A stretch of DNA of 64,000 bases from Diacronema lutheri. Its lineage: Eukaryota; Haptophyta; Pavlovophyceae; Pavlovales; Pavlovaceae. The notes below the pieces were generated by a model that saw nothing but the letters and a program-made list of their open reading frames with translations, did not search any database and was not told where the DNA came from. Positions 1 to 64,000 of the stretch are shown piece after piece; within the stretch, counting starts at the first letter, position 1; each line of letters opens with the position of its first letter. Location: positions 1-64,000 of the forward strand of contig JAGTXO010000072.1 of assembly GCA_019448385.1 (NCBI GenBank), in the 5' to 3' direction. Made by a program: the position numbers and the translations under genes.

Positions 1-93
1 CGGAAGGATGCGCACGCGGTAGTGCCGGTCGACGAGCAGCTCGTCGCCGAAGATCTCGTCGGGCAGCAGCTCGGAGACGTTCTGGGGGTACAT
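1..93 (-). CDS. partial exon of unknown minus-strand protein, runs off left edge
   Basis: On the minus strand an open frame begins with ATG at 93 (MYPQNVSELLPDEIFG...) and continues off the window edge. The composition looks like real protein (mixed acidic, basic and hydrophobic residues with no low-complexity bias), unlike the surrounding shadow frames. The ATG directly follows GCTCGCACAG, so this could be either a start or an internal exon after an acceptor. I do not recognise the family. There is faint similarity in spacing to the QCR7-type LPxxx...DRxxRxxR pattern, but it is too short to claim. Confidence 0.3.
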   Translation of the reverse strand, partial: MYPQNVSELLPDEIFGDELLVDRHYRVRILP

Positions 94-506
94 GCTGTGC
101 GAGCGTGCACGCGACGAGATCTCGTCGGGCGTGCCGTCCGTTCGTCAGAGCAGAGCGCGTCGGACCGGCAGACAGACGATGCAGCGCGCGAAGGCACCTG
201 CGGCGCGCGGCGTGGCCTCGCGTGCCGTCACGAAGCCGCCTGCGCGCACTGCGGAGGCGGCGAGCGCGACGAGGGCGGGCGCGGACGAGGTGCTGAGCGG
301 CGTCACGTACGCGCCCTCGCTCGCCGAGCTCGACGCCGCGGCGCTGACGATGCGCGCGGCGTACCACACCGACCGCCCCTGAGACGATGCGCGGCGCCCG
401 CGGAGGACTGGTCCGTTGGCGCGCAAACCGTGGGCGAAAGGGCGCGAAGCCAACGGCCGTCCGCGCACGTTCAAACGCGCGCATACGGGTGGCATCCTCC
501 CACCTT
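94..506. other. GC-rich stretch without a supported gene
   Basis: Open frames exist on both strands (for example plus 178-382) but they are Ala/Arg-rich and lack motifs. I see no RNA gene or repeat here. It probably holds upstream exon or promoter sequence of the minus-strand gene at the left edge. Confidence 0.4.
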
Positions 507-829
507 CGGCGCCGCTTTCTAAAAGGGTGTAGGGTGTAGGGTGTAGGATGCAAAACAAGCCCTCCCCACATTTGGGCCCGACGTCATTCCTTCTTCGAAG
601 CCGTGACGTTACTCACATACGAGTACCTTTACTTAGTGTAGGATGTATCTATTCTCTAGGTATTTGCATAGTGTAGGGTGTAGGATAAGTACGGTTACGA
701 AAGTCCCATAGGGGGGAGAAGGAATGACGCTGTGACGAAAGAAGGAATGACGTCGGGCCCAAATGTGGGGAGGGCTTGTTTTGCATCCTACACCCTACAC
801 CCTACACCCTTTTAGAAAGCGGCGGCGCC
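507..829 (+). mobile_element. MITE-like palindromic element, copy 1
   Basis: A ~323-bp non-coding element with long terminal inverted repeats of about 85-90 bp. The left end (GCCGCTTTCTAAAAGGG, then GTGTAGG repeats, then ATGCAAAACAAGCCC) is mirrored at the right end by GGGCTTGTTTTGCAT, CCTACAC repeats and CCCTTTTAGAAAGC. The arms also share GGGCCCGACGTCATTCC. The interior is comparatively AT-rich for this window and carries two more GTGTAGG/CCTACAC blocks. A second copy in opposite orientation lies at 1057-1380. No transposase is encoded, so it would be non-autonomous; the parent family is not identified. Confidence 0.75.
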
Positions 830-1056
830 TCGGAGCATGGCGGCTCGACAGCATGGCGCCTATACAGCATGGCGTCGTCCAGCGTGGCGTCCAGGATGGC
901 GACTGCGCCCGGGCCGTGACGCCGCGACGTCGTTCGGCTGCGTCACGGAGGAGCGCCATCCGTGCGCCACGGAGGAGCGGCAGGACCACGACGCGGCGTG
1001 ACGCTGGACGACGCCATGCTGTATAGGCGCCATGCTGTCGAGCCGCCATGCTCTGA

Positions 1057-1380
1057 GGCGCCGCCGCTTTTCAAAAGGGTGTAGGGTGTAGGGTGTAGGA
1101 TGCAAAACAAGCCCTCCCCACATCTGGGCCCGACGTCATTCCTTCTTTCGTCACAGCGTCATTCCTTCACTCCCTGTAGGACTTTCGTAACCGTACTTAT
1201 CCTACACCCTACACTATGCAAATACTTAGAGAATAGATACATCCTACACTAAGTAAAAGTACTCGTATGTGAGTAACGTCACGGCTTCGAAGAAGGAATG
1301 ACGTCGGGCCCAAATGTGGGGAGGGCTTGTTTTGCATCCTACACCCTACACCCTACACCCTTTTAGAAAGCGGCGGCGCC
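1057..1380 (-). mobile_element. MITE-like palindromic element, copy 2 (inverted)
   Basis: The same element as at 507-829 in reverse orientation. Its interior (TTCGTCACAGCGTCATTCC, CGTAACCGTACTTATCC, AGAGAATAGATACATCC, ACTCGTATGTGAGTAACGTC) is the near-perfect complement of copy 1. Differences are single substitutions, such as CATCTGGG for CATTTGGG and CTTTTCAAAAGG for CTTTCTAAAAGG. Very high identity suggests recent amplification or inverted duplication. Confidence 0.75.
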
Positions 1381-1474
1381 TCAGAGCATGGCGCCCGCCC
1401 GCTCGAGCCGGACCTCCGCGCAGCCGGACTCGCCCCGCCCCGGGCTGCTCTGGCTGGGCGACGTCGTGCGCGCC

Positions 1475-1773
1475 TCAGAACGCCGCGCTCGCCACGCGCA
1501 CGTAGCCCTCGTCCGGGTCCGGCTCGGGCGCCGCGTCGCGCACCGAGCGCGACGCGGCCTCGACGCCCGGCGTTTCGGCACGCGAGGCGACGGATGCCTC
1601 GTCCGGCCGGCCCCACGGCAGCTGCAGCTCGAGCTGGCGCTGGATGATGCGCGGCGTCGCCACGCGCCCGTGCTGCACCTCGCGACGTCGCGCGCGCACG
1701 TAGAGCACGATCGCCACCGAGCCGCTGAGGCCCATCATCGCGCCGAGCAGCACCGAGATTGTGGTCTCATTGT
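1475..1773 (-). CDS. last exon of a small single-pass membrane protein
   Basis: The minus-strand frame after a good acceptor (CGCGCCCAAGCAG before 1773) encodes about 99 residues ending at TGA 1475-1477. It starts with a short NETTISV segment, then a membrane helix (LLGAMMGLSGSVAIVLYV), a basic stop-transfer run (RARRREVQ) and a ~70-residue tail rich in Glu, Asp and Pro. This suggests a type I or tail-exposed membrane protein. The 5' exon is not identified; it would lie under the start of the plus-strand helicase ORF or in the 180-bp gap. Family unknown. Confidence 0.5.
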
Positions 1774-1949
1774 CTGCTTGGGCGCGAACGGAAAACGCGC
1801 GAAGGGTGGCGACGAAGATCGTTGGGTTGGGTTGGGCCACCGGCTCCCGAGGATTGCTTGTGGCGCTCGACTGACCGTTGGCCCAGCTTTTTTTTTTCTC
1901 GAACCTACTGTGGAGCCGCCTGCAGCGTGATCTCCCGCGCACAACGACC

Positions 1950-4330
1950 ATGGCCGCCATCGACCTGCGCGCCTTCGACGCGGCGCTCGTCAACTGCGAG
2001 ATCGTGAGCACGCGGCCGGTCAAGCCGAGCGAGCAGGCGCGCACGGTCGACAAGCTGAGCTACGGGCCGTCGCGCCGCGCGCTCGCCTTCGTCTCGCCGC
2101 CCTGCGTCGTCGACTGGCCCGAGCTCACGGGCGACGGCAACTTTGGCACCATGTACGGGCCGACGGACGTCGACAAGGCGGCGTACACGGCCGGCGTGAC
2201 CGACAAGGAGCTGCCGATTGAAGGCGCGCCGCTCGCGCAGATGGACGCCTACTTTGGCGCCCTGCGCGCCATCGACGATCAGCGCGTCGAGACGGTGCAC
2301 GCGCGCCAGAAGGAGCTGCTCAACACGCGCGGCCTCTCGAAGGAGGAGGTGCGCGGCAAGCTCTCGCCCGCCGTCAAGCCCAAGTACGAGGACGACACGC
2401 TCGCGCACACGCGGCTGAACATGTCGACGCGCACGTTCACGTGGGCGGGCTCCGAGCGCGTCGTGCCGCTCGTCGACGCGCGGCGCGAACCGGTCGACGA
2501 GATCCGGCACGAGGACGTCTGCGCCATCGCCACGCAGCTCGACCGCGTCTACACGGGGCTCACGGGTTCGATGTTTGGCACCAAGTGGAACGTGTGCGGG
2601 GTCATGCTCCTGAAGCGCGCCGAGCAGCGGCCGCAGCCCGGCTCGGACGCCTTCGCCTCGTACGGCGTGCCCGCCTGGGCCGACACGTTCGACTCCACGG
2701 GGCTGTACGTGCCCGACGAGCGCGAGCGCGCGGCGGCGCTCGCGGCGGTGGCCGGTCTGCGCACGGCGCGCGCGCCGGCCGGGCCGGGCGGGCGCGAGCT
2801 CGCGCGCGCGCAGGGCTACCATCGCGCCGAGCGGGCTGCGAGCGCGGCGGCGGCGCGCGCGGCGATGGCCGAGGGCGGCCAGCAGTGCGCGCTCCACGGC
2901 GCGGTCGTCAAATCGGCGCTGCGCGGCGTGGGCAACCGGCTGCATCTTTGCGACGCGCCGGGCGGAACGGGCAAGACGTTCGTCGAGCGCGCCATTATCG
3001 CCGCCGTGCGCGCGGATGGGCACGCGGTCGTCGTGGGCGCGTCCTCGGGCGTCGCCGCCACGCTGCTGCCCGACGGCCGCACCTTCCACTTGACCTTCAA
3101 GGTGCCCGGCGGTGCCGACTCCGACGGGCAAGCCGTTCAATGGCGTGCCGCGCTCCGAGCGCGGGCGCTCCCTGGCCGCCGCGGCGGCTGGTCGTGTGGG
3201 ACGAGGCGCCGATGCAGACGCGGTGCCACCTCGACTCGCCTGATCGGTGTTTGCGCGACGTGACGGGCGTCGACGAGCGCTTCGGCGGCGAGACGCTGCT
3301 GCTCGCCGGCGACTTTCGCCAGTGCTTGCCGGTGGTGCGGCGCGGCTCGCGCGCGCAGATCGTGCGCTCCTGCCTCAAGTACTCGGCGCCGTGGCAGCAC
3401 GATCGGCAGCACGCCTTGGTCGAGAACGTTCGCGCCTCGAGCGCGGCGCGCGACACGGGCGACGCGCTCGGCGCGGGCGAGTGGGCGGAGCTGCTGCGCA
3501 GCCCCGGCGACGGCGCCGTTCCCGCGGCGGTGCCGGCGGCCGGGGCCATGCCCGGCGCATTCCCGCTCGATCCCGTGCAGCTGCCCGAGGCCGTCGGCGG
3601 CGTCCCCATCCGCGTGGGCTCGGCATACCCGACGGAGCTCGTGACGACTTTGTCCACGGCGCGACGTGTTGGACCGACGACGGCTCGCTGTGCGACCGCG
3701 CGGTGCTCTGCGCCAAGCAGACGGACGTGGCGCGGATCAACTGGCTGGCGATCGGCCGCTTCCCGGGCGCGGCGGCGAGGTGCGCGTCGGCGGACGAGCT
3801 GGCGCGACGACGGGGCGGGCAAGCAGATTGCGCTGGCGTCGGTCGAATTCCTCGACTCGCTCGAGCACGCGCAGATGCCGCACCGCGTCCTCGACCTGAA
3901 GCCCGGGATGGTGGTGATGCTGCCGCGCAACCTCTCGCCCGGCGAGGGGCTGTGCGGCGGCACGCGGCTGATCGTGCGCGGCGTGCGCGCCGGCGGCCGG
4001 CTGCTCGAGTGCGCACGCCCCGGCGCGGCCGCCGGGCGCGACAGCACCGTGCTCGTCGCGCGTGTCGACCACCACTCGCCCGACGACGGCACGTTCGCGC
4101 TTGTGCGGATGCGCCGCCAGTTCCCCGGTGCGGCCGGCGTAACGAGGCGCAGGGGCAAGCGCTCGGGTGCGCGGGCGTGTGGCTCGCCGAGCCGTGCTTC
4201 ACGCACGGCCAGCTCCACGTGGCCGCTTCGCGCGTCGGGCACACGTCGCGCGTCCGCTTTGCGCTCGGCGCGGACCTCGTGACGCGCAGCGTCGTCTTCA
4301 AAGAGGTGCTCCGCGCGGTCAGCGGTGGCG
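1950..4330 (+). CDS. ssDNA-binding-like domain fused to Pif1/Helitron-type helicase, interrupted
   Basis: ATG at 1950 opens a frame whose first ~280 residues resemble the large-DNA-virus family of single-stranded-DNA-binding OB-fold proteins: a D-rich core with DDTLAHTRLNMSTRTFTW followed by a CAIATQLDRVYTG...GTKWNVCGVMLL-type end. This assignment is inference. The frame runs directly into a superfamily-1 helicase: Walker A (CDAPGGTGKTF, about 2950-2985), motif II (VVWDEAPM, about 3200), motif III (LLAGDFRQCLPVV, about 3305), then the late motifs DLKPGMVVMLPRNL, RMRRQFPGA and FTHGQLHVAASRV (about 4200-4235). The order and spelling match Helitron/Pif1-type helicases. The coding sequence changes frame about two or three times, so it is either spliced or broken. 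No Rep/HUH nuclease of true Helitrons was found nearby. It heads the accessory block that ends with the Fanzor gene. Confidence 0.65.
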
Positions 4331-5854
4331 AGGCGGCGGCGGCGGCGCTCGCCGCGGCCGCCGTCGCCGCCGCGCGCGAATGCGCGGCGGCGGCGCGCGG
4401 TGGCGGCGGGCGCGGACGGCGCGCGCGGCGCCGGCGGCGGGCGGCGCGCTGGCGGCGGGCGCGCCGCCGGCGCGCGGTGCTGGCCAGCACCCGCCGGCGC
4501 GACGCCCGCCGCGCCGCTCGCGCCGACGCGCAGCCGTCGGGTGCTCGCCAGCACCGCGCGCCGCGCGACCGGCCCGCGTACCTGCGCGCCCTTCTAGGGC
4601 GCGCAGGGCGGCGCCAATGCGGCCGGCGCGCAGGGGCCTCACGCTGGCGCGCTGCCCGCCGCCGCGTGGGTCGCCGCTGCGCGCGTGCCGTCGGCGCTGC
4701 CGCCGCCCGGCGTCGCGCTCGCGCCGCAGCCGCAGCCGCCGCCGCCGCCGTCGCCGCCGCCTGCCGCCTGCCGGCAAGCTGGGCAAGTGCGCAGCGGCGG
4801 CGACGGCGGTGCGCGACCCGGCGAGCAGGCGGCGCGCCGCCGAGCCGGGGGCGGGCTCCGTGGGCGACGAGGCTCGCCCGCCACTCGCACTACTCGCGCG
4901 CCAAGTGCGCACAACGCGCCCCCCCCCCCCCCCCCCCCACCCCACCCCCCGATGAATTTAATGCTCATACCATGGCGTCGCGCCACGGCAGTACGCCCGT
5001 GGCCCCGGCGGCCAGCCTCGCGCCGCTACGCCGTGTCGTCGCGGCCGGCGCACACAGCGAACTGTGTTTCCGCGGCACATGCCCGGCTGCTCGCGCGCTG
5101 CAAGCTTGCCGAACTGCTCGCGCTGGAATGGCGCGTTGCGGGCGTGCCCGCGCACCGCGCGTGTGCCATGCGCGTTCCGGGAGCGCCGCGCCGCGCGCCA
5201 AAGCGGCGCGCGGCGGACGTGCGGCCTCGGGCCGAAGAGGGGCCGGCGCGACCGGCCGCGAGGCGGGCGCAGACGCTCGGCGTGCCGGTCGATGCGTCGT
5301 CCAAATCCGCGTCGGGCGGATGCGCGCCTGGGCCGGCGCTGCGTGCAGTCGGCGGGGCCCGGCCACGCGCTCGGGCGTAACGTTCGCGCCTGTTCGGCCG
5401 AGGCGCACTCGCCGTCCCCTCGCGCCGGCAACGTGCGTGCGGGCCAGCACGCAGGCAGCGTACGATGCCACGGCAGCGGCGAGCGCGTCCCCGCCGGTGT
5501 GCCGCTCGGCGCCCCGTCACGCGCAACGTGCGCGCCGCCCGCTGCATGCGCACGCATACGCGCGCTGGCAGCGTGCGCAAAATTGCCCGGGCAAGATCGT
5601 CCCGCGCTCGCGCCGCCGACGCATCATTCCATGTGTCCGTTTCGGCATCTGCCACCATCCACCAGCCCTCGAAAGCCGGCTTGCGCGTGGGCGCCCGTCC
5701 GGTGCGAGAAGCGGCTCGCGTCCTCGCGCGGGGCGCCTCCGCGCCAGGCGCCCGGCGCGCGCTCGTCTTGCCGCGCCACCACGCTGATCTGCGCCCAACC
5801 CTCGCTCGCCAATTCCCCCGTCGTCCCTGCTGCGCAGCCCGCAACAGCGCGCGC
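4331..5854. other. low-complexity GC-rich stretch between helicase and USP-like gene
   Basis: Long Ala/Arg/Gly/Pro frames run in all directions without recognisable motifs. A run of 20 C (4919-4938) followed by CACCCCACCCCCC resembles the homopolymer pyrimidine tracts seen inside introns elsewhere in this window. 5060-5850 may hold 5' exons of the USP-like gene, but I cannot support any. No RNA gene or terminal repeat was noticed. Confidence 0.4.
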
Positions 5855-7278
5855 ATGGCGCGTGCACGGCGCGGCGCCTTGAGCAAGTTTTACGTCGTCG
5901 GTCGGCAGCCTGTGGAAGACGCGTTTGACGGCCCGATGTGGCCGGTGAGAGTGCCCGGCGTGCCGCGTGGTGAGCGCCTGCACGGCTTGCCGGGCTCGGC
6001 GCGCGCCCAGCCAGCCTCCCTCCATCCCGCCGCAAACCGTGCGTGCGCACCCCGCACACCCGGCGCTGCGCGGCGCGGCGCAGGCGCGAAAAACGAGGGC
6101 AGCGCGTGCTACACGACCGTCCTTATGCAATCGCTCTTCGCCCTGAACATGCTCCGTGCGATGCTTCGCTCCGCTTCGCGCCGTGCCAACAGCGTCGAGA
6201 GGGCGCGTTTTCGGGACTTTGGCACGCTGATCGAGGACACCAGGGCGCCGACACGGCTGTGTCTTGTGTCCGTCATCGACGTCATCTCGGGCCGTGGCGC
6301 GCGAAGGACGCCGCAGGATGCCGCTGAGTTCTTCCGGTTGCTGCTCGGCCGAGTGCCCGGGCTCGCTGCGGCCTTTGAAGCCGACACACGCGTCGGGCCA
6401 GTGCTCGAGCAGATCGCCGTGCCTTCAGAGGCCGGCGAGGGCATCGCCGTACTCGTCAGCGTCGGCGGCGATGCGGCGCGCGCGCTTGCACACGCTCTGG
6501 GGGGCGCCGCTGGGCCGCCGCGGGATCGCCACACGAACGCGGGCCACTCGGGCGTGCTCACGCCAGCCAGCATTGCTGTCGAGGCGCCGCGCACGACGCG
6601 CGGCAATGGCTCGCAGTGCAAGAACAACCGCGCGCTCGTGTGCGCGCCGCGGCTGCTGCTCGGCGGGCGCGACCACCTCCCCGTCGCCGGCGTGGTGCAC
6701 GTGGGCGAGGGGCCGATGAGCGGGCACCTTGTCGCCATCGTGCTCCGCAACGAGGCTTGGTTTCCGTGCGACGACTACAACGTGCGGCGGCGCGCACGGT
6801 CGCTCGGTGCCGCGACCGGCGGTCGAGCGCAGCCGCGACCGCCCCGTCCTCCCGCGCGGCACGCGCGCGTGGCCTGAAAGCTCGCGCGCGCGCCTGCCGC
6901 ACGCACGCGCGTTGCCCGCGCAGATCTACAACGTGCCTGAGTCCGACGCGCTGGCGTGGGCAAGTGGTGCGAGCATGCTCGTTCACAGCCGGCTCGACGT
7001 GGAGCCGTTGGACCCGGCGCTGGGCTCAGCGTCACCGCCGTCGGCCGCATCGCCTGCGTGGCCGAGCTCGGAGCCCGACGCGCCGACCTTGCCGGCAGCC
7101 TGGCCGCGGGTGCGGCAGATGGCAGCGGTGCCAACAGATGCGACGATCGGCATCGCGGAGACGGCTGCAGACATCTCTACGGCGGCGATCGGCCCAGCTG
7201 CGTGCGAGGCCCGCCAAGTTGTCTCCGTGACGCGCGCATTGCCAACAGCGGTGAGTGCGTCCTCGTCTCCGGCGGCCG

Positions 7279-7327
<49 letters not shown>

Positions 7328-7532
7328 AACTCTCCCTACCTTCTTCCTCCTTTCGCACCTCGCACGCGCACGCCGTCCGCTGTCCGCTGTCCGCGGCCCA
7401 AATTGCCTTGCGGAAGCCGAGCAGGCAGAGCCCTGCTTGGATGGCTCCAGCGCGCATCTTGTGGATGGCGACGCTGTGGGCGAGCACGGACGCTCAAATG
7501 TGACCAGTGGCGCGCACGTGCACGTGCGCTAA
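5855..7532 (+). CDS. ubiquitin-specific-protease-like (C19) cysteine peptidase
   Basis: The product looks like a USP-fold deubiquitinase. The Cys box is KNEGSACYTTVLMQSLFAL (Cys codon 6107-6109; family pattern GN-TCYxNSxLQ). A downstream PQDAAEFFRLLL matches the USP QDAxEF motif. The His box is MSGHLVAIVL...AWFPCDDYN near 6715-6780. An intron 6782-6923 (GTGCGG...GCGCAG, phase 0) joins DDYN to IYNVPESDALAWASGASMLV, restoring the USP C-terminal strand pattern. A second donor (GTGAGT at 7251) opens an intron containing a long C run plus CA repeat; its acceptor is near 7421-7425. The final exon ends at TAA 7532. The start at 5855 is the first ATG in frame, but an upstream exon is possible. The canonical first Asn of the Cys box is degenerate, so activity is uncertain. 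Confidence 0.65.
7281..7330 (+). repeat. poly-C plus (CA)n tract inside a probable intron
   Basis: About 30 consecutive C are followed by (CA)n and then a pyrimidine-rich CTCTCCCTACCTTCTTCCTCC. It sits between a consensus GTGAGT donor (7251) and an acceptor-like GCCGAGCAG (about 7421), so it reads as an exaggerated polypyrimidine tract. Length is likely polymorphic or assembly-uncertain. Confidence 0.6.
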
Positions 7533-9901
7533 CTGGACGTCGAGCGTGTGCGCCTTGTCCGCACGTGTGCACTCACGTGCGTCTGCGGCGATCTGCCCGG
7601 CGTAGTAGTCCGCGCGCGCGGGAGCCGCGTCGGCAGTAGGAGCAGGATAACGTACTTGCGCCTGACGAGGACGGCGAGAAGTGCGGCTTTTCGCTCGGGG
7701 TCTACCATGCCGCCGAGGTTGGCGCTGGCGCGCGTGAGGCAGTCGGAGCGCGCTGGGCCCGGGTTGAAGGCCTCACCCCGGGGGACGGGAGGATTCAAGG
7801 CGCCGAGCCGCTGCGGGTGCGGCGGGAGGCCCCGGGCGGGTGTGCTAATGCGGCTCGATGGCCGCCTGCCGGGGGGGGGGGGGGGGGAGGGGGGGGGGGG
7901 GGGGGGGGGGGCGTTGGGCCGCCCGCGGAAACGGAGGTGAGCGTGTGGGAGCGGCGCGCGTCGGCGCGCGCGGCTGGCGTGCAGCACGGATAAGTCTTGT
8001 GTGGACTTCGCGGGGCGGATCCCGGTGCAGGGATTGCCGACGTAGGCCGCGAGCGCGAGCAGGGCGGGGATGAAGACGGATGATGGGGTTGGGGCCAAGG
8101 CCGCCGCACCCGCAGCTATCACGGTGGCAGCGACCGCCACGGTCAGTGCGAGGCTCGCGTGGCCGCTGCGCGGGCAGCTCGCCCGCCAGGTCCAGGAGGG
8201 CCGGCCTGCGGCCTCAGTGCCCAGCGTTGGGCATGTCAGCGTCTGCGTCTGCGGGCCCGCCACTGCGATGGCGCATTGAGCCTGGCGCACCAAAACGCAA
8301 TCGGTCCGCCGATCGGGGGGGGGGGGGGGGGGGGGGGGCGAGGCGTGCGCGGGGGCTTGGGGTGGGCTCCGGGTGCCGGCGCTGTGCCAGCGGCGGGCTT
8401 GGTTGACGCCGTCTCGCCGGGGCCCTTGCGCCTTGCGGCGCGAGCGTCGCGGAGGGGCGTCGGCTGCGCTGGCTCCGCGTCGGCGGTGGCGTGGGGCAGG
8501 CTCTTGTGGAGGGCGGAGCGCTCGCGCACGAGTCGGTTGCCAAGGCGGGCTGTCTGCGTGCCGTTGGGCTGCGCTTGGGCAGGTAGGACCTGCGGCCTCG
8601 GGGGCGGGCGGGTTTTCGTGTTGGGCCAGGCGGCAACGCGCACCGGCCGTGTTCGCGGCCGGCAGGCGGACGTCCGCAGCGGGGCGGAGAATGCGGGTGA
8701 AGCGCTTGCACGGGCGCGGTTCGCACCTGGCGGCCAGGCGATCACGAACCGTTGGGTCGCCCGGCTGTTTGGTGGAGCCGAGGGCAGCAAGGATAGCGAG
8801 CTTGGCCGCCTCATCGGTGACGAGCGGCACTGTTGCCCAGCTCTGTACCTCGAAGCCCTGGATGTGCAGGCGTCGGGGAAGTTCCCGGCAGCGTCGCCTG
8901 CGTCCGTCGAGAGGCGGACCGAAGTCGCGCCCGTGCCCCCGTTGGCGACACCGAGCTCTCGCTCGTTCACACCGGCCCGCCGACGCGGGCGCGTGGTGCG
9001 CGCGCGTTGGGTGCGTGTCTGCCTCGAGCAGCGTGCCCAGTCGCAGTGTGGGCGCGTGTCCGTCTGCCTCAAAACGCCACGTGGAGGGGAAGGCGCGGGG
9101 CGGGCTCGCCGAGGAGGTGCCGCCGCTCGCTGCCACCCGGCGCGGGCTCGGGGCAGCCGTCTTCGGGTGCCGCGCTCTTCGCGCCATGCACGAACGTTCC
9201 GCCGCGCTCGCAGCGCGCGAGCGCACACACAGAGCGCGCGGCGACCCCGGCGGGGGCAGTGCGTCCCGGTGGCACTCGCGGGCGCGCGCCTGGCCTGGGC
9301 GCAGCTGGGCGCGTTGCCGCCCGCGCAGCGAGCCGCCCGCGCGCCTCGCCGCGCGCGCGCTTCGTCGCACGCGTGCGCCCTGCATGCACGCGCACAGCGC
9401 GCGGCGGCTCGGCGCAGTGCAAGGCAGAGCGTGCTGCAACGGTTGCGAGGGCGCGCACGCGCGGCGCGGCGCGCCCCTGTGTGGTCGCCTGCGCGCGGCG
9501 CGTGGTCCGGACGCAGCTCGGTGGCGTGATGCCGTTCGTGCAACACAGTGCGCGTGAGAGCCGCACGTGCACACCTGCAGTGCAACGCGGCATTGCGCGC
9601 GTTGCGTGGGCGGAGCGCGGCTGGATGTGCTTGAGGTCGCGCAGCATGCCGCGCGCCGCGCGCTGTGCGGCGCAGCGAGTCGGCCATGCCCCTGGTCCTC
9701 GTCTCCGGGGGGGGGGGGGGTGGTGGTGGCAACCAGGATCCGCCAGCGCGTGGTGGGCGCCGTCCAACTCCCAGCCAGGATGCGCCCCGTTCTTCCCCGA
9801 CACTCTCCGTCCAAACCCGCCGCCCAGCCTGCCGCCGCACCCGCCGCCAACGCCGCCGCGCACCCATCCGCCGAGCTCACCTCGCGCGCGCTCGCGCTCA
9901 C
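7529..9901 (-). CDS. uncharacterised long minus-strand frame with LINE-like endonuclease start
   Basis: A 790-codon open frame on the minus strand. Most is Arg/Pro/Ala-rich and may be partly intronic: three G runs on the plus strand (7870-7911, 8317-8338, 9709-9720) correspond to minus-strand poly-C tracts of the kind seen in introns here. Protein-like parts are a block near 8,850-8,640 (SWATVPLVTDEAAKLAILAA...) and a hydrophobic stretch near 8,130-8,020. At about 7,770-7,620, GEAFNPGP precedes SANLGGMVDPERKAALLAVL, resembling the xNPGP plus N-terminal strand and helix of the apurinic-like endonuclease of non-LTR retrotransposons. No reverse transcriptase follows, so if this is a LINE it is a 5' fragment. 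Unknown otherwise. Confidence 0.35.
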   Translation of the reverse strand: MSASAREVSSADGCAAALAAGAAAGWAAGLDGECRGRTGRILAGSWTAPTTRWRILVATTTPPPPGDEDQGHGRLAAPHSARRAACCATSSTSSRAPPTQRAQCRVALQVCTCGSHAHCVARTASRHRAASGPRAARRRPHRGAPRRACAPSQPLQHALPCTAPSRRALCACMQGARVRRSARAARRAGGSLRGRQRAQLRPGQARARECHRDALPPPGSPRALCVRSRAASAAERSCMARRARHPKTAAPSPRRVAASGGTSSASPPRAFPSTWRFEADGHAPTLRLGTLLEADTHPTRAHHAPASAGRCERARARCRQRGHGRDFGPPLDGRRRRCRELPRRLHIQGFEVQSWATVPLVTDEAAKLAILAALGSTKQPGDPTVRDRLAARCEPRPCKRFTRILRPAADVRLPAANTAGARCRLAQHENPPAPEAAGPTCPSAAQRHADSPPWQPTRARALRPPQEPAPRHRRRGASAADAPPRRSRRKAQGPRRDGVNQARRWHSAGTRSPPQAPAHASPPPPPPPPDRRTDCVLVRQAQCAIAVAGPQTQTLTCPTLGTEAAGRPSWTWRASCPRSGHASLALTVAVAATVIAAGAAALAPTPSSVFIPALLALAAYVGNPCTGIRPAKSTQDLSVLHASRARRRAPLPHAHLRFRGRPNAPPPPPPPSPPPPPGRRPSSRISTPARGLPPHPQRLGALNPPVPRGEAFNPGPARSDCLTRASANLGGMVDPERKAALLAVLVRRKYVILLLLPTRLPRARTTTPGRSPQTHVSAHVRTRRTRSTSS
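7869..7911. repeat. poly-G tract
   Basis: About 43 nearly uninterrupted G on the plus strand (one A). It is the minus-strand equivalent of the poly-C intronic tracts. A related G run occurs at 8317-8338. Expect length errors in any assembly. Confidence 0.8.
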
Positions 9902-10239
9902 GCTGCGCGACGAGGCTGCGCAGGCCGGCGCGCGGCCGTGCAGAGCAGCGCAGGCCGGCGCGCGGCCGCGCGCGCGCGCTCACGTTGCGGCCGCGCAGCG
10001 AGCTTTCGCCGCGTCGCAGCCCCTCCGAGCAGCCACGATGCACGCCCCCGGAGGACGTTGGCCGCGCTCGGAGGCCGCGCTCGGGCGCGCAAAGAGAGGC
10101 GGCGCGGGCAAACGAGTAGGCTCGGCGCGCTGGCGGGTCCTGGTTGTGGGAGAGCGGGGCATTCTCCAGGGCATCATGTAAATTCTCCCAAGTATCATCC
10201 GGGCCGCCATCCGGACACTGACGTGCCCACAGTCTGCAG

Positions 10240-10830
10240 ATGGAGGACTCCGTGAAGGACGCTTTGCCCGGCGGGCGGGGCGGCTCGGACAGTTTCTCGC
10301 TGGCCCTCAGCACCATTCTGTCGCCGGGAGATACCCACCCCCACGTGGTCCCATCCACTTGCCTCATCGCCCTGCTGCGTTACGCGGATTTCGGCACGAG
10401 CAGGGTTAGGGTGGGCGACACGGGGTGCTCGCAGCATGCGCTCAAGGTGGCGCTGCGCAACCTGCGCAAAGCATGCGCGGATGCGGACCGGTTTGGGCAG
10501 GTGCTCGTGGTCGTGCTACCGCTCTGCCTCCGCGCGTCCAGCGGCCTCGTGCACTGGACGGCGGCGTACCTGCTCCTCGCGCCGCCCGCGCAGCGCGGCG
10601 CGCCGCCCGGCGCCGCGCTCGCCCTGCTCGCCGATTCGCGCACCTTGGGCAACGGCGAATCGGCGTACGCCACGGCGGCCGGCGTGCTCATCAAGAAGCT
10701 TGCGCAGCGCATCGGCAGAACAGCGCCGCCCATCGATGCCTTCAAGGCGCCCCCGCAGAGTGGGGCCGCGTGTTGCTTCGCCGCGGCAACAGTCGCGGCC
10801 GAGGTCGTGGCGAGCGCATCGACGCTCTAC
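10240..10830 (+). other. Ulp1/SENP (C48)-like protease module 1
   Basis: The N-terminal domain of the giant frame. It shows the Ulp1 order H-D-Q-C: SGLVHWTAAYLLL (His105), ALLADSRTL (Asp132), then APPQSGAACCFAAATV (Gln173, Cys178/179). A LPLCLRASSG strand precedes the His, as in Ulp1 proteins. Known members cleave SUMO or Nedd8-like conjugates; the substrate here is unknown. Among the modules it is one of only two with a complete catalytic set. Confidence 0.6.
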
Positions 10831-13800
10831 GGCCGCCGCGCGAGTGTCCTTGTCGACATCAAGAAGGCTTTGGACGCGCGCCTCGCGCGCCTCACGACGG
10901 CCGCGTACGAGGAGACCCGCGCGCGCACGCTCCGCGCCGCCATCGGCGCTCTGCTCGGCGACCGCGCCAGGCGCTTCGGCCCGTTCACCCGCGAGGCCGC
11001 GCGGCTCGCCGAGGCCGCGCGGCTCGCCGAGGCGTGCGATGCCAGTGTCGGCGGATCCGCGCCCGACGGGCTGCTGCAGGCCGTCGAGGCGGCGCTGCGC
11101 GCGCCCGACGACCGCATCGCACGCACGGCCGCGCTCGACGCGCTCACGGGCGCTGCAGGCCGCGCGCTGTCGACGGCGGCCAGGCCGCGCGGCGCGGCGG
11201 CGCCAAGGCCGCCGTCGCGAGCGCCACCGCCGCGTGCGCCGCAGCGGCGCGCCGCCTCGGCGTGGGGGCCCCGACCATTCAGCAGCCTCGGCGGGGGCGA
11301 GGGCGACGGGGACGATGGCGACGCCACCACCGCTGACGACGGGGAGGGCGCGGAGGACGGGGACGACGACCCCGCGGGCGCGGCGGCTGCGGCGGTGGCG
11401 ACGGGCACGGCGGCGACGAGCGCGGTGGCGGCGGGCGCGGCACCAACCTCGCCGGCGGCGGCGGACGGCGGTGGCTCGGCGCCGCTCGAACGCCGCTGCG
11501 TCTACACTGCGCCTGATGAGGGCGACGCGGACGCGCGCGTGTACGACGCCAAGGACCCCGAGCAGCTAAAAGCGGGCAGGGCGCGGCTACGGGCGAACAG
11601 CGGGCGCGCGCCCGCCGTGGTCGACACGCTTTTCGCGCACGCGACGGGCACGATCGTCACGCGGCAGCGCACGGAGGGCGTGACCGGCGCGGGCATGCAC
11701 CACCTCGCCGCCCCGACGCAGGGCGCGGGGTACGGTACCGTCGTGCGGGCCGAGCTGGGCGAGCCCGGCTTCGCGGGGACGACATGGCACATGACGTCGG
11801 GCGTGGAGAACCAGCCGCGCGCGGTACGAGCGGCCGCGCGCGCGTACGCGCACGACGGCTGGGGCGGCGTGTACAATGCGCACGAGGACTTTGCCGCCTT
11901 CGAGGGCTTGCCGCGGCTCGCCGCGCCCGAATCGCTCGCGGCCATCGCCGGCGGGTCGGCGGACGCGGTGTTCTGCTGGCGGTCCGGCCGGTCCGTCATC
12001 GGCGAGGTGACGACGGTTCACTTCAATGGCGACCGCGCCGCCGCCATCGACCACGCGCGGGCGCTGCGCGTCAGGCCCGATTGGCGCTCGCAGCCCAGGA
12101 TCTACGAGGCGGCGTGCGGCGCGGAGGGCACGGTGCTGCTCGTGTGGGTCGTGCCCGACCGTCACAAGAACCCGCGGCTGGACTGGGCGCCGATTCTCGT
12201 CGTGATCCACCTGCCCGCCGACCCCGACTGGCTCGCGCGCGCCACGCCGGCGATCGCGAAGGCGCGGCGCGAGGTCGAGGACGGACGCGCGCGCGCGGAG
12301 GCGCGCGGCGTGCCGCAGCACCTCGCCTACACGCTGAGCCCACGCTTCCGAGGCACCGCGCCGCGCGGAGCCGCGCGCGTGCCGCCGCGCCTCGGCGCGA
12401 GCGACGCGCGCGAGGCGCGCGCGCTCGCGGCGCTCGAGCCGGCGCTCATGTTCGCGCCGGCCTGGCGGCGCGCGGTGCGCGCGGCGAGCCGCGCCCCCGG
12501 CAGTGGCGCCGCGGCCGTCGAGCGCGCGCTCGCGCGCCTGCACAACGCGCTCGAGCCCGATGACGAGAGCGCGCCCGAGTCGACGCGCGTCGCGCCGCTC
12601 GCCGCCGCGCTCGAGCAGTCGGCGGGCTGGCCGGCGGGCACGGCGCGCATGGCGGCAAGCGTGACCAAGGGCCCCGGCGTCGGAGATGGCGCAGGTGGCG
12701 ACGAAGTGACCAAAGTGGAGGAAACGGCGAAGACGAGCGGCGACGGCTGCACCGGCACGCCTCCTCTGCGCCCGGCCGCGCGCGCGGCCGGCGCGGCGGA
12801 CGACGGAGGGGCGGCGGTCGTGGCGGGCGTCGAGGGCGAGCGCGACGCACTCGCCAAGACGGGTGCCGGCGGCTGCGACGACGACGCTCGCGAGCCGCTG
12901 TCGGCCGGCAAGCCCGGCGCACTCGCCGCCGCGGCGACCGTCGGGGGTCTCGGCGAGCTCGTCGGCAGCCTATGCGCGTGGCTGGCGCGCGGCGCGGCTG
13001 GCGGCGCCATCGCGGCCATCTCCCCCGGGACGGCCGCGCGCGGAGCAAACGGCACGCCGCAGCGCGCCGAGCCGCCGGCCGCCGGCGATCCCGTCGCTCC
13101 GCACGCGCGCGTCGCCGCTGCGGCGCCCTTGGCGGGCAGCGCGGCGGCGCCGTCGTCGGCCGCGCGCGACGCGCAGCGCGGCGTCGCGGGATTCGACGCG
13201 GCCGCGCACGCGCACGCGCGCGACGGCAGGCGGGCGGCACGGCGGATGCGCGAGCAGGAGGGGGCGGTGCACAGGGCCTTCCGCATGTCCCTCTGGCGCG
13301 ACGCGACGTTTGTCGAGTTCGTTGAGAAGCTGCGCCCCGACGGCGGCGCGCAGCTGCTCGCGCGCGAGCCCACGCGGCGCGCGGCGGCGGTGCTGTGCGA
13401 GCTCGCGCGCGGCCGCGACGGCGCGAGCGGCGCGGCCGGGCTGCTGCACGAGATGAGAGCCGCCGATGCGCGCGCGCGCGAGGCCGCCAAAGCGGCGGAG
13501 GCAGCGCAGCTTGCGCACGGGACGCTGCGCATCGTGGCAACCGTGGCGCTGGGCGGTGCGGTCTTCGCCGGCATGTCAGCGCTGGTCGTTGCTTGCGCGG
13601 CGCGCACGGCGACCGGTGCGCTTTTTGGGGCCCGCCGCCCGCGGGCGGCCGCGCGCGGAGCCGACGACGCGCTCGGCACGCTGCAGCGCGCCAAGCCGCC
13701 GCCCGCCGACAAGGGCAAGCGCAGGCGCGCCAGAGCCAACGACGACCCCGTCGACGCGGCGCGCAAGGCCGTGGGCAAGGCGGAGGGCAACTGCCGCAAG

Positions 13801-16800
13801 GCAGCCCGCCGGCTGCACCTCGCTGCACTGGGCGAGGAGGAGGCGCAGCAGCGCGTGCTCGACGCCGAGGCGGCGGAGCAGCTGGCGCGCTCGCGCGAGC
13901 CGGCCGGCGGCTGGGTAGGCAGCGCGCGCGCGCGCGCGCGCGCGCGCCCCGCCGCGCGCGCGCCCGTCGATTGGCGTGCGCGCAGCGCAGAACGGCGCGC
14001 CAGCTCCGTCACCTGCGCGCCGCCGCGCCCGTGCCCCTCGCGCGCAGGGGCGCCCTGCGGACCTGCGGCTGCAACAGGCGCACTTTGGCATGCGCGAAGA
14101 TGCCGACGCGGATGTGCGCCGCGCGCACGAGGCGCTGCGCCGGGCGAGAGAGGGTGTGGCGTGCGCCAAGGCCAGCGTGCGGCAGATGGAGGCGGCGTTG
14201 CTCAACGCGACGCGCTGCGCCACCGCGGTGCTCGCGCCGCGTGGCGTGCCGGAGGGTGACGAGCAGGCCGCGGCGAGAGAGCAGGCGGCGCTGGACCGGG
14301 AGGCGCCGCCGGCCGCGCAACGCGCGGCGCCGACGGCGCGCTCGCCCTCGGAGCCGCCGTCCGAGTGGGGCCCGCCAGCGGTCGGCCGGCGCCCGACGCC
14401 GCGTGCACTGTCGCACGCCGCGGGTCGCGGGGACGACAACCCGTTTGCGCCGCTCGCAACCGTCAGCGGCGATTGGTCGCCCACGCCGAGCTCGCGCTCG
14501 CCGTCCTCGCCGCCGCGGCAGCCGCCGTCCGACCGCCGCAGCGCGCAGCGTCGCAGCGCGCGCGCGCGGCCGCCGAGGCCGACCGTTTCGCCCGAGGACG
14601 CGCTCGCAGCCGAGCGCCAGGCGCGCGCGCTGTCGGAGCAGGCGGAGCAGAGGCGCGCCAAAAAGGCCGCCGCCAAGGCCGCGCGCCGCGCCGCGCGCGC
14701 CGCCGACAAGCGGACGGCGCGCGTCGTCCACGCGTGCGTAAGCGCCGCCTTGCGGCGCGTCTGCACGAGCGTCGCCACGGGCACGCCGCTCGCCGTGCTC
14801 CGCGAGCGCGCCGAGGGGCCGCGCGCGCCGAAGCCCGCGCCCGCGCCGCCACGCCGCGCAGCGGACGGCGGCCGCGCGCTCCGCCACGCGCGCCGTGCGG
14901 CCGCCGCGGCGGCGGAGCGCGAGGCGGCGGTGGCGGCCGACGCCGACGAGCGGTTCGAGCGGCAGCCCTCCACCGCCCGGTTCGACGGCGGCGATGGCGG
15001 CGGAGGCGGCCACGTCGAGGCGAGCGCGCGACCGCGCGCCGGCGAGGCCGGCGAGGCTGGCGCGCACGGCGCGCCTGGCGCAGCGGGGACCCCGGCGGCG
15101 TCGCTCGCGTCGCGCAGCCCGTGTGATGCGCGCCGCACGGCACGCCTCCCGCACGCACGCGCCGCAGCCACCTGCGCACGCAACGGCGGCTGGGGTGGCA
15201 ACGTCGGCGGCGACGTGTGCGGCGGTTGTTTCGGCGGCGGCGGCGTCCGTCGCGACGCCTGCGGCGGCGGCGACGCCACCTGCGGCTGCGGCGATGGCGG
15301 CGTCGGTGCTGGCGCTGGCGAGGCCCCTGCACACGGTGCGCCGGCGCGCGCGACGGCGTCGCGCTTGCTGCGCTTGCTCGGCGCGCCACGCGCCGTGCTC
15401 GGTGCGATGGCGCACGCCGCGGCCGTGTTGGCGCGCGGCGTGGCCGCAGCCGTCGCTGGCGTGCGCGCCGCCGCGCGCGCCGTGCGGCGCGCGCGCCGCC
15501 GAGCGCCTCGCGCGCGCCGCACGGCTGCGCGGCGGGCTCGCGGCCCGCCGATGCGCGACGTCGACGGCGCCCTGCGGCCCTCGCCGTCCTGGTTGCGCAC
15601 ACGCCTCGTCTGCGGCCGGCGCCTCGCGCCTCTGCGCCGCGCGGGCGCGCGCCCGCCGCCCGCACACGCCGCGCCGAGTTCCCGCGCGCGCGCTGCGCAA
15701 CCCGACAGCGACGCGCCGGCGTGCGCGCCGCGGCGCTCGGCGCCTGTCGGTGCGCCGCCGCGCGCGCGTGGCCTGCGCGCGGCGCGCGCACGGCGCTTCC
15801 TCGACGTCGCCGGCCGCGCGGCGCGGAGCGCGCGCCTCGGCGCGCGCATCACGCGCCAGCGCACGCCGGGTTCGCCATCGGAGCCCTGCACGGCCGAGAG
15901 CGGCGACGGCGCGGGCGCCGGCGGCGTCGGCGCGGCGGCGCCTGGCGCGGCGACGATGCGCGCCACCGGCGCGCGCGCAGCGCGCGCTGCGGCGGCGGCG
16001 GTCGGTGGCGCCTCGCGTCTCGCGCGCCGCGCGATGGCAAGCGCCGCCGCCGCTGCCACCTCCATCGCCGGCGCTGCCGCCTCCACCGTCGCCGCCGCCG
16101 CCGTTGCCATCGGCGCGGCCGTCACGTCACCGGCGTTCGCCGCGGCGCGCGGCATGGCGGCCGCATGCGTCGCTGCCTGCGCCCGCCCCACCGCCGCGCA
16201 GGCGGCCGCGTCGCGCGCGCTCGGCGCGCTCTTCGTGCTCGTCGACGCGGCCGACGCGGCGGGCGACAGCGACGCCGCGCTCGGCGCGCTCGCGGCCGCG
16301 GTCGACGCGACGGAGCTGCGCCCGCCGCCGGCCTTTTGGCGCGCGGGCCGCGCCGCGGCGTACGCACCGCGTCCGCCGCCCCTCGACTCGGCGCGGCCGC
16401 GCTACAACCGGCGCGCGCGCGCACCTAGCCCTCCCGTCGCGGCCGCGCGGCGCAATCTCGCGCGCGCGGTGCGCGAGCTCACGCGCGCCGCGCGCGCTGA
16501 GCGCGAGCGCGCGCCGGCGCCGCGCGGCGCGCGCGGCGGCGTGCTCCACGCGCTGCGCGCGTCGCTCCCCGTGCACGCGCGTGCCGCGCTCGGCACGGAC
16601 GCGGAGCTGCGCGCGGACATCGCCGCGTTCGCGCGCGCGCGCCGCGAGCTGCACAGCCTCACCGACGCCGAGGTGGCGGCGCTCGCGCGCCCGGACGGGC
16701 CGCCGCTGCCCGTGCGGCTCGCGTGCACGGCGGTCGCGCGCGCGCGCGGCGTGACCGTGCTGCTCGACATCGTGCCGCGCGGCGGCGGCGCGCCCGAGCG

Positions 16801-18495
16801 GCTCGTGTGCCGCGCCCGTCGCCGCGGCGCCGCCACGCGCACGCCACGGCCGACAGCCGCCGTTATCGCGCGCGCGCCTTGCATAGCGGCGCGCGTTGGC
16901 CACACTGAGCCGGCGCGCGCGTGCGCGGGCGGATCGATCGGGGTCGCGCGCCTCCGTTCAGCGCGCCGCCGCTCTTGGCGTGGGGCGCGGCTCGACGTGC
17001 ACACCCGCGAGCGGCTGGCCACACCGGTGCCAGGCCACGTCGTGGCCTGCGCCGCCGCCTCGGCCATCGGCGCGTGCGTCGCTCGCGCGCGGCTTGGGCT
17101 TGCACGGCTGGCGCGCGCGTGGCCCTGCGCCTCCGCTCCACTGGCCGCTGCTGCTGTCGCCTTCGCGCCTGCCGCCGACGGTGTTTTCTGCGCCCCGCTG
17201 GGCGCTCCTGCATCCGCCTTCGCGCCTGCCGCCGACGGTGTTTTCCCCGCCGCACTAGCCGCTGCTGCATCCGCCTTCGCGCCTGCCGCCGATTTTCCCG
17301 CCCCACTAGTTGCTCCTGCATTCGCCTCCGCGCCTGCCACCGACGGCGTTTTCCCCGCCCCACTAGCCGCTGCCGCTGCCGCGTCCGCGCCCGCCGCCGC
17401 GGGCGCGTCTTCCGCCCCACCAGCCATCGCCGCCGCGCCCGCCGCCAACGCGCGCACCGCCAACGTGCCCGTTGCCAACGAGGCTACCGCCACCGAACCA
17501 GCCGCCCTTGAGCTTCCCCTCCAACCCGCCAACTCGGCGCTGCTTGCGTGGGCGGGCGACGCGGCTGCGCGCCGGCTGGCCGCCGCCGCCGCGAGCGCCG
17601 GCCTCCCGCAGGCAGAGGTGGAGCGCATCGCCAGCGGCGACATGCTCGCCTCAACCGTCGACGCGTGCTGCGAGGTCGTGCTGCGCGTGCACGGGCAGGC
17701 CGGCGGCGGGCATGTCTGCCACGTGCCGCTCGCCGCGCAACCCGCGGTGTTTCAGGACGACGCCGAGCGCGCCGCGCTGCTGCACCGCCTGCGCAGCGAG
17801 GCGACAACGCAGGCTGTCATCGGCGTGTGGAGCCCGTCGGACGAGCGCGGCGGCGCGGGCGGTGACGACGGCGCGCAGCTCGCCTCCGGCCATTTCACCG
17901 CGTTGCGCCTTGTGCGCGTCGCGCGCGCGGGCGAGCATCGCTACGACGCGGTGCTCGTCGACACGCTCGCGTCGCCCTGCAGGCAGGCGCTCATGCTCGC
18001 CAAGGCGATAACTGCCACGCTGCACGCGGCGGGTCTCGACATTTCGCGCGTGCGCCGCGCGCTGCTGCTCAACGAGGCGGCGCAGCGTGGCGCGACGTGC
18101 GGCCTCGCGATAGTGGGCGCGCTCAACGACGCGCTCGCCGCGGCGGGCTGCTCGTCCGCGCCGCGCACGTTCAGCGTGGCGGACATGTACGCTGTCGGCG
18201 AGCGCCTCCGCGTCGCGCTGACCGGCGCGGCCAGCGATCGTGCGCCGGGCGGCGTCTGCGCGGTCACGAGCGCGGTGCGTGGCGGGGGCAGCCCCGATCG
18301 CGCCGAAACGCCGCCGCAGACGCGCGGCGCCAAGGCCGCCGCTGGCGTCACCGCCGCCGCCACCGCCGCCGCCACGCCGCCGCCGCCCGCGCTGGGCGCC
18401 GCCGCCGCCGCCACCGCCGCCGCCGCCGCTGCTGCCGCCGCCGTGGCCGCGCCGCCACCGCCGCCACCGCCGCCGCCGGCCGGCGACGCGGGCGA

Positions 18496-18574
<79 letters not shown>

Positions 18575-21500
18575 GCCGCGCGCACGTTCTTGAAGCTCGC
18601 GCCCAGGGCGCGCGCGGCCGCCTCGGCGCGTGAGGCGTTGCGCGCCGCGTGTGCGCGCGCGGACGCGGCGGCGTCGTCACACGCGTCGGCGCCGCACGCG
18701 CCCGCCGGTGCGCGCCGCCGGCGGCGCGCGGGCGCAGGCGAGCTGGCGCTCGCGGCTGCGCGCGCGCTCGCCTCGACGGAGCACGGCGATTTGACGGACG
18801 ACGCGCTCGAGGCCGCCGTCGAGCAGGAGCTGGGCGACGAGCGCGGCCAACTGCTGCTGTGCACGCGGGGCGCAGCGGCGCAAAGGCCCGCGCTTTGCCG
18901 GCTCCTGAAGCACGCGTGCGCGTCGGCGCGCGCGGCGAAGCGCGCGCAATTCACGGTGTTCGTCGTGCGCGCGGCCACGCGCGGCGAGCGGGGGGGCGCC
19001 GCCGCGAGGCGCGTGGACTCGGTGGTCGAGCTGTCGTGCGCGCTGCACGAGAAGGCGGGCGCGCTCGGCGGCCTCCAGCGCGTCTGTGTGCGTGGCTTCG
19101 CCCTCGAGCGCCGCCGGACACTCGACGCTGGCGCCGAGGCCGGCGCGTCCGCCATCGGCCAGGACGAGCAGGTCGAGGCAGAGGCGGGCGAGGCGTGCGT
19201 CGCCGGCGTGACGATGGCCAAGCAGCTGCGTCAGTTTGCCGAGCAAGCTGCCCGCGACGACGTGCTCTTCCACGTCGCCGTGTCCGAGGCCGACGCCCAC
19301 GCCCGGCTGGCGCGCGTTGCGGGTGACGATGTCGGCGCGTACAGCGTCGTGCTCGCAGTCGCCGGGCTCGTCTGGCTGGCCAAGGCCGACGAGGTTGCGC
19401 CGGCGGCCGCCCAGCCCGCCGCCGTGCCGCCCGCCGCCCCGCCTGCTGCCGCCACGTCCGCCGACGCCGAGCGCGACGCCTCGCCTTCCGACCGCCTGCG
19501 CGCGCTGACGCTCGCCGTGCGAGTCGCGCTCGCGCGCGGCGTGCTGCGCCACCTCCTCGCCGACGCGTCGCCGGGCGCGTCCGCGACCGCTGGCGGTAGT
19601 TGCGCGACGCCCGTCGAGGCGGCCACGTCCGCCGCCGCGCCGCCCGCCACGGGCGTCGTGACGAGTGGCGTTGCGGCGGGCGCTGTGGCGGCCGCACCGG
19701 CTGCTGCGGGCGGTGCGATGGCGGGTGCATCGCCCATCACGCGGCCGGCGAAGCGCGCGCGGCGCACGCTCACCGCCGCTCCAGCCGCCTCGGCCGTTGC
19801 GGCCGCTGGAGGCGCACGCGCGGGCGCACGCGGCGCGGCCGGCGCGCCTCGCGCGCGCGCCGCGCGCGCGCCGGCCGAGTACGTCTGGCTTGCCATCGCG
19901 CGCCGGATGCTGGCGGCGCGACACGCGGCGGCCGCGGGCGGCGACTTTGTCGCGTCGTGCGTCGCCGCGATGCAGGCCGAGTACGGCGACGGCTGTGCCG
20001 TCGTCGTCGGCGACGCGCCTGATGACGCCTTGGTCGAGGCTGCGGCGGCGGCGCTGCTCGAGGGCAAGCACGCGGCGGTGAGCCTCGGCTGCGTCGACCG
20101 GCCGGCGGTGCTCGTCGTGCAGCGCGCCGTGGACGCGCCCACGTCGCGCGTGCACGGGTGGTGCGCGCACGCGGCGGGCGCCGCCGAGTTTGACGAGGGC
20201 GCCGCGCACGGCGTGTTCAACGCGATCGTCGAGCGCGCGTGGGCGCTGCGTCCGGACCCGGCCGACGGCAGCCCGCCGCCCACGCGCACGTGGGAGGTCG
20301 AGCAAATCGCTGGCGACGCGCCCGACCAGGCGGGCGTGGCCGCGCTGCGCGTGCTCTACGCGCTCGTCGCGGCGCACGGCCGCTACCGCTCGGCCGCCGC
20401 GCTCTTTGGCGCGCTCGCGCAGCTGCACGCGCCCGACGCCGCCGGCGCGCGCGCGGAGGTCGTCGCGGCGGCGTGCGCGGTGCCGCCCGGCGCGCGGCCG
20501 GGCGCCGCGCCGGCGGCCGCGCGGGACGACGCGAGGGAGCGCGCATGGGACGGCGCTCAGATCGCCGCGCTCGCCGTCGGCGCGGACGCTGCGCGCAGGC
20601 GTGTCGCGCCCGTGCGCGCGCTCGTCGACGCGCTCGGCACGCCACCGACCTCGGCGATCACGGGCGGGCCGGCGGTCCGGCTCGCGGGCGCGGGCGACGG
20701 CGGCCACGGTGCACGGTGGGTGGGCGGGCAGGCGGCGACGCCCGCCGAGCAGCTGCCGAGGGAGCTGCTGCGCGCCTACCACGAGGCGGTGCTGTGCGTC
20801 ACGCCCGGCAGCCTCCAGCTCGGCCCGGCGGCGCTCGACGCGGTCACGCGGCCGCGCGAAAACGACACGCTGGAAGGCCTCCTCGCGCGCGTCAGCTGGC
20901 AGTGCGGCGCGAGGGCGAGCACGTGCGCCATGCTCGCCACGTTTTCCGAGCAGGCGGGCACCGGCTCGCGCGTCGCGCTCAAGGCCCTCCGCACGAGCTC
21001 CGACCTGGCCGGGCTGACGGCGGCTGCGGTCGGGCAGCAGGCGCCGCAGACGCCGCCGCCGCCGCTTCTCGTGATGCTCGGCCGCTGCCCCAGCCCGCTC
21101 GTCGGCGGCGGCCTCTTCCCGCCCGACCGCGCGACGGGCGAGCCGGCGGTGCACGCGGCGACGTCCGAGCTCGCCGTCGAGCTGCTGCGCGACGCGCGCG
21201 CGCTGGCCGGCACGGACGGGCGGCTCGTCGTGCTGTGCCTCGAGGCGTCCAACCCGCTCTGGTTCTGCCCCAAGGTGCGCGAGCTCGAGCTGCCGCGGAC
21301 GCGGTCGGACGGCGTGCGCGCGTCCGGCTGCACCTGCCCTGCGACGTGCAGCGATGCGCGCGGCGCGGCGGGTGGCGCTGCCCGCGGCGCATCGACGCGG
21401 CCGGCGGCGCGCGCGATCAACAAGGCGGTGCTCGACCACTTCGTCGCGCTTTTCGGCCGCGAGGGCTTCGCGACCTTTGAGTTTGCGGGCGGCGGCGAGG

Positions 21501-24500
21501 CGAGCTGGCTGTGCGACAGCGCGGCCGGCACGACGACCGTCGCGGCGTGCGCGTCGCTGCCGCCGCGCATGGGCGATGGGCAGCTGGCCATCCGGCGGCA
21601 CACGCTCGGCACGGGCGCCGACGCGCCGGCGCACGCCGTCGTCTCGCTCCGCGTCGCGCACGTGAGCCACGCCATCCGCCGCGCGGCGGACGACGGCGGC
21701 GCGCGCGCCGAGCGGATGGCGCGCGCCGCGCGCGCGTTCTGCGATGTGGCGGCCGCGCTGCGCGTCGACGCGATCCTGGCGGAGGTGCCCGAGGACCGCC
21801 CGACGGGCACGCCCTTCCTTGGCGGGCTGCTCAAATGTTGGGACAAACGCAACGGGAGCTGGACGGCGCCAGCCACGCTCGCGCTCGGAGACGTGCGCGA
21901 GGTGGCCAAGCGGACGGCCGACGCAGCGGCCGGCCGAGCGGACGAGGTCCCTGCGGCTGGCCGTCCGCAGGTCGCGGCGCGCGCGTGCGCTGGCGCGATT
22001 GGCGGCGGCGCGGGCGCGGCGGGCGCCTCGGACGCTGCGCCGCGTGCACTGGCGGGCGCGTCGGGTGCGCGCACGGACGGCGGCCCTGCCGACGCACCGC
22101 GCCAGCTGGAGAGCCGCTACGGCGAGGCGAGCAAGCTCGACCTACCCCAAGATTCCACTACGGGCCGCGTCCTCGACGCTCGCGAGGCCCAGGACCGCGC
22201 GCGCGTGCCTGCTGCGCCCGACGGCACAGCGCTGCGCCGCGTGCTCGACGCCGTCGGCGCGGGCGCGCCCGCGCAGCGCAGCCCGCGCTGGCACGACGAG
22301 CGATGGGAGGAGGTCACGGGCAGCAAGGTTGGCGACGTCGTGAACGACAACGCCGGCGTCGCGCACGAGACGCTCACCGACGAGTACGTGCACCGGCGGC
22401 GGCGCGAGGTGCGGACCAAGGCGACGACCGCGGGCATCCTCGGCGAGGCCGTCGCGCTGCGCAAGCTGGCGGCCGCGTACGGCATCACCGTCGTGTGCAA
22501 CCTGCCGATGGTGCGTGCGGACCCGCACGACAAGAGCGCGCCGTTCGCCTTCTCGCCGGACGGGCTCGCCATCCTCCCCGAAAACAACGAGCAGGTCCTC
22601 GTCGAGGTGAAGACGCTCACCAAGGCGGGCGCCACGGCGCACGAGGACGGGCCGCCGCAGCCGCACCGCGATCAGCTGCAGCTCGGCATGCACGTCCTCG
22701 GCGTGAGCAAAGCGCTCTACGTGCAGTACCTCAGGCACGAGGACCGGATCGTCGTGCACGTCGTGACGCGCGGCGCCGGCTGGCTTGCATTCGCGCAGCC
22801 GAGGGTGCAGGCCTTCTGGGCGCGCGTCGTCGAGCGGCGCGCGCGGCTCGAGCGCGCGCGCGCCGACCACCCGGCTGCGAGCCGGCGGCACCGGCGGCAG
22901 CAGACGCCGGCCGGGCCGCCGCTCGTGCTCGCGCTGGACGGGCGCATCCCCGCCGCGCGCGCCGCCGCGCTGCACGCCGTCGCGCACGGCACCGCGAGCG
23001 CGGCGGCGGTGACGGCGGCGGCGGCGACGGGCGACGCGACGGCGTTGCAAGACGCGATCGCGGCGCTGCGCGCGCCCGTCGGCAATGCGGCGATCGACAG
23101 CGCAGCGCGTGCGGAGCGCGCGGCCGTCGAGCGGGCGATCGCGTACCTCGGGCAGCCGGCAGGCGACGCCGCCGCCCGCGGCACGGCCGAGGCGGCCGAG
23201 GAGGAGAGGACGGTCGACGCCGACATCTGCGCGTTGCTGCACCAGCTCGGCGCGAGCGTGGCGCACGTGCACGTCGAGGACGCGGATTGCGTCACGCGTG
23301 AGCACTGGGGCGGGGCGGTGCTCGCTGCAGCGGGCGACCCGTCGAGCGCCCCCGCCATTTCGAGCGTCATCGTCGCGCACATCGTGCGCCTCGCCGGCTT
23401 TGGCGTCGAGCTCCCGCAGTCGATTCGCGTCGCCCCCAGCACGGCCGACTGGCACGAGGGCTGGCTCGACGTGCAGTGCGTGCTGCTGCGCACGCGCCGG
23501 CGCGGGCGGCGCGACGACGACTTTGTGGCCGTCGTCAGGCGCGGTGGGCGCTGGTTTGCGTGCGAGCCCGGCCGCGCGCGGCGGCTGCAGTGGCGGTCGG
23601 TCCTGCGCCGCGCGCGCGGCGGCGTCGACGGGACCGGCGAGGAGGCGTTCGCGGTCGTCTACGTGCGGCGCGGCGACGCGGCCGGCGACGCGGCTGGCGA
23701 CGCGCAGGCCGAACGGGCGCGCGGCGGGCGCGCGCGCAGGCGCACGCGCGGCGGCACGCGCAAGCGCAAGCGCGGCGCCTCCGCCGGGCTCGAGGCGGCC
23801 GCGCCCGCCGGCGCGCCGGCGGGCGCTGCTCACCGCCCGCCCGCCAGGCGTGCCACGGTCGCCGCGCGCACCACGCGCTCTGTGACCGACGCGCGGCACT
23901 CGGCGCCTGCCGCCACGGTTGCACCTGTCTTCGACTGGCGCGCCGGCCGCCCGCCCCCTGCCGCCGCCGCCGCCGCCAAGCGCGGCCAGGCGCTCGAGCC
24001 GGGGCAGTTCGCGCGGCCGCGTGGGCGCGCGCCATGGGGCAAGGTCTGGGACAGAGTCTCGGGTGCGTGGGCGGACAAGCCGACTGGTGCTGCCGTCGCC
24101 GCCGCGCCGCCGCCGCTGCCGCCCGCCGCCGCGCCGCCGCCCGCCGCCGCGCCGCCGCCCACCGCCGCGCCGCCGCCCGCCGCCGCGCCGCCGCCCGCCG
24201 TCGCGCCGCCGCCCGCCGCCGCGCCGCCGCCGCCGCCGCCACCGGCGGCGCTCGGCCGCCGGCAGCACGTCGGCGCGGGCGGCAGCGCGGCGGGCCGGCG
24301 GCTCGCGGCCATCGCACGGCGGCAGCGCGGCGTGCGCGCGCCGCCGCCCGCCGCGCGCTTCCTCGCCACGCTGCCGCCACCGCCACGCGACGGCCTCGCG
24401 CGCACGAGCAAGCAGGCGCGCGCGAGGCGCAACGCGGACGGACGGCCGGCGCACGCGCGCGCGGCCAACGCGCGCGCCTTCTACCGCGGCGTGGAGCTCG

Positions 24501-27500
24501 GCGTGCACGCGACGCGCGCCATCGTCGACGCGCGCCACGCCGACCTGCCGCAGGCCGTCTTCGTGGCGGAGGCGCGGGCGATCGTCGCGCGCTCCGCCGG
24601 CGGCGGCGCGCTGCTCGCGCCGGACGACGTGCGCGACCTGTGCGACGCGCAGACGGACGCCGATCGCGCTGCGATCTGGGCGTCGGTGGGCGCGCACGAG
24701 GCGACGCGCATCTTCGCGCTCGTCACGCGCAACGCGAGCTTGGCGGGCGCGGCGCTGCTCGTGCTGCACACGCCGGCGGGCGCGCCGGCGCGCGCGCTCG
24801 GGCTCGTGGCGACGCGCTCGCGCGCGCCGTCGACGGGCGCGCCGCGCGACGCGCACAGGGCGCTGGTGCAGCGGTTGGACGTGCTGATGGACGCGATCGC
24901 CGCGGCGCGAGGCGCGTCGCCGCTCGAGCTCGAGCTCGCGCTCGCGCCCGAGCCGCAGAGCGCGTGCAACGCGCGTGCGGCCGCGCTGCTCTGCCTGCAG
25001 GCCGTCGCGGACGCGAGCGGCCGTCCCGCCGCTGAGGACGCGCTGGCCGCGCTCGACGACGCGCGCGGCATCGACCGGCACTGCCACGCCGTCCGGCAGC
25101 AGATCGAGGCGAAGCTCGCGTGGCGGCGCGCCGACGGCGCCGTCGGCGTTGACGGCGCCGACGGCGCGCCCGCGCTCGCGCCTGCCGCCGCACCGCCGGC
25201 GTGCGCGCCGGCGCACGCTGCCGGCGAGGCGGCGGTCGACCAGGCGATCGTCACGCGGGTGCGCGACGCGCTGCGCGCGTGGGCGACGACTGGCACCGCG
25301 CCCAGCGCGGCGGTGCTCGACGACGCCTGCGCCGCGTACACGGCCCGCGCACGCGCGCGCAAGGACGCGCGCACGGCGCTGGGCCCGACGCGCGCGGCCG
25401 AGCTGCTCGCCGCGGCCGCGCGCGGCGGAGCCGACGGGGCGGATGCCGCGCGCGCGCTGCTCGGCGGCACGCCGCGCCTGCTCGTCGTGCTCCTCTGCGT
25501 GCCCGTCGCCGCGCCGTCCGGCGAGCCGCCGCGCCCGGTCGGGCTGCTCGTCGCCGACCGGCCGACGGACGACTCGCGCCCGGCCGCGCTCGTGCGCTAC
25601 GACTTTGCGCCGCTCGACGCGGACGTGGCCGTCGCGGTCGGCGCGCATGCCGTCGCGCTGGCCAGTGCGATCTGGCCGCTGCTCGCGGCCGAGGGGGAGC
25701 CGCGGCCATCGCCCGTCGTGCGCTCGCAGCCGCGCGGCGGCGACGATGGCGCGCGTGCGCTCGCAACGTTCGCGTGCCTCGACGCGCTGATGACCGCCAG
25801 CGTCGGCGCGCACGGCCTCGCGGGCGGCGCGGGCATGCTGCCCGCGCTGGTCGCGCGAGGCGCCGCGGCCGCCCAGCGCGAGCGGCAGCTGCGCGCGGCC
25901 GCCGAGAGGCTGGGCGGCACGGTCGCTGGGTGGCCGGACACGGGCGCGAGCGCGGCGGGCGCGAGCGTCGACGAGGAGGCGCGCACGTACGAGGTCGAGG
26001 CGGTCGTCGACGAGCGCCGCAAGGCGGGCAAGAAGGTGACGTTCCAGTTCCGGATCAGGTGGCGGGGCTACGACGAGAGCGCCGACACGTGGGAGCCTGA
26101 GGCCAACGTGAGCAGCGACCTCGTCGCCCAGTTCCGCAAGACGCGCGACGAGCAGAAGCGGCGCGCGGGCGTATCGGGCAGCGGCAGCGGCGGCGCGGGC
26201 GCGGCGTCGGCATTGGCGTCGGCGCCGCTTCGCGCGCACGGCGAGTCGGGCGCCGCGGGCAAGCGCGCCGCGGCGGGTGCCGCCGCGAGCGCGCGCGACG
26301 CCGCGGGCGCGCGCGCGCCGAGCGTTCCCCGCGCGCGCGGCGTCGAGCGCGCGCGCGTGGACGAGCCCGCTGCGCCGAGCGCGCGCGCCGCCGGCGGCGC
26401 GACGGCGCGCACGCGCGTCAGCGTGCTCCCGGGCTTCGTGGTCAAGCGCTCGACGCTCAACGCGGGGCCGCAGGCGGTGACGGCGCAGCCCGGTGCGCGG
26501 AAGGAGCTGCGGCGCATCGCGGCGGCCGTGCACAGGCTCACGACACAGGCGTACCGCGTCATCAACAAGGTGGTGCGCGACGAGGCTGCGGTGGCGAGCG
26601 CGCAGGCCGTCGGCGCGGCGTCGGGCGGCCCGTCGACCAGCGTGCACACGTCGACCACGATGGACAAGGGAACCGTCCGTGCGATCTTCTCGGCCATCAG
26701 CTGGCACAAGGACGAGAGCACGTACGGTGCAGCGCCCCGAGGCAAGCCCGCCGAGCAAGCCGCCGCGCAGACCAAGGCGGCGACGGCGCGCGCCGTCGGC
26801 GAGATGGCCGAGGGCGTCCAGCCCGTCTGCGCGGTGGGCCTCACGGAGATCCTCGAGGCGGAGGCGACGCAGGTGTCCACCGCGTGCCTGATGCATCCAT
26901 CGCGCGTCGTGAACGGGCTGCTCCGCGACGTCGTCCGCGCGGCAGTCGAGCGCGACGAGGCGCTCGTCGCGCTGCCCGAGATGCAGCGAAACGCGCGCGT
27001 GCGCGAGCTGTGCGAGCGGCTGCTGCGCGGCGACGTGGAGGGCGCGCGCGTCGGCTGCCCCGCCGCGCTCGACCGCCACCTGCCCGACATGGTCCTCCAC
27101 AAGATCGACTACAAGTGCACGCCCACGAAAAGGTGGAACTACGACCGGCACACGACGCGCTACTTCCTCGTGCAGATCCGCACCCTGCAGCACGTGGCCG
27201 AGGGGCAGGCGCTGCTCTGCCGGCTCGCGCACATCCACACGCAGCTGACCGGACGGCCGCCGCGGTACAATGTGGCGCCGCTGCGCACGCACAATGTGCG
27301 CGCGAGGCGTGGCTGCCGCTGCCGCCGCCGAGCGCCCAAGCGCGCGCGCCGCCGCCGTGCGCGCCGCCCCGCGGCCAGGTTGGTCACGCGCCCGCGCGCT
27401 CGCGCGCCGCGCGCTGCGCGCAGGTGCCGCGCAACGTGCGCCTCGCCGCGAGCGCCATCTGGGTGACGCTTTCGGATGACGAGCGCAAGGAGCTGCGCGC

Positions 27501-29148
27501 GCGGCTCAAGGCGCTGGACCTGCGCGACCACGATGGCGAGCCGATCAAGTGGACAGGCACAAACGGCAACACCCCGCCGATGTCGGACGTGCGCGTCAGG
27601 TACGCGGTCTTTGCGACGCGCTTCGACATCTCCAACCGCGTCTTCGACTACGCCGGGCGCGAGCGGCCGCCGGCCGATCTGCCGTGGCACGCGCGGCGCT
27701 CGTGGGTTGGCCTCGCGCCGCTGCCGCGCGTGCCGCTCCCGGGCCGGCAGCCCGTCAAGTCGGTGGTGACAGATGGCGTCGCCGTGCACGCCGTCGGGAC
27801 CGTCCTCGTGCCGAAGGCGCAGGCGCCGGCCGGCGGCTCGGGCGTCCTGCACCGCTGGCGCCGGCCGGACGGGCGCATCGCCGTCGCGCTCGGCTCCGAG
27901 CTGCGGCGGGCGATCGACGTCGAGGCGGCGGTCGTCGTCGCGGCCGACCCGAACATGGGCAACATCACCACCTACTCTGCGCACGTCGGGCGGGCGGCCG
28001 TCTGGCGGCAGTTCACGCAGCGCGCGCGCGCGCGCGCCGCGGGCTTTGCGCGCGAGACGGCCAAGACCAACGCGGCGCGGCGGCGCGTGCGCAAGGACGG
28101 GCGCGGCGAGGAGTTCAGCGTGGAGGCGGACGAGGCGCGGCTTGGCGAGGCGCACAGCGCCAAGGTGCTCGGCGAGGGCGAGTTCCACGCCTTCCACCGC
28201 GAGAGCGCGCGGGTGCGCGAGCGCGCCGCCGAGCACGTGTACGACGCGCCGGCGCGCCGGAAGGAGCGCTGGCGGCGCGACAGCGGCGGGCGGTCCAACG
28301 CGGCGCGCGTCGCCGAGGCGCTCATCGCGGCGCACTGTGTCGACGGCGTGACGCGCGACCGGCTGCTCGTGTGCGTGGGCAAGTGGCTGCGCGACCACAA
28401 GGGCGCGCAGCCCAAGGGCGCGCCGCCCGCCTTCCAAGTGGGGCTGCTGCGCGAGCTGCGGCGGCGCGGCGTCGCGGCCGTCTTCGTGCCCGAGCCGTAC
28501 ACGTCGATGCACTGCTCGATGCCGCGGCTCGCCAAGGGCGGCAGGCTGCAGCGCTGCGGCGCGGAGCTCGCGCAGAACCCGCGCCTGCCCGTGGCAAAGG
28601 GCGGCACGCGCACGGTGCACGCGCTCGTCATCTGCCCGGCGTGCAACGGCGGCAAGAAGCCCGTGCACCGCGACTACAACGCCGCGCGCAACATCTTCTA
28701 CGACGTGCACGACATGGCGGCGCACGCGGCCGGGCGCGACACCACGTCGACGCCTGAGCGCTTTGCCCTCGTGCTCGCCTGGTGGGCGCGCGGCGAGGTG
28801 TGGGAGCGTGAGGAGCGCATGGTGCACGGCGAGGGCGACGACTGCGACGACGAGTGCGACGGCGACGACGAGGGCGACGACGAGGGCGACGACGACGACG
28901 ACGACGATGGCAGCGGCGACGGCGGCGGCGGCGAGGGCGACGGCGACGGCGACGGCGACGGAGGCGGCGGCGGCGACGACGACGATGACGGCGGGGGAGG
29001 CGGCGGCGGCGACGGCGGTGGCGACGACGGCGGCGGGCGCGGCGGCGGTGGCGGCGGCGGCTCTCGCGCCCGCACCCCCGCCCGCGGAGCTGCCAGCGCC
29101 AGTGCCGGCGGCGGCAGCGCGCGCGGGCCGAAGCGCGGCCGGCGTTGA
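10240..29148 (+). CDS. giant multidomain gene: Ulp1-like array, YqaJ nuclease, chromodomain, Fanzor
   Basis: Three open frames join by phase-0 GT/AG introns: 10240-13914, 14078-27295 and 27424-29148 (introns 13915-14077 GTAGGC...CAACAG and 27296-27423 GTGCGC...GCGCAG). This gives about 6,200 codons. The first join continues one Ala/Arg-rich coiled coil and the second lies inside the Fanzor core, so both are well motivated. Order: C48-like module (10.24-10.83 kb), nuclease-like patch (11.95-12.02), membrane-like helix (about 13.52-13.60), coiled coil, low-complexity region (14.3-17.5), C48-like modules (17.5-20.4), YqaJ (22.27-22.83), Pro/Ala linker, two degenerate C48-like modules (24.5-25.8), chromodomain (25.98-26.14), Fanzor (26.4-28.75), acidic/Gly tail. 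GC-rich DNA rarely contains stops, so two or more genes or further in-frame introns are possible; 15.1-15.3 kb looks like another frame or intron. The ATG at 10240 follows CAGTCTGCAG and may instead be exonic. Confidence 0.55.
11630..12330 (+). other. possible PD-(D/E)XK-type nuclease patch
   Basis: In the giant frame, GSADAVFCWRSGRSVIGEVT (11955-12014) has the GxxDxxF-x(~10)-ExT spacing of PD-(D/E)XK nuclease cores. It is followed by SQPRIYEAACGAEGTVLLVW, which could be the Gln-containing helix and next strand. This is a motif-level inference only. The flanking segment is the least low-complexity part of the first exon. Confidence 0.3.
13915..14077 (+). other. predicted 163-nt phase-0 intron with (CG)n tract
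   Basis: GTAGGC donor after a Trp codon and GCTGCAACAG acceptor. It contains a pure GC/CG alternating run (about 13922-13948). Removing it fuses two halves of one coiled coil: ...LARSREPAGGW, then AHFGMREDADADVRRAHEAL. Confidence 0.6.
17150..17385 (+). repeat. ~60-bp coding tandem repeat (about 4 copies)
   Basis: Repeats of about 60 bp encode variants of PLAAAASAFAPAADGVF. Copies differ by substitutions and one shortened unit, so the array is diverged. It lies just upstream of C48-like module 2 and acts as a linker. Confidence 0.7.
17520..18170 (+). other. Ulp1/SENP (C48)-like protease module 2
   Basis: The second module with a complete set: ASGHFTALRLVRV (His codon 17891-17893), DAVLVDTLASP (Asp about 17959), then NEAAQRGATCGLAIV (Gln 18083-18085, Cys 18098-18100). 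The segment between Asp and Gln (ALMLAKAITATLHAAGLD) aligns with the equivalent part of the other modules. It is followed by a Pro/Ala linker that ends in an uninterrupted poly-Ala run. Confidence 0.65.
18497..18573 (+). repeat. (GCC)n trinucleotide repeat coding poly-Ala
   Basis: About 25 consecutive GCC codons encode an Ala homopolymer between C48-like modules 2 and 3. Such runs expand easily; length may vary between cells or assemblies. Confidence 0.85.
18780..20430 (+). other. degenerate C48-like modules 3 and 4
   Basis: Two further segments follow the module pattern but lack a full catalytic set. Module 3 (18.78-19.26 kb) has FTVFVVRAATR at the His-strand position, RVDSVVEL at the Asp position and QVEAEAGEACVAGVTMAKQL at the Gln/Cys position. 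Module 4 (19.87-20.42 kb) has HGVFNAIVERAWAL, then VEQIAGDAPDQAGVAALRVL, where the Cys is replaced. They look like pseudoenzyme copies, perhaps binding modules. The homology is judged by eye. Confidence 0.4.
22270..22830 (+). other. YqaJ-like (lambda-exonuclease fold) recombinase nuclease domain
   Basis: The domain opens with QRSPRWHDERWEEVTGSKVG, matching the YqaJ start (Q-x-S-x-x-W-x-x-x-R-x-x-x-x-T-x-S). Then come ILGEAVALRKLA (the conserved GxE helix), FAFSPDGLAIL (catalytic Asp, about 22557) and VLVEVKTLTK (catalytic E-x-K, about 22604-22612). Next is HRDQLQLGMHVLGV (the Gln helix) and ALYVQYLRHED. All the PD-(D/E)XK landmarks are present, so the nuclease is probably active. Known relatives are viral and phage 5'-3' exonucleases that work in single-strand annealing recombination. 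Confidence 0.8.
23190..23700 (+). other. USP/Josephin-like half domain without catalytic His
   Basis: DDDFVAVVRRGGRWFACE near 23515-23570, then a strand ending EEAFAVVYVRR, resembles the C-terminal half of a USP or similar papain-fold peptidase (HYVAxVRxxxxWYxxDD...AYxLFYxR), with Asp in place of His. No clear Cys box precedes it. Possibly a pseudo-peptidase related to the separate USP-like gene at 5.9-7.5 kb. Confidence 0.25.
24105..24245 (+). repeat. Ala/Pro-coding tandem repeat linker
   Basis: Tandem GCCGCGCCGCCGCCC-type units encode APPPAAAPPPTAAPPP-like sequence. It is a flexible linker between the nuclease half and the C-terminal modules of the giant protein. Confidence 0.8.
24470..25830 (+). 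other. degenerate C48-like modules 5 and 6
   Basis: Module 5 (24.47-25.05 kb) includes ALVQRLDVLMDAIAAARG, then APEPQSACNARAAALLCLQA; it keeps Gln and Cys but the His strand reads ALLVLHTPAG. Module 6 (25.24-25.83 kb) includes HAVALASAIWPLLAAEGE, then SQPRGGDDGARALATFACLD, with the Cys position altered. Both align with module 2 around the Asp-to-Cys segment. They sit directly upstream of the chromodomain. Confidence 0.4.
25834..29148 (+). CDS. chromodomain-Fanzor RNA-guided-nuclease homologue (C-terminal part, possible separate gene)
   Basis: The chromodomain (25985-26140) has YEVEAVVDERR, then FQFRIRWRGYDESADTWEPE, with aromatic-cage Tyr/Trp residues. The Fanzor/TnpB part begins near 26410 (helical N-terminus, beta strand YFLVQIRTL) and crosses an intron at 27296-27423. 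RuvC-I Asp is in VVVAADPNMGNITTY (27946-27948), RuvC-II Glu in VFVPEPYTSMHCS (28492-28494), RuvC-III Asp in HRDYNAARNIFY (28672-28674). The zinc ribbon cysteines are HCS (28513), RCG (28555) and CPAC (28633, 28642). Every landmark of TnpB and Fanzor nucleases is intact. An acidic/Gly tail ends with PKRGRR, a likely nuclear signal. The ATG at 25834 would give a stand-alone protein of about 1,060 aa; otherwise it is the C-terminus of the giant gene. Fanzors normally use a guide RNA from the element's own 3' region. Confidence 0.8.
28830..29060 (+). repeat. GAC/GGC trinucleotide repeat coding Asp/Gly tail
   Basis: Runs of GAC, GAT and GGC codons give poly-Asp, poly-Gly and mixed DG stretches in the C-terminal tail after the Fanzor RuvC domain. 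Probably disordered and length-variable. Confidence 0.85.
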
Positions 29149-29650
29149 CGCACGGCCGAGCCGCGCAGCGGTCGACGCTTTGCGGGCTCTGCCCAGGTCG
29201 CGCGCGGCTGGCGACGCGTGCCGCGCGCGGCACGACCGTGCACGCCGCCACCCGTGGCCGAGCGCGCCGCACCAGCCGGCCCGCTCCAACCGCCGTGCGG
29301 ATCACGGACGCTCGCTACGGCTCGTCGGCGCGCGTCACCTGCGCCGGCGGCCACGGCGCCGTCTGCTCCGGCCTCGTCGCGAGCAGCCCGACCGCTGCTC
29401 GCCGCCCGCACGCCGCCGCAGCAACGCTGCGCGTCGTGCTCCCCCGCTCGCCAAACGCGAAGAGCTCCCTCACAAGGACGTCCTTCCGAACGGCCCGCGC
29501 TGCACTCGGGGCGCGATCGTGCCCCTGATCGGATTTGGCTTGACCATCTATACATGTGAGCACGAGTGTGTTTGGTGGGGATCAGTGATACGCTGCATGC
29601 CGGCGCGAGTGTCGGCCTCAGCATCGAGGCGGGCTATGGCGCTGCGCGGC
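29149..29650 (+). other. non-coding 3' flank of the Fanzor gene, candidate guide-RNA and element-end region
   Basis: About 500 bp between the Fanzor stop and the stop of the convergent siderophore synthetase. No protein motif is visible. The distal part (about 29530-29600) is less GC-rich (GACCATCTATACATGTGAGC). In TnpB/Fanzor elements the guide RNA is encoded at or just past the 3' end of the gene, and the element's right end lies there too. I see no convincing hairpin or terminal repeat by eye. Confidence 0.3.
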
Positions 29651-31795
29651 CTACAGCGAAGGGGGCGCGTGTGCTGCTGCGTGGAGCGGGTTGCGCGTCG
29701 AAACGAACCGCTCCGACTTTGAGCCGAGCAGCCGCATGAGCAGCAGGCACTTGCGCGGCGCCTGCTCGCCGTGCAGCAGCCTCTCGCGCACGGCTCGCGC
29801 ATGCGCGCGCGCCACGTCGGCGCGCGCACCGTCGGCGCCGTCGAGCGCGTGCGGCAAGCGTCCGAGCTCGGCGTCGACCTCATCCAGGACGGCGGCCGCG
29901 CACGTGCGCAGCTCGCGCACCATCCGCGCCTCGTCAAGACCGTCGGCGCCGCGCCCGCGCGAGGCGGCGGCGATGCACGCGCCCGCGGGCAGCAGGTGCA
30001 TCGCGATCGTCGAATGGAAGAAGCTCGAGAAGGAGAGCTCCGCGTCGACGATCGCGTCCTGCCGGCCGTGCAGCATCGGCCGCACGCTCGGCGCGACGGT
30101 CGCGGCGAAGACGCCATCGTCAATGTACGCGCCGCCCGCCACCTCCCGGCAGATGAGCAGCTCGGGCCAGCCGTCCGCTGCGCGCAGCTGCAGCAGCGAG
30201 TTCTGCTGGTGCAGCTCGAGCGCGACGCCGTACCGCGCGAAGAGGCCGAGCGCGGCGCGCAGCACGAGCGTGCAGTAGGCGCGCCAGTAGCCAACGGCGC
30301 CCGCGCTGTGCGCGAGCGCGAGCTCGGCGAGGAGCGGCACCTCGCGCGCGGAGGGCGCGCTGCGCTCGGCGCAGCCGACGCTCGGCGCGGCGAGCAGCGC
30401 GGCGAGCGGCACGTGCAGCGGCGCATCCGCGTGCGCGGCGCGCTCGCCGAGCACGCGCTGCGGGGGCGCGCGGAAGAGCGCTGAGACGAAGCGCGCCTCC
30501 TCGTACTCGCAGCCGCGGTGCAACGCCGTGCGCTCGGCGCGTGCGGCCTCCGCTTCGGCCGTCGCGTCGGCCTCGCCTGCTTCGCCCTCGTCGCGCGCGC
30601 CAAGGCGGCGCCGCGCCGCGCCGCGCGCGGCGCGCGCGCGCTCGAGACGCGCGCACGCGTCGCCATCCCACATGTAGACACCGAGCTCCTCGGGCAGCAA
30701 GGCGAGGCTGGCGGAGAGCGGAGGCGAAGCGCGCACCAGCTCGCACAGCAGCTCGGAGAGGACCGGACCCTCGCTCGCCTCGACGGGCGAGAGGTAGCGC
30801 ACGAGCGACGTGATGAGCACCGGCGCGCACAGCTTGAGCGACGGGCGAGGCGCACGAGAAGCCGCGCCGTCCGCAGCCTCGCCGTCCGTGAGCGGCAGCA
30901 TCGTGCGGAAGGACATCATCGGTGTGGCCGCGATGGCCGGCGCCTCGCCAGCAGCCTGCGCGCCTTGGTCCGCCTCGCCCGCGCCGGCCTCCGCCTCGTC
31001 CGGCACGAGCGCGAGCGTGCCCTCGGCGATAGCGATCGAGTGGTGTGCGCGCAGGAGCGGCAGGTTGGCCGGGTGGACGGGCAGCGGCACGTACTGCTCG
31101 GCTTCGAGGCCGCGCGCGCGCAGCGCGGCCTCCCACGCGGCGTACGGCGCCGCGAAGTGCGCGCGCACGTACGCGCGCGCGCCACCGAGCTCGCGCGCGC
31201 GCCGCCCTTCGAAGACCGCCGCGTGCGACTCGCGCAGCGCGACGAGGCGCACAGCGACGCGCGGACGCCACTCGGGCGACCATGCGCGCAGCTCGGGCGG
31301 CGAGAGCGGCACGAGGCCCGACGGGTGCTCGCGCGCACCGAGCGGCGCGCGCGCGTCCCACACGCGCATGCGCGCCATCGGGTGCGCCGGGTGCGCGCGC
31401 AGACTCGACCACTGCTCGCACACGCGCTCGCGCTCGTCGTACTCGCCGATCGAGCGGAGCCACGCCCACGCGCCGCCGCGCAGGGCGGTTGCCGGAAGCG
31501 TAGGTAGCCATGCTTTGCGCACGTGCGCGAGCACGAGCCCCTCGTTCGCCACGGCGTTGTCGAGCTCCGCCTCGACGCGCGCCCACGCCGCGCCGCCGTC
31601 GTCGGGCGCACGGCCCGCGCGCGCGACGGCCGCGGCCCGGACGGCGCGAAGCGCGTCGCGCGCCGTCGCCGCCGGCATGGTCGGCAGAAATGTCAGGCCC
31701 TCCGCCTCCGCCGCGCGCCGCAGCCGCTCGACGGTCACCGCGTCGCCGTCGAGCGGCGGCGGCGACGCGGATTCCTCCGACCCGATTGGGGCCAT
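29651..31795 (-). CDS. NIS siderophore synthetase (IucA/IucC family)
   Basis: A 714-residue protein with the family's ATP-binding and substrate motifs in order: AHPAHPMARMR (family GHPxHPxxKxR), YVPLPVHPANLPLL (PVHP box), MMSFRTMLPL (SxRT box), LKLCAPVLITSLVRYLSP (Kxxxxxx-TSxxR), VALELHQQNSLLQL (ExHxQN) and LLICREVAGG (RD/RE-xxG). The enzymes condense a citrate-type carboxylate with an amine or alcohol to make hydroxycarboxylate siderophores such as rhizoferrin or aerobactin. No intron is visible, unlike most neighbours, and no targeting peptide is obvious. The ATG at 31795 was chosen over one at 31957, which would overlap the divergent neighbour. A bacterial origin by transfer is likely but not shown; codon and base use already match the host. 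Confidence 0.9.
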   Translation of the reverse strand: MAPIGSEESASPPPLDGDAVTVERLRRAAEAEGLTFLPTMPAATARDALRAVRAAAVARAGRAPDDGGAAWARVEAELDNAVANEGLVLAHVRKAWLPTLPATALRGGAWAWLRSIGEYDERERVCEQWSSLRAHPAHPMARMRVWDARAPLGAREHPSGLVPLSPPELRAWSPEWRPRVAVRLVALRESHAAVFEGRRARELGGARAYVRAHFAAPYAAWEAALRARGLEAEQYVPLPVHPANLPLLRAHHSIAIAEGTLALVPDEAEAGAGEADQGAQAAGEAPAIAATPMMSFRTMLPLTDGEAADGAASRAPRPSLKLCAPVLITSLVRYLSPVEASEGPVLSELLCELVRASPPLSASLALLPEELGVYMWDGDACARLERARAARGAARRRLGARDEGEAGEADATAEAEAARAERTALHRGCEYEEARFVSALFRAPPQRVLGERAAHADAPLHVPLAALLAAPSVGCAERSAPSAREVPLLAELALAHSAGAVGYWRAYCTLVLRAALGLFARYGVALELHQQNSLLQLRAADGWPELLICREVAGGAYIDDGVFAATVAPSVRPMLHGRQDAIVDAELSFSSFFHSTIAMHLLPAGACIAAASRGRGADGLDEARMVRELRTCAAAVLDEVDAELGRLPHALDGADGARADVARAHARAVRERLLHGEQAPRKCLLLMRLLGSKSERFVSTRNPLHAAAHAPPSL

Positions 31796-31846
31796 CCTCA
31801 ATTCGGAGTCGGCGGACGGAAGGCGTGCTGTGCCCGTCGGCGATCC
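31796..31846. promoter_or_regulatory. 51-bp bidirectional start region
   Basis: The siderophore synthetase (start 31795, minus) and the small protein (start 31847, plus) are separated by only 51 bp, so 5' UTRs and promoter elements must overlap. No TATA-like box is visible. Confidence 0.5.
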
Positions 31847-32242
31847 ATGGCGGGCGCGAAAGCCGATGCTAGCAGAGCGAAACAGCTGGCCAGCGACGCG
31901 CAGGCCGCCGCGGCGCTGCAGCGCGAGCTCGACGAGGAGGCTGCGCGCGACGCGCAAGACGAGCTGGACGACGCGAGCGGTCTACGCGCGCGGCGCGCGG
32001 CGCTCGACGAGCGGCTCAACCGGAGCGCCGGCAAGGAGATCACGCACCTCGGCAAGGCGACGCTGCGCAGGATCGACGACAAGCTGCACACGGGCGTGTC
32101 GCTCCGCGGCGTCCTCAACGCGTGCCGGGACGATGCGCGATTCGCGGCGCTTCTTGAGCTTGTCGACGCGGGGCAGCGCGAGCGCGTGTACGCGGAGGCG
32201 GTCGCGCTGCTTCTCGACGAGGAGCTCGTCGCGTCGTTGTGA
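31847..32242 (+). CDS. small Ala-rich helical protein, unknown
   Basis: 131 residues from ATG 31847 to TGA. The N-terminal half is a predicted amphipathic helix rich in Ala, Asp, Glu and Arg (KADASRAKQLASDAQAAA...). The second half is more globular (HLGKATLRRIDDKLHTGVSL, then LLELVDAGQRERVYAEAVAL). No targeting signal or membrane helix. I do not recognise the family. Its head-to-head position with the siderophore synthetase may mean co-expression. Confidence 0.65.
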   Translation: MAGAKADASRAKQLASDAQAAAALQRELDEEAARDAQDELDDASGLRARRAALDERLNRSAGKEITHLGKATLRRIDDKLHTGVSLRGVLNACRDDARFAALLELVDAGQRERVYAEAVALLLDEELVASL

Positions 32243-32299
32243 CCGTCGCTTCGCGGCGGGGCGCTCCGTCAAGCACAGTCCTGATTGCACGGCTCACAG

Positions 32300-33811
32300 C
32301 TATTTGAGCGCGGCTGCGCGCCCTGTGAACACGCGCCAACCCGCTCGCCTCACGTGGCTGCGCACCTGCTCGCCGCCGGCAGCGGTGCCCTGTGCCATGC
32401 CGCCCGCGCGCCCGCTCGTGGCGGCGGCCACGCCGCCGATGAAGCAGCAGCAGACTGTCGCGGTGGCGAGCTGAAACTCTCTGCTCGTGACGCACGACCA
32501 GCAGCCCCTGCCCGCGCGCGCACACACGACGGAGCACGCGGGCACGCATGGCGGCGAGCCGCAGATGGGCACAACGCAGGACCAGCACCGGCACACGCAG
32601 CCATTGACGACGGTTCGGCGCACGGACGGGCCGATCAGCGAGACGTGCACAATGCCCACGTTCGTCCCGAGCGAGAGCGGGAAGACCTCAGGGTGCATGA
32701 GCGCGCGCGGCAAGGGTAGCACAGGCGCAGGCAGCCATGCCTGGCCGATGAGCAGGTCGTCGTCGGGCGAGATCTTGCTCGAGCCATCGTGCGTCATGAA
32801 GAGCTGCAGCTTGAGTATCTCTGCCGGGTCGTACTCGATCGCGCCTGAGCGCCACTCATAGGTCGGCGTGCGGCTGCCGGGCACAACCTGCGAGTGGCGC
32901 TCGCTGCTACCGTGCTCCACCCGCACGTACATCGAGGGTGCGAGGCCAAAGGGCGCGTCCTCCATCGCGGGCTGCGAGATCTCGGCGAGCTCGACGCACA
33001 CGGAGAAGGTGTACGAGTTGTCGTAGTACAGCGACGCGAGATGCGCATCTGCCCGCCTGTTGAGCGCGAGGTCGAGCGTGCACTCGAGCCAACCGACGCC
33101 AAACTGCGGGCTCAGCCGCATCAGGTCCTGCACGAGCCGGATTGAGCGGTCCGTGCAGGCGGCGAGCGACGAATCGTCCTCCGGCTGGGCAATTCGCGTG
33201 CCCAGGTAAAAAAAGACCGGCGCCGAACGCAGCTCGAGCTGCGAGTGCATCGGCCGCACAAACTCGCTGCGGCGCAGCTCGCACCGGCGGAGCACCTCGC
33301 GGTAGTTTGGGTGCATGCGGATCTCGCGGTAAAGCGAATTGCCCGCGCGCTGCGCCGGGTCGGCCTGCCGCTGCAGCCGGCCGGACACGCTCGCTTGGCC
33401 GGACGGACGCCTCGCGCTCCCAACCAGCTCGCGCGCCGCACGCGCGCGCTGCGATCGGCTGCCGCGTGCGGCGATGTCATCGAGCGAGTCGAAGGACCTG
33501 AGGCCTACGACGTCGCCGGCCGCGTCGAGGGGGATCGGCGGCTCGGGCACGCGCGAGTCCGGGTAGAGGCGCAGATCCTTTGGGACGAACTCGAGGATGA
33601 TCTGCGGCGTCATGGCCAGGTCGCCGTCCCAGACCTGCACGCGCAGGCGCACCTCGCGGCTGACGGGCACGTCATGCGGCTTGATGAGGTCGGCTGTGCC
33701 CGCATTCGTCGAGTCGGGCATGAGCAGCCGGTCGAGCTTGCGCAGCAGTGCCCTGTGCTGCGCGTCGCGCAGCATGCTCTTCACCGCTGGCGGCGCAGGC
33801 TGCGCAGACAT
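32300..33811 (-). CDS. C2-domain-like protein with Cys-rich hydrophobic tail
   Basis: 503 residues in one exon. The N-terminal ~260 residues contain beta-rich segments (REVRLRVQVWDGDLAMTPQI, then YREIRMHPNYREVLRR). Residues about 275-400 read as a C2-type beta sandwich: FSVCVELAEI, SMYVRVEH, TPTYEWRSGAIEYDPAEI (the x-W-x-x-x-x-x-F equivalent), LKLQLFMTHDGSSKISPDDD (an acidic, possibly Ca-binding loop), LIGQAWLPAPVLPLP and GIVHVSLIG. A Cys-rich stretch follows (CVCRCWSCVVPICGSPPC), then a hydrophobic segment, suggesting lipidation or membrane attachment. It resembles copine-like peripheral membrane proteins, but the exact family is unknown. Confidence 0.6.
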   Translation of the reverse strand: MSAQPAPPAVKSMLRDAQHRALLRKLDRLLMPDSTNAGTADLIKPHDVPVSREVRLRVQVWDGDLAMTPQIILEFVPKDLRLYPDSRVPEPPIPLDAAGDVVGLRSFDSLDDIAARGSRSQRARAARELVGSARRPSGQASVSGRLQRQADPAQRAGNSLYREIRMHPNYREVLRRCELRRSEFVRPMHSQLELRSAPVFFYLGTRIAQPEDDSSLAACTDRSIRLVQDLMRLSPQFGVGWLECTLDLALNRRADAHLASLYYDNSYTFSVCVELAEISQPAMEDAPFGLAPSMYVRVEHGSSERHSQVVPGSRTPTYEWRSGAIEYDPAEILKLQLFMTHDGSSKISPDDDLLIGQAWLPAPVLPLPRALMHPEVFPLSLGTNVGIVHVSLIGPSVRRTVVNGCVCRCWSCVVPICGSPPCVPACSVVCARAGRGCWSCVTSREFQLATATVCCCFIGGVAAATSGRAGGMAQGTAAGGEQVRSHVRRAGWRVFTGRAAALK

Positions 33812-34005
33812 GCTTCCAACGGCCGTGCAGGAAAAGCACGGGAGTCACAACTGGAATACCGTTGTGCGGCACAACGGGAAGTCAGCGCCCGTCAAGGGCC
33901 GCGGGGCAACGAACGTAGCGAGCGGAAGAGAGCGCACAGCGCAGGTCCGAGGGCAGAGGTGCACGCCGGCAGCGGGGACGACAGGAGCGGTAAGGACGCG
34001 CCACG

Positions 34006-35475
34006 TCAGCTCAACCCGAGCCCAAGGCCGAGGCCGAGTGCCAGGGCGATGACAGCGAACACTACCGTCACGACGAGCGACGTGCTGCTGCTCCCGCCGC
34101 CGCCGCCCGCGCCGCCATCGTCCGCACCGCCACTCGTGTCGCCCGCTGAGCAGTTGACGCACGGCCGCACGCCGACCGGGTAGGTCGCGAGCTGGGCGAC
34201 ACCGCACAGGTTGTGCCCACGGATGATGCGCATGTACCCGCCCTCGCCCCAGCTCGGCCCCCAGCTGTTCTTAAGTGTCCAATAAGGCGTATTGTCCGCC
34301 GAATTCACGCCGTAGCCGACGAGGTATACGGCGTGGTCGAGGGACGTGCCGCAGCGCGAGTCGTCGAAGACACCGCCCTTGTACATGAGGAAGCTGCGCG
34401 CGTCCGCCTCGACCGCGACGCTCAGCGGCCGCTCGGCGAGCGCAGCGAGCATCGCCGCCTCGTCCCGCGGCGGCACCGCCACGTAGCCGCTCAGCGCCGC
34501 GACCGGCGTGCACGCGGTCAGGCACGTGCCGGCGGAGCCGAGCGCGGACGAATATGGATGGTCGCGCAGCGCGCAGATGCCGTGCTCCTTCACCCAGCCA
34601 AAGGCGTTGGACGGCAGGCCGCCGTTGCACCCCGCGTCGCCATTCGGCCCGCCGCGGTCGCAGCTCGTCAGCTGCTGCGGCGACATGGGCAGCAGCGCGC
34701 CGGTCGCCAGAAAGTAGCCGCCGGTGATCGCCTCGGCGGCGGAGAATGCCCAGCACGAGCCGCACTGCCCCTGGTCCAGCACCGGCCCGACCGCGCCACG
34801 CGCCACCCAGTCCACCTCGGCTGGCGCGCCGAGCGACGCCGGGTCGCGCGCGCGCGCCGCGCGCCGCGGCGCCGCGCTCGGCCGCGCGCGCGGCTCGATC
34901 CGCTCGACGGGCGTGCCGAAGCGCGAGGAGAGCTCGGCGTCGGAGAGGTCGGAGAGTGCGTTGTGCCCGACCCAGAAGCGGCCCAGGTCGAGCTGCGCGG
35001 CGCTACGCACCCCGCCGCTCGCACCGACCATCGCGGCCGCGAGCTGCGCGTCGCGCGCGTGCCGTCGGATGAAGAGCTCCGTCGCGATCCAGTGCTCGAG
35101 CGCGCGCGTCTGCTGCTCGGCGGAGGCGTAGCTGCGGTGGTTGGCGCGCGACCACGCGCCAAACGCGCCCTGCATCTGCGCGAGCTCCTCGTCCGAGACG
35201 CCCAGCCGCCATTGCACCTCCTCGAGCTCGGAGCGCGCGCGCGCCGCCTGCGCGCCGCGCGGCGGCGCGGCGCCCGGCCACTGCTCGACGCCGACATAGC
35301 TGTCAAGGCCGTGATGCGCCGCCGCCGCCACCGCCGCTCGGTCGTGCGCTCGCGCGGCCGGCGCCCGTGCCAGGGGGATAGCGCACAGCGCAAGCACAGC
35401 CGCTCGCGGGGCCGAGCATCGCCGACGCGCGCACCCGGTCGAGGGCGCCGCCGGCATTTGCGCCCTTGGCGCCAT
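34006..35475 (-). CDS. papain-family (C1A) cysteine protease with C-terminal membrane anchor
   Basis: 489 residues starting at ATG 35475. Signal peptide-like N-terminus (AVLALCAIPLARAPAARA); an I29-like propeptide region (FGAWSRANHRSY...GHNALSDLSDAEL); mature domain with VDWVARGAVGPVLDQGQCGSCWAFS-type active site (Cys in QCGSCWAFS), CNGGLPSNAF, His in SLDHAVYLVGYG, and Asn in YWTLKNSWGPSWGEGGYMRI. Unusually, the protease is followed by a Gly-rich linker and a C-terminal membrane helix (SSTSLVVTVVFAVIALALGL), so it is probably tethered to a vacuolar or plasma membrane. It starts 72 bp downstream of the preceding gene's stop on the same strand. Confidence 0.9.
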   Translation of the reverse strand: MAPRAQMPAAPSTGCARRRCSAPRAAVLALCAIPLARAPAARAHDRAAVAAAAHHGLDSYVGVEQWPGAAPPRGAQAARARSELEEVQWRLGVSDEELAQMQGAFGAWSRANHRSYASAEQQTRALEHWIATELFIRRHARDAQLAAAMVGASGGVRSAAQLDLGRFWVGHNALSDLSDAELSSRFGTPVERIEPRARPSAAPRRAARARDPASLGAPAEVDWVARGAVGPVLDQGQCGSCWAFSAAEAITGGYFLATGALLPMSPQQLTSCDRGGPNGDAGCNGGLPSNAFGWVKEHGICALRDHPYSSALGSAGTCLTACTPVAALSGYVAVPPRDEAAMLAALAERPLSVAVEADARSFLMYKGGVFDDSRCGTSLDHAVYLVGYGVNSADNTPYWTLKNSWGPSWGEGGYMRIIRGHNLCGVAQLATYPVGVRPCVNCSAGDTSGGADDGGAGGGGGSSSTSLVVTVVFAVIALALGLGLGLGLS

Positions 35476-35546
35476 TTCTGCGTAGGCCCGTGCCAAGGGT
35501 GCGGTTCCTCCTATGGGCCTTTGGCCTTGGCCCTTTTGATCAAGTC

Positions 35547-38500
35547 CTACTGCCAGCACACGTCCACCTCGGCCTCGCCGTCGCGCAGCTCGACGTCGAC
35601 GCGCGCCGGCGTCGCGCCGAGCGCGGCGCGGCGCGCGCACTGCGCGCCCGCCGCGCAGCAGCGGACGACGAGGGCCGTGGCCGGGTCGGCGCTCGCCGCG
35701 GTGAGCTCGAGCTCGAGGGTGAAGCGCCGCGTCTCGACGGGCTCGGCGCGCATGCACAGCCGCACGCAGCCCGCCGGTTCGCCGAGCCTTGCCATCCGGA
35801 TCGCCGCGCCCTCGGCGGTGAGCAGGAGGCCAAGCGGGGCGAGGAAGAGGCGGCGGCGGTACGCGTCGCGCGGCAGCGCGTCGACGCGCGGCAGCGGCTC
35901 GCGCGCCGTCGGCGCAGGCGCGTCGAGCGTTGGGAGCGCCTCGCGCGGCGCGGCGCTGCCGTCCGCGCGAGCAAAGTCGCACAGCGCGCACACCCAGCCA
36001 AAGGGCTCGTGCCACGCGATGGTCGCGCGCGAGAGCAACGCCGCGCCGAGGAAGCCGACGCCAAAGTCGGCGGAGTAGGCGTCGCGCGCGAGGACGGCCG
36101 GGTCGCCGTGCCACGCCATCGAGACGAAGCCGCTCTCCGGCTCGATCAGCGTGAGCGAGCCGAGCGTCGCGGCCGCGCCGATGCGCAGGAGGAGCGGCCG
36201 GTGCGGCGCGGCCTCGTACTCGGCGACGAGGGGCAGCGCGTTGAGCGGCGCGGCGTAGTGGTGCAGCTCGCGCTCGTTGCCCAGGTCGCCGCGCTTGCCG
36301 TTGATCCCAAAGTCCCAGTATCGCCGCGCGTTGCCCGCGTAGCCCCAGTGCGGCTGCACGCCGACGAATGCGAGGATGGCCTGCGCCGTCTCCGCCGCCT
36401 CGGCCGTGCGTCCGAAGGCGCGCAACCAGGCGTGCACCTCCTCGTAGCCCGTCGAGTCCCACGGGAACTCGGAGCCGAAGGGGAAGGGGAGCGAACGCCA
36501 CTTTGCGACGCGCGCGCCCATCGCGCCGCGCACGCGCGCCTCAAGCGACGCCCAGCGCGCGTGCGCGCGCGCATCGCCCGCCGCCGCCGCGTGCGCGAGC
36601 GCCGCCTGCAGGTCGCGCAGGATGAGGACGAAGGTGACGCCGCCCATCAGGCCCCACTGCGCGAGGCCGTGCGTGCGGCCGCCGTGCGCGTACATGCCGA
36701 GCGCCGTGCGCGCCGCCGCCTCGAGGTACCAGTCCGCCGGCGCGGCGCGCACGAGCGCGGGCTGCCGGCGCGAGCCCACTCTGTAGAGGGCCCAGTAGAT
36801 CGCAGCAACGTGCGGATAGTTGAACGCGCGCCACGTCTTGGCCGCCTCGGGCTCGGACCAGCAGATGAGCCACCAGCACTTTGGCCAGCACCGGTGACAT
36901 GCCGCGTAGAGCTCGGGCGCGGCGGCGGCGACGGCCGGGTCGGCGTCCACCTCGTCCGACCAGAAGAGCTGCGAGCGGCGGACGCCCCAGTCGTCGGCGG
37001 ACTGGAGGAAGCGCGCGCGCACGCGCGCGGACGCGTTGGGCGGCGCGAGCAGCGTCTCGTGCACCATCGCCTCAAGGCGGCGCACGTCGAGCGCGTCGGC
37101 GAGGCCAAGCTGCTTGGCGGCCATCGCGAGCGGCATCGCGAGACCCGCCTCGTCGCTCAGTCCGGACATGAAGACCTTGCTCTGCTGCAGCAGCGCGGAG
37201 CGGCTCGACATGTCCGTGCCAAAGTAGGCGGGGAAGCGGTGCCATGGGTCGGCCACCTCGCCGCCCACCCAGCCCACTGTGTTGGCCACGCGCGCGAGCG
37301 ACTGGACGAGCGCCGCCGCCGGCTTCGCGACGTACAGCGAGACGCTCTGCACCACCGCGCCGCCGGCCGCGCTGGGCGGGGCGAAGGTGAGCTCAAGGCG
37401 GCACCTGCCCACCGCCTGCTCCGCACGCAGCACGTACGCCGACCAGCCCGCGCGCGCCGCGTCGGAGCGCACGCGCTCGGGCGCGGCGCCGAGCGCCACG
37501 CAGCCGCGCGGGTGCGTGCGCTCGGCGCCGCGCGCGAGGGCGAGGCCGGGCGGCGCGCGCATCCAGAGCGTCGCGCCGAGCATCTCCGTCGTGATCGTCG
37601 GCGCGGGCAGCACGACCGCCACCGGCACGCCCGCCGCGTGCAACGCCGCCTCGACCGCGTCGACGGTCGGCACGAGCCGCAGCCGCAGCCCGCGCACGAG
37701 CGGGTGCGCGCGGCGCACGATGGCGGCGGTCGGCGCGTTCCACGGCTCGGCCGCCCTCCACTCGGCGTGCGCGTACGCGGCGGAGTGGAGCAGCAGCTCG
37801 TGCGAGTTCTCGTACATGTAGTTGGGCTCGAGCCGGTCGAGCTCGCGCAGTGGCCGCCACGCCTCGAAACGCGCGGACGGTGCACCGACGGAGCCGTGCG
37901 CGCGCGCGGGCAGCACGAGCAACACCGGGCCCTGCCCGCGCGCGCGCGTGACCTGCACGTAGCCGGCGTGCATGCCCACGTGCGCTTCGGCGAAGGCGCA
38001 GCTGTGCGCCACCGCCTCGAGGGAGCGGAAGGCAAAGTACTGGTTGAACGGGAGCGGCAGGCCGAGCGAGCCGACGAGCACGCCCGCTTCCGCGGCCGCG
38101 TCGCTCGGCGCGCCCGCTTCGCCCGGCCCCTTGAGACGCAGCTCCCACCACAGCTGCACCTCCTCGCCCGACGCGAGCGCCGCGTCGTCGTGCGCGCCCG
38201 CGTCGCCCGCGCCCACGAGCGGCACCGCGTCGACCCAGAAGGCGAGGCGGAGCGGGCAGTCGACGGGCAGCAAGCCGCTCAGGTCGCGCGAGAGCAGCCG
38301 GCGCACGCCCCGCGCGGGCGGCGCGAGGTGCAGCGCGGCGGGCATCTGCGCGGGCTCCGACGTGGCATTCGGCTGGCCACGCCGCACGCCCGTCGAGAAG
38401 AGGCGCGAGCGCGCGCAGGCGCCGTCGCGCAGCTCGATGCCGTCGGCCGCCGCAGCCGCGCCGCCGTCCGCACCCGCCGGCGGCGGCCTCGCCGCGTCGC

Positions 38501-39443
38501 ACACGCGCACGTTCACGTCGCCCAGGTGCGCGTACTGACGCTCGCGGCGGTCGAAGGGCGGGTCAGTCCGCCGGCCGAGCCGGAGCGCCTCGTCGCGCAG
38601 CGGCAGCACGAAGGAGAAGTTGCGCGCGCTCAGCGGCGCGAGCAGCTCAACCGAGCCGCTCTCGCGCCGCACGCCAATGTCGAAGCCGCCCGCGCGCACG
38701 AGCTGCAGACCGTGCGCGAGGGGGCCGTCGACGAGCGGCCCGGCGGGCGGCGCGCGCACGCGCGCCAGTGGCGCGAACAGCGAGCCCGACACCCAGCCGA
38801 CGTGCGCGCCGACCGCCTTGCGCACGATGGTCGCGTTGGCGGGCGCGTGCTTGAGCCAGCACTCGCCCTCCGCCTGCGCGCCGCACGCACCGGCGCGCGC
38901 GCACCACACCCACACGTTGCACGGTCGCGCGCCGCCCGGCTGCGCATCGGCGCGCGCCGCGCATGCCGCGCAGCACGCCGCCGCGCTCTCCGCCATGTGC
39001 GCGCTCCCCCACTGCACAACCGAGCCCTCGAGCTCGACATGCGCCGCCGCGTGGCACTGGCCGCCCGCGCGCGACGCGGCCGCGGCGACAAGGTCGTCCT
39101 CACCGCCCTCGCGCATCGGCTGCGCGCGCAGCGCGTCGAACGGCAGCCGAACATCCGCGCACGCGCCGCCCGCGCTCGCGCCCGCGCCCGCCGCGGCCGG
39201 CACGCCGTCGCCGCCGGCCAGCCGCTCGGGGCGGAGGCGGCGCACGGCCGTCGGATCGAGGCGCACGAGCGTGACGTGGTCGGGCGCGGTGAGCGAGCTA
39301 AGTGCCCTCAGGCGGTACGCCATCACGGCAACGCCGACGACGACGAGGAGCACCATCCGCCGCGCGCGCCGTGACATCACGCCGGCCGCCATGGGCGGCG
39401 GAGCCCCCGGGCTCGTTCGGAGCCGTCGGAGCCCTCGACACAC
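35547..39443 (-). CDS. large type II membrane protein: PAN/apple-like domain plus (alpha/alpha)-type carbohydrate-active-like region
   Basis: Up to 1,298 residues in one exon; ATGs at 39443 and 39392 are both usable. A signal anchor (RRMVLLVVVGVAVMAYRL) is followed by a Cys-rich PAN/apple-like segment (CHAAAHVELEGSVVQW...CCAACAA...CNVWVWC...GECWLKH). A long beta-rich middle follows, then a C-terminal half with helical-barrel features: YWALYRVGSRRQPALV, DWYLEAAARTALGMYAH, FPWDSTGYEEVHAWLRAFG, HWGYAGNARRYWDFGINGK and HHYAAPLNALPLVAEYEAA. This part matches my memory of the DUF5695 family found in algae and fungi, with an (alpha/alpha) toroid resembling glycoside hydrolases; catalytic residues are not assigned. 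Likely a Golgi or cell-surface glycan-active protein. Confidence 0.7.
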   Translation of the reverse strand: MCRGLRRLRTSPGAPPPMAAGVMSRRARRMVLLVVVGVAVMAYRLRALSSLTAPDHVTLVRLDPTAVRRLRPERLAGGDGVPAAAGAGASAGGACADVRLPFDALRAQPMREGGEDDLVAAAASRAGGQCHAAAHVELEGSVVQWGSAHMAESAAACCAACAARADAQPGGARPCNVWVWCARAGACGAQAEGECWLKHAPANATIVRKAVGAHVGWVSGSLFAPLARVRAPPAGPLVDGPLAHGLQLVRAGGFDIGVRRESGSVELLAPLSARNFSFVLPLRDEALRLGRRTDPPFDRRERQYAHLGDVNVRVCDAARPPPAGADGGAAAAADGIELRDGACARSRLFSTGVRRGQPNATSEPAQMPAALHLAPPARGVRRLLSRDLSGLLPVDCPLRLAFWVDAVPLVGAGDAGAHDDAALASGEEVQLWWELRLKGPGEAGAPSDAAAEAGVLVGSLGLPLPFNQYFAFRSLEAVAHSCAFAEAHVGMHAGYVQVTRARGQGPVLLVLPARAHGSVGAPSARFEAWRPLRELDRLEPNYMYENSHELLLHSAAYAHAEWRAAEPWNAPTAAIVRRAHPLVRGLRLRLVPTVDAVEAALHAAGVPVAVVLPAPTITTEMLGATLWMRAPPGLALARGAERTHPRGCVALGAAPERVRSDAARAGWSAYVLRAEQAVGRCRLELTFAPPSAAGGAVVQSVSLYVAKPAAALVQSLARVANTVGWVGGEVADPWHRFPAYFGTDMSSRSALLQQSKVFMSGLSDEAGLAMPLAMAAKQLGLADALDVRRLEAMVHETLLAPPNASARVRARFLQSADDWGVRRSQLFWSDEVDADPAVAAAAPELYAACHRCWPKCWWLICWSEPEAAKTWRAFNYPHVAAIYWALYRVGSRRQPALVRAAPADWYLEAAARTALGMYAHGGRTHGLAQWGLMGGVTFVLILRDLQAALAHAAAAGDARAHARWASLEARVRGAMGARVAKWRSLPFPFGSEFPWDSTGYEEVHAWLRAFGRTAEAAETAQAILAFVGVQPHWGYAGNARRYWDFGINGKRGDLGNERELHHYAAPLNALPLVAEYEAAPHRPLLLRIGAAATLGSLTLIEPESGFVSMAWHGDPAVLARDAYSADFGVGFLGAALLSRATIAWHEPFGWVCALCDFARADGSAAPREALPTLDAPAPTAREPLPRVDALPRDAYRRRLFLAPLGLLLTAEGAAIRMARLGEPAGCVRLCMRAEPVETRRFTLELELTAASADPATALVVRCCAAGAQCARRAALGATPARVDVELRDGEAEVDVCWQ

Positions 39444-39661
39444 TTTTTTTGAAGAGCTGGTCGTGGCTATGTACTAACGACGCTTACAGGCGGGTCAGCA
39501 GGAGGGGCGCGCACGGGGCCGAGGCTGGACAAACGGAGCGAGCGAAAGGGCGCACGCAACATCAGGCCGAAATCAGGGCGTCGACCCTGTGGGGCAGTCG
39601 GAGTGCTCAAGTCGGACTCGGAACTCGCACGCGCCGAAGCCGTCAGTCAGCCCCACGGTCG
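39444..39661. other. intergenic region, nothing recognised
   Basis: 218 bp between the start of the large membrane protein and the stop of the next minus-strand gene. It includes a CACTTTTTTTGAAGAGC stretch that could be 5' UTR. No repeat or RNA gene was seen. Confidence 0.4.
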
Positions 39662-40975
39662 TCAGTGCAGGTGGAAGCTGCCGACGCGCACGGTGACGGG
39701 CTCGTCGGGCGGCGCACCCGCCTTGCCGCCGCCGCCGGGACGACGCCACGGCGGCCGCAGCTCGGCGCGCGCACGGCGCGCGTAGAGCAGCGCGGCGCCG
39801 CACGCCTGCAGCGCGGCGCAGGCGCACACGGCGCCGACGAGCGCGAGCCGGCGCGCGGCGTCCGCCTCCGTCCGATCGGCCAGACTGAGCGCGCCCGGCG
39901 GTCCGCGCGCGCGCGCGCCACTGCGCACCGCGGGCCGCCAGTCTGCGCCGCGGCTCGCGCCGAGGCATGCCGCGCACGCGCAGGCGCACACGGCGCCGAC
40001 GGCGAGCTCGGCGCACAAGCGCACGGCGGGTGGCGCGGCGACGGGGTATGCCTGCGGGCTCAGCGCGAGCGCAAAGGCCTCGACGCAGCCGAAGGCGAGC
40101 GCGCCGACGCCCGGCGTGCACACCTCGGGCGTCGGCGCGGCGCAGCAGCGCACGGCGACGGCTCGCGCGCCGGCCGCCGCGGCGACGGCGGCGAGCGCGG
40201 TGGCGCACGCGCCGCCCTCGCCGCCCACCTCGCGCGAGAAGGCGAGCGCGAGCGCGCGCAGGCCGAGCGCTGCGGGCACGAGCAGCGCAGCGCCGGCCGA
40301 TTCGGCGCGCGTGCGCGCCGGCTCGGCGCGCGACTCGTCGTGCGGCGCGCCGCCCGCGCTCGGGACGAGGCCGCCGACGCACGCGCACAGCGCGAGCAGC
40401 GCGGTGCTCGCGCGCAGCGCGGGCAGCGGCGGCGGCGGCACGTCCGCCGACTCCGCGAGCGCGAGGGTGAAGAGGAGCGGCGCGAAGCGGAAGCTGCCGT
40501 CGGCGAGCGTGCTCAACGCCGCGAGACGCGCGGCCGGGCGCAGCTGGTCGGCCGGCGTGCTGGCGGCGCGGCCGAGCCAGAGCGTCGCGCCGAGGAGCAC
40601 CGTTGCGAGCGCGCTGTCGGGCGACGTGGGCAGCGGCTCGACTTCGCCCCAGACGAGCGCGAGCCAGCCGCTAACGAGCGCCGAGCCGCATAGTACGCAC
40701 AGCATGGCCGCGCCCCAACCGCGCCCGCCCGGCGTGCGTGCCCACAGGCAGCCGAGGACGAGCGCGCTGAGCGACGCCGCGCCGAACACGAGCAGCAGCA
40801 GCACGTGCGCGAGCCGGAGCCGCGCGAGCGCGACGCCGCGCAGCGGCAGCGGCGGCGGCGGCGGCGGCAAGGGCGGCTCAGCGCGCTCACCGTCCTCGGC
40901 GTCATGCCACGTGCCGCGCAGCGCGGAACCCGCCGTCGTCGGTTCGTCGCCCTCCAGCGGGGGGCTCGTCGACAT
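39662..40975 (-). CDS. multipass membrane protein, unknown
   Basis: 437 residues from ATG 40975. After a short acidic and Pro-rich cytosolic N-terminus (EPPLPPPPPPLPL) there are roughly eight to ten hydrophobic segments, e.g. LAHVLLLLVFGAASLSALVL, AAMLCVLCGSALVSGWLALV, STALLALCACVGGLV, VRLCAELAVGAVCACACAA and LALVGAVCACAALQACGAAL. The tail is basic and Gly-rich. Cys is frequent inside membrane helices. I recognise no transporter signature. Confidence 0.65.
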   Translation of the reverse strand: MSTSPPLEGDEPTTAGSALRGTWHDAEDGERAEPPLPPPPPPLPLRGVALARLRLAHVLLLLVFGAASLSALVLGCLWARTPGGRGWGAAMLCVLCGSALVSGWLALVWGEVEPLPTSPDSALATVLLGATLWLGRAASTPADQLRPAARLAALSTLADGSFRFAPLLFTLALAESADVPPPPLPALRASTALLALCACVGGLVPSAGGAPHDESRAEPARTRAESAGAALLVPAALGLRALALAFSREVGGEGGACATALAAVAAAAGARAVAVRCCAAPTPEVCTPGVGALAFGCVEAFALALSPQAYPVAAPPAVRLCAELAVGAVCACACAACLGASRGADWRPAVRSGARARGPPGALSLADRTEADAARRLALVGAVCACAALQACGAALLYARRARAELRPPWRRPGGGGKAGAPPDEPVTVRVGSFHLH

Positions 40976-41405
40976 CCCCGCCGTTTATCAACCGATTACT
41001 TATTGCGACGCGGCGGGGAGGGCGGCGGCTCGCTGGCGGCGGGCGTCGCGCTATGCAGCGGCGGCGGGCGGCTTGGCGACGTGGCAGGCGGCGGCTCGGG
41101 GGTGGCGGTCGTCGCCGACGATCTTCGGGCCTCGGCGTGCGCGTGCGCGTCGGCCGGTGGTGTGGTTGACGGCGGCCACCGGTGCGGCGGCGCGCGGGCG
41201 GCGGCGCGCGGTGGCTAGGCGCGTGTGGGCCTTTGGGCCTGCTCCGCCGGGCGCCTCGCTGCGCACTTCCTGACCCCGCACTTCCTAACCCGTCGGAAGC
41301 GTCGTTAGTATACTTATGGAGGGTCTTCCTCAGTTCACTCGCAGAGTCACACTCACGCCGCCCACGCGCCACACGCGTCGGCGTGCACCGACGTGCTGTC
41401 CGCGC
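40976..41405. other. intergenic region without a supported gene
   Basis: The frames here are shadows. There is a short direct repeat (GCACTTCCTGACCCC / GCACTTCCTAACCCG at 41261-41292) and an AT-richer patch (TTAGTATACTTATGG, about 41305) that may be terminator or 3' UTR of the dienelactone-hydrolase-like gene. Confidence 0.4.
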
Positions 41406-42398
41406 TCAGTCGGCCTTCCCAGCCAAGTGCTGCGCAAAGAAGCCGAGGATGCGGTCCCACGCGACGAGCGCCTCCTTCTTGTCAAACGGCGGCGTGCCCA
41501 TCTTGGCCTCGCGCGCCTCGAACGAGTCGAATGGCGCCGGGTCGTCGTTGAGGAAGGCGTGGCCGCCACGCGCGTACTCGAAGACCTCCGCGCACGGGTG
41601 GCCCGCCTCGTGGAGCGTGATGTGGAGCGTGCGCGCGCACGCGAGGTCCGAGAAGCCCGACATGTTGTCGCTCGCGCCAAAGTGACTTTGCACGGGCTTG
41701 CCCAGGAGCTCCTTTGGGTCAAAGAGGCCAAAGTTCACGCCGTAGCAGCACACGGCGCAGCCCACCTCCGCGCACTTGGCCGCGGCCGCGAGCGCGAGCG
41801 CGCCGCCCATGTTGAAGCCGAGCACGCCGACCGCGCGCGCACCCTCGCCCTTGAGGTACTTGGCCGCATGGCAGATCTCATTGACTGCGGCGGGGAAGTC
41901 GAGGTCGCGCATCAGGCGCTGCGCCTCGTCCGTGCTCATGCCGAGCTCGCCCCTGTACAGGTCGGGCACGAGCACGCGGTATCCGCTTGCCGCGAGCACT
42001 GCGGCATGCGCGAGAACTTGCGGCGTCACGCCCCACCTGCCGCCGACCGAACGCGCGCGATCATCGCGCGCGGGCGCGTCGGGAGGTGGCCGGCGCGTGC
42101 GTGCAGGGCGCGGATGGCACGTGTGACGCCGCGCGCGCGCGCGCGCAAAATCGGATCGCACGCGCGCGCCGAGCCGCGCTCGGCGGCCTCCGGACGCGCG
42201 CGCCCGCGCCGCGCGCGCGCACCACTCGTGCAGCACGATCACGGCGGAGGGCGCCTTCGCGCCGCCGATCGAGCCCGGGATGCTCCCATCCGGCCCAAAG
42301 GCAACCTGCGCAAAGTCAATCTGGTCGTCCTTGCTCTGCGAGAGCAGCGTGGACACGAACTCGTCGTAAAACGGGCTGGACGCGAGATCGACGCGCAT
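41406..42398 (-). CDS. dienelactone hydrolase family protein, nucleophile replaced by Asn
   Basis: Two exons: 42398-42223 and 42036-41406, with an intron of 186 nt (GTGCGC...CGGCAG). Joining gives VLHEWWGVTPQVLAHAA, the diagnostic family sequence (x-HEWWGVN), which confirms the splice; 268 residues result. Later motifs: GYRVLVPDLYRGELG, GVLGFNMGGALALAAAA, HFGASDNMSGF (Asp), YARGGHAFLND (His). In active dienelactone hydrolases the nucleophile is Cys in GFCMGG; here it is Asn (GFNMGG), so the canonical reaction should not occur. No targeting peptide. It could be a non-catalytic or repurposed alpha/beta hydrolase. Confidence 0.85.
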   Translation of the reverse strand: MRVDLASSPFYDEFVSTLLSQSKDDQIDFAQVAFGPDGSIPGSIGGAKAPSAVIVLHEWCARAARARASGGRRARLGARVRSDFARARARRHTCHPRPARTRRPPPDAPARDDRARSVGGRWGVTPQVLAHAAVLAASGYRVLVPDLYRGELGMSTDEAQRLMRDLDFPAAVNEICHAAKYLKGEGARAVGVLGFNMGGALALAAAAKCAEVGCAVCCYGVNFGLFDPKELLGKPVQSHFGASDNMSGFSDLACARTLHITLHEAGHPCAEVFEYARGGHAFLNDDPAPFDSFEAREAKMGTPPFDKKEALVAWDRILGFFAQHLAGKAD

Positions 42399-42486
42399 CG
42401 CGGACGTGGACGGATTCGGTGGACGTGGGCGGCGGGAGTCGATGGCGCCAAGACGCGGATCCGGATTTTTCTCTCGTCTAGTGTCT

Positions 42487-42709
42487 CAGGCCCGTTCCCT
42501 GTAAACTTTTTGGCGTCAAGTTTACGAAATTTGGGGTTTCGGCATATGTGACGATACCGAAAATCCATGGCGGCGCAAAATCGAACAGGGGCCCGAAGAG
42601 CGTCACGATTTTTGTCTGCAGAAATTTTTGTCTCCAGGGAACGGGCCCCAGGCCCGTTCCCTGGAGACAAAAATTTCTGCACCAAAAAGTTTACAGGGAA
42701 CGGGCCTCA
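42487..42709. mobile_element. MITE with nested hairpin (~222 bp)
   Basis: Terminal inverted repeats AGGCCCGTTCCCTGTAAACT (from 42487, continuing TTTTGG) and its complement ending at 42708, about 26 bp each. Inside, 42619-42681 is an almost perfect palindrome (CAGAAATTTTTGTCTCCAGG and its complement) that again carries the GGCCCGTTCCCTG motif, so the motif occurs four times. It is AT-richer than its surroundings and non-coding. It sits just upstream of the dienelactone-hydrolase-like gene start. Confidence 0.75.
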
Positions 42710-43000
42710 GAACGCCAACGCCAGATTTTTGTCCGTCCTCACCAGCAGCCGGCAATGCCGGCCCTCTGGCGCGAGCCTGAGCGCGTAGGGCGGCTGCTCG
42801 ACCACGTCCAACGGAGCTCGCTGCTTGCCCGGGCGCTCGAGCTTTCTGCCTCATCGCGCGTCAAGGCGTACAGCGCGGACGGCTCTCGCGGCTCGCGGCT
42901 TGCGCTGGGCGCAGCTGCGCGCGCGCCCTGCCGGCGCCGCCTGCGCGCCGCGTGCGACGGCGTCGCACTGCGCGCGTGCGCGCCGCGCGGCGTCGCGCGG
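42710..43000. other. gap between MITE and eIF3e 3' end
   Basis: About 290 bp, very GC-rich; open frames in it look like shadows. It probably contains the 3' UTR of the eIF3e gene. Nothing else recognised. Confidence 0.4.
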
Positions 43001-44495
43001 CTACTGCGCGGCGGTGGGGACGGCGGCGGCGACGGCGGCCGCCGCCTTTGCGGCCACGTCGGCAGCGCGCTGCTCGAGGGAGCTGGCGAGGACGACAGAG
43101 CGGAAGTGCATGCCCTTGGTCTTGTCGGTGACGCGCTGGAAGACGGGCACGGGCGCGGGCGAGAGGACGACGTGGTTCTCCGTCGAGTCGATGCGCGCGT
43201 CAAGGTGCGCGTCGCGCACGAGGTTGACGACCCACCGCTCGGCGTCATCGACGTCCATCTCGAGCTTGGCCGCGACGGCGCGGATGTCGACGCGGCGGTG
43301 GATGCGGCAGTAGGCCTCAAAGACCAGCCCCTTTGCCGCGAGCATGAATGCGGGCGCGTGCTGCGCGAGGAAAAGGTCGGCACCCATCGCACCTTCGCAC
43401 GCGGCCAGCTCGCGCAACGCCGCGTCAAAGTCTGACTCGGATGCGAGGGCGACGACGAAGCGGGTGAGCGGGTCGGAGTAGCTGTGCGCCTCCTGCACGC
43501 ACAGCCGCGTCAGCTCGTGCAGCAGCGGCCGCCTCCGCTTCGCCGTGAGGACGAGCGCGGCGACGAGGTAGCGGAGGAGGTGCGCGCAGTTGGTCGAGAG
43601 GGCGTTCTGGTAGCGCTCGTGGAAGAAGAGGTCGACGAGGGCGGCGCGGCCATTCTCGTGGTTGAAGTGCACGGCGAGCGCCCAGTGCATCAGCCACGAG
43701 CGCTGCTGCAGCTGCATGAGCGGCGGCGTCGCAGACGAGCGCGCCTCGATCGCCTCGCGCAGTCGCGTCACGTCCTCGCTCGCACCGTCCCAGTTCTGCA
43801 CGAGGATCTCGGCGGCGAGCTTGCCCCACAGCGCGTGGAACGAGCCCTCCGCGTCGGTGCTCAGCAGCCGGTAGTGCTGCAGGCAGCTCGCCGCGCCGCC
43901 ATAGTTGCCGCACTCATACTGGAAGCGCGCCCACTCGTAGAGCTTGCCGAGCGCGTCAGGCCCGAGCGCGTACTTGTCGGTGAGCGCGGCGAGGGTGAAC
44001 GCCTTCTCGGCGCGGAGGTGCTCGACGAGCGGCGCGTCGTCCAGCACCTCGCGCAGCGGCGCCGTCTCCACCTCGAGTTTCTGCAGCCGCGCGAGCACCT
44101 CCTGCCGGCGCTGCGCCATCGCCTCGGGCACGTCGTCCGTGTTCTGCAGCTTTTGCCAAATGTCCATCGCAAAGTCGACCATGTTGGTCGGGTAGAGCAG
44201 GTCGAGCTTGGCCTTCATCAGCTCGTCCACCGGGTACACCTGCGCGGCGCGCGCCGCGCGGCGCGGCGCGGCGCCGAGCGGTGGGCGCGCGCGCGTAGCC
44301 GCGCGCGTCGCCACGCGGCATGGCGCGCCGGCGCGACGGCGACCAATCGATTGGCGCGGCGGAGGGTGCGGGGCAGCCGGCACGCCCAGTAGGCCTCGCG
44401 CGCACCTCCTTCTCCTGCAGGAACTCAAGCAGCGGGAAGATCAGGTGCCGATCGAGGTAGGCCCCGAGGGTGAATGTCAGGTCGTGCTCCGCCAT
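43001..44495 (-). CDS. EIF3E: eukaryotic translation initiation factor 3 subunit e (Int-6)
   Basis: Two exons: 44495-44406 (MAEHDLTFTLGAYLDRHLIF, then PLLEFLQEKE) and 44239-43001, split by a 166-nt GTGCGC...GCGCAG intron. The joined 442 residues match the human protein (445 aa) along their length: NMVDFAMDIWQKLQ, LYEWARFQYECGNYGGAA, LWGKLAAEILVQNWDGA, RTWLxHW-like RSWLMHWALAVHFNH, and the PCI domain end (FEAYCRIHRRVDIRAVAAKL, then DAERWVVNLVRDAHLDARID). It acts in the cytosol as part of the eIF3 scaffold on the 40S subunit. The C-terminal 25 residues are Ala-rich and diverged. Confidence 0.95.
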
Positions 44496-44613
44496 GTTGC
44501 CGAGCCACGTGCTAGGATGGGAGAGTCTGACTGTGATGAGTGAATGGCTGAAAACGGATTGGCGGAGTCAAGCTTTGCTTCCCTCTCGCACCACAACGAC
44601 AGGCGGTCACCGG
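44496..44613. promoter_or_regulatory. 118-bp gap upstream of eIF3e, downstream of MON1
   Basis: Comparatively AT-rich (GAATGGCTGAAAACGGATTGG). It must hold the 3' UTR of MON1 and the promoter of eIF3e, both on the minus strand. No motif stands out. Confidence 0.35.
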
Positions 44614-46123
44614 TCAGCCGGGCCACGCAAGCTGCTTCTCGAGTAGGAGCATGCCGCGCTCGCGTTGCAGCCATCGCAGCAGCTGCTGCGCCGCCGCGCC
44701 CGCCTCCGCCTTTGAGCAGAGCGGATCGTGCGCCGTGTACAGCTCGTGCTCGCGGCCGCTCTGCCCAAGCAGCGCGCGCCTGCCGTCGGCGACAAAGAGC
44801 ACGGAGAGCGACGCGGTGCTGCCGTGCAACTCCCCGCGCAGCACCGCGTAACCGTCGAGCAAGCTGCTCGCCTCGTCGCGCGCGTCCGTGTCCGTGTCCG
44901 TGTCCGTGTCCGCGTCCGCGTCCGCGCCGCCCGACCCGGTAGCCAGCCCCGGCGTCGATCGCGGAAAGCGCGCGCAAACGTGTGCCGACGCAGCCCTGTC
45001 CAAAAAGAGGAAATGACGCAGCGTGCGTATCCCGAGCGAGCTGGCGTCCACCTCGCGCGCGTCGGGCGCAACGGCGGCGCGTAGCGCGTGCAGCGTTGGC
45101 CCGCTCAGCCGCTGCCCCAGCGCGAGGCGCGCGGCCTTGAGGTGCTCAAAGCCATCCTGCGGGACCGCGGCACAGGTCGAGGAGGGCAGGCGAAAGGGCT
45201 GGGCTAAGGGACTCCTCGGCGGCCACTTGCCTACGAGCAATGGGCACGGCCGGGCTGGCGTGCGGCGTGGCGCGCGGTGGGGAGGGAGGGCTGCAACGGG
45301 GCCGAGCACACGGCGCAGACCGCGCCGCGCACCAGCCCGCCCGCACCGCTGAATGCGTGAGGAGGAGGAGCGTGAGGTCCGATGCGCCATCGAGAGTGGA
45401 GACGTGCGCGTGCAAAAAGGCCGAGGGCGCAAAGCCGGGGAGGCAGACGGGCACCCACGACTCGTCGGCGGAGGCGCGCAGCGAGGGTGAAGTGCGCAGC
45501 ATGCTCAGCAGCAGGATCAGGTCAGGCGCGCTGAGCGGCCGCCGCCGCGGGCTGGCCGCGCTCACGAGCATCCCGTGCGCGCAAAGGACGGCGAAGAGGA
45601 CCGCGCACTCGGACTGCACGAGCAGCAGCAGCCGGCCAAACTCGGCGCGCGTGGCCGACGGCAAAGGCACGCACGGCACGGCGTCGAGCATCACGTCGGG
45701 CCGTGAGCGCGCGTGCTCGACCATCCCGCGCAGCGCGCGGTCCGTGCCGCCGAGCAGAGCGCGCAGGTCGTACGTCGCGTCGCGCGCGAGCACCTTCTCG
45801 ATCGACCCGGTGAGGATGCGCACGATGCTCAGGTGGACGTAGTGCAGGCAGCGCGCCGCGCGCGCCGCAGGCTCACGCGCGTCCGTCACGGCGACAAGGT
45901 AGAGCGGCTCGCGCACGACAAAGACGACGCGCCGGCCGCCGCCCTCGACGCTCTGCAGCTCGTCCGCGCCGCTCGGCCCGCGCGCAAAGGAGATGAGCGC
46001 GCCGATCAGCGCCGAGAGCGACGACAGGTCCGCCTCGCCACCCGCTGTCGAGAAGACCGGCTTACCCGCGTTGCTCAGCACGAAGACGTGCGAGCCCGCG
46101 AGCCAATCCGCCTCCGCGGCCAT
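44614..46123 (-). CDS. MON1: MON1, vacuolar fusion (Rab7 GEF) subunit
   Basis: Exon 1 is 46123-45347 and exon 2 45156-44614, with a 190-nt intron (GTGCGG...CCGCAG). The join gives LLLLTHSADGFEHLKAARLA; 439 residues. The N-terminal longin domain reads HVFVLSNAGKPVFSTAGGE, SALIGALISFA, RVVFVVREPLYLVAVT and CLHYVHLSIVRILT; later MLVSAASPRRRPLSAPDLIL, VPVCLPGFAPSAFLHAHV and the third longin domain near the C-terminus, ending LRWLQRERGMLLLEKQLAW. With CCZ1, MON1 activates Rab7 in endosome and autophagosome maturation. A hexanucleotide repeat near 44880-44930 inserts an Asp/Ala/Thr run in a loop. It is shorter than animal MON1 because the disordered N-terminus is absent. Confidence 0.9.
44879..44930 (-). 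repeat. coding hexanucleotide repeat (DAD/DTD run) in MON1
   Basis: GTGTCC and GCGTCC units repeat on the plus strand and encode alternating Asp-Ala and Asp-Thr on the minus strand. Acidic loop, probably length-variable. Confidence 0.8.
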
Positions 46124-46162
46124 CGTGCGGTCCGCCGTCCGTGCTGCGCGCGCGCACAAAGC
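46124..46162. promoter_or_regulatory. 39-bp divergent start region (MON1 / ANKRD39)
   Basis: Only 39 bp separate the two ATGs. Transcription start sites must lie within this gap or inside the opposing coding region. Confidence 0.5.
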
Positions 46163-46774
46163 ATGTTTGCGTCCAAGATGCAGGCGCTCTTCGACGAGCA
46201 GGAGCACGGCCACGACCACGACCATGACGACCACGTGGACGAGCCCACGGGCGTGGAGCAGAGCCTCGAGGAGCTCGGCTTCCTTCGCAGCGCGTGCGCG
46301 GCCGCGCAGTCGGGCGACGTCGCGAAGCTCGCGCGGCTGCTCGGCAACAAGCGGCTCGACGCGCTGCACTCGGACGGCACGGCCGAGGGCGGCACGGGGT
46401 ACACGCCGCTGCATTACGCCGCGCGCGCGGGTCAGCTCGCGTGCGTCGAGCTCCTCCTCGCGCGCGGCGCCAACGCGAACGCGCTCACCGCGTCGGGCGG
46501 CGCGACGCCGCTGCACCGGGCGGCGCACCAGGGCCACGCGGCCGTCGTCGACGCGCTGCTGGGCGCGCGCGCGGACCCGTCGATCGTCGATTCGGACGGC
46601 TCGACCGCGCTGCACAAGGCCGCCGAAGAGGGGCGCGCCGAAGCGTTCGACGCGCTGCTTCGCGCGATGCCCACTCTCGCTGGCGCGCGCGACAAGCGCG
46701 GCCGAACGCCCGCCGAGGCCGCGCACGCCAAAGGTCACAGCGCCATCGGCGCGACGCTCGCCGACCGCGGCTAG
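46163..46774 (+). CDS. ANKRD39: ankyrin repeat protein, ANKRD39-like
   Basis: 203 residues in one exon. A His/Asp-rich N-terminal patch (EHGHDHDHDDHVDEP) precedes VEQSLEELGFLRSACAAAQS, which matches the ANKRD39 start ([20 protein letters not shown]). Three to four ankyrin repeats follow: GYTPLHYAARAGQLACVELL, GATPLHRAAHQGHAAVVDAL, GSTALHKAAEEGRAEAFDAL and a final RGRTPAEAAHAKGHSAIGAT. Order and loop sequences fit ANKRD39 better than generic ankyrins. Function in the family is poorly known. The metal-binding-looking N-terminus is an addition relative to the animal protein. Confidence 0.85.
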   Translation: MFASKMQALFDEQEHGHDHDHDDHVDEPTGVEQSLEELGFLRSACAAAQSGDVAKLARLLGNKRLDALHSDGTAEGGTGYTPLHYAARAGQLACVELLLARGANANALTASGGATPLHRAAHQGHAAVVDALLGARADPSIVDSDGSTALHKAAEEGRAEAFDALLRAMPTLAGARDKRGRTPAEAAHAKGHSAIGATLADRG

Positions 46775-46932
46775 GCGCTCGCGCGGGCCCAGGACCCGCC
46801 GGCACCGGCCCTTCCACGGGGAGTTTTGCACCCGCCAGTTTTGCACAGTATCCCAATACCCATATGGGCACCCGCCAGTTTTGCCTTTTCCACTCGGAAA
46901 ATAAATCAGAAATCGAGACGGTTTCGCGGGTC
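46775..46932. other. intergenic region with short repeats and possible poly(A) signal
   Basis: CACCCGCCAGTTTTGC occurs twice (about 46829 and 46869) around a CATATGGGTATTGGGATA-like imperfect palindrome (CCCAATACCCATATGGGC). AATAAA at 46900-46905 could end the ANKRD39-like transcript. AT-richer than neighbours. Confidence 0.4.
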
Positions 46933-49900
46933 ATGGTGAGACGGCCAGGCCGCAGGCGTGGCTCCATCGAGGGCGCCACGCCTTCACCGCAGCGCGCGCT
47001 CGTGACGCACGACCGGCAGCTCGCAGTGTGCCGCGGTCTTGCATTCATCCGCGACCTCGGCAGCTCGCTCCTCGCAAACCCCATCGTGCGAAGCCGGCAC
47101 GGCTCCGACCTTCTCGTGCCCTTCTTCGTCTCGCCGCGCGCGCGTCCGGGCGCGCCGCCGGCGGAGCGCATGGCGATTGATGTCGCGCGGCAGCTCGCGC
47201 TCGCGTGGCGCGCTGGAGCCCTTCCCGCGCGGCTGCCAACGCGTGGCGCCGACGGTCGTCGGTGCAGCGAGGCGGGGCTCGGCGCCGGTACGGGCGCCGG
47301 CGGTCGCGACGGCGCGGCCGGTGCCGGCGATGCCGGCCTCGCGCCTGTTGTGGGCGCCACGTCGGCGGCGGTGAGCCCGCGCGCGCTGCGTGACATGGCG
47401 CAGGGTATCTACGCGCTGCACCTCCTCGGCATCGGCGAGCCTCTCCTCCTCGCGCGGCTGAGAGAGTGCGTTGCGTCGGTGCGTGCACCAGCGGCTCTTC
47501 CGTGCCGCCGCTTGGGAAGCGGAGGGCCGATGGCGCGGCGTGCGCGGCGCGCGCGCCTAGCGTGCTTTGGACACGTGTGTGCATCAGCCTTCGACGCGCG
47601 CACCCGCCGGCCGCACGGCCGCGCCGCCGGCCCGACCGACCATCCCACCCCCCTCCCCCCCCCATTCCCCTTTTCCGGCTGCAGGTTGACGTGAGGGCGC
47701 TGTTCCACTTTGACCCCTCGCGGGAGCGCGCGCCGCACCTGACCACTTTTGCAAACTGCGCGTGCGGTGGCGACTCCGACCCTGCGAGCCGCCGCTGCTC
47801 CGCGTGCCTCCGCCCCCTCACGCCGCGCGCGCGTCTCGATGTGCTCCTCGATGCTCTCGTGTACGCCTTCCACTTTGAAAGGCTCACGCTGCCCGCGCCA
47901 GGTTGCTTCTTCGATGTGCTCCGCCAGCTGTGCAACGAGTACGCCCTCGCAACCGCCACGCCGCCACCCGCGCGCGACGTGCTCGACGCCGACGCCGCAT
48001 CGGATGCGTCCACCGGACTGGGAGTGGCGGACGCGTCCACCGGACTGGGAGTGGCGGACGCGTCCACCGGACTGGGAGTGGCGGACGCGTCCACCGGACT
48101 GGGAGTGGCGGACGCGTCCACCGGACTGGGAGTGGCGGCGCGCGCGTGCGCCTCGGCCGGCGCGCGCGCAGCGGGCGCGGCGTGCGCCGTCCGCGGAGGC
48201 GACGGAGCGGCGCGTCGCGCTCGCCTCTCGCGGCCCACCGTAGCCGCCGCCCTTCCGCCCGCGCCGCGCACAGCGCCGGTCGAGCGCGGCGCGCGCGGCG
48301 CGCGAGCCGCCACCGGCTCGCGCGCGGGCGCGGCGACGCGGCCCGCGTCGCGCGCGCGCACCGAGTGCGGCGAGGCCGCGTCGCGCGCGCGCGACGCGCA
48401 CTACCTCTTCTACGCAATGACGCACCTCGTGTACACGCTCAACGGCTTTGACCAGACGCGTCTTGGCCCGCACCTGCTGCCGCGCGGTGTGTCGGCTTTC
48501 CTCCGGACTGAGCTGAGCGCAGCCATCGTTGCACGCGACCCGGACAAGGCGGCGGAGGCGGCGACTGCGCTGCGCGCGCTCCTCCCCGCGCGGCCGCGCG
48601 CGCCGCGGCCGGCTGCTGCGGCGTACGGCGGCGGTGCGAACGCGGCGCCTGCGCGGCTCAGCGGAGCGCGCGCGGACGGCGGTGGCAAGGACGGCGGTGG
48701 CAAGGACGGCGGTGGCAAGGACGGCGGTGGCAAGGACGGCGGTGGGACGGACGGCGGTGGCAAGGACGGCGGTGGGACGGACGGCGGCGGCAAGGACGGC
48801 GGCGGCGTGGACGACGATACGCAGAGCGAGGCGCTGCTCGCAGCTGCGACTGCCTTCCTACTGCGCACGCAGTCGCCCACCGACGGCGGCTGGCAGTGCG
48901 CGGCCGACTCGCCGCTCGATGTGTTCGCGCGCTACCACGCCACGCTCGTCGGCGTGTGCGCGCTCAGGCGTGCGCACTACGAGGACAGGGAGGTCGAGGC
49001 GAGCGAGCGGGCGGAAGGGCGGTGCGAGCGTGCGCAATGTGGGACGGGTGCGAGCGGTGCGGACGGCGCGGCGTCGGCTGCGCCCGGCCGCCGGGCCGAC
49101 GCGGACGCGCGCGCCGACGCGGCGACCGCCGCGGCCGACGGCGCGTGTGGGCGCGTGCACGAGGCGGTTACGGCAGTTACGGCGTGGAGCGGGCCTGACC
49201 CTGCGCTGTGGGACGGGCCTGCCGATACGCTGTTGCACGGCGGAGAGCGCGCCGGTGGGTGGGACGGATGGGAGGGTGTCGTCTTCGCTGGCATGCGCCG
49301 CGCGGAGGGAGGCGGCGCCATTGCGCTGCGCGCGTGGCTCGCACCGCGCGCACCGCCCACCGGCGCGGATGGCGGCGATGGCGATGGCATGGCCGACGGT
49401 GGCGATGGCATGGCCGACGGTGGCGATGGCATGGCCGACGGTGGCGATGGCATGGCCGACGGTGGCGATGGCATGGCCGACGGTGGTGGTGGCATGGCCG
49501 ACGGTGGCGATGGCATGGCCGACGGTGGCGATGGCATGGCCGACGGTGGTGGTGGCATGGCCGACGGTGTGCCCGTGTACTGCGCCATGTCGAGCGGCGC
49601 GCCCAGGTGCGCGTGCGCCGACGCGCGCGCGCGCGCATGTTGGAGCGGCGACGGCGCGCGCGCCGCGAGCGCGGACGCGGCCGGGCGCGGCGACGCGGCG
49701 CGCGCGGCGGAGTGTGCGCCTTGCTCCACGCAGCTCGCATTGCATCGCGCGTGGCTCGAGTCGCTTGGTTCAGCCGCTGCGCCCCTCTGCGGGCTACAGC
49801 ACGGCGCGCGCTTCTTTGCGCACAGGCGGCGCCTCGCCGACGGTGCCGCCGCCGCGCTTTCGGCTCCTCGCGCGTCTCCGCTCTCCGAAGAGAAACGCCG

Positions 49901-50537
49901 CTCGCTTGTCCGCCTTCTGCCCGTGATGCGCCGCTTGCCGATACGCGCGCACGCGCTCGAGCAGTCGCGGGAGCGACGGGCGACGGAGCTCGACGCTGAG
50001 CGGCGGAACAGACTCGAACGCACGCTCAGCGTCGCGCCCGGCGCCACCGCCGCTGCCACCGACGCGCCCGCCGCGCGTGTCGACGCGGCGAGCGCCTTGG
50101 CCGGCGGGGGCACGGACGCGCGCCTTGGCGCGCTCGCGCGCTTTCCGGCGCGCAGCAGCGGCGCGCTCGCGCTCGCGCTCGCACGCTCGCGCTCGCTCTC
50201 GACGCTGCTGCCACCGTCACCAGCAATCACCGCCTCGAGCGCGCGCAGCGACGTGGCCTGCGCGCACCGCCTCGAGCGCGCGCGCGCGGAGCTCGCGCAG
50301 CCCGCCGCTGCCGGCGCGCGCGCGCGGCACAGCGGCGCGCGGCGCGAGCGTGCGGAGCGTTTGAGCGGCGCGCGGTCGGCGGCCGAGCTGCTCTCGCCCG
50401 TGCGCGCACGCTCCGGCAGCCATGGCAGCCCCGGCGTCAGCGCCAGCTGCGCGGCGGGCGGGAGCGAGGCACCTGCGCCGCGCGGTGCTCGTGTGCTGCC
50501 GGGCGGGACGCGATGGGCGCATGATGAGCGGAGGTGA
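46933..50537 (+). CDS. large protein with (alpha/alpha)-toroid-like region and three coding minisatellites
   Basis: Exon 1 46933-47478 and exon 2 47685-50537; the 206-nt intron has a GTGCGTG donor, a long C-rich tract and TTCCGGCTGCAG. About 1,132 residues. Conserved-looking parts: LAVCRGLAFIRDLGSSLLAN, GIYALHLLGIGEPLLLARL, then after the intron VDVRALFHFDPSRERAPHL, a small CxC...CSAC zinc-like cluster, ARLDVLLDALVYAFHFERL, YLFYAMTHLVYTLNGFDQTR and FLLRTQSPTDGGWQC followed by FARYHATLVGVCALRRAHY. The last resembles the QxxDGxW repeat and YHxT helix of terpenoid-cyclase-like toroids, in a family I know only as uncharacterised. The rest is low complexity: DASTGLGVA x5, DGGGK/T x9 and DGMADGG x9 repeats, and a Ser/Arg/Ala-rich tail. 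Soluble; location unknown. Confidence 0.7.
48003..48137 (+). repeat. 27-bp coding minisatellite x5
   Basis: Five nearly identical units of 27 bp, starting GACGCGTCCACCGGACTG, encode DASTGLGVA. Near-perfect identity implies recent expansion. Confidence 0.9.
48675..48809 (+). repeat. 15-bp coding minisatellite x9
   Basis: Nine units of GACGGCGGTGGCAAG and variants encode DGGGK or DGGGT. The variants alternate, suggesting higher-order duplication. Confidence 0.9.
49383..49571 (+). repeat. 21-bp coding minisatellite x9
   Basis: Nine units of GATGGCATGGCCGACGGTGG(C) encode DGMADGG; units 6 and 9 have GGT in place of GAT at the first codon (GGMADGG), so part of the array looks duplicated as a block. 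Confidence 0.9.
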
Positions 50538-50731
50538 CGGCTGTGCGCATGCGCGGCGCACGCTCCTGGACGGTGTCGGCTGTGCTGTGCTGTGCGTCAC
50601 CCTCTGCAGAGAACCGCACGCGCCTTATTTTGCACTTTCATTCGGACCCTCATCAAAATCACCATAGTGTCACTTTTCGGGCCATCGGGTGGACGCTGCT
50701 CGCCGCCGCAAGTCCGCCCCCAACGCGAGCG
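50538..50731. other. intergenic/promoter region of the secreted Pro-rich protein
   Basis: 194 bp with an AT-richer patch (CGCCTTATTTTGCACTTTC and CATCAAAATCACCATAGTG). It may contain the previous gene's 3' end and this gene's promoter. No confident element. Confidence 0.4.
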
Positions 50732-53700
50732 ATGCTGCCGCGCTGCCTCCTCACGTTCCTCGCCTTGCTCGCTGCACCTGGCGCTGCCGTCTGGAACTCG
50801 CCTCTGAGCCCCGCGCCGCTCAGCGGCCCGCCCCTTTCGCCCGCGCCGAACCCGTCACCGTCGAGCCCACCACCCCTACGACGCCCGCCGCCGCCAAGCC
50901 CGCCACCACCTCGCCCGCCACCGCCAAGCCCGCCACCGCCGAGCCCACCGCCGCCAAGCCCACCGCCGCCGAGCCCACCGCCCTCCGAGGGGCCGGCGTT
51001 CGGCGGCATCTTGTGGGCCTACTCCAACACGATCGGCACCATCGAGCTGAGCTGGGACGCGGCCGTGGGCGGCGACGGCGAGATAACATACGCGCTCTTC
51101 GCCGAAGAGGGCAACGTCAACTTTGCGCGCAAGGGCCTCGTCGAGCCGCCGCAGGCCACCTTTAACTCGACAACGTTCCGCGCGGTGCTCACAAACCTGA
51201 CAGCCGGCGCGAACTACTCGCTGCTCGTCGTCGCAGTCGACGAGGAGGGCGACAGATCGGGCAACCGTGAGCCGGCTCGCGTGACAGTGGCCGACGTCGA
51301 CCCGATGCTTTGGCCAAACAACACGTTGGTCAAGTTCAGCGACGCGACGACGCTCCGCTCCGACTCTGAGGAGCAGGTCACGCTCACGACGCGCGAGCTG
51401 CCACTGCCAGACGAATTCAAAGTCGACGCGTATTTCCTCGCGCCGCTGGTGGACGGCGACGTGAGCTACGTGCAGATCCTTTCCATCAACGTCACGTCTG
51501 AGGAGCCGCTCTTCGTCGCCGTGCTCGCGGTGCGGAAAGCAAATTTTACGGAGGTGCGCTCAGCCCCGCCGCCACATGCGCGCGCGCGCCACGGCCGCGA
51601 CCGAGTATGCTGCGCGCCCCACGTGCGCCGTGGCAGGTGTGGCAAGAGTACAGCTTTGACACCGCGCTCGACGCGGCGATGTTCCTCGAAGAGGGTGCCG
51701 ATGGCGGTCCGAACGCAAGCGTGGCGCTGATGGGAGGCGAGCCGCTGCTCAACCGACGCCGGCTCGCGACGATCTCGCGCACGTTCTCGCGGACCGCGTC
51801 CAACACCTTTGGGCCCGTCGTGATCGAGCAAACGTTCAGCACCTCGGTGATGGTCACCGCCTCATTTCGCATCGGCCTGAACAGGGTCTGCCGGCGCATC
51901 TGCCTCTTCTTGTGCCGGCGCGGCCGCCGTTCCCCTCGGACCTTTTGCTTCCCCAACCCCCTCGACCCGTTCGTCCGCGCCAGCGCGTCGGCGGAGCTCG
52001 GTGCGAGCTACTCCTTCAACGCACTTGGCAGCGTGAGCGCAAGCACGGCGGCCAACTCCAATATCGAGCTCTTCCGCGGCCCCAAGGTGCGCACCGTCAC
52101 GACGCGCGCGCGCGCGCGCGACCAGCGGCAAATTCCTCACCCGTGCCACGTGCGTCCATCTCGACCTCGCTGCGCAGATCCGCGTGCAAGCCGGTCCGAT
52201 CCCGATCGTCTTGGAGCCCAGCATCGACCTGTTCATCGAGCTGAGCGCGACCGCAACTGGCGAGATCAACCTCTTCACGGAAGCGAGCGCGAGCATCAGG
52301 ACTGCCGTGAGCTTTGACACCGGCCGGCTGACGCGCGTGCCGCCACAGCCCCAGTTCAACTTTGACAGCGGCTTCGACCTCTCGATCGGCGGCGAGCTCA
52401 CCGCACGCATTGGCCTCACCTTCTCACTTGACGTCAAGGTGTTCGACGCCGTTGGGCTCGCGGTCGGCGTCTCACCCGCACTCGTCGCCACCGCGGCCGG
52501 CAGCGCCATTCTGGACGGCGGGCTCTTTCTCGTCGAGCAGGGCGCCTGCCCGACGCCGTTCAGTATCGACACATTTGAGATTGCCTTTCAGATCGCGATC
52601 CCCGTCTCGTTCGTGTTGGACCTGCCCGGCCGCCGCGGCGATCGAGTACGCCAGCTCCCTCCCCCCCCTCCCCCCTCCCCTGACACGCCGTCGCACGCCG
52701 CGTGGGCGTGCGGGGCCCAAGGCTGGCGCCGCGCGGGCGGGCACGCGCGGAGCGAGGCTGACGCGAACGCCACCCGACCCGCTTGCGCGTTCTCTCTCTG
52801 CCCTCTGCCCCTTGGCACGCGGCACGGCAGGAGTTCCCGCTCGGCAACCTCTTCGAGAGGACCTTCCCGCCATTCTTCGCGCTCGTCCCTCCGACCATCG
52901 TGCCTCCGCAGTCCTTTGCGTGCGTCGACACCATTCCGCAGCTCGACGTGGTCGCGAGCGGCACGCTGCAAGGCCCGCAGACGTGGCTCGTGGACTCGAG
53001 CCCGCCGTCGGGCGTAACGGTCGTGCCCGGCACGCAGACGGGCGCGAACGCTGCGTTGTCGGTCGACCCTCTCCTTTTCTCGAGCTCGGCGGCGCCGCCG
53101 ACGGGCAGTCTGTTCTTCGTCGTGCAGCCACTCTTGCCGCTGCCCGTGTGCTTCGTCGCGCAGATCAGCCTCGACGACCTGTTGCTCGGCGCGGGCGTGC
53201 TCGACGCCGACGCGTGCTGCCTTGGACCCCGAGACTGCACAGGCACTGGCAGCCAACTGTGCCCCGAGCAGGAGCTCACGTGCGTGCAGGGAGAGGCGCC
53301 ACCACCGCCTCCGCCTCCGCTTGCGCTGCCGCCACCGTTGCCGAGTTCTCCAGCAGGCGCGCCCCCGCCCGTTCAAAGCCCGCCTGCGGGCGCGCTGCAG
53401 CCTCCGCTAAGCCCGCCTGTCGACGCGCTGCCGCCCCCTCCGCCAAGCCCGCCGGGTGACACGCTGCAGCCGCCTCCGCCAAGCCCGCCGGGTGACACGC
53501 TGCCGCCCCCTCCGCCAAGCCCGCCGGGTGACACGCTGCAGCCCCCTCCGCCAAGCCCACCAGGCGACACGCTGCAGCCCCCTTCGCCAAGCCCGCCGGG
53601 TGACACGCTGCTGCCCCCTCCGCCAAGCCCGCCGGCTGACACGCTGCTGCCTTCACCGCCAAGCCCGCCGGGCGACACGCTGCCGCCCCCTCCGCCAAGC

Positions 53701-54648
53701 CCGCCGGGTGACACGCTGCAGCCCCCTCCGCCAAGCCCGCCGGGTGACGAACTGCCGCTTCCTCCGCCAAGCCCACCAGGCGACACGCTGCAGCCTTCAC
53801 CGCCAAGCTCGCCGGGCGACACGCTGCTGCCGCCTCCGCCAAGCCCGCCGGGTGACGAACTGCCGCCTCCGCCAAGCCCACCAGGCGACACGCTGCAGCC
53901 TTCACCGCCAAGCCCGCCGGGCGACACGCTGCTGCCGCCGCCGCCAAGCCCGCCGGGCGACACGCTGCAGCCCCCTCCGCCAAGGCCGCCGGGTGACGAA
54001 CTGCCGCCCCCTCCGCCAAGCCCACCAGGCGACACGCTGCAGCCTTCACCGCCAAGCTCGCCGGGCGACACGCTGCTGCCGCCGCCGCCAAGCCCGCCGG
54101 GCGACACGCTGCAGCCCCCTCCGCCAAGCCCGCCGGGTGACGAACTGCCGCCCCCTCCGCCAAGCCCACCAGGCGACACGCTGCAGCCTTCACCGCCAAG
54201 CTCGCCGGGCGACACGCTGCAGCCTTCACCGCCAAGCTCGCCGGGCGACACGCTGCTGCCGCCTCCGCCAAGCCCGCCGGGCGACACGCTGCAGCCCCCT
54301 CCGCCAAGCCCGCCGGGTGACGAATTGCCGCTTCCTCCGCCAAGCCCACCAGGCGACACGCTGCAGCCTTCACCGCCAAGCTCGCCGGGCGACACGCTGC
54401 TGCCGCCTTCGCCAAGCCCGCCGGGCGACACGCTGCTGCCGCCTTCGCCAAGCCCGCCGGGTGATGAACTGCAGCCCCCTCCGCCAAGCCCACCAGGCGA
54501 CACGCTACAGCCTTCACCGCCAAGCCCGTCGGACGACGCTCTGCCGCCTCCGCCAAGTCCACCGGGCGACGCCCCGCCCCTTCCGCCAAGCCCACCCGGC
54601 GACGAACTGCTGCCTTCGTCCAGCCCACTCGTCGACTTGGCGTCGTGA
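50732..54648 (+). CDS. secreted Pro-rich (extensin-like) cell-surface protein with Fn3-like and beta-rich domains
   Basis: Signal peptide MLPRCLLTFLALLAAPGAAV at 50732, then an SPPPP block (PPPPSPPPPRPPPPSPPPP), a fibronectin-III-like domain (TIELSWDAAVGGDGEITYAL...ANYSLLVVAVDEEGDRSGN), a beta-rich region with NxS/T glycosylation sites, and a long Pro-rich tail. Introns inferred: 51554-51636 (83 nt); a small one near 51886; about 52088-52175 (GTGCGC...GCGCAG); 52646-52830 with two C-rich tracts. Exon 4 reads GPIPIVLEPSIDLFIELSAT, later FEIAFQIAIPVSFVLDLPG; exon 5 resumes EFPLGNLFERTFPPFFALVP and contains a Cys cluster (DADACCLGPRDCTGTGSQLC). From 53430 a 36-bp repeat encodes PPSPPGDTLQPP variants to the stop. 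Probably a hydroxyproline-rich wall or scale protein. No GPI signal at the end. Confidence 0.8.
53430..54630 (+). repeat. 36-bp coding satellite, roughly 30+ copies
   Basis: The unit CCGCCAAGCCCGCCGGGTGA followed by CACGCTGCAGCCCCCT encodes PPSPPGDTLQPP. Variants DTLLPP, DELPPP, DTLQPS and SSPGDT recur in the same order, showing multi-unit block duplications (a four- to five-unit higher-order repeat). Confidence 0.9.
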
Positions 54649-54816
54649 CGACCAACAGCAACGCTCAGCAAAAGGCTTTTGAAACATATGGCTTTTTGCA
54701 GCCCAGCTCGCCCGTCCGCATCCGTTCTTGGACCGTGGCCATTTCGTCACCTGCATGTGCTGCGCACAGTTTCCATTGCTCACCTTGCTCTTGCGTGTTC
54801 AGCACGGCTGCAGCAA

Positions 54817-54818
<2 letters not shown>

Positions 54819-54857
<39 letters not shown>
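54819..54857. repeat. 39-base poly-C tract
   Basis: An uninterrupted C run followed by AAAAAAAAGAGGGG, in the intergenic space between the Pro-rich gene and the SET gene. Unlike other such tracts it is not inside an evident intron. Confidence 0.9.
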
Positions 54858-54859
<2 letters not shown>

Positions 54860-54922
54860 AAAAAAGAGGGGCTTGCGCCATGATTCCGACTGAGCGGCGA
54901 GGTGGTCGCCTTCGCCCGCATG

Positions 54923-57007
54923 TCACTTGCCCCGCAGCCCTGCCGCGGCCGCCGGGCCATCCCCGAGGCGCCGACGCTTACCGACGGCGAAAAAGCTGCC
55001 GAGTGTGCGCGTGCCGCCATGCGCCTCCGGCCGCTCCGCGCCGCACTCGGCGGCCGTTTCGCGCACCTGCGCCTCCGCACCGCGCGGCGCATGCGCGCGC
55101 GGCGGCGACGCACTCGGCCCGCGCGCGCGTAGCCGATGGCGTGGAGCATGCTGCTGCTGCTGCGTGAGCGCACAGTCGGGCTCGGCGCGGCACAGCCGCT
55201 CGGGGGCCGCGTGGCGCGCGCCCCCGGCCGAGCTGTTGTTGCTCGCAGCGAGGTCGATCGGCTCGTCGGCGGTGAGGTCGACGAAGAACGGCTTTCGCCG
55301 CGGCATCGCCGGCGCGGCACGGCCGGGCGCGGGCGCGCGCTCGGCGGGCACGCGGCGTGGCGAGCGGAGCGCGGCGGGCACGGTGCGTGGCGTCGGCAGG
55401 GCGTCCAGCTCAGCGACGCGCACCATGTCGCTCTCGTCGGGTGCGGCCCGCGCCTCGTCGGCTGCGGCCACGCGTGCGCGCTGCGGCACGCGAGGTGGGG
55501 TGGCAGCCAGCGGCGTGCATGCGCGCGCGATCGCGCCGCTCCGGTCGAGATGCGACGCTGAAGCGACGCGCGCGGCCGCGGCGCGCGAAGTTGGGTGGCA
55601 GCGCGGCGGCGGGGGCAAGCTGCGCGTGCGTTGCGGCTGGTGAGCGATCCCGTCGGCCGCGGCCTTGCTCCCTGCCACCGCGCGCGCGTCGCGCGCCGCC
55701 GCGAGCACCCTGCGCGCCGCAACCACGTGCGACAGGTCGGGCAGCAGCAGCACGCGCCCGTCGCCATGCTGACGGAATGCGGGCCTGGAAACGGGCTGCT
55801 TTTCCGGATTCCACCAGCCACGCAAAGAAAGCGGCCACGCGTCGCGCGCGCCGGGCGCGAAGGTATCGGCCGTGCCCTGCGAGAGATGCGCGAGCAGCGC
55901 GCACGCGCCGTCCGCGCCGTCCGCGCCGGCCGCGGCGGCGGCAGCAGCTGCGGCGGCACGCGCCTCCGCAAAGCCCTTGTGCGGCTTGCGCTCGCCGCTC
56001 GCGTACTCGCGCCGGTACGCGCGGCCGTAATCAACGGTCAGCTCGTCGTCGCAGCCGTACGCGCGGCGCTGCGCCAGGTAGACGACCATCCGCTCGCCCT
56101 GCCGCCAGCCGTCGCCCGCCGCGCGCTCGCCGCCCGGTAGGCAGCGCGGGTCGTGGGGGAGCACCGCGTCGCGCCACACGCGCTCGGCGCACGGCGGCTG
56201 GCGCAGGCCGAGGCGCGCGAGCTCGTCGCAGCCGTCGACCAGCAGCTCGACCGAGCGGTGCACGAGCTTGAGCGACGGCTTGGCGCGCGCGCTCGGCTCG
56301 TTGATCAGCCCGACGGCGTTGAGGCCGTCGCAAAGCGCCGGGTGTGCATTCACGATCACGTAGCCCTCGTCGCGCCGGATGGTCGCGAGGTGCGTGCCCA
56401 GGTGGCGGTCGGTGTGCTCGAGGCGCTCGTGCGCGGCGAGCAGGTCGAAGAGGTGCCCGTGCCCGCGGCGCGCGCTGCGCGCGCCCGGCTGCAGGTGGAG
56501 AAGCTCGCGGGCGTCCGCCTCGAGCAGGTAGCAGGCGGAGGCGGAGGCGGCGGATTCGCCTGCGCTCACCTGCAGCAGGCGCACGTCGTCGGCCAGCGCG
56601 GCCTCCGCCGCTGCCGCCGCCGGCGGCGCGGGCGCGGCCGGCAGCCGGACGGCGCAGATGCCGTTGCGCGCCCACGCGCCGCCGTGCCGCGCGCGCAGCT
56701 CGCGCACGGTGAGCGAGCTGAACTCGCCGTGGAGGACGGCGATGAGGCACTTGTGCAAGTGCGCGTCCTCGACGACCGACTCGGCGCCCAGATAGGGCAG
56801 CAGCAGCGGCAGCCGCAACGCCGACCAGTCGAGCGACCCCGCCGCGCTCGGGAAGACGCCGAGCCCATGCAGCGAGCTCTCGCGCACGGCGAGCTCGTCC
56901 CACGCCCACGTGCTTGTCGCGGGCTCGTGGCGCGGGAGAGCGAGCTGGTAGACGGCGCGCTCCGCCGAGCGCGGCTGCTCCCAGCTCGCCACGTAGACGA
57001 TCGGCAT
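54923..57007 (-). CDS. SET-domain protein with disordered C-terminus and PIP-like end
   Basis: The supported part starts at ATG 57007 (MPIVYVASWEQPRSAERAVY) and ends at 54923, 694 residues. Open frame continues upstream (PETLAREYYEARARAREIGI) but no ATG precedes it before the PCCB start region, so a 5' exon is likely. SET landmarks: VRESSLHGLGVFPSAAG (SET-N), GLNAVGLINEPSARAKPSLK (equivalent to the RFxNHSCxPN region, diverged) and CDDELTVDYGRAYRREY (GEELTxDYG). The canonical NHSC is altered, as in many SET proteins with non-histone substrates. The C-terminal third is Arg/Ala-rich with FFVDLTADEPIDL (SUMO-interaction-like) and ends TRTLGSFFAVGKRRRLG, resembling a PCNA-interacting box plus nuclear signal. 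Confidence 0.75.
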   Translation of the reverse strand: MPIVYVASWEQPRSAERAVYQLALPRHEPATSTWAWDELAVRESSLHGLGVFPSAAGSLDWSALRLPLLLPYLGAESVVEDAHLHKCLIAVLHGEFSSLTVRELRARHGGAWARNGICAVRLPAAPAPPAAAAAEAALADDVRLLQVSAGESAASASACYLLEADARELLHLQPGARSARRGHGHLFDLLAAHERLEHTDRHLGTHLATIRRDEGYVIVNAHPALCDGLNAVGLINEPSARAKPSLKLVHRSVELLVDGCDELARLGLRQPPCAERVWRDAVLPHDPRCLPGGERAAGDGWRQGERMVVYLAQRRAYGCDDELTVDYGRAYRREYASGERKPHKGFAEARAAAAAAAAAAGADGADGACALLAHLSQGTADTFAPGARDAWPLSLRGWWNPEKQPVSRPAFRQHGDGRVLLLPDLSHVVAARRVLAAARDARAVAGSKAAADGIAHQPQRTRSLPPPPRCHPTSRAAAARVASASHLDRSGAIARACTPLAATPPRVPQRARVAAADEARAAPDESDMVRVAELDALPTPRTVPAALRSPRRVPAERAPAPGRAAPAMPRRKPFFVDLTADEPIDLAASNNSSAGGARHAAPERLCRAEPDCALTQQQQHAPRHRLRARGPSASPPRAHAPRGAEAQVRETAAECGAERPEAHGGTRTLGSFFAVGKRRRLGDGPAAAAGLRGK

Positions 57008-57369
57008 CGCGCGCAGCGCCCCTGCCGACACCTGTGCGATGCCGATCTCGCGCGCTCTCGCACGCGCCTCGTAATATTCGCGCGCAAGCGTTTCGGGGAC
57101 GCGTGAAACCGCTTCGTGCGCTCGCCGCTCGGGGCGGGCGGAAGAGACGGAGGGGAACAAAGGGAGGGGTGAGGTGGGCGCTGAGGTGGCGAGGGGGGGG
57201 AAGGGGGGAGGGGATACGGCGCACGGCGCCTGGCAACGAGCACCGACGCGCTCAGCACCGAACCCGAACGCCGACGCGGCGCACCCGTCCGTGATCCCCA
57301 GTGAAAAGCTCTCGGACTCAGGTTCGTCAGTCAAGAAAATCAAGTGGACGGCGGTGGAGAAGGGTCGAC
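57008..57369. promoter_or_regulatory. divergent region between SET gene and PCCB
   Basis: About 360 bp containing the 5' exon or UTR of the SET gene (minus) and the promoter of PCCB (plus). A plus-strand purine run (GAGGGGGGGAAGGGGGGAGG, 57190-57210) is a minus-strand polypyrimidine tract, consistent with an intron in the SET gene's 5' part. Confidence 0.4.
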
Positions 57370-59344
<1,975 letters not shown>

Positions 59345-59915
59345 GGGCACAACTGAAAACAGGGAATACACGTAGGGCGCCTGCAGGCGCTCCTTGCCAG
59401 GGGGCAGAGCACCCCCGGCCGCACGGCCGGGGGCCCACCGTTGCGGCAGACGACGGGGCCCACCGTTTCGGCAGACGACGTGACTCCGATTGCTCGACAC
59501 CGGCGGCGGCCTGTGCCGTCGGTGCAAGCTCCGAGCAGAGGGGGCCGCATGCCTCGCGGCCTGTGCGCGTCCGCGGATCGCGCGCGCTGCGCATGCGATC
59601 CGCGTGCGCGCGCACCCGACCCGCACGGGTCGAGTCGACCGATGGCCTGCTGCTGCAGGCCAACAAGTTGCCTCCAACAACAGCTGCGCCGCCGTCCGGA
59701 ACGTGAGGTCTGTGCGAGCGCGAGCAGGGATGCTCACCCACGCTCGGCCGCGCGCGTCAGCTCGGGCGCGAGCGAACGGCGAGGGGCTGCGCCGCCGGTC
59801 GAGCGCGCGGTGCGCGCGCACGCGACCGGCGGCAGCCCCGTCGCTCACGGCCCGCGCAGCTCAAGCGCCTTCTAGTAAATGTTGCGCGCAGCGTTGAAGT
59901 CTCGGGCAAAGATGG
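59345..59915. other. convergent intergenic region (PCCB / GLO1)
   Basis: About 570 bp without a gene. GGGCCCACCGTTGCGGCAGACG and GGGCCCACCGTTTCGGCAGACG form a direct repeat at 59430-59478, preceded by a small palindrome (ACCCCCGGCCGCACGGCCGG). GGATCGCGCGCGCTGCGCATGCGATCC (59576-59602) is a hairpin. The 3' UTRs of PCCB and of the glyoxalase gene must lie here. Confidence 0.5.
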
Positions 59916-60671
59916 CTACTTGCTGTTGTCCTTGTAGCCCTCGCCACCGTCGAGCGCGACGCCATTGCAGTCGACCGGCTGTGTCGGCATGGCGCCGGTC
60001 GCCCGATCGTAAGCGTGCGGAAGGATCTCGACGAGGTAGCCGTCTGGGTCCTTGATGAACGCCAGGCCTTTCATGCCGCCGGCGTTCGGGCTTTTTGTGA
60101 ACTCGACGCCCAGCGCCTTGAAGCGCTCGCACGCGGCGTACACGTCGGGGCATGTGATGCCGATGTGGCCGAAGCCGCCCTTGACGGGCTCGCCGTCCCT
60201 GGAGCCGGTCGCGTCCGCGTTGCCGGTGTTGTACACGCGGCCCGGCTGCTCCTCGCTGCCATGATTCCACGTGAGCTCAATGCAGCCGGGCGTCGTCATG
60301 CAGTGCTGCCAGCGCGCCTCCGCCGATTCGGGCAGCGGATCGTGGCGCGGCGAGACGAAGTAGACGCTGAACCGCCACTCGGGGAAGTCCTTGGCGACGA
60401 GGAGCCGCATGCCGAGCACGCGCGTGTAAAAGTCGAGCGACTTGATCGGATCCTTCACGCGTACCATCGTCTGCTGCATGATGAACCCCTTCGTCTCGGT
60501 CGGCTGCGCGGCGGTCATGAAGGCCGACACGTCCGGGATTGAGGCCATCGACGCCATGGCCCGCTGTCCAACACGTGGGCGTAGAAATGACGTGACGGCG
60601 GCCGAGCAGGTCTGCGTGAGCGCGCCCATCGACAGCGAGACGGCGAAGCGAGCGAGCATAGCTCCCGGCAT
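59916..60671 (-). CDS. GLO1: glyoxalase I (lactoylglutathione lyase)
   Basis: 251 residues, single exon, ATG 60671. A ~60-residue extension before the core (MPGAMLARFAVSLSMGALTQ) is Ala/Ser/Arg-rich and may target an organelle. The core matches eukaryotic-type GLO1 closely: TKGFIMQQTMVRVKDPIKSL (metal Gln), YTRVLGMRLLVAKDFPEWRF, GCIELTWNHGSE (metal Glu), GFGHIGITCPDVYAACERF (metal His) and GLAFIKDPDGYLVEILP (metal/catalytic Glu). It isomerises the hemithioacetal of methylglyoxal and glutathione to S-lactoylglutathione. All four metal ligands are present, so it should be active. Confidence 0.95.
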   Translation of the reverse strand: MPGAMLARFAVSLSMGALTQTCSAAVTSFLRPRVGQRAMASMASIPDVSAFMTAAQPTETKGFIMQQTMVRVKDPIKSLDFYTRVLGMRLLVAKDFPEWRFSVYFVSPRHDPLPESAEARWQHCMTTPGCIELTWNHGSEEQPGRVYNTGNADATGSRDGEPVKGGFGHIGITCPDVYAACERFKALGVEFTKSPNAGGMKGLAFIKDPDGYLVEILPHAYDRATGAMPTQPVDCNGVALDGGEGYKDNSK

Positions 60672-60795
60672 GGTTCCTCTGCGTCGCCCCACCACGGCCC
60701 CTCCGCGTCGTCCGCGCGCCGATCCCCACCGCGGCCTCGTCCTCAAGAGCTGGGAGGCCAGAGGAAGGAGCAAGGAGGGCCGACCGAGTTGGGAA
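60672..60795. promoter_or_regulatory. 124-bp divergent promoter region (GLO1 / EngB-like)
   Basis: The two start codons face away from each other across 124 bp. No TATA-like element; GC-rich with GAGGAAGGAGCAAGGAGG purine block on the plus strand near 60760. Confidence 0.45.
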
Positions 60796-61959
60796 ATGAT
60801 GGCGTTGGCGAGACGGCAGTGGTGGTGCTGGCGTCTCGCAGCCGACCGACCCATCCGGCCCTTCTCGACCCTACGGCGGAACGAGCGGACGTACGCGCGC
60901 GCATCGCGCGCGGCTTGGCGCGCGCGATGTCCCTGCGCAGGTTGCGCCTGCGCGCGTGGCGCCGACGCGCGGCGCGCGCGCTCCGCTCATGCCCCTCCGG
61001 CGGCGCGCAGCGACTCGGTGGACGACACCGTGCTGCGCGAGCGGGCAAGGCACGCTGAGCGGATGGAGGAGGTGGATCCTGACACGCGCGTGCTCGGGCA
61101 GATCAGCGCGCTCAAGCTCGGCCGGCCGCCCGGCTGGTGCAACCAAAAGGCGGTAGTCGCCAAGCAGCGCGCGCGGCAGGCGGTGAGCGTCGTGCGCGCG
61201 CTCGGCCGCTCGCTCGACAACGCGGCGACGCTTAACGTGCTCGGGCTGCCGGAGGTCGCGCTCGCCGGCTACTCCAACAGCGGCAAGTCGTCCCTTCTGA
61301 ACGCGCTCACCGGCCTGCCCGCGCAGCGCGGCCCGGCGAGCGTCGATTCGCGTGCGGGCTGGACCGAGTCCGTCTTCGCCTTCGAGGCGGTGGTGCGCGG
61401 CGTGAGCCTGGCGCTCGTCGACACGCCGGGCTACGGCGTCGCGGTGCAGAGCCAGTGGACGCGTGCGAGGTGGGAGCGCGCGCTGCACGCGTACGTGCAG
61501 AACTCGGAGCAGCTGCGCTGCGTGCTGCTGCTCGTTGACTGCACGCGCGGGCTGTGCGAGCACGACTGGCGGCTGATGCGCACGGCGAGGCGGCGTGGCG
61601 TCGTCTGTCAGATCGTTCTCACCAAGGCCGACCTGCTCACCGCGCCGCTACTCGCGCGCAGCCACGCCGTCGTGACCGCTGACCTGCACGAGCGGCACGG
61701 CGGGGAGATCGGCGCGCGCGCGCCGGCCGTCGCGATGGTGAGCGCAAACTTTGTGCAGGGCGTGCGGCAGCTCTGGTCGCTCGCGCGGCACCACGCGCTC
61801 ACGTGCCACCCAGCGCGCGCGCACGCGGACCGGCGCCTCGCGCCCGGCGACGCGGATGAGCGCGAGGAGCACGGCGACGACGACGGCGGTGACGCGGCGG
61901 CCGGCGGCGGCGCGCCGGCAGATGCGCCGCGGGGTTCGATTCATGACAGGAATTATTAG
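60796..61959 (+). CDS. EngB/YihA-type GTPase, probably organellar ribosome assembly
   Basis: Exon 1 60796-60890, intron 60891-61010 (GTACGC...GCGCAG, 120 nt and therefore also readable in frame), exon 2 to 61959; 347 residues. The N-terminus (MMALARRQWWCWRLAADRPI, then RPFSTLRRNER) looks like a mitochondrial presequence. GTPase motifs: G1 GYSNSGKSSLLNAL, G3 LVDTPGYGVAVQ, G4 VLTKADLL, G5 MVSANFVQG, with the EngB-typical ...ALAGYSNSGKSS start and YxxxxxxLRCVLLLVD strand. Homologues assist large-subunit assembly. The C-terminal 50 residues are Asp/Gly-rich and disordered. The gene ends 55 bp from the convergent TLC gene. Confidence 0.85.
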   Translation: MMALARRQWWCWRLAADRPIRPFSTLRRNERTYARASRAAWRARCPCAGCACARGADARRARSAHAPPAARSDSVDDTVLRERARHAERMEEVDPDTRVLGQISALKLGRPPGWCNQKAVVAKQRARQAVSVVRALGRSLDNAATLNVLGLPEVALAGYSNSGKSSLLNALTGLPAQRGPASVDSRAGWTESVFAFEAVVRGVSLALVDTPGYGVAVQSQWTRARWERALHAYVQNSEQLRCVLLLVDCTRGLCEHDWRLMRTARRRGVVCQIVLTKADLLTAPLLARSHAVVTADLHERHGGEIGARAPAVAMVSANFVQGVRQLWSLARHHALTCHPARAHADRRLAPGDADEREEHGDDDGGDAAAGGGAPADAPRGSIHDRNY

Positions 61960-62014
61960 GAAAGGACGTGAGATGCACCGCGCAAGGGGAGAGACGCGGG
62001 CCCTCCGGACGCGT

Positions 62015-62996
62015 TCAGATGAGCTTTTTGGGATCCTTCTTTCCGGTGCCGTAGAAAATGAACGCACGTACGCCGGGCTTGAGCAGGATGACCGTGTACG
62101 CGACGGACATGAGCGTGATGAAGCCGACGCCAGTCGTGACGACGTAGAAGGAGGTGAGCTGCCCTGCCTGCTTGTATTGCGCGTAGCGCGGAACCACCCT
62201 GGTCCACGTCACCTGCCGCGCGCGCGTCGTGTGCCGTGCAGCGCCTACGTGAAGGAGTAGCCGGGTGGCTTCGGGCGCGGCGGCGTGCGCGGCGCGCGGC
62301 GGCGTGCGCGCGCACGATGGGCATGATGAGCACGCGCGTGACGACGTACGAGACGAGCAGCAGGAGCGAATTGAGCGCGTACGGCAGAGTAGCCGGCGTG
62401 CCGAACACCTTGAGCTGGAACCAGCGCACATCGAGAAAGATGTTCGAGATCTCGGTAAGGTAGCCGACGGCGGACAGCCACATGATGAGCTCCGCGTCGC
62501 CGGCGCCGTAGAGCACCGCGGCGGGCCGCTCCATCGTCGGGTAGTGCCCGATAATCATGACGACATGGTGAATGACCATCACGAGCTGCCGCGTCGGCAG
62601 CGCGTAAAAGATGAAGTCTGAGATGAAGTAGCCGATCGAGTAGGCGATCGTGAGCGGCCAGATCTCATACCGCCCGTAGACCACGACGAGCACCGACGCG
62701 ACGCTCACGATGACCGCATGCACGAAGCCGACGATGTAGGCGGCGAGCAGGCACGCGGCCATCGGCGGGCTCTCCTTTCTGCGAAGCTTGGCGGTGAGCC
62801 ACGAGTCCTTGGTGAGCCTGAGTACCGCGAACGTTGCGACGATGTGCAGCGCAGCCGACGCGACGATGATCGCCTCGTGCCGCGTGTCCGTCTCGAAGAG
62901 CGCAACAAGGAACGGCGAATTGGAGGAGGACGCCATCTTTGCACGTGGTTCGCTCGATCCGACAGGTCCAGCCGAGGCGCGATCAGTGGTCTTCAT
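62015..62996 (-). CDS. TLC-domain multipass membrane protein
   Basis: Exon 1 62996 (or ATG 62936) to 62316, 103-nt intron (GTGCGC...CGGCAG), exon 2 62212-62015; 272 residues from the second ATG. Hydrophobic helices: HEAIIVASAALHIVATFAVL, LLAAYIVGFVHAVIVSVASV, IWPLTIAYSIGYFISDFIFY, LVMVIHHVVMIIGHY, LPYALNSLLLLVSYVVTRVL, and in exon 2 LTSFYVVTTGVGFITLMSVA. The SDFIFYALPTRQLVMVIHHV segment is the TLC signature (D...Y...HH) as in TLCD/TMEM136-like proteins rather than ceramide synthases, since the Lag1 motif is incomplete. The C-terminus GKKDPKKLI has an ER-retrieval-like KKxx-type lysine pair set slightly back. Likely role in membrane lipid handling. Confidence 0.8.
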
Positions 62997-63014
62997 CAAC
63001 GCGCGTGCCGCCGC
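62997..63014. promoter_or_regulatory. 18-bp (or 78-bp) gap between divergent TLC and ACC starts
   Basis: If TLC uses ATG 62996 only 18 bp separate it from the acetyl-CoA carboxylase ATG at 63015. The TLC ATG at 62936 would leave 78 bp and is the more plausible start. Confidence 0.4.
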
Positions 63015-64000
63015 ATGGACTCGCCGGCCCGGCGGTACGAGCAGCTCGTCGCCGGGTACGGCGCCAGCCGCGCCTTCCGGCGCGTGCTCATCGCCAACAA
63101 TGGCATGGCCGCCACCAAATTCATCATCTCCGTCCGCCGGTGGCTGCACCTCACGTGCGGCGATGCGCGACTCATTCAGCTCGTCGGGATGGCCACGCCC
63201 GACGACATCCGCGCGAACGCGCGGCACGTCAGCCTCGCCGACGTGATCGAGGAGGTGCGCGCGCCGCGTTTCCACGCTTTGTTTACGGGCCCGCTACGCG
63301 CGCAAGGCCGCGCGCGCTCGACGCTCACGCCCGTGTGCCCCGCGCACGATCCGCGCGCGCGCGCTGCGATGGCGCAGGTGCCGGGCGGCTCCAACCGGCA
63401 GAACTACGCGGACGTCAATCTGATCATCCAGTTGGCGGTAAAGCACAAGTGCGACGCCATATGGCCCGGCTGGGGCCACGCCTCGGAGAACCCCGCCCTC
63501 CCGCTCGCCGCCGCGGAGGTGCGCGCGCGCGCCTCGCGCGCCGCCTCGGCGCCCGGCACTGGCCGGCGCCGCGCGCGGTGTGTGGGGGCGCCGGCCGTGG
63601 CCGCTGCCGGATGGCGTGAAGAGACCACCGAGCACGTGGGCGCCTCGGGCACGCTCGCGTCCCACCGCGCGCCTGTTCGCACATGCCGCGCCGCGCGCGT
63701 CGCGCCGCGCGCCGTGCGCGCAGGCGGGCATTGCCTTTGTCGGGCCGGACGAGCACGCCATGTTCGCGCTTGGCGATAAGGTTGCGTCGACGCTGATCGC
63801 ACAGACCGCGCGCGTGCCGTGCGTCGCCTGGTCCGGCTCGGGCCTCGCGCTGCCGCACGGCGCGCGCGGCGACGTGCCGGGCGCCGAGCCGGGCGCGGGC
63901 GCGGACGGCGGCGGGGCGGCTTCGCGGCTGACGGTGCCGCCCGAGGTGTTCCACAAGGCGTGCGTGCACAGCGCGGAAGAGGCGCTGGAGGTCGCCGAGC
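63015..64000 (+). CDS. ACC1: acetyl-CoA carboxylase, multidomain type, N-terminal biotin carboxylase part
   Basis: Partial; runs off the right edge. Exons 63015-63254, 63378-63518 and 63724 onward, with introns of 123 and 205 nt (GTGCGC...GCGCAG). Joined sequence: FRRVLIANNGMAATKFIISV, VGMATPDDIRANARHVSLAD, (VIEE)VPGGSNRQNYADVNLI, DAIWPGWGHASENPALP, (AAE)AGIAFVGPDEHAMFALGD, KVASTLIAQTARVPCVAWSG. This matches the start of yeast/animal-type ACC (LLIANNGIAAVK, EVPGGTNNNNYANVDLI, WAGWGHASENPLLP, GDKISSTIVAQSAKVPCIPW). The enzyme makes malonyl-CoA for fatty acid synthesis. No transit peptide precedes the core, suggesting the cytosolic isoform, although an upstream exon cannot be excluded. Confidence 0.93.

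Follow-up and report, generated by a model that had tools for sequence, protein, structure and literature searches.

What would a nuclease of the Fanzor family gain from a chromatin-binding module? The question is raised by a locus of the alga Diacronema lutheri (contig JAGTXO010000072.1), whose initial annotation proposed a chromodomain fused to an apparently intact Fanzor nuclease. What Fanzors do for their own elements is described as an open question (PMC10432273). The window referred to below is the whole 64,000-nt stretch that was analysed, and all coordinates refer to its forward (+) strand.

The chromodomain and the nuclease

The chromodomain at 25988-26140 is genuine, matching PF00385 in a Pfam profile search with E 5.7e-12 (45.8 bits, cut-off 25.1), and it is also matched by CDY/CDYL, HP1 and MPP8 chains with E-values down to 5e-10. 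Alignment to these chains places Y52, W76 and Y79 (numbered in a spliced 1,061-aa reading) at the aromatic-cage positions, which we take to be cage-forming; because these positions are aromatic, the reading of histone marks by the predicted domain is plausible. The domain is also more than a chance resemblance, since a 36-base chromodomain pattern, searched with up to three mismatches, has 234 genomic matches, compared with 0 for the reversed control pattern.

The zinc-ribbon (TNB) domain at 28456-28695 likewise scores above its cut-off with the TnpB/Fanzor-type profile PF07282 (E 4.1e-6, 27.3 bits against 26.3), so that HMM searches agree with both parts of the proposed fusion. The TnpB/Fanzor residues noted at the outset (the Asp, Glu and Asp of RuvC-I to III and four Cys) are present, with one correction: the RuvC-II Glu is the alternative, Fanzor-type residue of an E-x-x-T-S motif. 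By motif and profile alignment, the RuvC-I Asp is D662, within DPN (27946-27948), and the alternative Glu is E844 (28492-28494), while the RuvC-III Asp, D904 (28672-28674), falls inside the zinc-ribbon match. The four Cys are C851/C865/C891/C894, and the catalytic residues of the window copy are intact. The published Fanzor/TnpB signature D-X(125-275)-[TS][TS]-XX-C4-X(5-50)-RD (PMC3627910) is found here as D662, 184 residues, T847-S848, the same four Cys and R903-D904.

A profile query made from the RuvC exon and four genomic relatives and searched against the PDB recovered Cas12f1 first (E 0.0004) and then SpuFz1 (8gkh, E 0.0038), with GtFz1 (9cer) as a weak match (E 0.18); the RuvC exon alone gave no Fanzor match in the PDB. 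The metal ligands of SpuFz1 are D383, N385, E541 and D606 (PMC10432273), of which the first three correspond to D662, N664 and E844 by profile alignment to 8gkh and the last to D904 by motif and PF07282. Two relatives (L092 and L093) have G in place of N664. A TDG motif in the WED domain has been named as characteristic of Fanzor1 (PMC10711439), and this sequence motif occurs as VVTDG in the window copy and as IQTDG in relative L092. The NCBIfam TnpB model on the Fanzor part remained far below its cut-off (E 0.085, 12.1 against 100 bits). A set of 5.8 billion proteins returned a single match, the 99% identical piece P0001, in searches of which two scored the 8,000 candidates richest in shared words and a third scored all 1,765; none of three scans of viral contigs (0/3) found relatives of the Fanzor, PIF1 or exonuclease pieces. 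Judged from these motifs, the nuclease part is a divergent Fanzor1 with intact catalytic residues, and by analogy the putative Fanzor would cleave DNA under RNA guidance.

Gene model and the predicted polyprotein

Contrary to the initial claim, the two parts do not lie in the same exon. The chromodomain is coded in frame 2 (ORF 13919..27466) and the RuvC and zinc ribbon in frame 1 (ORF 26101..29148), which rules out a single exon and calls for a predicted 128-bp GT-AG intron within the Fanzor (27296-27423) that restores frame 2 to frame 1. Three-base coding periodicity is absent across this interval, and a 2-bp length difference falls within it in 4 of the 19 compared copies. The stretch 25835-27295, whose exon begins further upstream, codes for the chromodomain, a linker and the N-terminal Fanzor part, and the exon 27424-29148 codes for the TDG-containing part, the RuvC, the zinc ribbon and an acidic G/D-rich tail with a basic end. 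Because a 296-aa piece spanning the intron had no match in the PDB, the Fanzor part before the intron is assigned by position only. The chromodomain is also not directly upstream of the nuclease core: it ends at about residue 102 of the 1,061-aa reading, a low-complexity linker of about 90 residues follows, and the RuvC-I Asp is at residue 662. Nor is a start at ATG 25835 demonstrated, as frame 2 stays open for about 12 kb further upstream and is coding-like for the most part, with some weak stretches. With the frame-keeping intron, chromodomain and apparently intact Fanzor1-type nuclease nevertheless belong to one predicted protein.

The predicted polyprotein gene occupies 10240-29148, with exons 10240-13914, 13991-27295 and 27424-29148, and would code for 6,234 aa (a manual count on the exon coordinates). 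The model follows the open frames and the periodicity of GC by codon position, with two GT-AG introns that preserve the frame. The upstream one, a predicted 76-bp intron from frame 1 to frame 2 (13915-13990), was preferred among three frame-keeping GT-AG pairs because the periodicity runs to about 13914. The transcript is presumably spliced at both introns, and the chromodomain-Fanzor is then the C-terminus of a predicted polyprotein of about 6,230 aa. Further upstream, the polyprotein carries a RecE/lambda-exonuclease/YqaJ-type exonuclease domain at 22265-22840, matched by the RecE-like exonuclease phrog_434 (E 6e-15) and, below the curated cut-offs, by TIGR03033 (E 3e-5, 24.2 against 68.05 bits) and PF09588 (E 7e-4, 20.3 against 22 bits). 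Two resemblances to Ulp1/C48-like cysteine proteases were seen by eye, H...D...Q-x4-C at approximately 10486-10830 and H...D...Q-x4-C-G at approximately 17813-18160; both are among four matches to a loose pattern, and neither has a Pfam match. A search for internal protein repeats found none that was convincing.

The mobile element and its copies

The polyprotein gene lies within a ~31-kb mobile element, whose interior and three-prime end, by matches to other copies, fill positions 1-29553. Its five-prime ~1.5 kb, cut off by the contig start, is present in three other copies, in which the element spans about 31.0 kb (measured by hand). Identity to these three copies is 99.5-99.65% over window positions 3-7993 and 99.6-99.85% over 7986-15985. 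The matches of 19 compared copies break off at 29550-29559, and 18 of them are 99.46-99.95% identical to the window; the two Fanzor exons are without a frame-changing indel in 16 of the 19. Genome pattern counts gave 205 five-prime ends and 223 three-prime ends beside the 234 chromodomains. Because of these roughly 200 copies, their near identity and the scarcity of frame-changing indels, the expansion of the element is recent. Where copies differ from the window, most changes are nonsynonymous (28 N:8 S and 35 N:16 S in L022, the most diverged copy; raw counts without a neutral expectation), which gives no indication of purifying selection acting between copies. Diverged and deleted copies also occur (L022, L095). 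The ~31-kb unit is, from the comparison of its copies, a giant and recently active DNA mobile element of D. lutheri. The proposed fusion stands, while its separate exons, its polyprotein context and the ~31-kb, roughly 200-copy element had been missed.

Upstream of the polyprotein gene, a PIF1-type helicase gene at 1950-4282 extends over two frames (ORFs 1875-3263 and 2222-4282), which implies at least one shift of frame, probably through an intron; PF05970 (E 3.7e-14 and 1.8e-24) and Pif1_2B PF21530 (E 6.2e-13) all exceed their cut-offs. The ORF at 5381-6877 carries a ubiquitin carboxyl-terminal hydrolase (UCH, USP-type) domain (PF00443, E 4.3e-8, 33.5 bits, cut-off 23.9). HMM scans took in 14 ORFs on the forward strand and 4 on the reverse strand, the latter a minority of the reverse frames, together with sub-pieces, all from about 1.9 kb into the window onward; diverged enzymes can escape such scans. 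In the scanned frames, no transposase or recombinase was recognised, and Rep, tyrosine-recombinase, DDE and reverse transcriptase families had no match. Loose motif scans, run without a shuffle control, gave 9 HUH matches, two of them in polyprotein frames (13201, 23258), and 13 H-xx-R...Y matches.

Element ends and insertion sites

The ends of the element are constant, with C-TATATACGG at the five-prime side and GACCATC-TATAC at the three-prime side. At 23 five-prime and 18 three-prime junctions the flanks are unrelated, except for two copies inserted in one short repeat that has 235 matches; among 20 copies of this repeat no pre-insertion site was recovered, and their right-hand continuations differ. 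Short direct repeats are found at the ends (CTATATAC five-prime, CTATAC three-prime), whose bases may belong to the element or to the target. There are no terminal inverted repeats (TIRs), and target site duplications (TSDs) are mostly absent, one copy having a 13-bp direct repeat. Hairpins are predicted near the ends. The CTATA at the junctions is akin to the target-adjacent motif (TAM) of SpuFz1, CATA (PMC10432273).

The non-coding three-prime end (29149-29553) is where a Fanzor guide RNA scaffold would be expected, with the guide beyond the end. These 405 bp are kept in the 19 compared copies, yet they fold no more stably than shuffled sequence (z 0.08 and -0.77) and match no Rfam family. 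The three-prime end of the element coincides exactly with several contig edges, being the end of C71, C13, C32 and C33 and the start of C1, C5, C6 and C12. A telomeric element is ruled out by contigs that start at the five-prime end too (C32 at position 9, C49 at position 1). The contig edges at both element ends, and the window contig starting inside the element, are those of assembly breaks in a repeat.

Relation to known systems

With the Fanzor1 proteins SpuFz1 and GtFz1 (PMC10432273, PMC10711439) the nuclease shares the RuvC D/N/Glu(alternative)/D set, E-x-x-T-S, the four Cys, RD, TDG and carriage on a mobile element; the N-terminal chromodomain, the giant predicted polyprotein, the acidic repeat tail and a very divergent sequence set it apart from them, and its guide RNA is putative. 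The Helitron2 elements of Chlamydomonas that carry a Fanzor1 (CRe-1,2,3; PMC3627910) are likewise algal, with an intron-bearing Fanzor gene and mostly no TSD. The 13-bp direct repeat of one copy here compares with TSDs of 7-19 bp in CRe-1,2,3 (PMC3627910), but the present element differs in its ~31 kb, the lack of a Rep domain match, its CTATAC three-prime end and its gene content. Chromoviruses, the chromodomain-bearing Gypsy elements with lineages in Ectocarpus (PMC12477816), also have a chromodomain on a mobile-element enzyme, which is thought to guide the enzyme to chromatin. Here, in contrast, the chromodomain is N-terminal to a Fanzor-type nuclease and not on an integrase, and no reverse transcriptase matched in the scanned frames.

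Helitron ends have no TIR, no TSD, a three-prime hairpin and a CTRR end. The element has the first of these and mostly the second, with CTATAC at its end, and it shares PIF1 with Helitrons but lacks their combination of HUH Rep and PIF1, no Rep family having matched in the scanned frames. Cryptons have short terminal direct repeats and neither TIR nor TSD (PMC3627910), which is what the CTATATAC and CTATAC repeats resemble, if they are bases of the element and not of the target and apart from the copy with the 13-bp repeat; the tyrosine recombinase family is unmatched in the scanned frames, and the loose H-xx-R...Y matches are uncontrolled. In Ectocarpus, giant DNA transposons with accessory genes can reach more than 30 kb, and Chlamydomonas has a mobile KDZ element of 31.7 kb (PMC12477816). 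The size of ~30 kb, the high copy number and the accessory genes are common to the KDZ and EnSpm giants (PMC12477816) and the present element, in which no such transposase matched in the scanned frames.

Proposed function and alternatives

We favour, with a probability of roughly 0.6, an element-borne Fanzor1 whose RNA-guided cut aids retention or copying of the element, the chromodomain tethering it to methylated chromatin. The guide would be taken from sequence just past the three-prime end, and the Fanzor would cut an unoccupied copy of the site beside a short (C)TATA-type motif. Repair would then copy the element back, the 'cut and copy' proposed for TnpB, and the RecE/YqaJ-type exonuclease and the PIF1 helicase may aid recombination over a long tract. 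By binding nucleosomes with H3K9/K27-type methylation, the chromodomain would keep the nuclease, or the polyprotein that contains it, close to silenced element copies. The architecture of the chromodomain-Fanzor can be read directly, and its guide RNA, cleavage and histone binding are presumed activities. The proposal is weakened by the lack of a recognised transposase in the scanned frames, by a three-prime end without excess folding or Rfam match, by the lack of a sign of purifying selection between copies and by the divergence of the Fanzor sequence.

Helitrons have a PIF1 helicase. The PIF1 gene here, together with ends that are Crypton- or Helitron-like in having short direct repeats, no TIRs and mostly no TSD, would fit a giant element from one of the known transposon classes (Helitron-like, Crypton-like, KDZ or other) that is driven by its own transposase and carries the Fanzor as passive cargo, the chromodomain serving the whole polyprotein, for example in the choice of integration site. 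Giant algal DNA transposons with accessory genes are indeed known (PMC12477816), but with Rep, tyrosine-recombinase and DDE families unmatched in the scanned frames, we regard cargo status as doubtful, though a serious competitor. We consider it unlikely that chromodomain and Fanzor are separate products of a protease-cleaved polyprotein or of different messages. The protease-like motifs seen by eye, the UCH domain and the linker (26141-26410), with its low complexity and a codon-position contrast below that of its neighbours, point that way; against this, chromodomain and N-terminal Fanzor part share one open frame that no stop interrupts, third-position GC is 0.98 in the chromodomain, 0.93 in the linker and 0.94 in the remainder of the exon, and no cleavage site is in evidence.

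The lack of a sign of purifying selection, along with the diverged and deleted copies, would also be expected of a relic, with decaying copies and a fusion that is a functionless accident. This is quite improbable given the copy number, the near identity of 18 of 19 copies, the 16 of 19 without a frame-changing indel and the intact catalytic residues of the window copy. A more far-reaching reading, in which the element spreads without a transposase through a Fanzor break, RecE-type resection and PIF1-driven copying of ~31 kb, with histone-mark targeting by the chromodomain beside the guide RNA, is a long shot that we rate below all of these.

Significance

Within a limited search of the literature, no description of a chromodomain-Fanzor fusion was found, in agreement with the initial view that the fusion is unusual. 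Strand-specific RNA-seq libraries have been described for D. lutheri (PMC8379373). Because a Fanzor and a chromatin reader are combined here with a recombination-type exonuclease and PIF1, in an element of about 200 copies, and the alga can be cultured, both a cut-and-copy role and a link of Fanzor to silenced chromatin are open to direct test. If true, the locus would be a case in which nature itself has fused a histone reader to an RNA-guided nuclease.

A chromodomain joined across a predicted intron to a predicted Fanzor

The genome searched comprises 43,492,796 bases in 103 contigs; on contig C22, the window takes up the initial 64 kb. The well-formed chromodomain proposed in the initial annotation is borne out by a profile search, which places it at 25988–26140 (Pfam PF00385, E 5.7e-12). 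Its closest PDB matches are the chromodomains of CDY/CDYL, HP1 and MPP8, and Y52, W76 and Y79 (numbered from the ATG at 25835) are aromatic residues at its three cage positions, which we take to be the aromatic cage of the domain. The RuvC/zinc-ribbon part was recognized by PF07282 (E 4.1e-6; 27.3 bits vs the Pfam cut-off of 26.3). The claim that both domains lie in the same exon fails, as this part uses a different frame from the chromodomain. Read in their own frames, 26411–27295 and 27424–28800 have codon-position GC of 0.71/0.51/0.94 and 0.75/0.55/0.96, and the pattern is gone in 27296–27423 (0.81/0.91/0.88), a stretch of 128 bp bounded by GT..AG. Without this stretch, an open protein of 1,061 aa runs from ATG 25835 to a stop at 29146. 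A comparison of 19 copies over roughly 4 kb, beginning about 0.5 kb before the chromodomain, shows a 2-bp length difference within 27296–27423 in four of them. Where indels are considered, the exons are free of frame-changing ones in 16 of the 19, the exceptions being L017 and L028, which end at contig ends, and the diverged copy L022.

The chromodomain-Fanzor, which may instead be made from a start of its own, would form the C-terminus of a predicted polyprotein, encoded at 10240–29148 in three exons (6,234 aa, summed by hand) with predicted GT-AG introns at 13915–13990, one among three frame-keeping choices, and 27296–27423. The polyprotein includes a RecE/YqaJ-type exonuclease (PHROG E 6e-15; NCBIfam and Pfam scores under cut-off) and two C48-like resemblances, picked by eye from four loose-pattern matches. 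A PIF1 helicase and a UCH (USP-type) hydrolase are also encoded in the element. No transposase or recombinase was found in the frames scanned with Pfam, PHROGs and NCBIfam, bar one weak PHROG transposase match (E 0.24) that falls on the Fanzor zinc ribbon itself.

Identity of the nuclease

The catalytic motif and spacing common to Fanzor and TnpB are present in the predicted protein. We file the nuclease as a predicted, divergent Fanzor1 because the alternative Glu, the TDG, the metal ligands and the motif tested are present. In a five-row alignment of the exon at 27424–29148 with four relatives from the same genome (L092, L093, L095 and L096), E844, T847, S848 and R903-D904 are invariant, as are Cys 1, 3 and 4 of the four; the RuvC-I Asp is common to all four rows extending to that position. 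Identity to the exon is 28–30% for L092, L093 and L096. Searched against PDB, the profile of this alignment matched Cas12f1 (E 0.0004), SpuFz1 (E 0.0038), other TnpB/Cas12 chains (E 0.04–0.05) and GtFz1 (E 0.18). The exon searched alone against PDB found no Fanzor, the piece spanning intron 27296–27423 had no PDB match, and the NCBIfam TnpB model reached only E 0.085 on the Fanzor part.

L095 (C49:214300–216000) is a copy of the same element that has diverged and suffered a deletion; its identity to the exon is 89%, its chromodomain and N-terminal Fanzor part are gone, and the upstream polyprotein is fused in frame to the RuvC part. Across the genome, PF07282 has at least 148 matches (150 of 306 candidates scored). 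Among the candidates scored, a second Fanzor family reaches 43.9 bits at 13 places (e.g. C1:154701), above the window copy. One of these places, L092 (C1:153200–155000), has the clear series DPGK, GDW, DESYTS and RDFNAARN; a scan of 543 aa of it gave no chromodomain match. Outside the element, L003/L004 (C69:981566–982417) belongs to an open frame of 1,421 aa with two chromodomains. Best-candidate searches of 5.8 billion proteins and scans of viral contigs found no relative beyond a 99% identical piece (P0001).

Copies, ends and spread of the element

In the 19 copies compared, the match to the window ends at 29550–29559; over about 4 kb, identity is 99.46–99.95% in 18 copies and 97.5% in L022, and the substitutions among the compared copies give no sign of purifying selection. 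Three copies also match upstream, back to window position 3, at 99.5–99.85%; they extend about 1.5 kb further in the five-prime direction than the window does and span about 31.0 kb (by hand). Genome-wide pattern searches returned 205 five-prime ends and 234 chromodomains (≤3 mismatches each) and 223 three-prime ends (≤2 mismatches), with 0 for every reversed-pattern control. On contigs C1–C14, an exact three-prime end lies 3.3–3.8 kb from 34 of the 44 exact chromodomain matches, and such a chromodomain accompanies 34 of the 41 exact three-prime ends; these counts take exact matches only, and contig ends cut some copies. In 102 of 146 element rows (150 scored of 260 candidates, minus four rows of other genes), a reading frame stays open for 4,000 aa or more.

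The five-prime end lies about 27.4 kb from the chromodomain in many copies, and 18.0, 22.4, 22.9 or 9.1 kb from it in internally shortened ones (by hand). Shortened versions occur on C19, C17, C27, C47, C5, C3, C34 and C28, the 18.0 and 22.9 kb lengths recurring, and are possibly non-autonomous subfamilies. The family would make up ~15% of the assembly if all 205 were full length, the true share being lower. The genome paper gives 22.9% repeats, with LTR elements leading the annotated classes, and no word starting 'transpos' occurs in its main text (PMC8379373). Inverted and direct repeats of about 90–100 bp occupy window 510–1393, in the element's five-prime part.

Junctions were read in 23 copies (20 from at least 40 matches listed, and three examined earlier). 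The five-prime junction is C-TATATACGGCGCGG, with C in 21/23; one copy has TATATAGGG, and of three further five-prime junctions two show C and one G. The three-prime junction, visible in 18 of the 23, is GACCATC-TATAC in 16, the others showing TATAA (one copy, at a contig end) and TAAC (one). Flanks are unrelated, save for C4-40 and C85, which share a short repeat one base apart. Terminal inverted repeats are absent from the compared copies, and inspection by eye shows no common target-site duplication (TSD); a direct repeat of 13 bp is present in a single copy (C9:2907802). Two readings of the ends remain: a TATA duplication at a target of type CTATAC, or an element that itself starts and finishes with CTATA..C. 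No empty site was found among the short-repeat copies fetched for comparison. The short repeat, whose end is approximately GCCGTTAGTAT, is matched 235 times across the genome, C4:40374 being one of its sites; of 20 copies (L072–L091), L073, L075 and L078 adjoin the giant element at its five-prime end, and L082 reads like a palindromic pair.

Directly beside the three-prime end, an ORF at 29651–31981 (-) matches IucA/IucC (E 3e-21) and FhuF (E 5e-16), a siderophore-synthetase-like gene in a haptophyte. Further along, 53401–54603 is a tandem array of about 34 copies of a 36-bp unit.

Novelty and possible role

The fusion had been called unusual; the literature searched yielded no description of a chromodomain joined to Fanzor or TnpB. 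Passages of PMC6338049 mention chromodomain and Fanzor/TnpB, each separately. What appears new is the domain partner of this predicted Fanzor1; its giant element, too, was not found described in the papers searched.

By cutting the sister site, TnpB seems to let recombination copy its element; Fanzors have no established biological role and have been proposed to act in a similar way (PMC10432273). Fanzor1 guide RNAs have been observed to reach about 15 nt past the TSD, and their scaffold includes the TSD (PMC10711439). By analogy, the scaffold here would lie within 29149–29553 plus TATA, the guide would come from the right flank of the element and (C)TATA would serve as the target-adjacent motif (TAM), a parallel to the CATA of SpuFz1 (PMC10432273). 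The candidate scaffold region folds no better than shuffles. Judging from their families, the exonuclease and helicase would suit copying by recombination, and the chromodomain may act as a tether to methylated chromatin.
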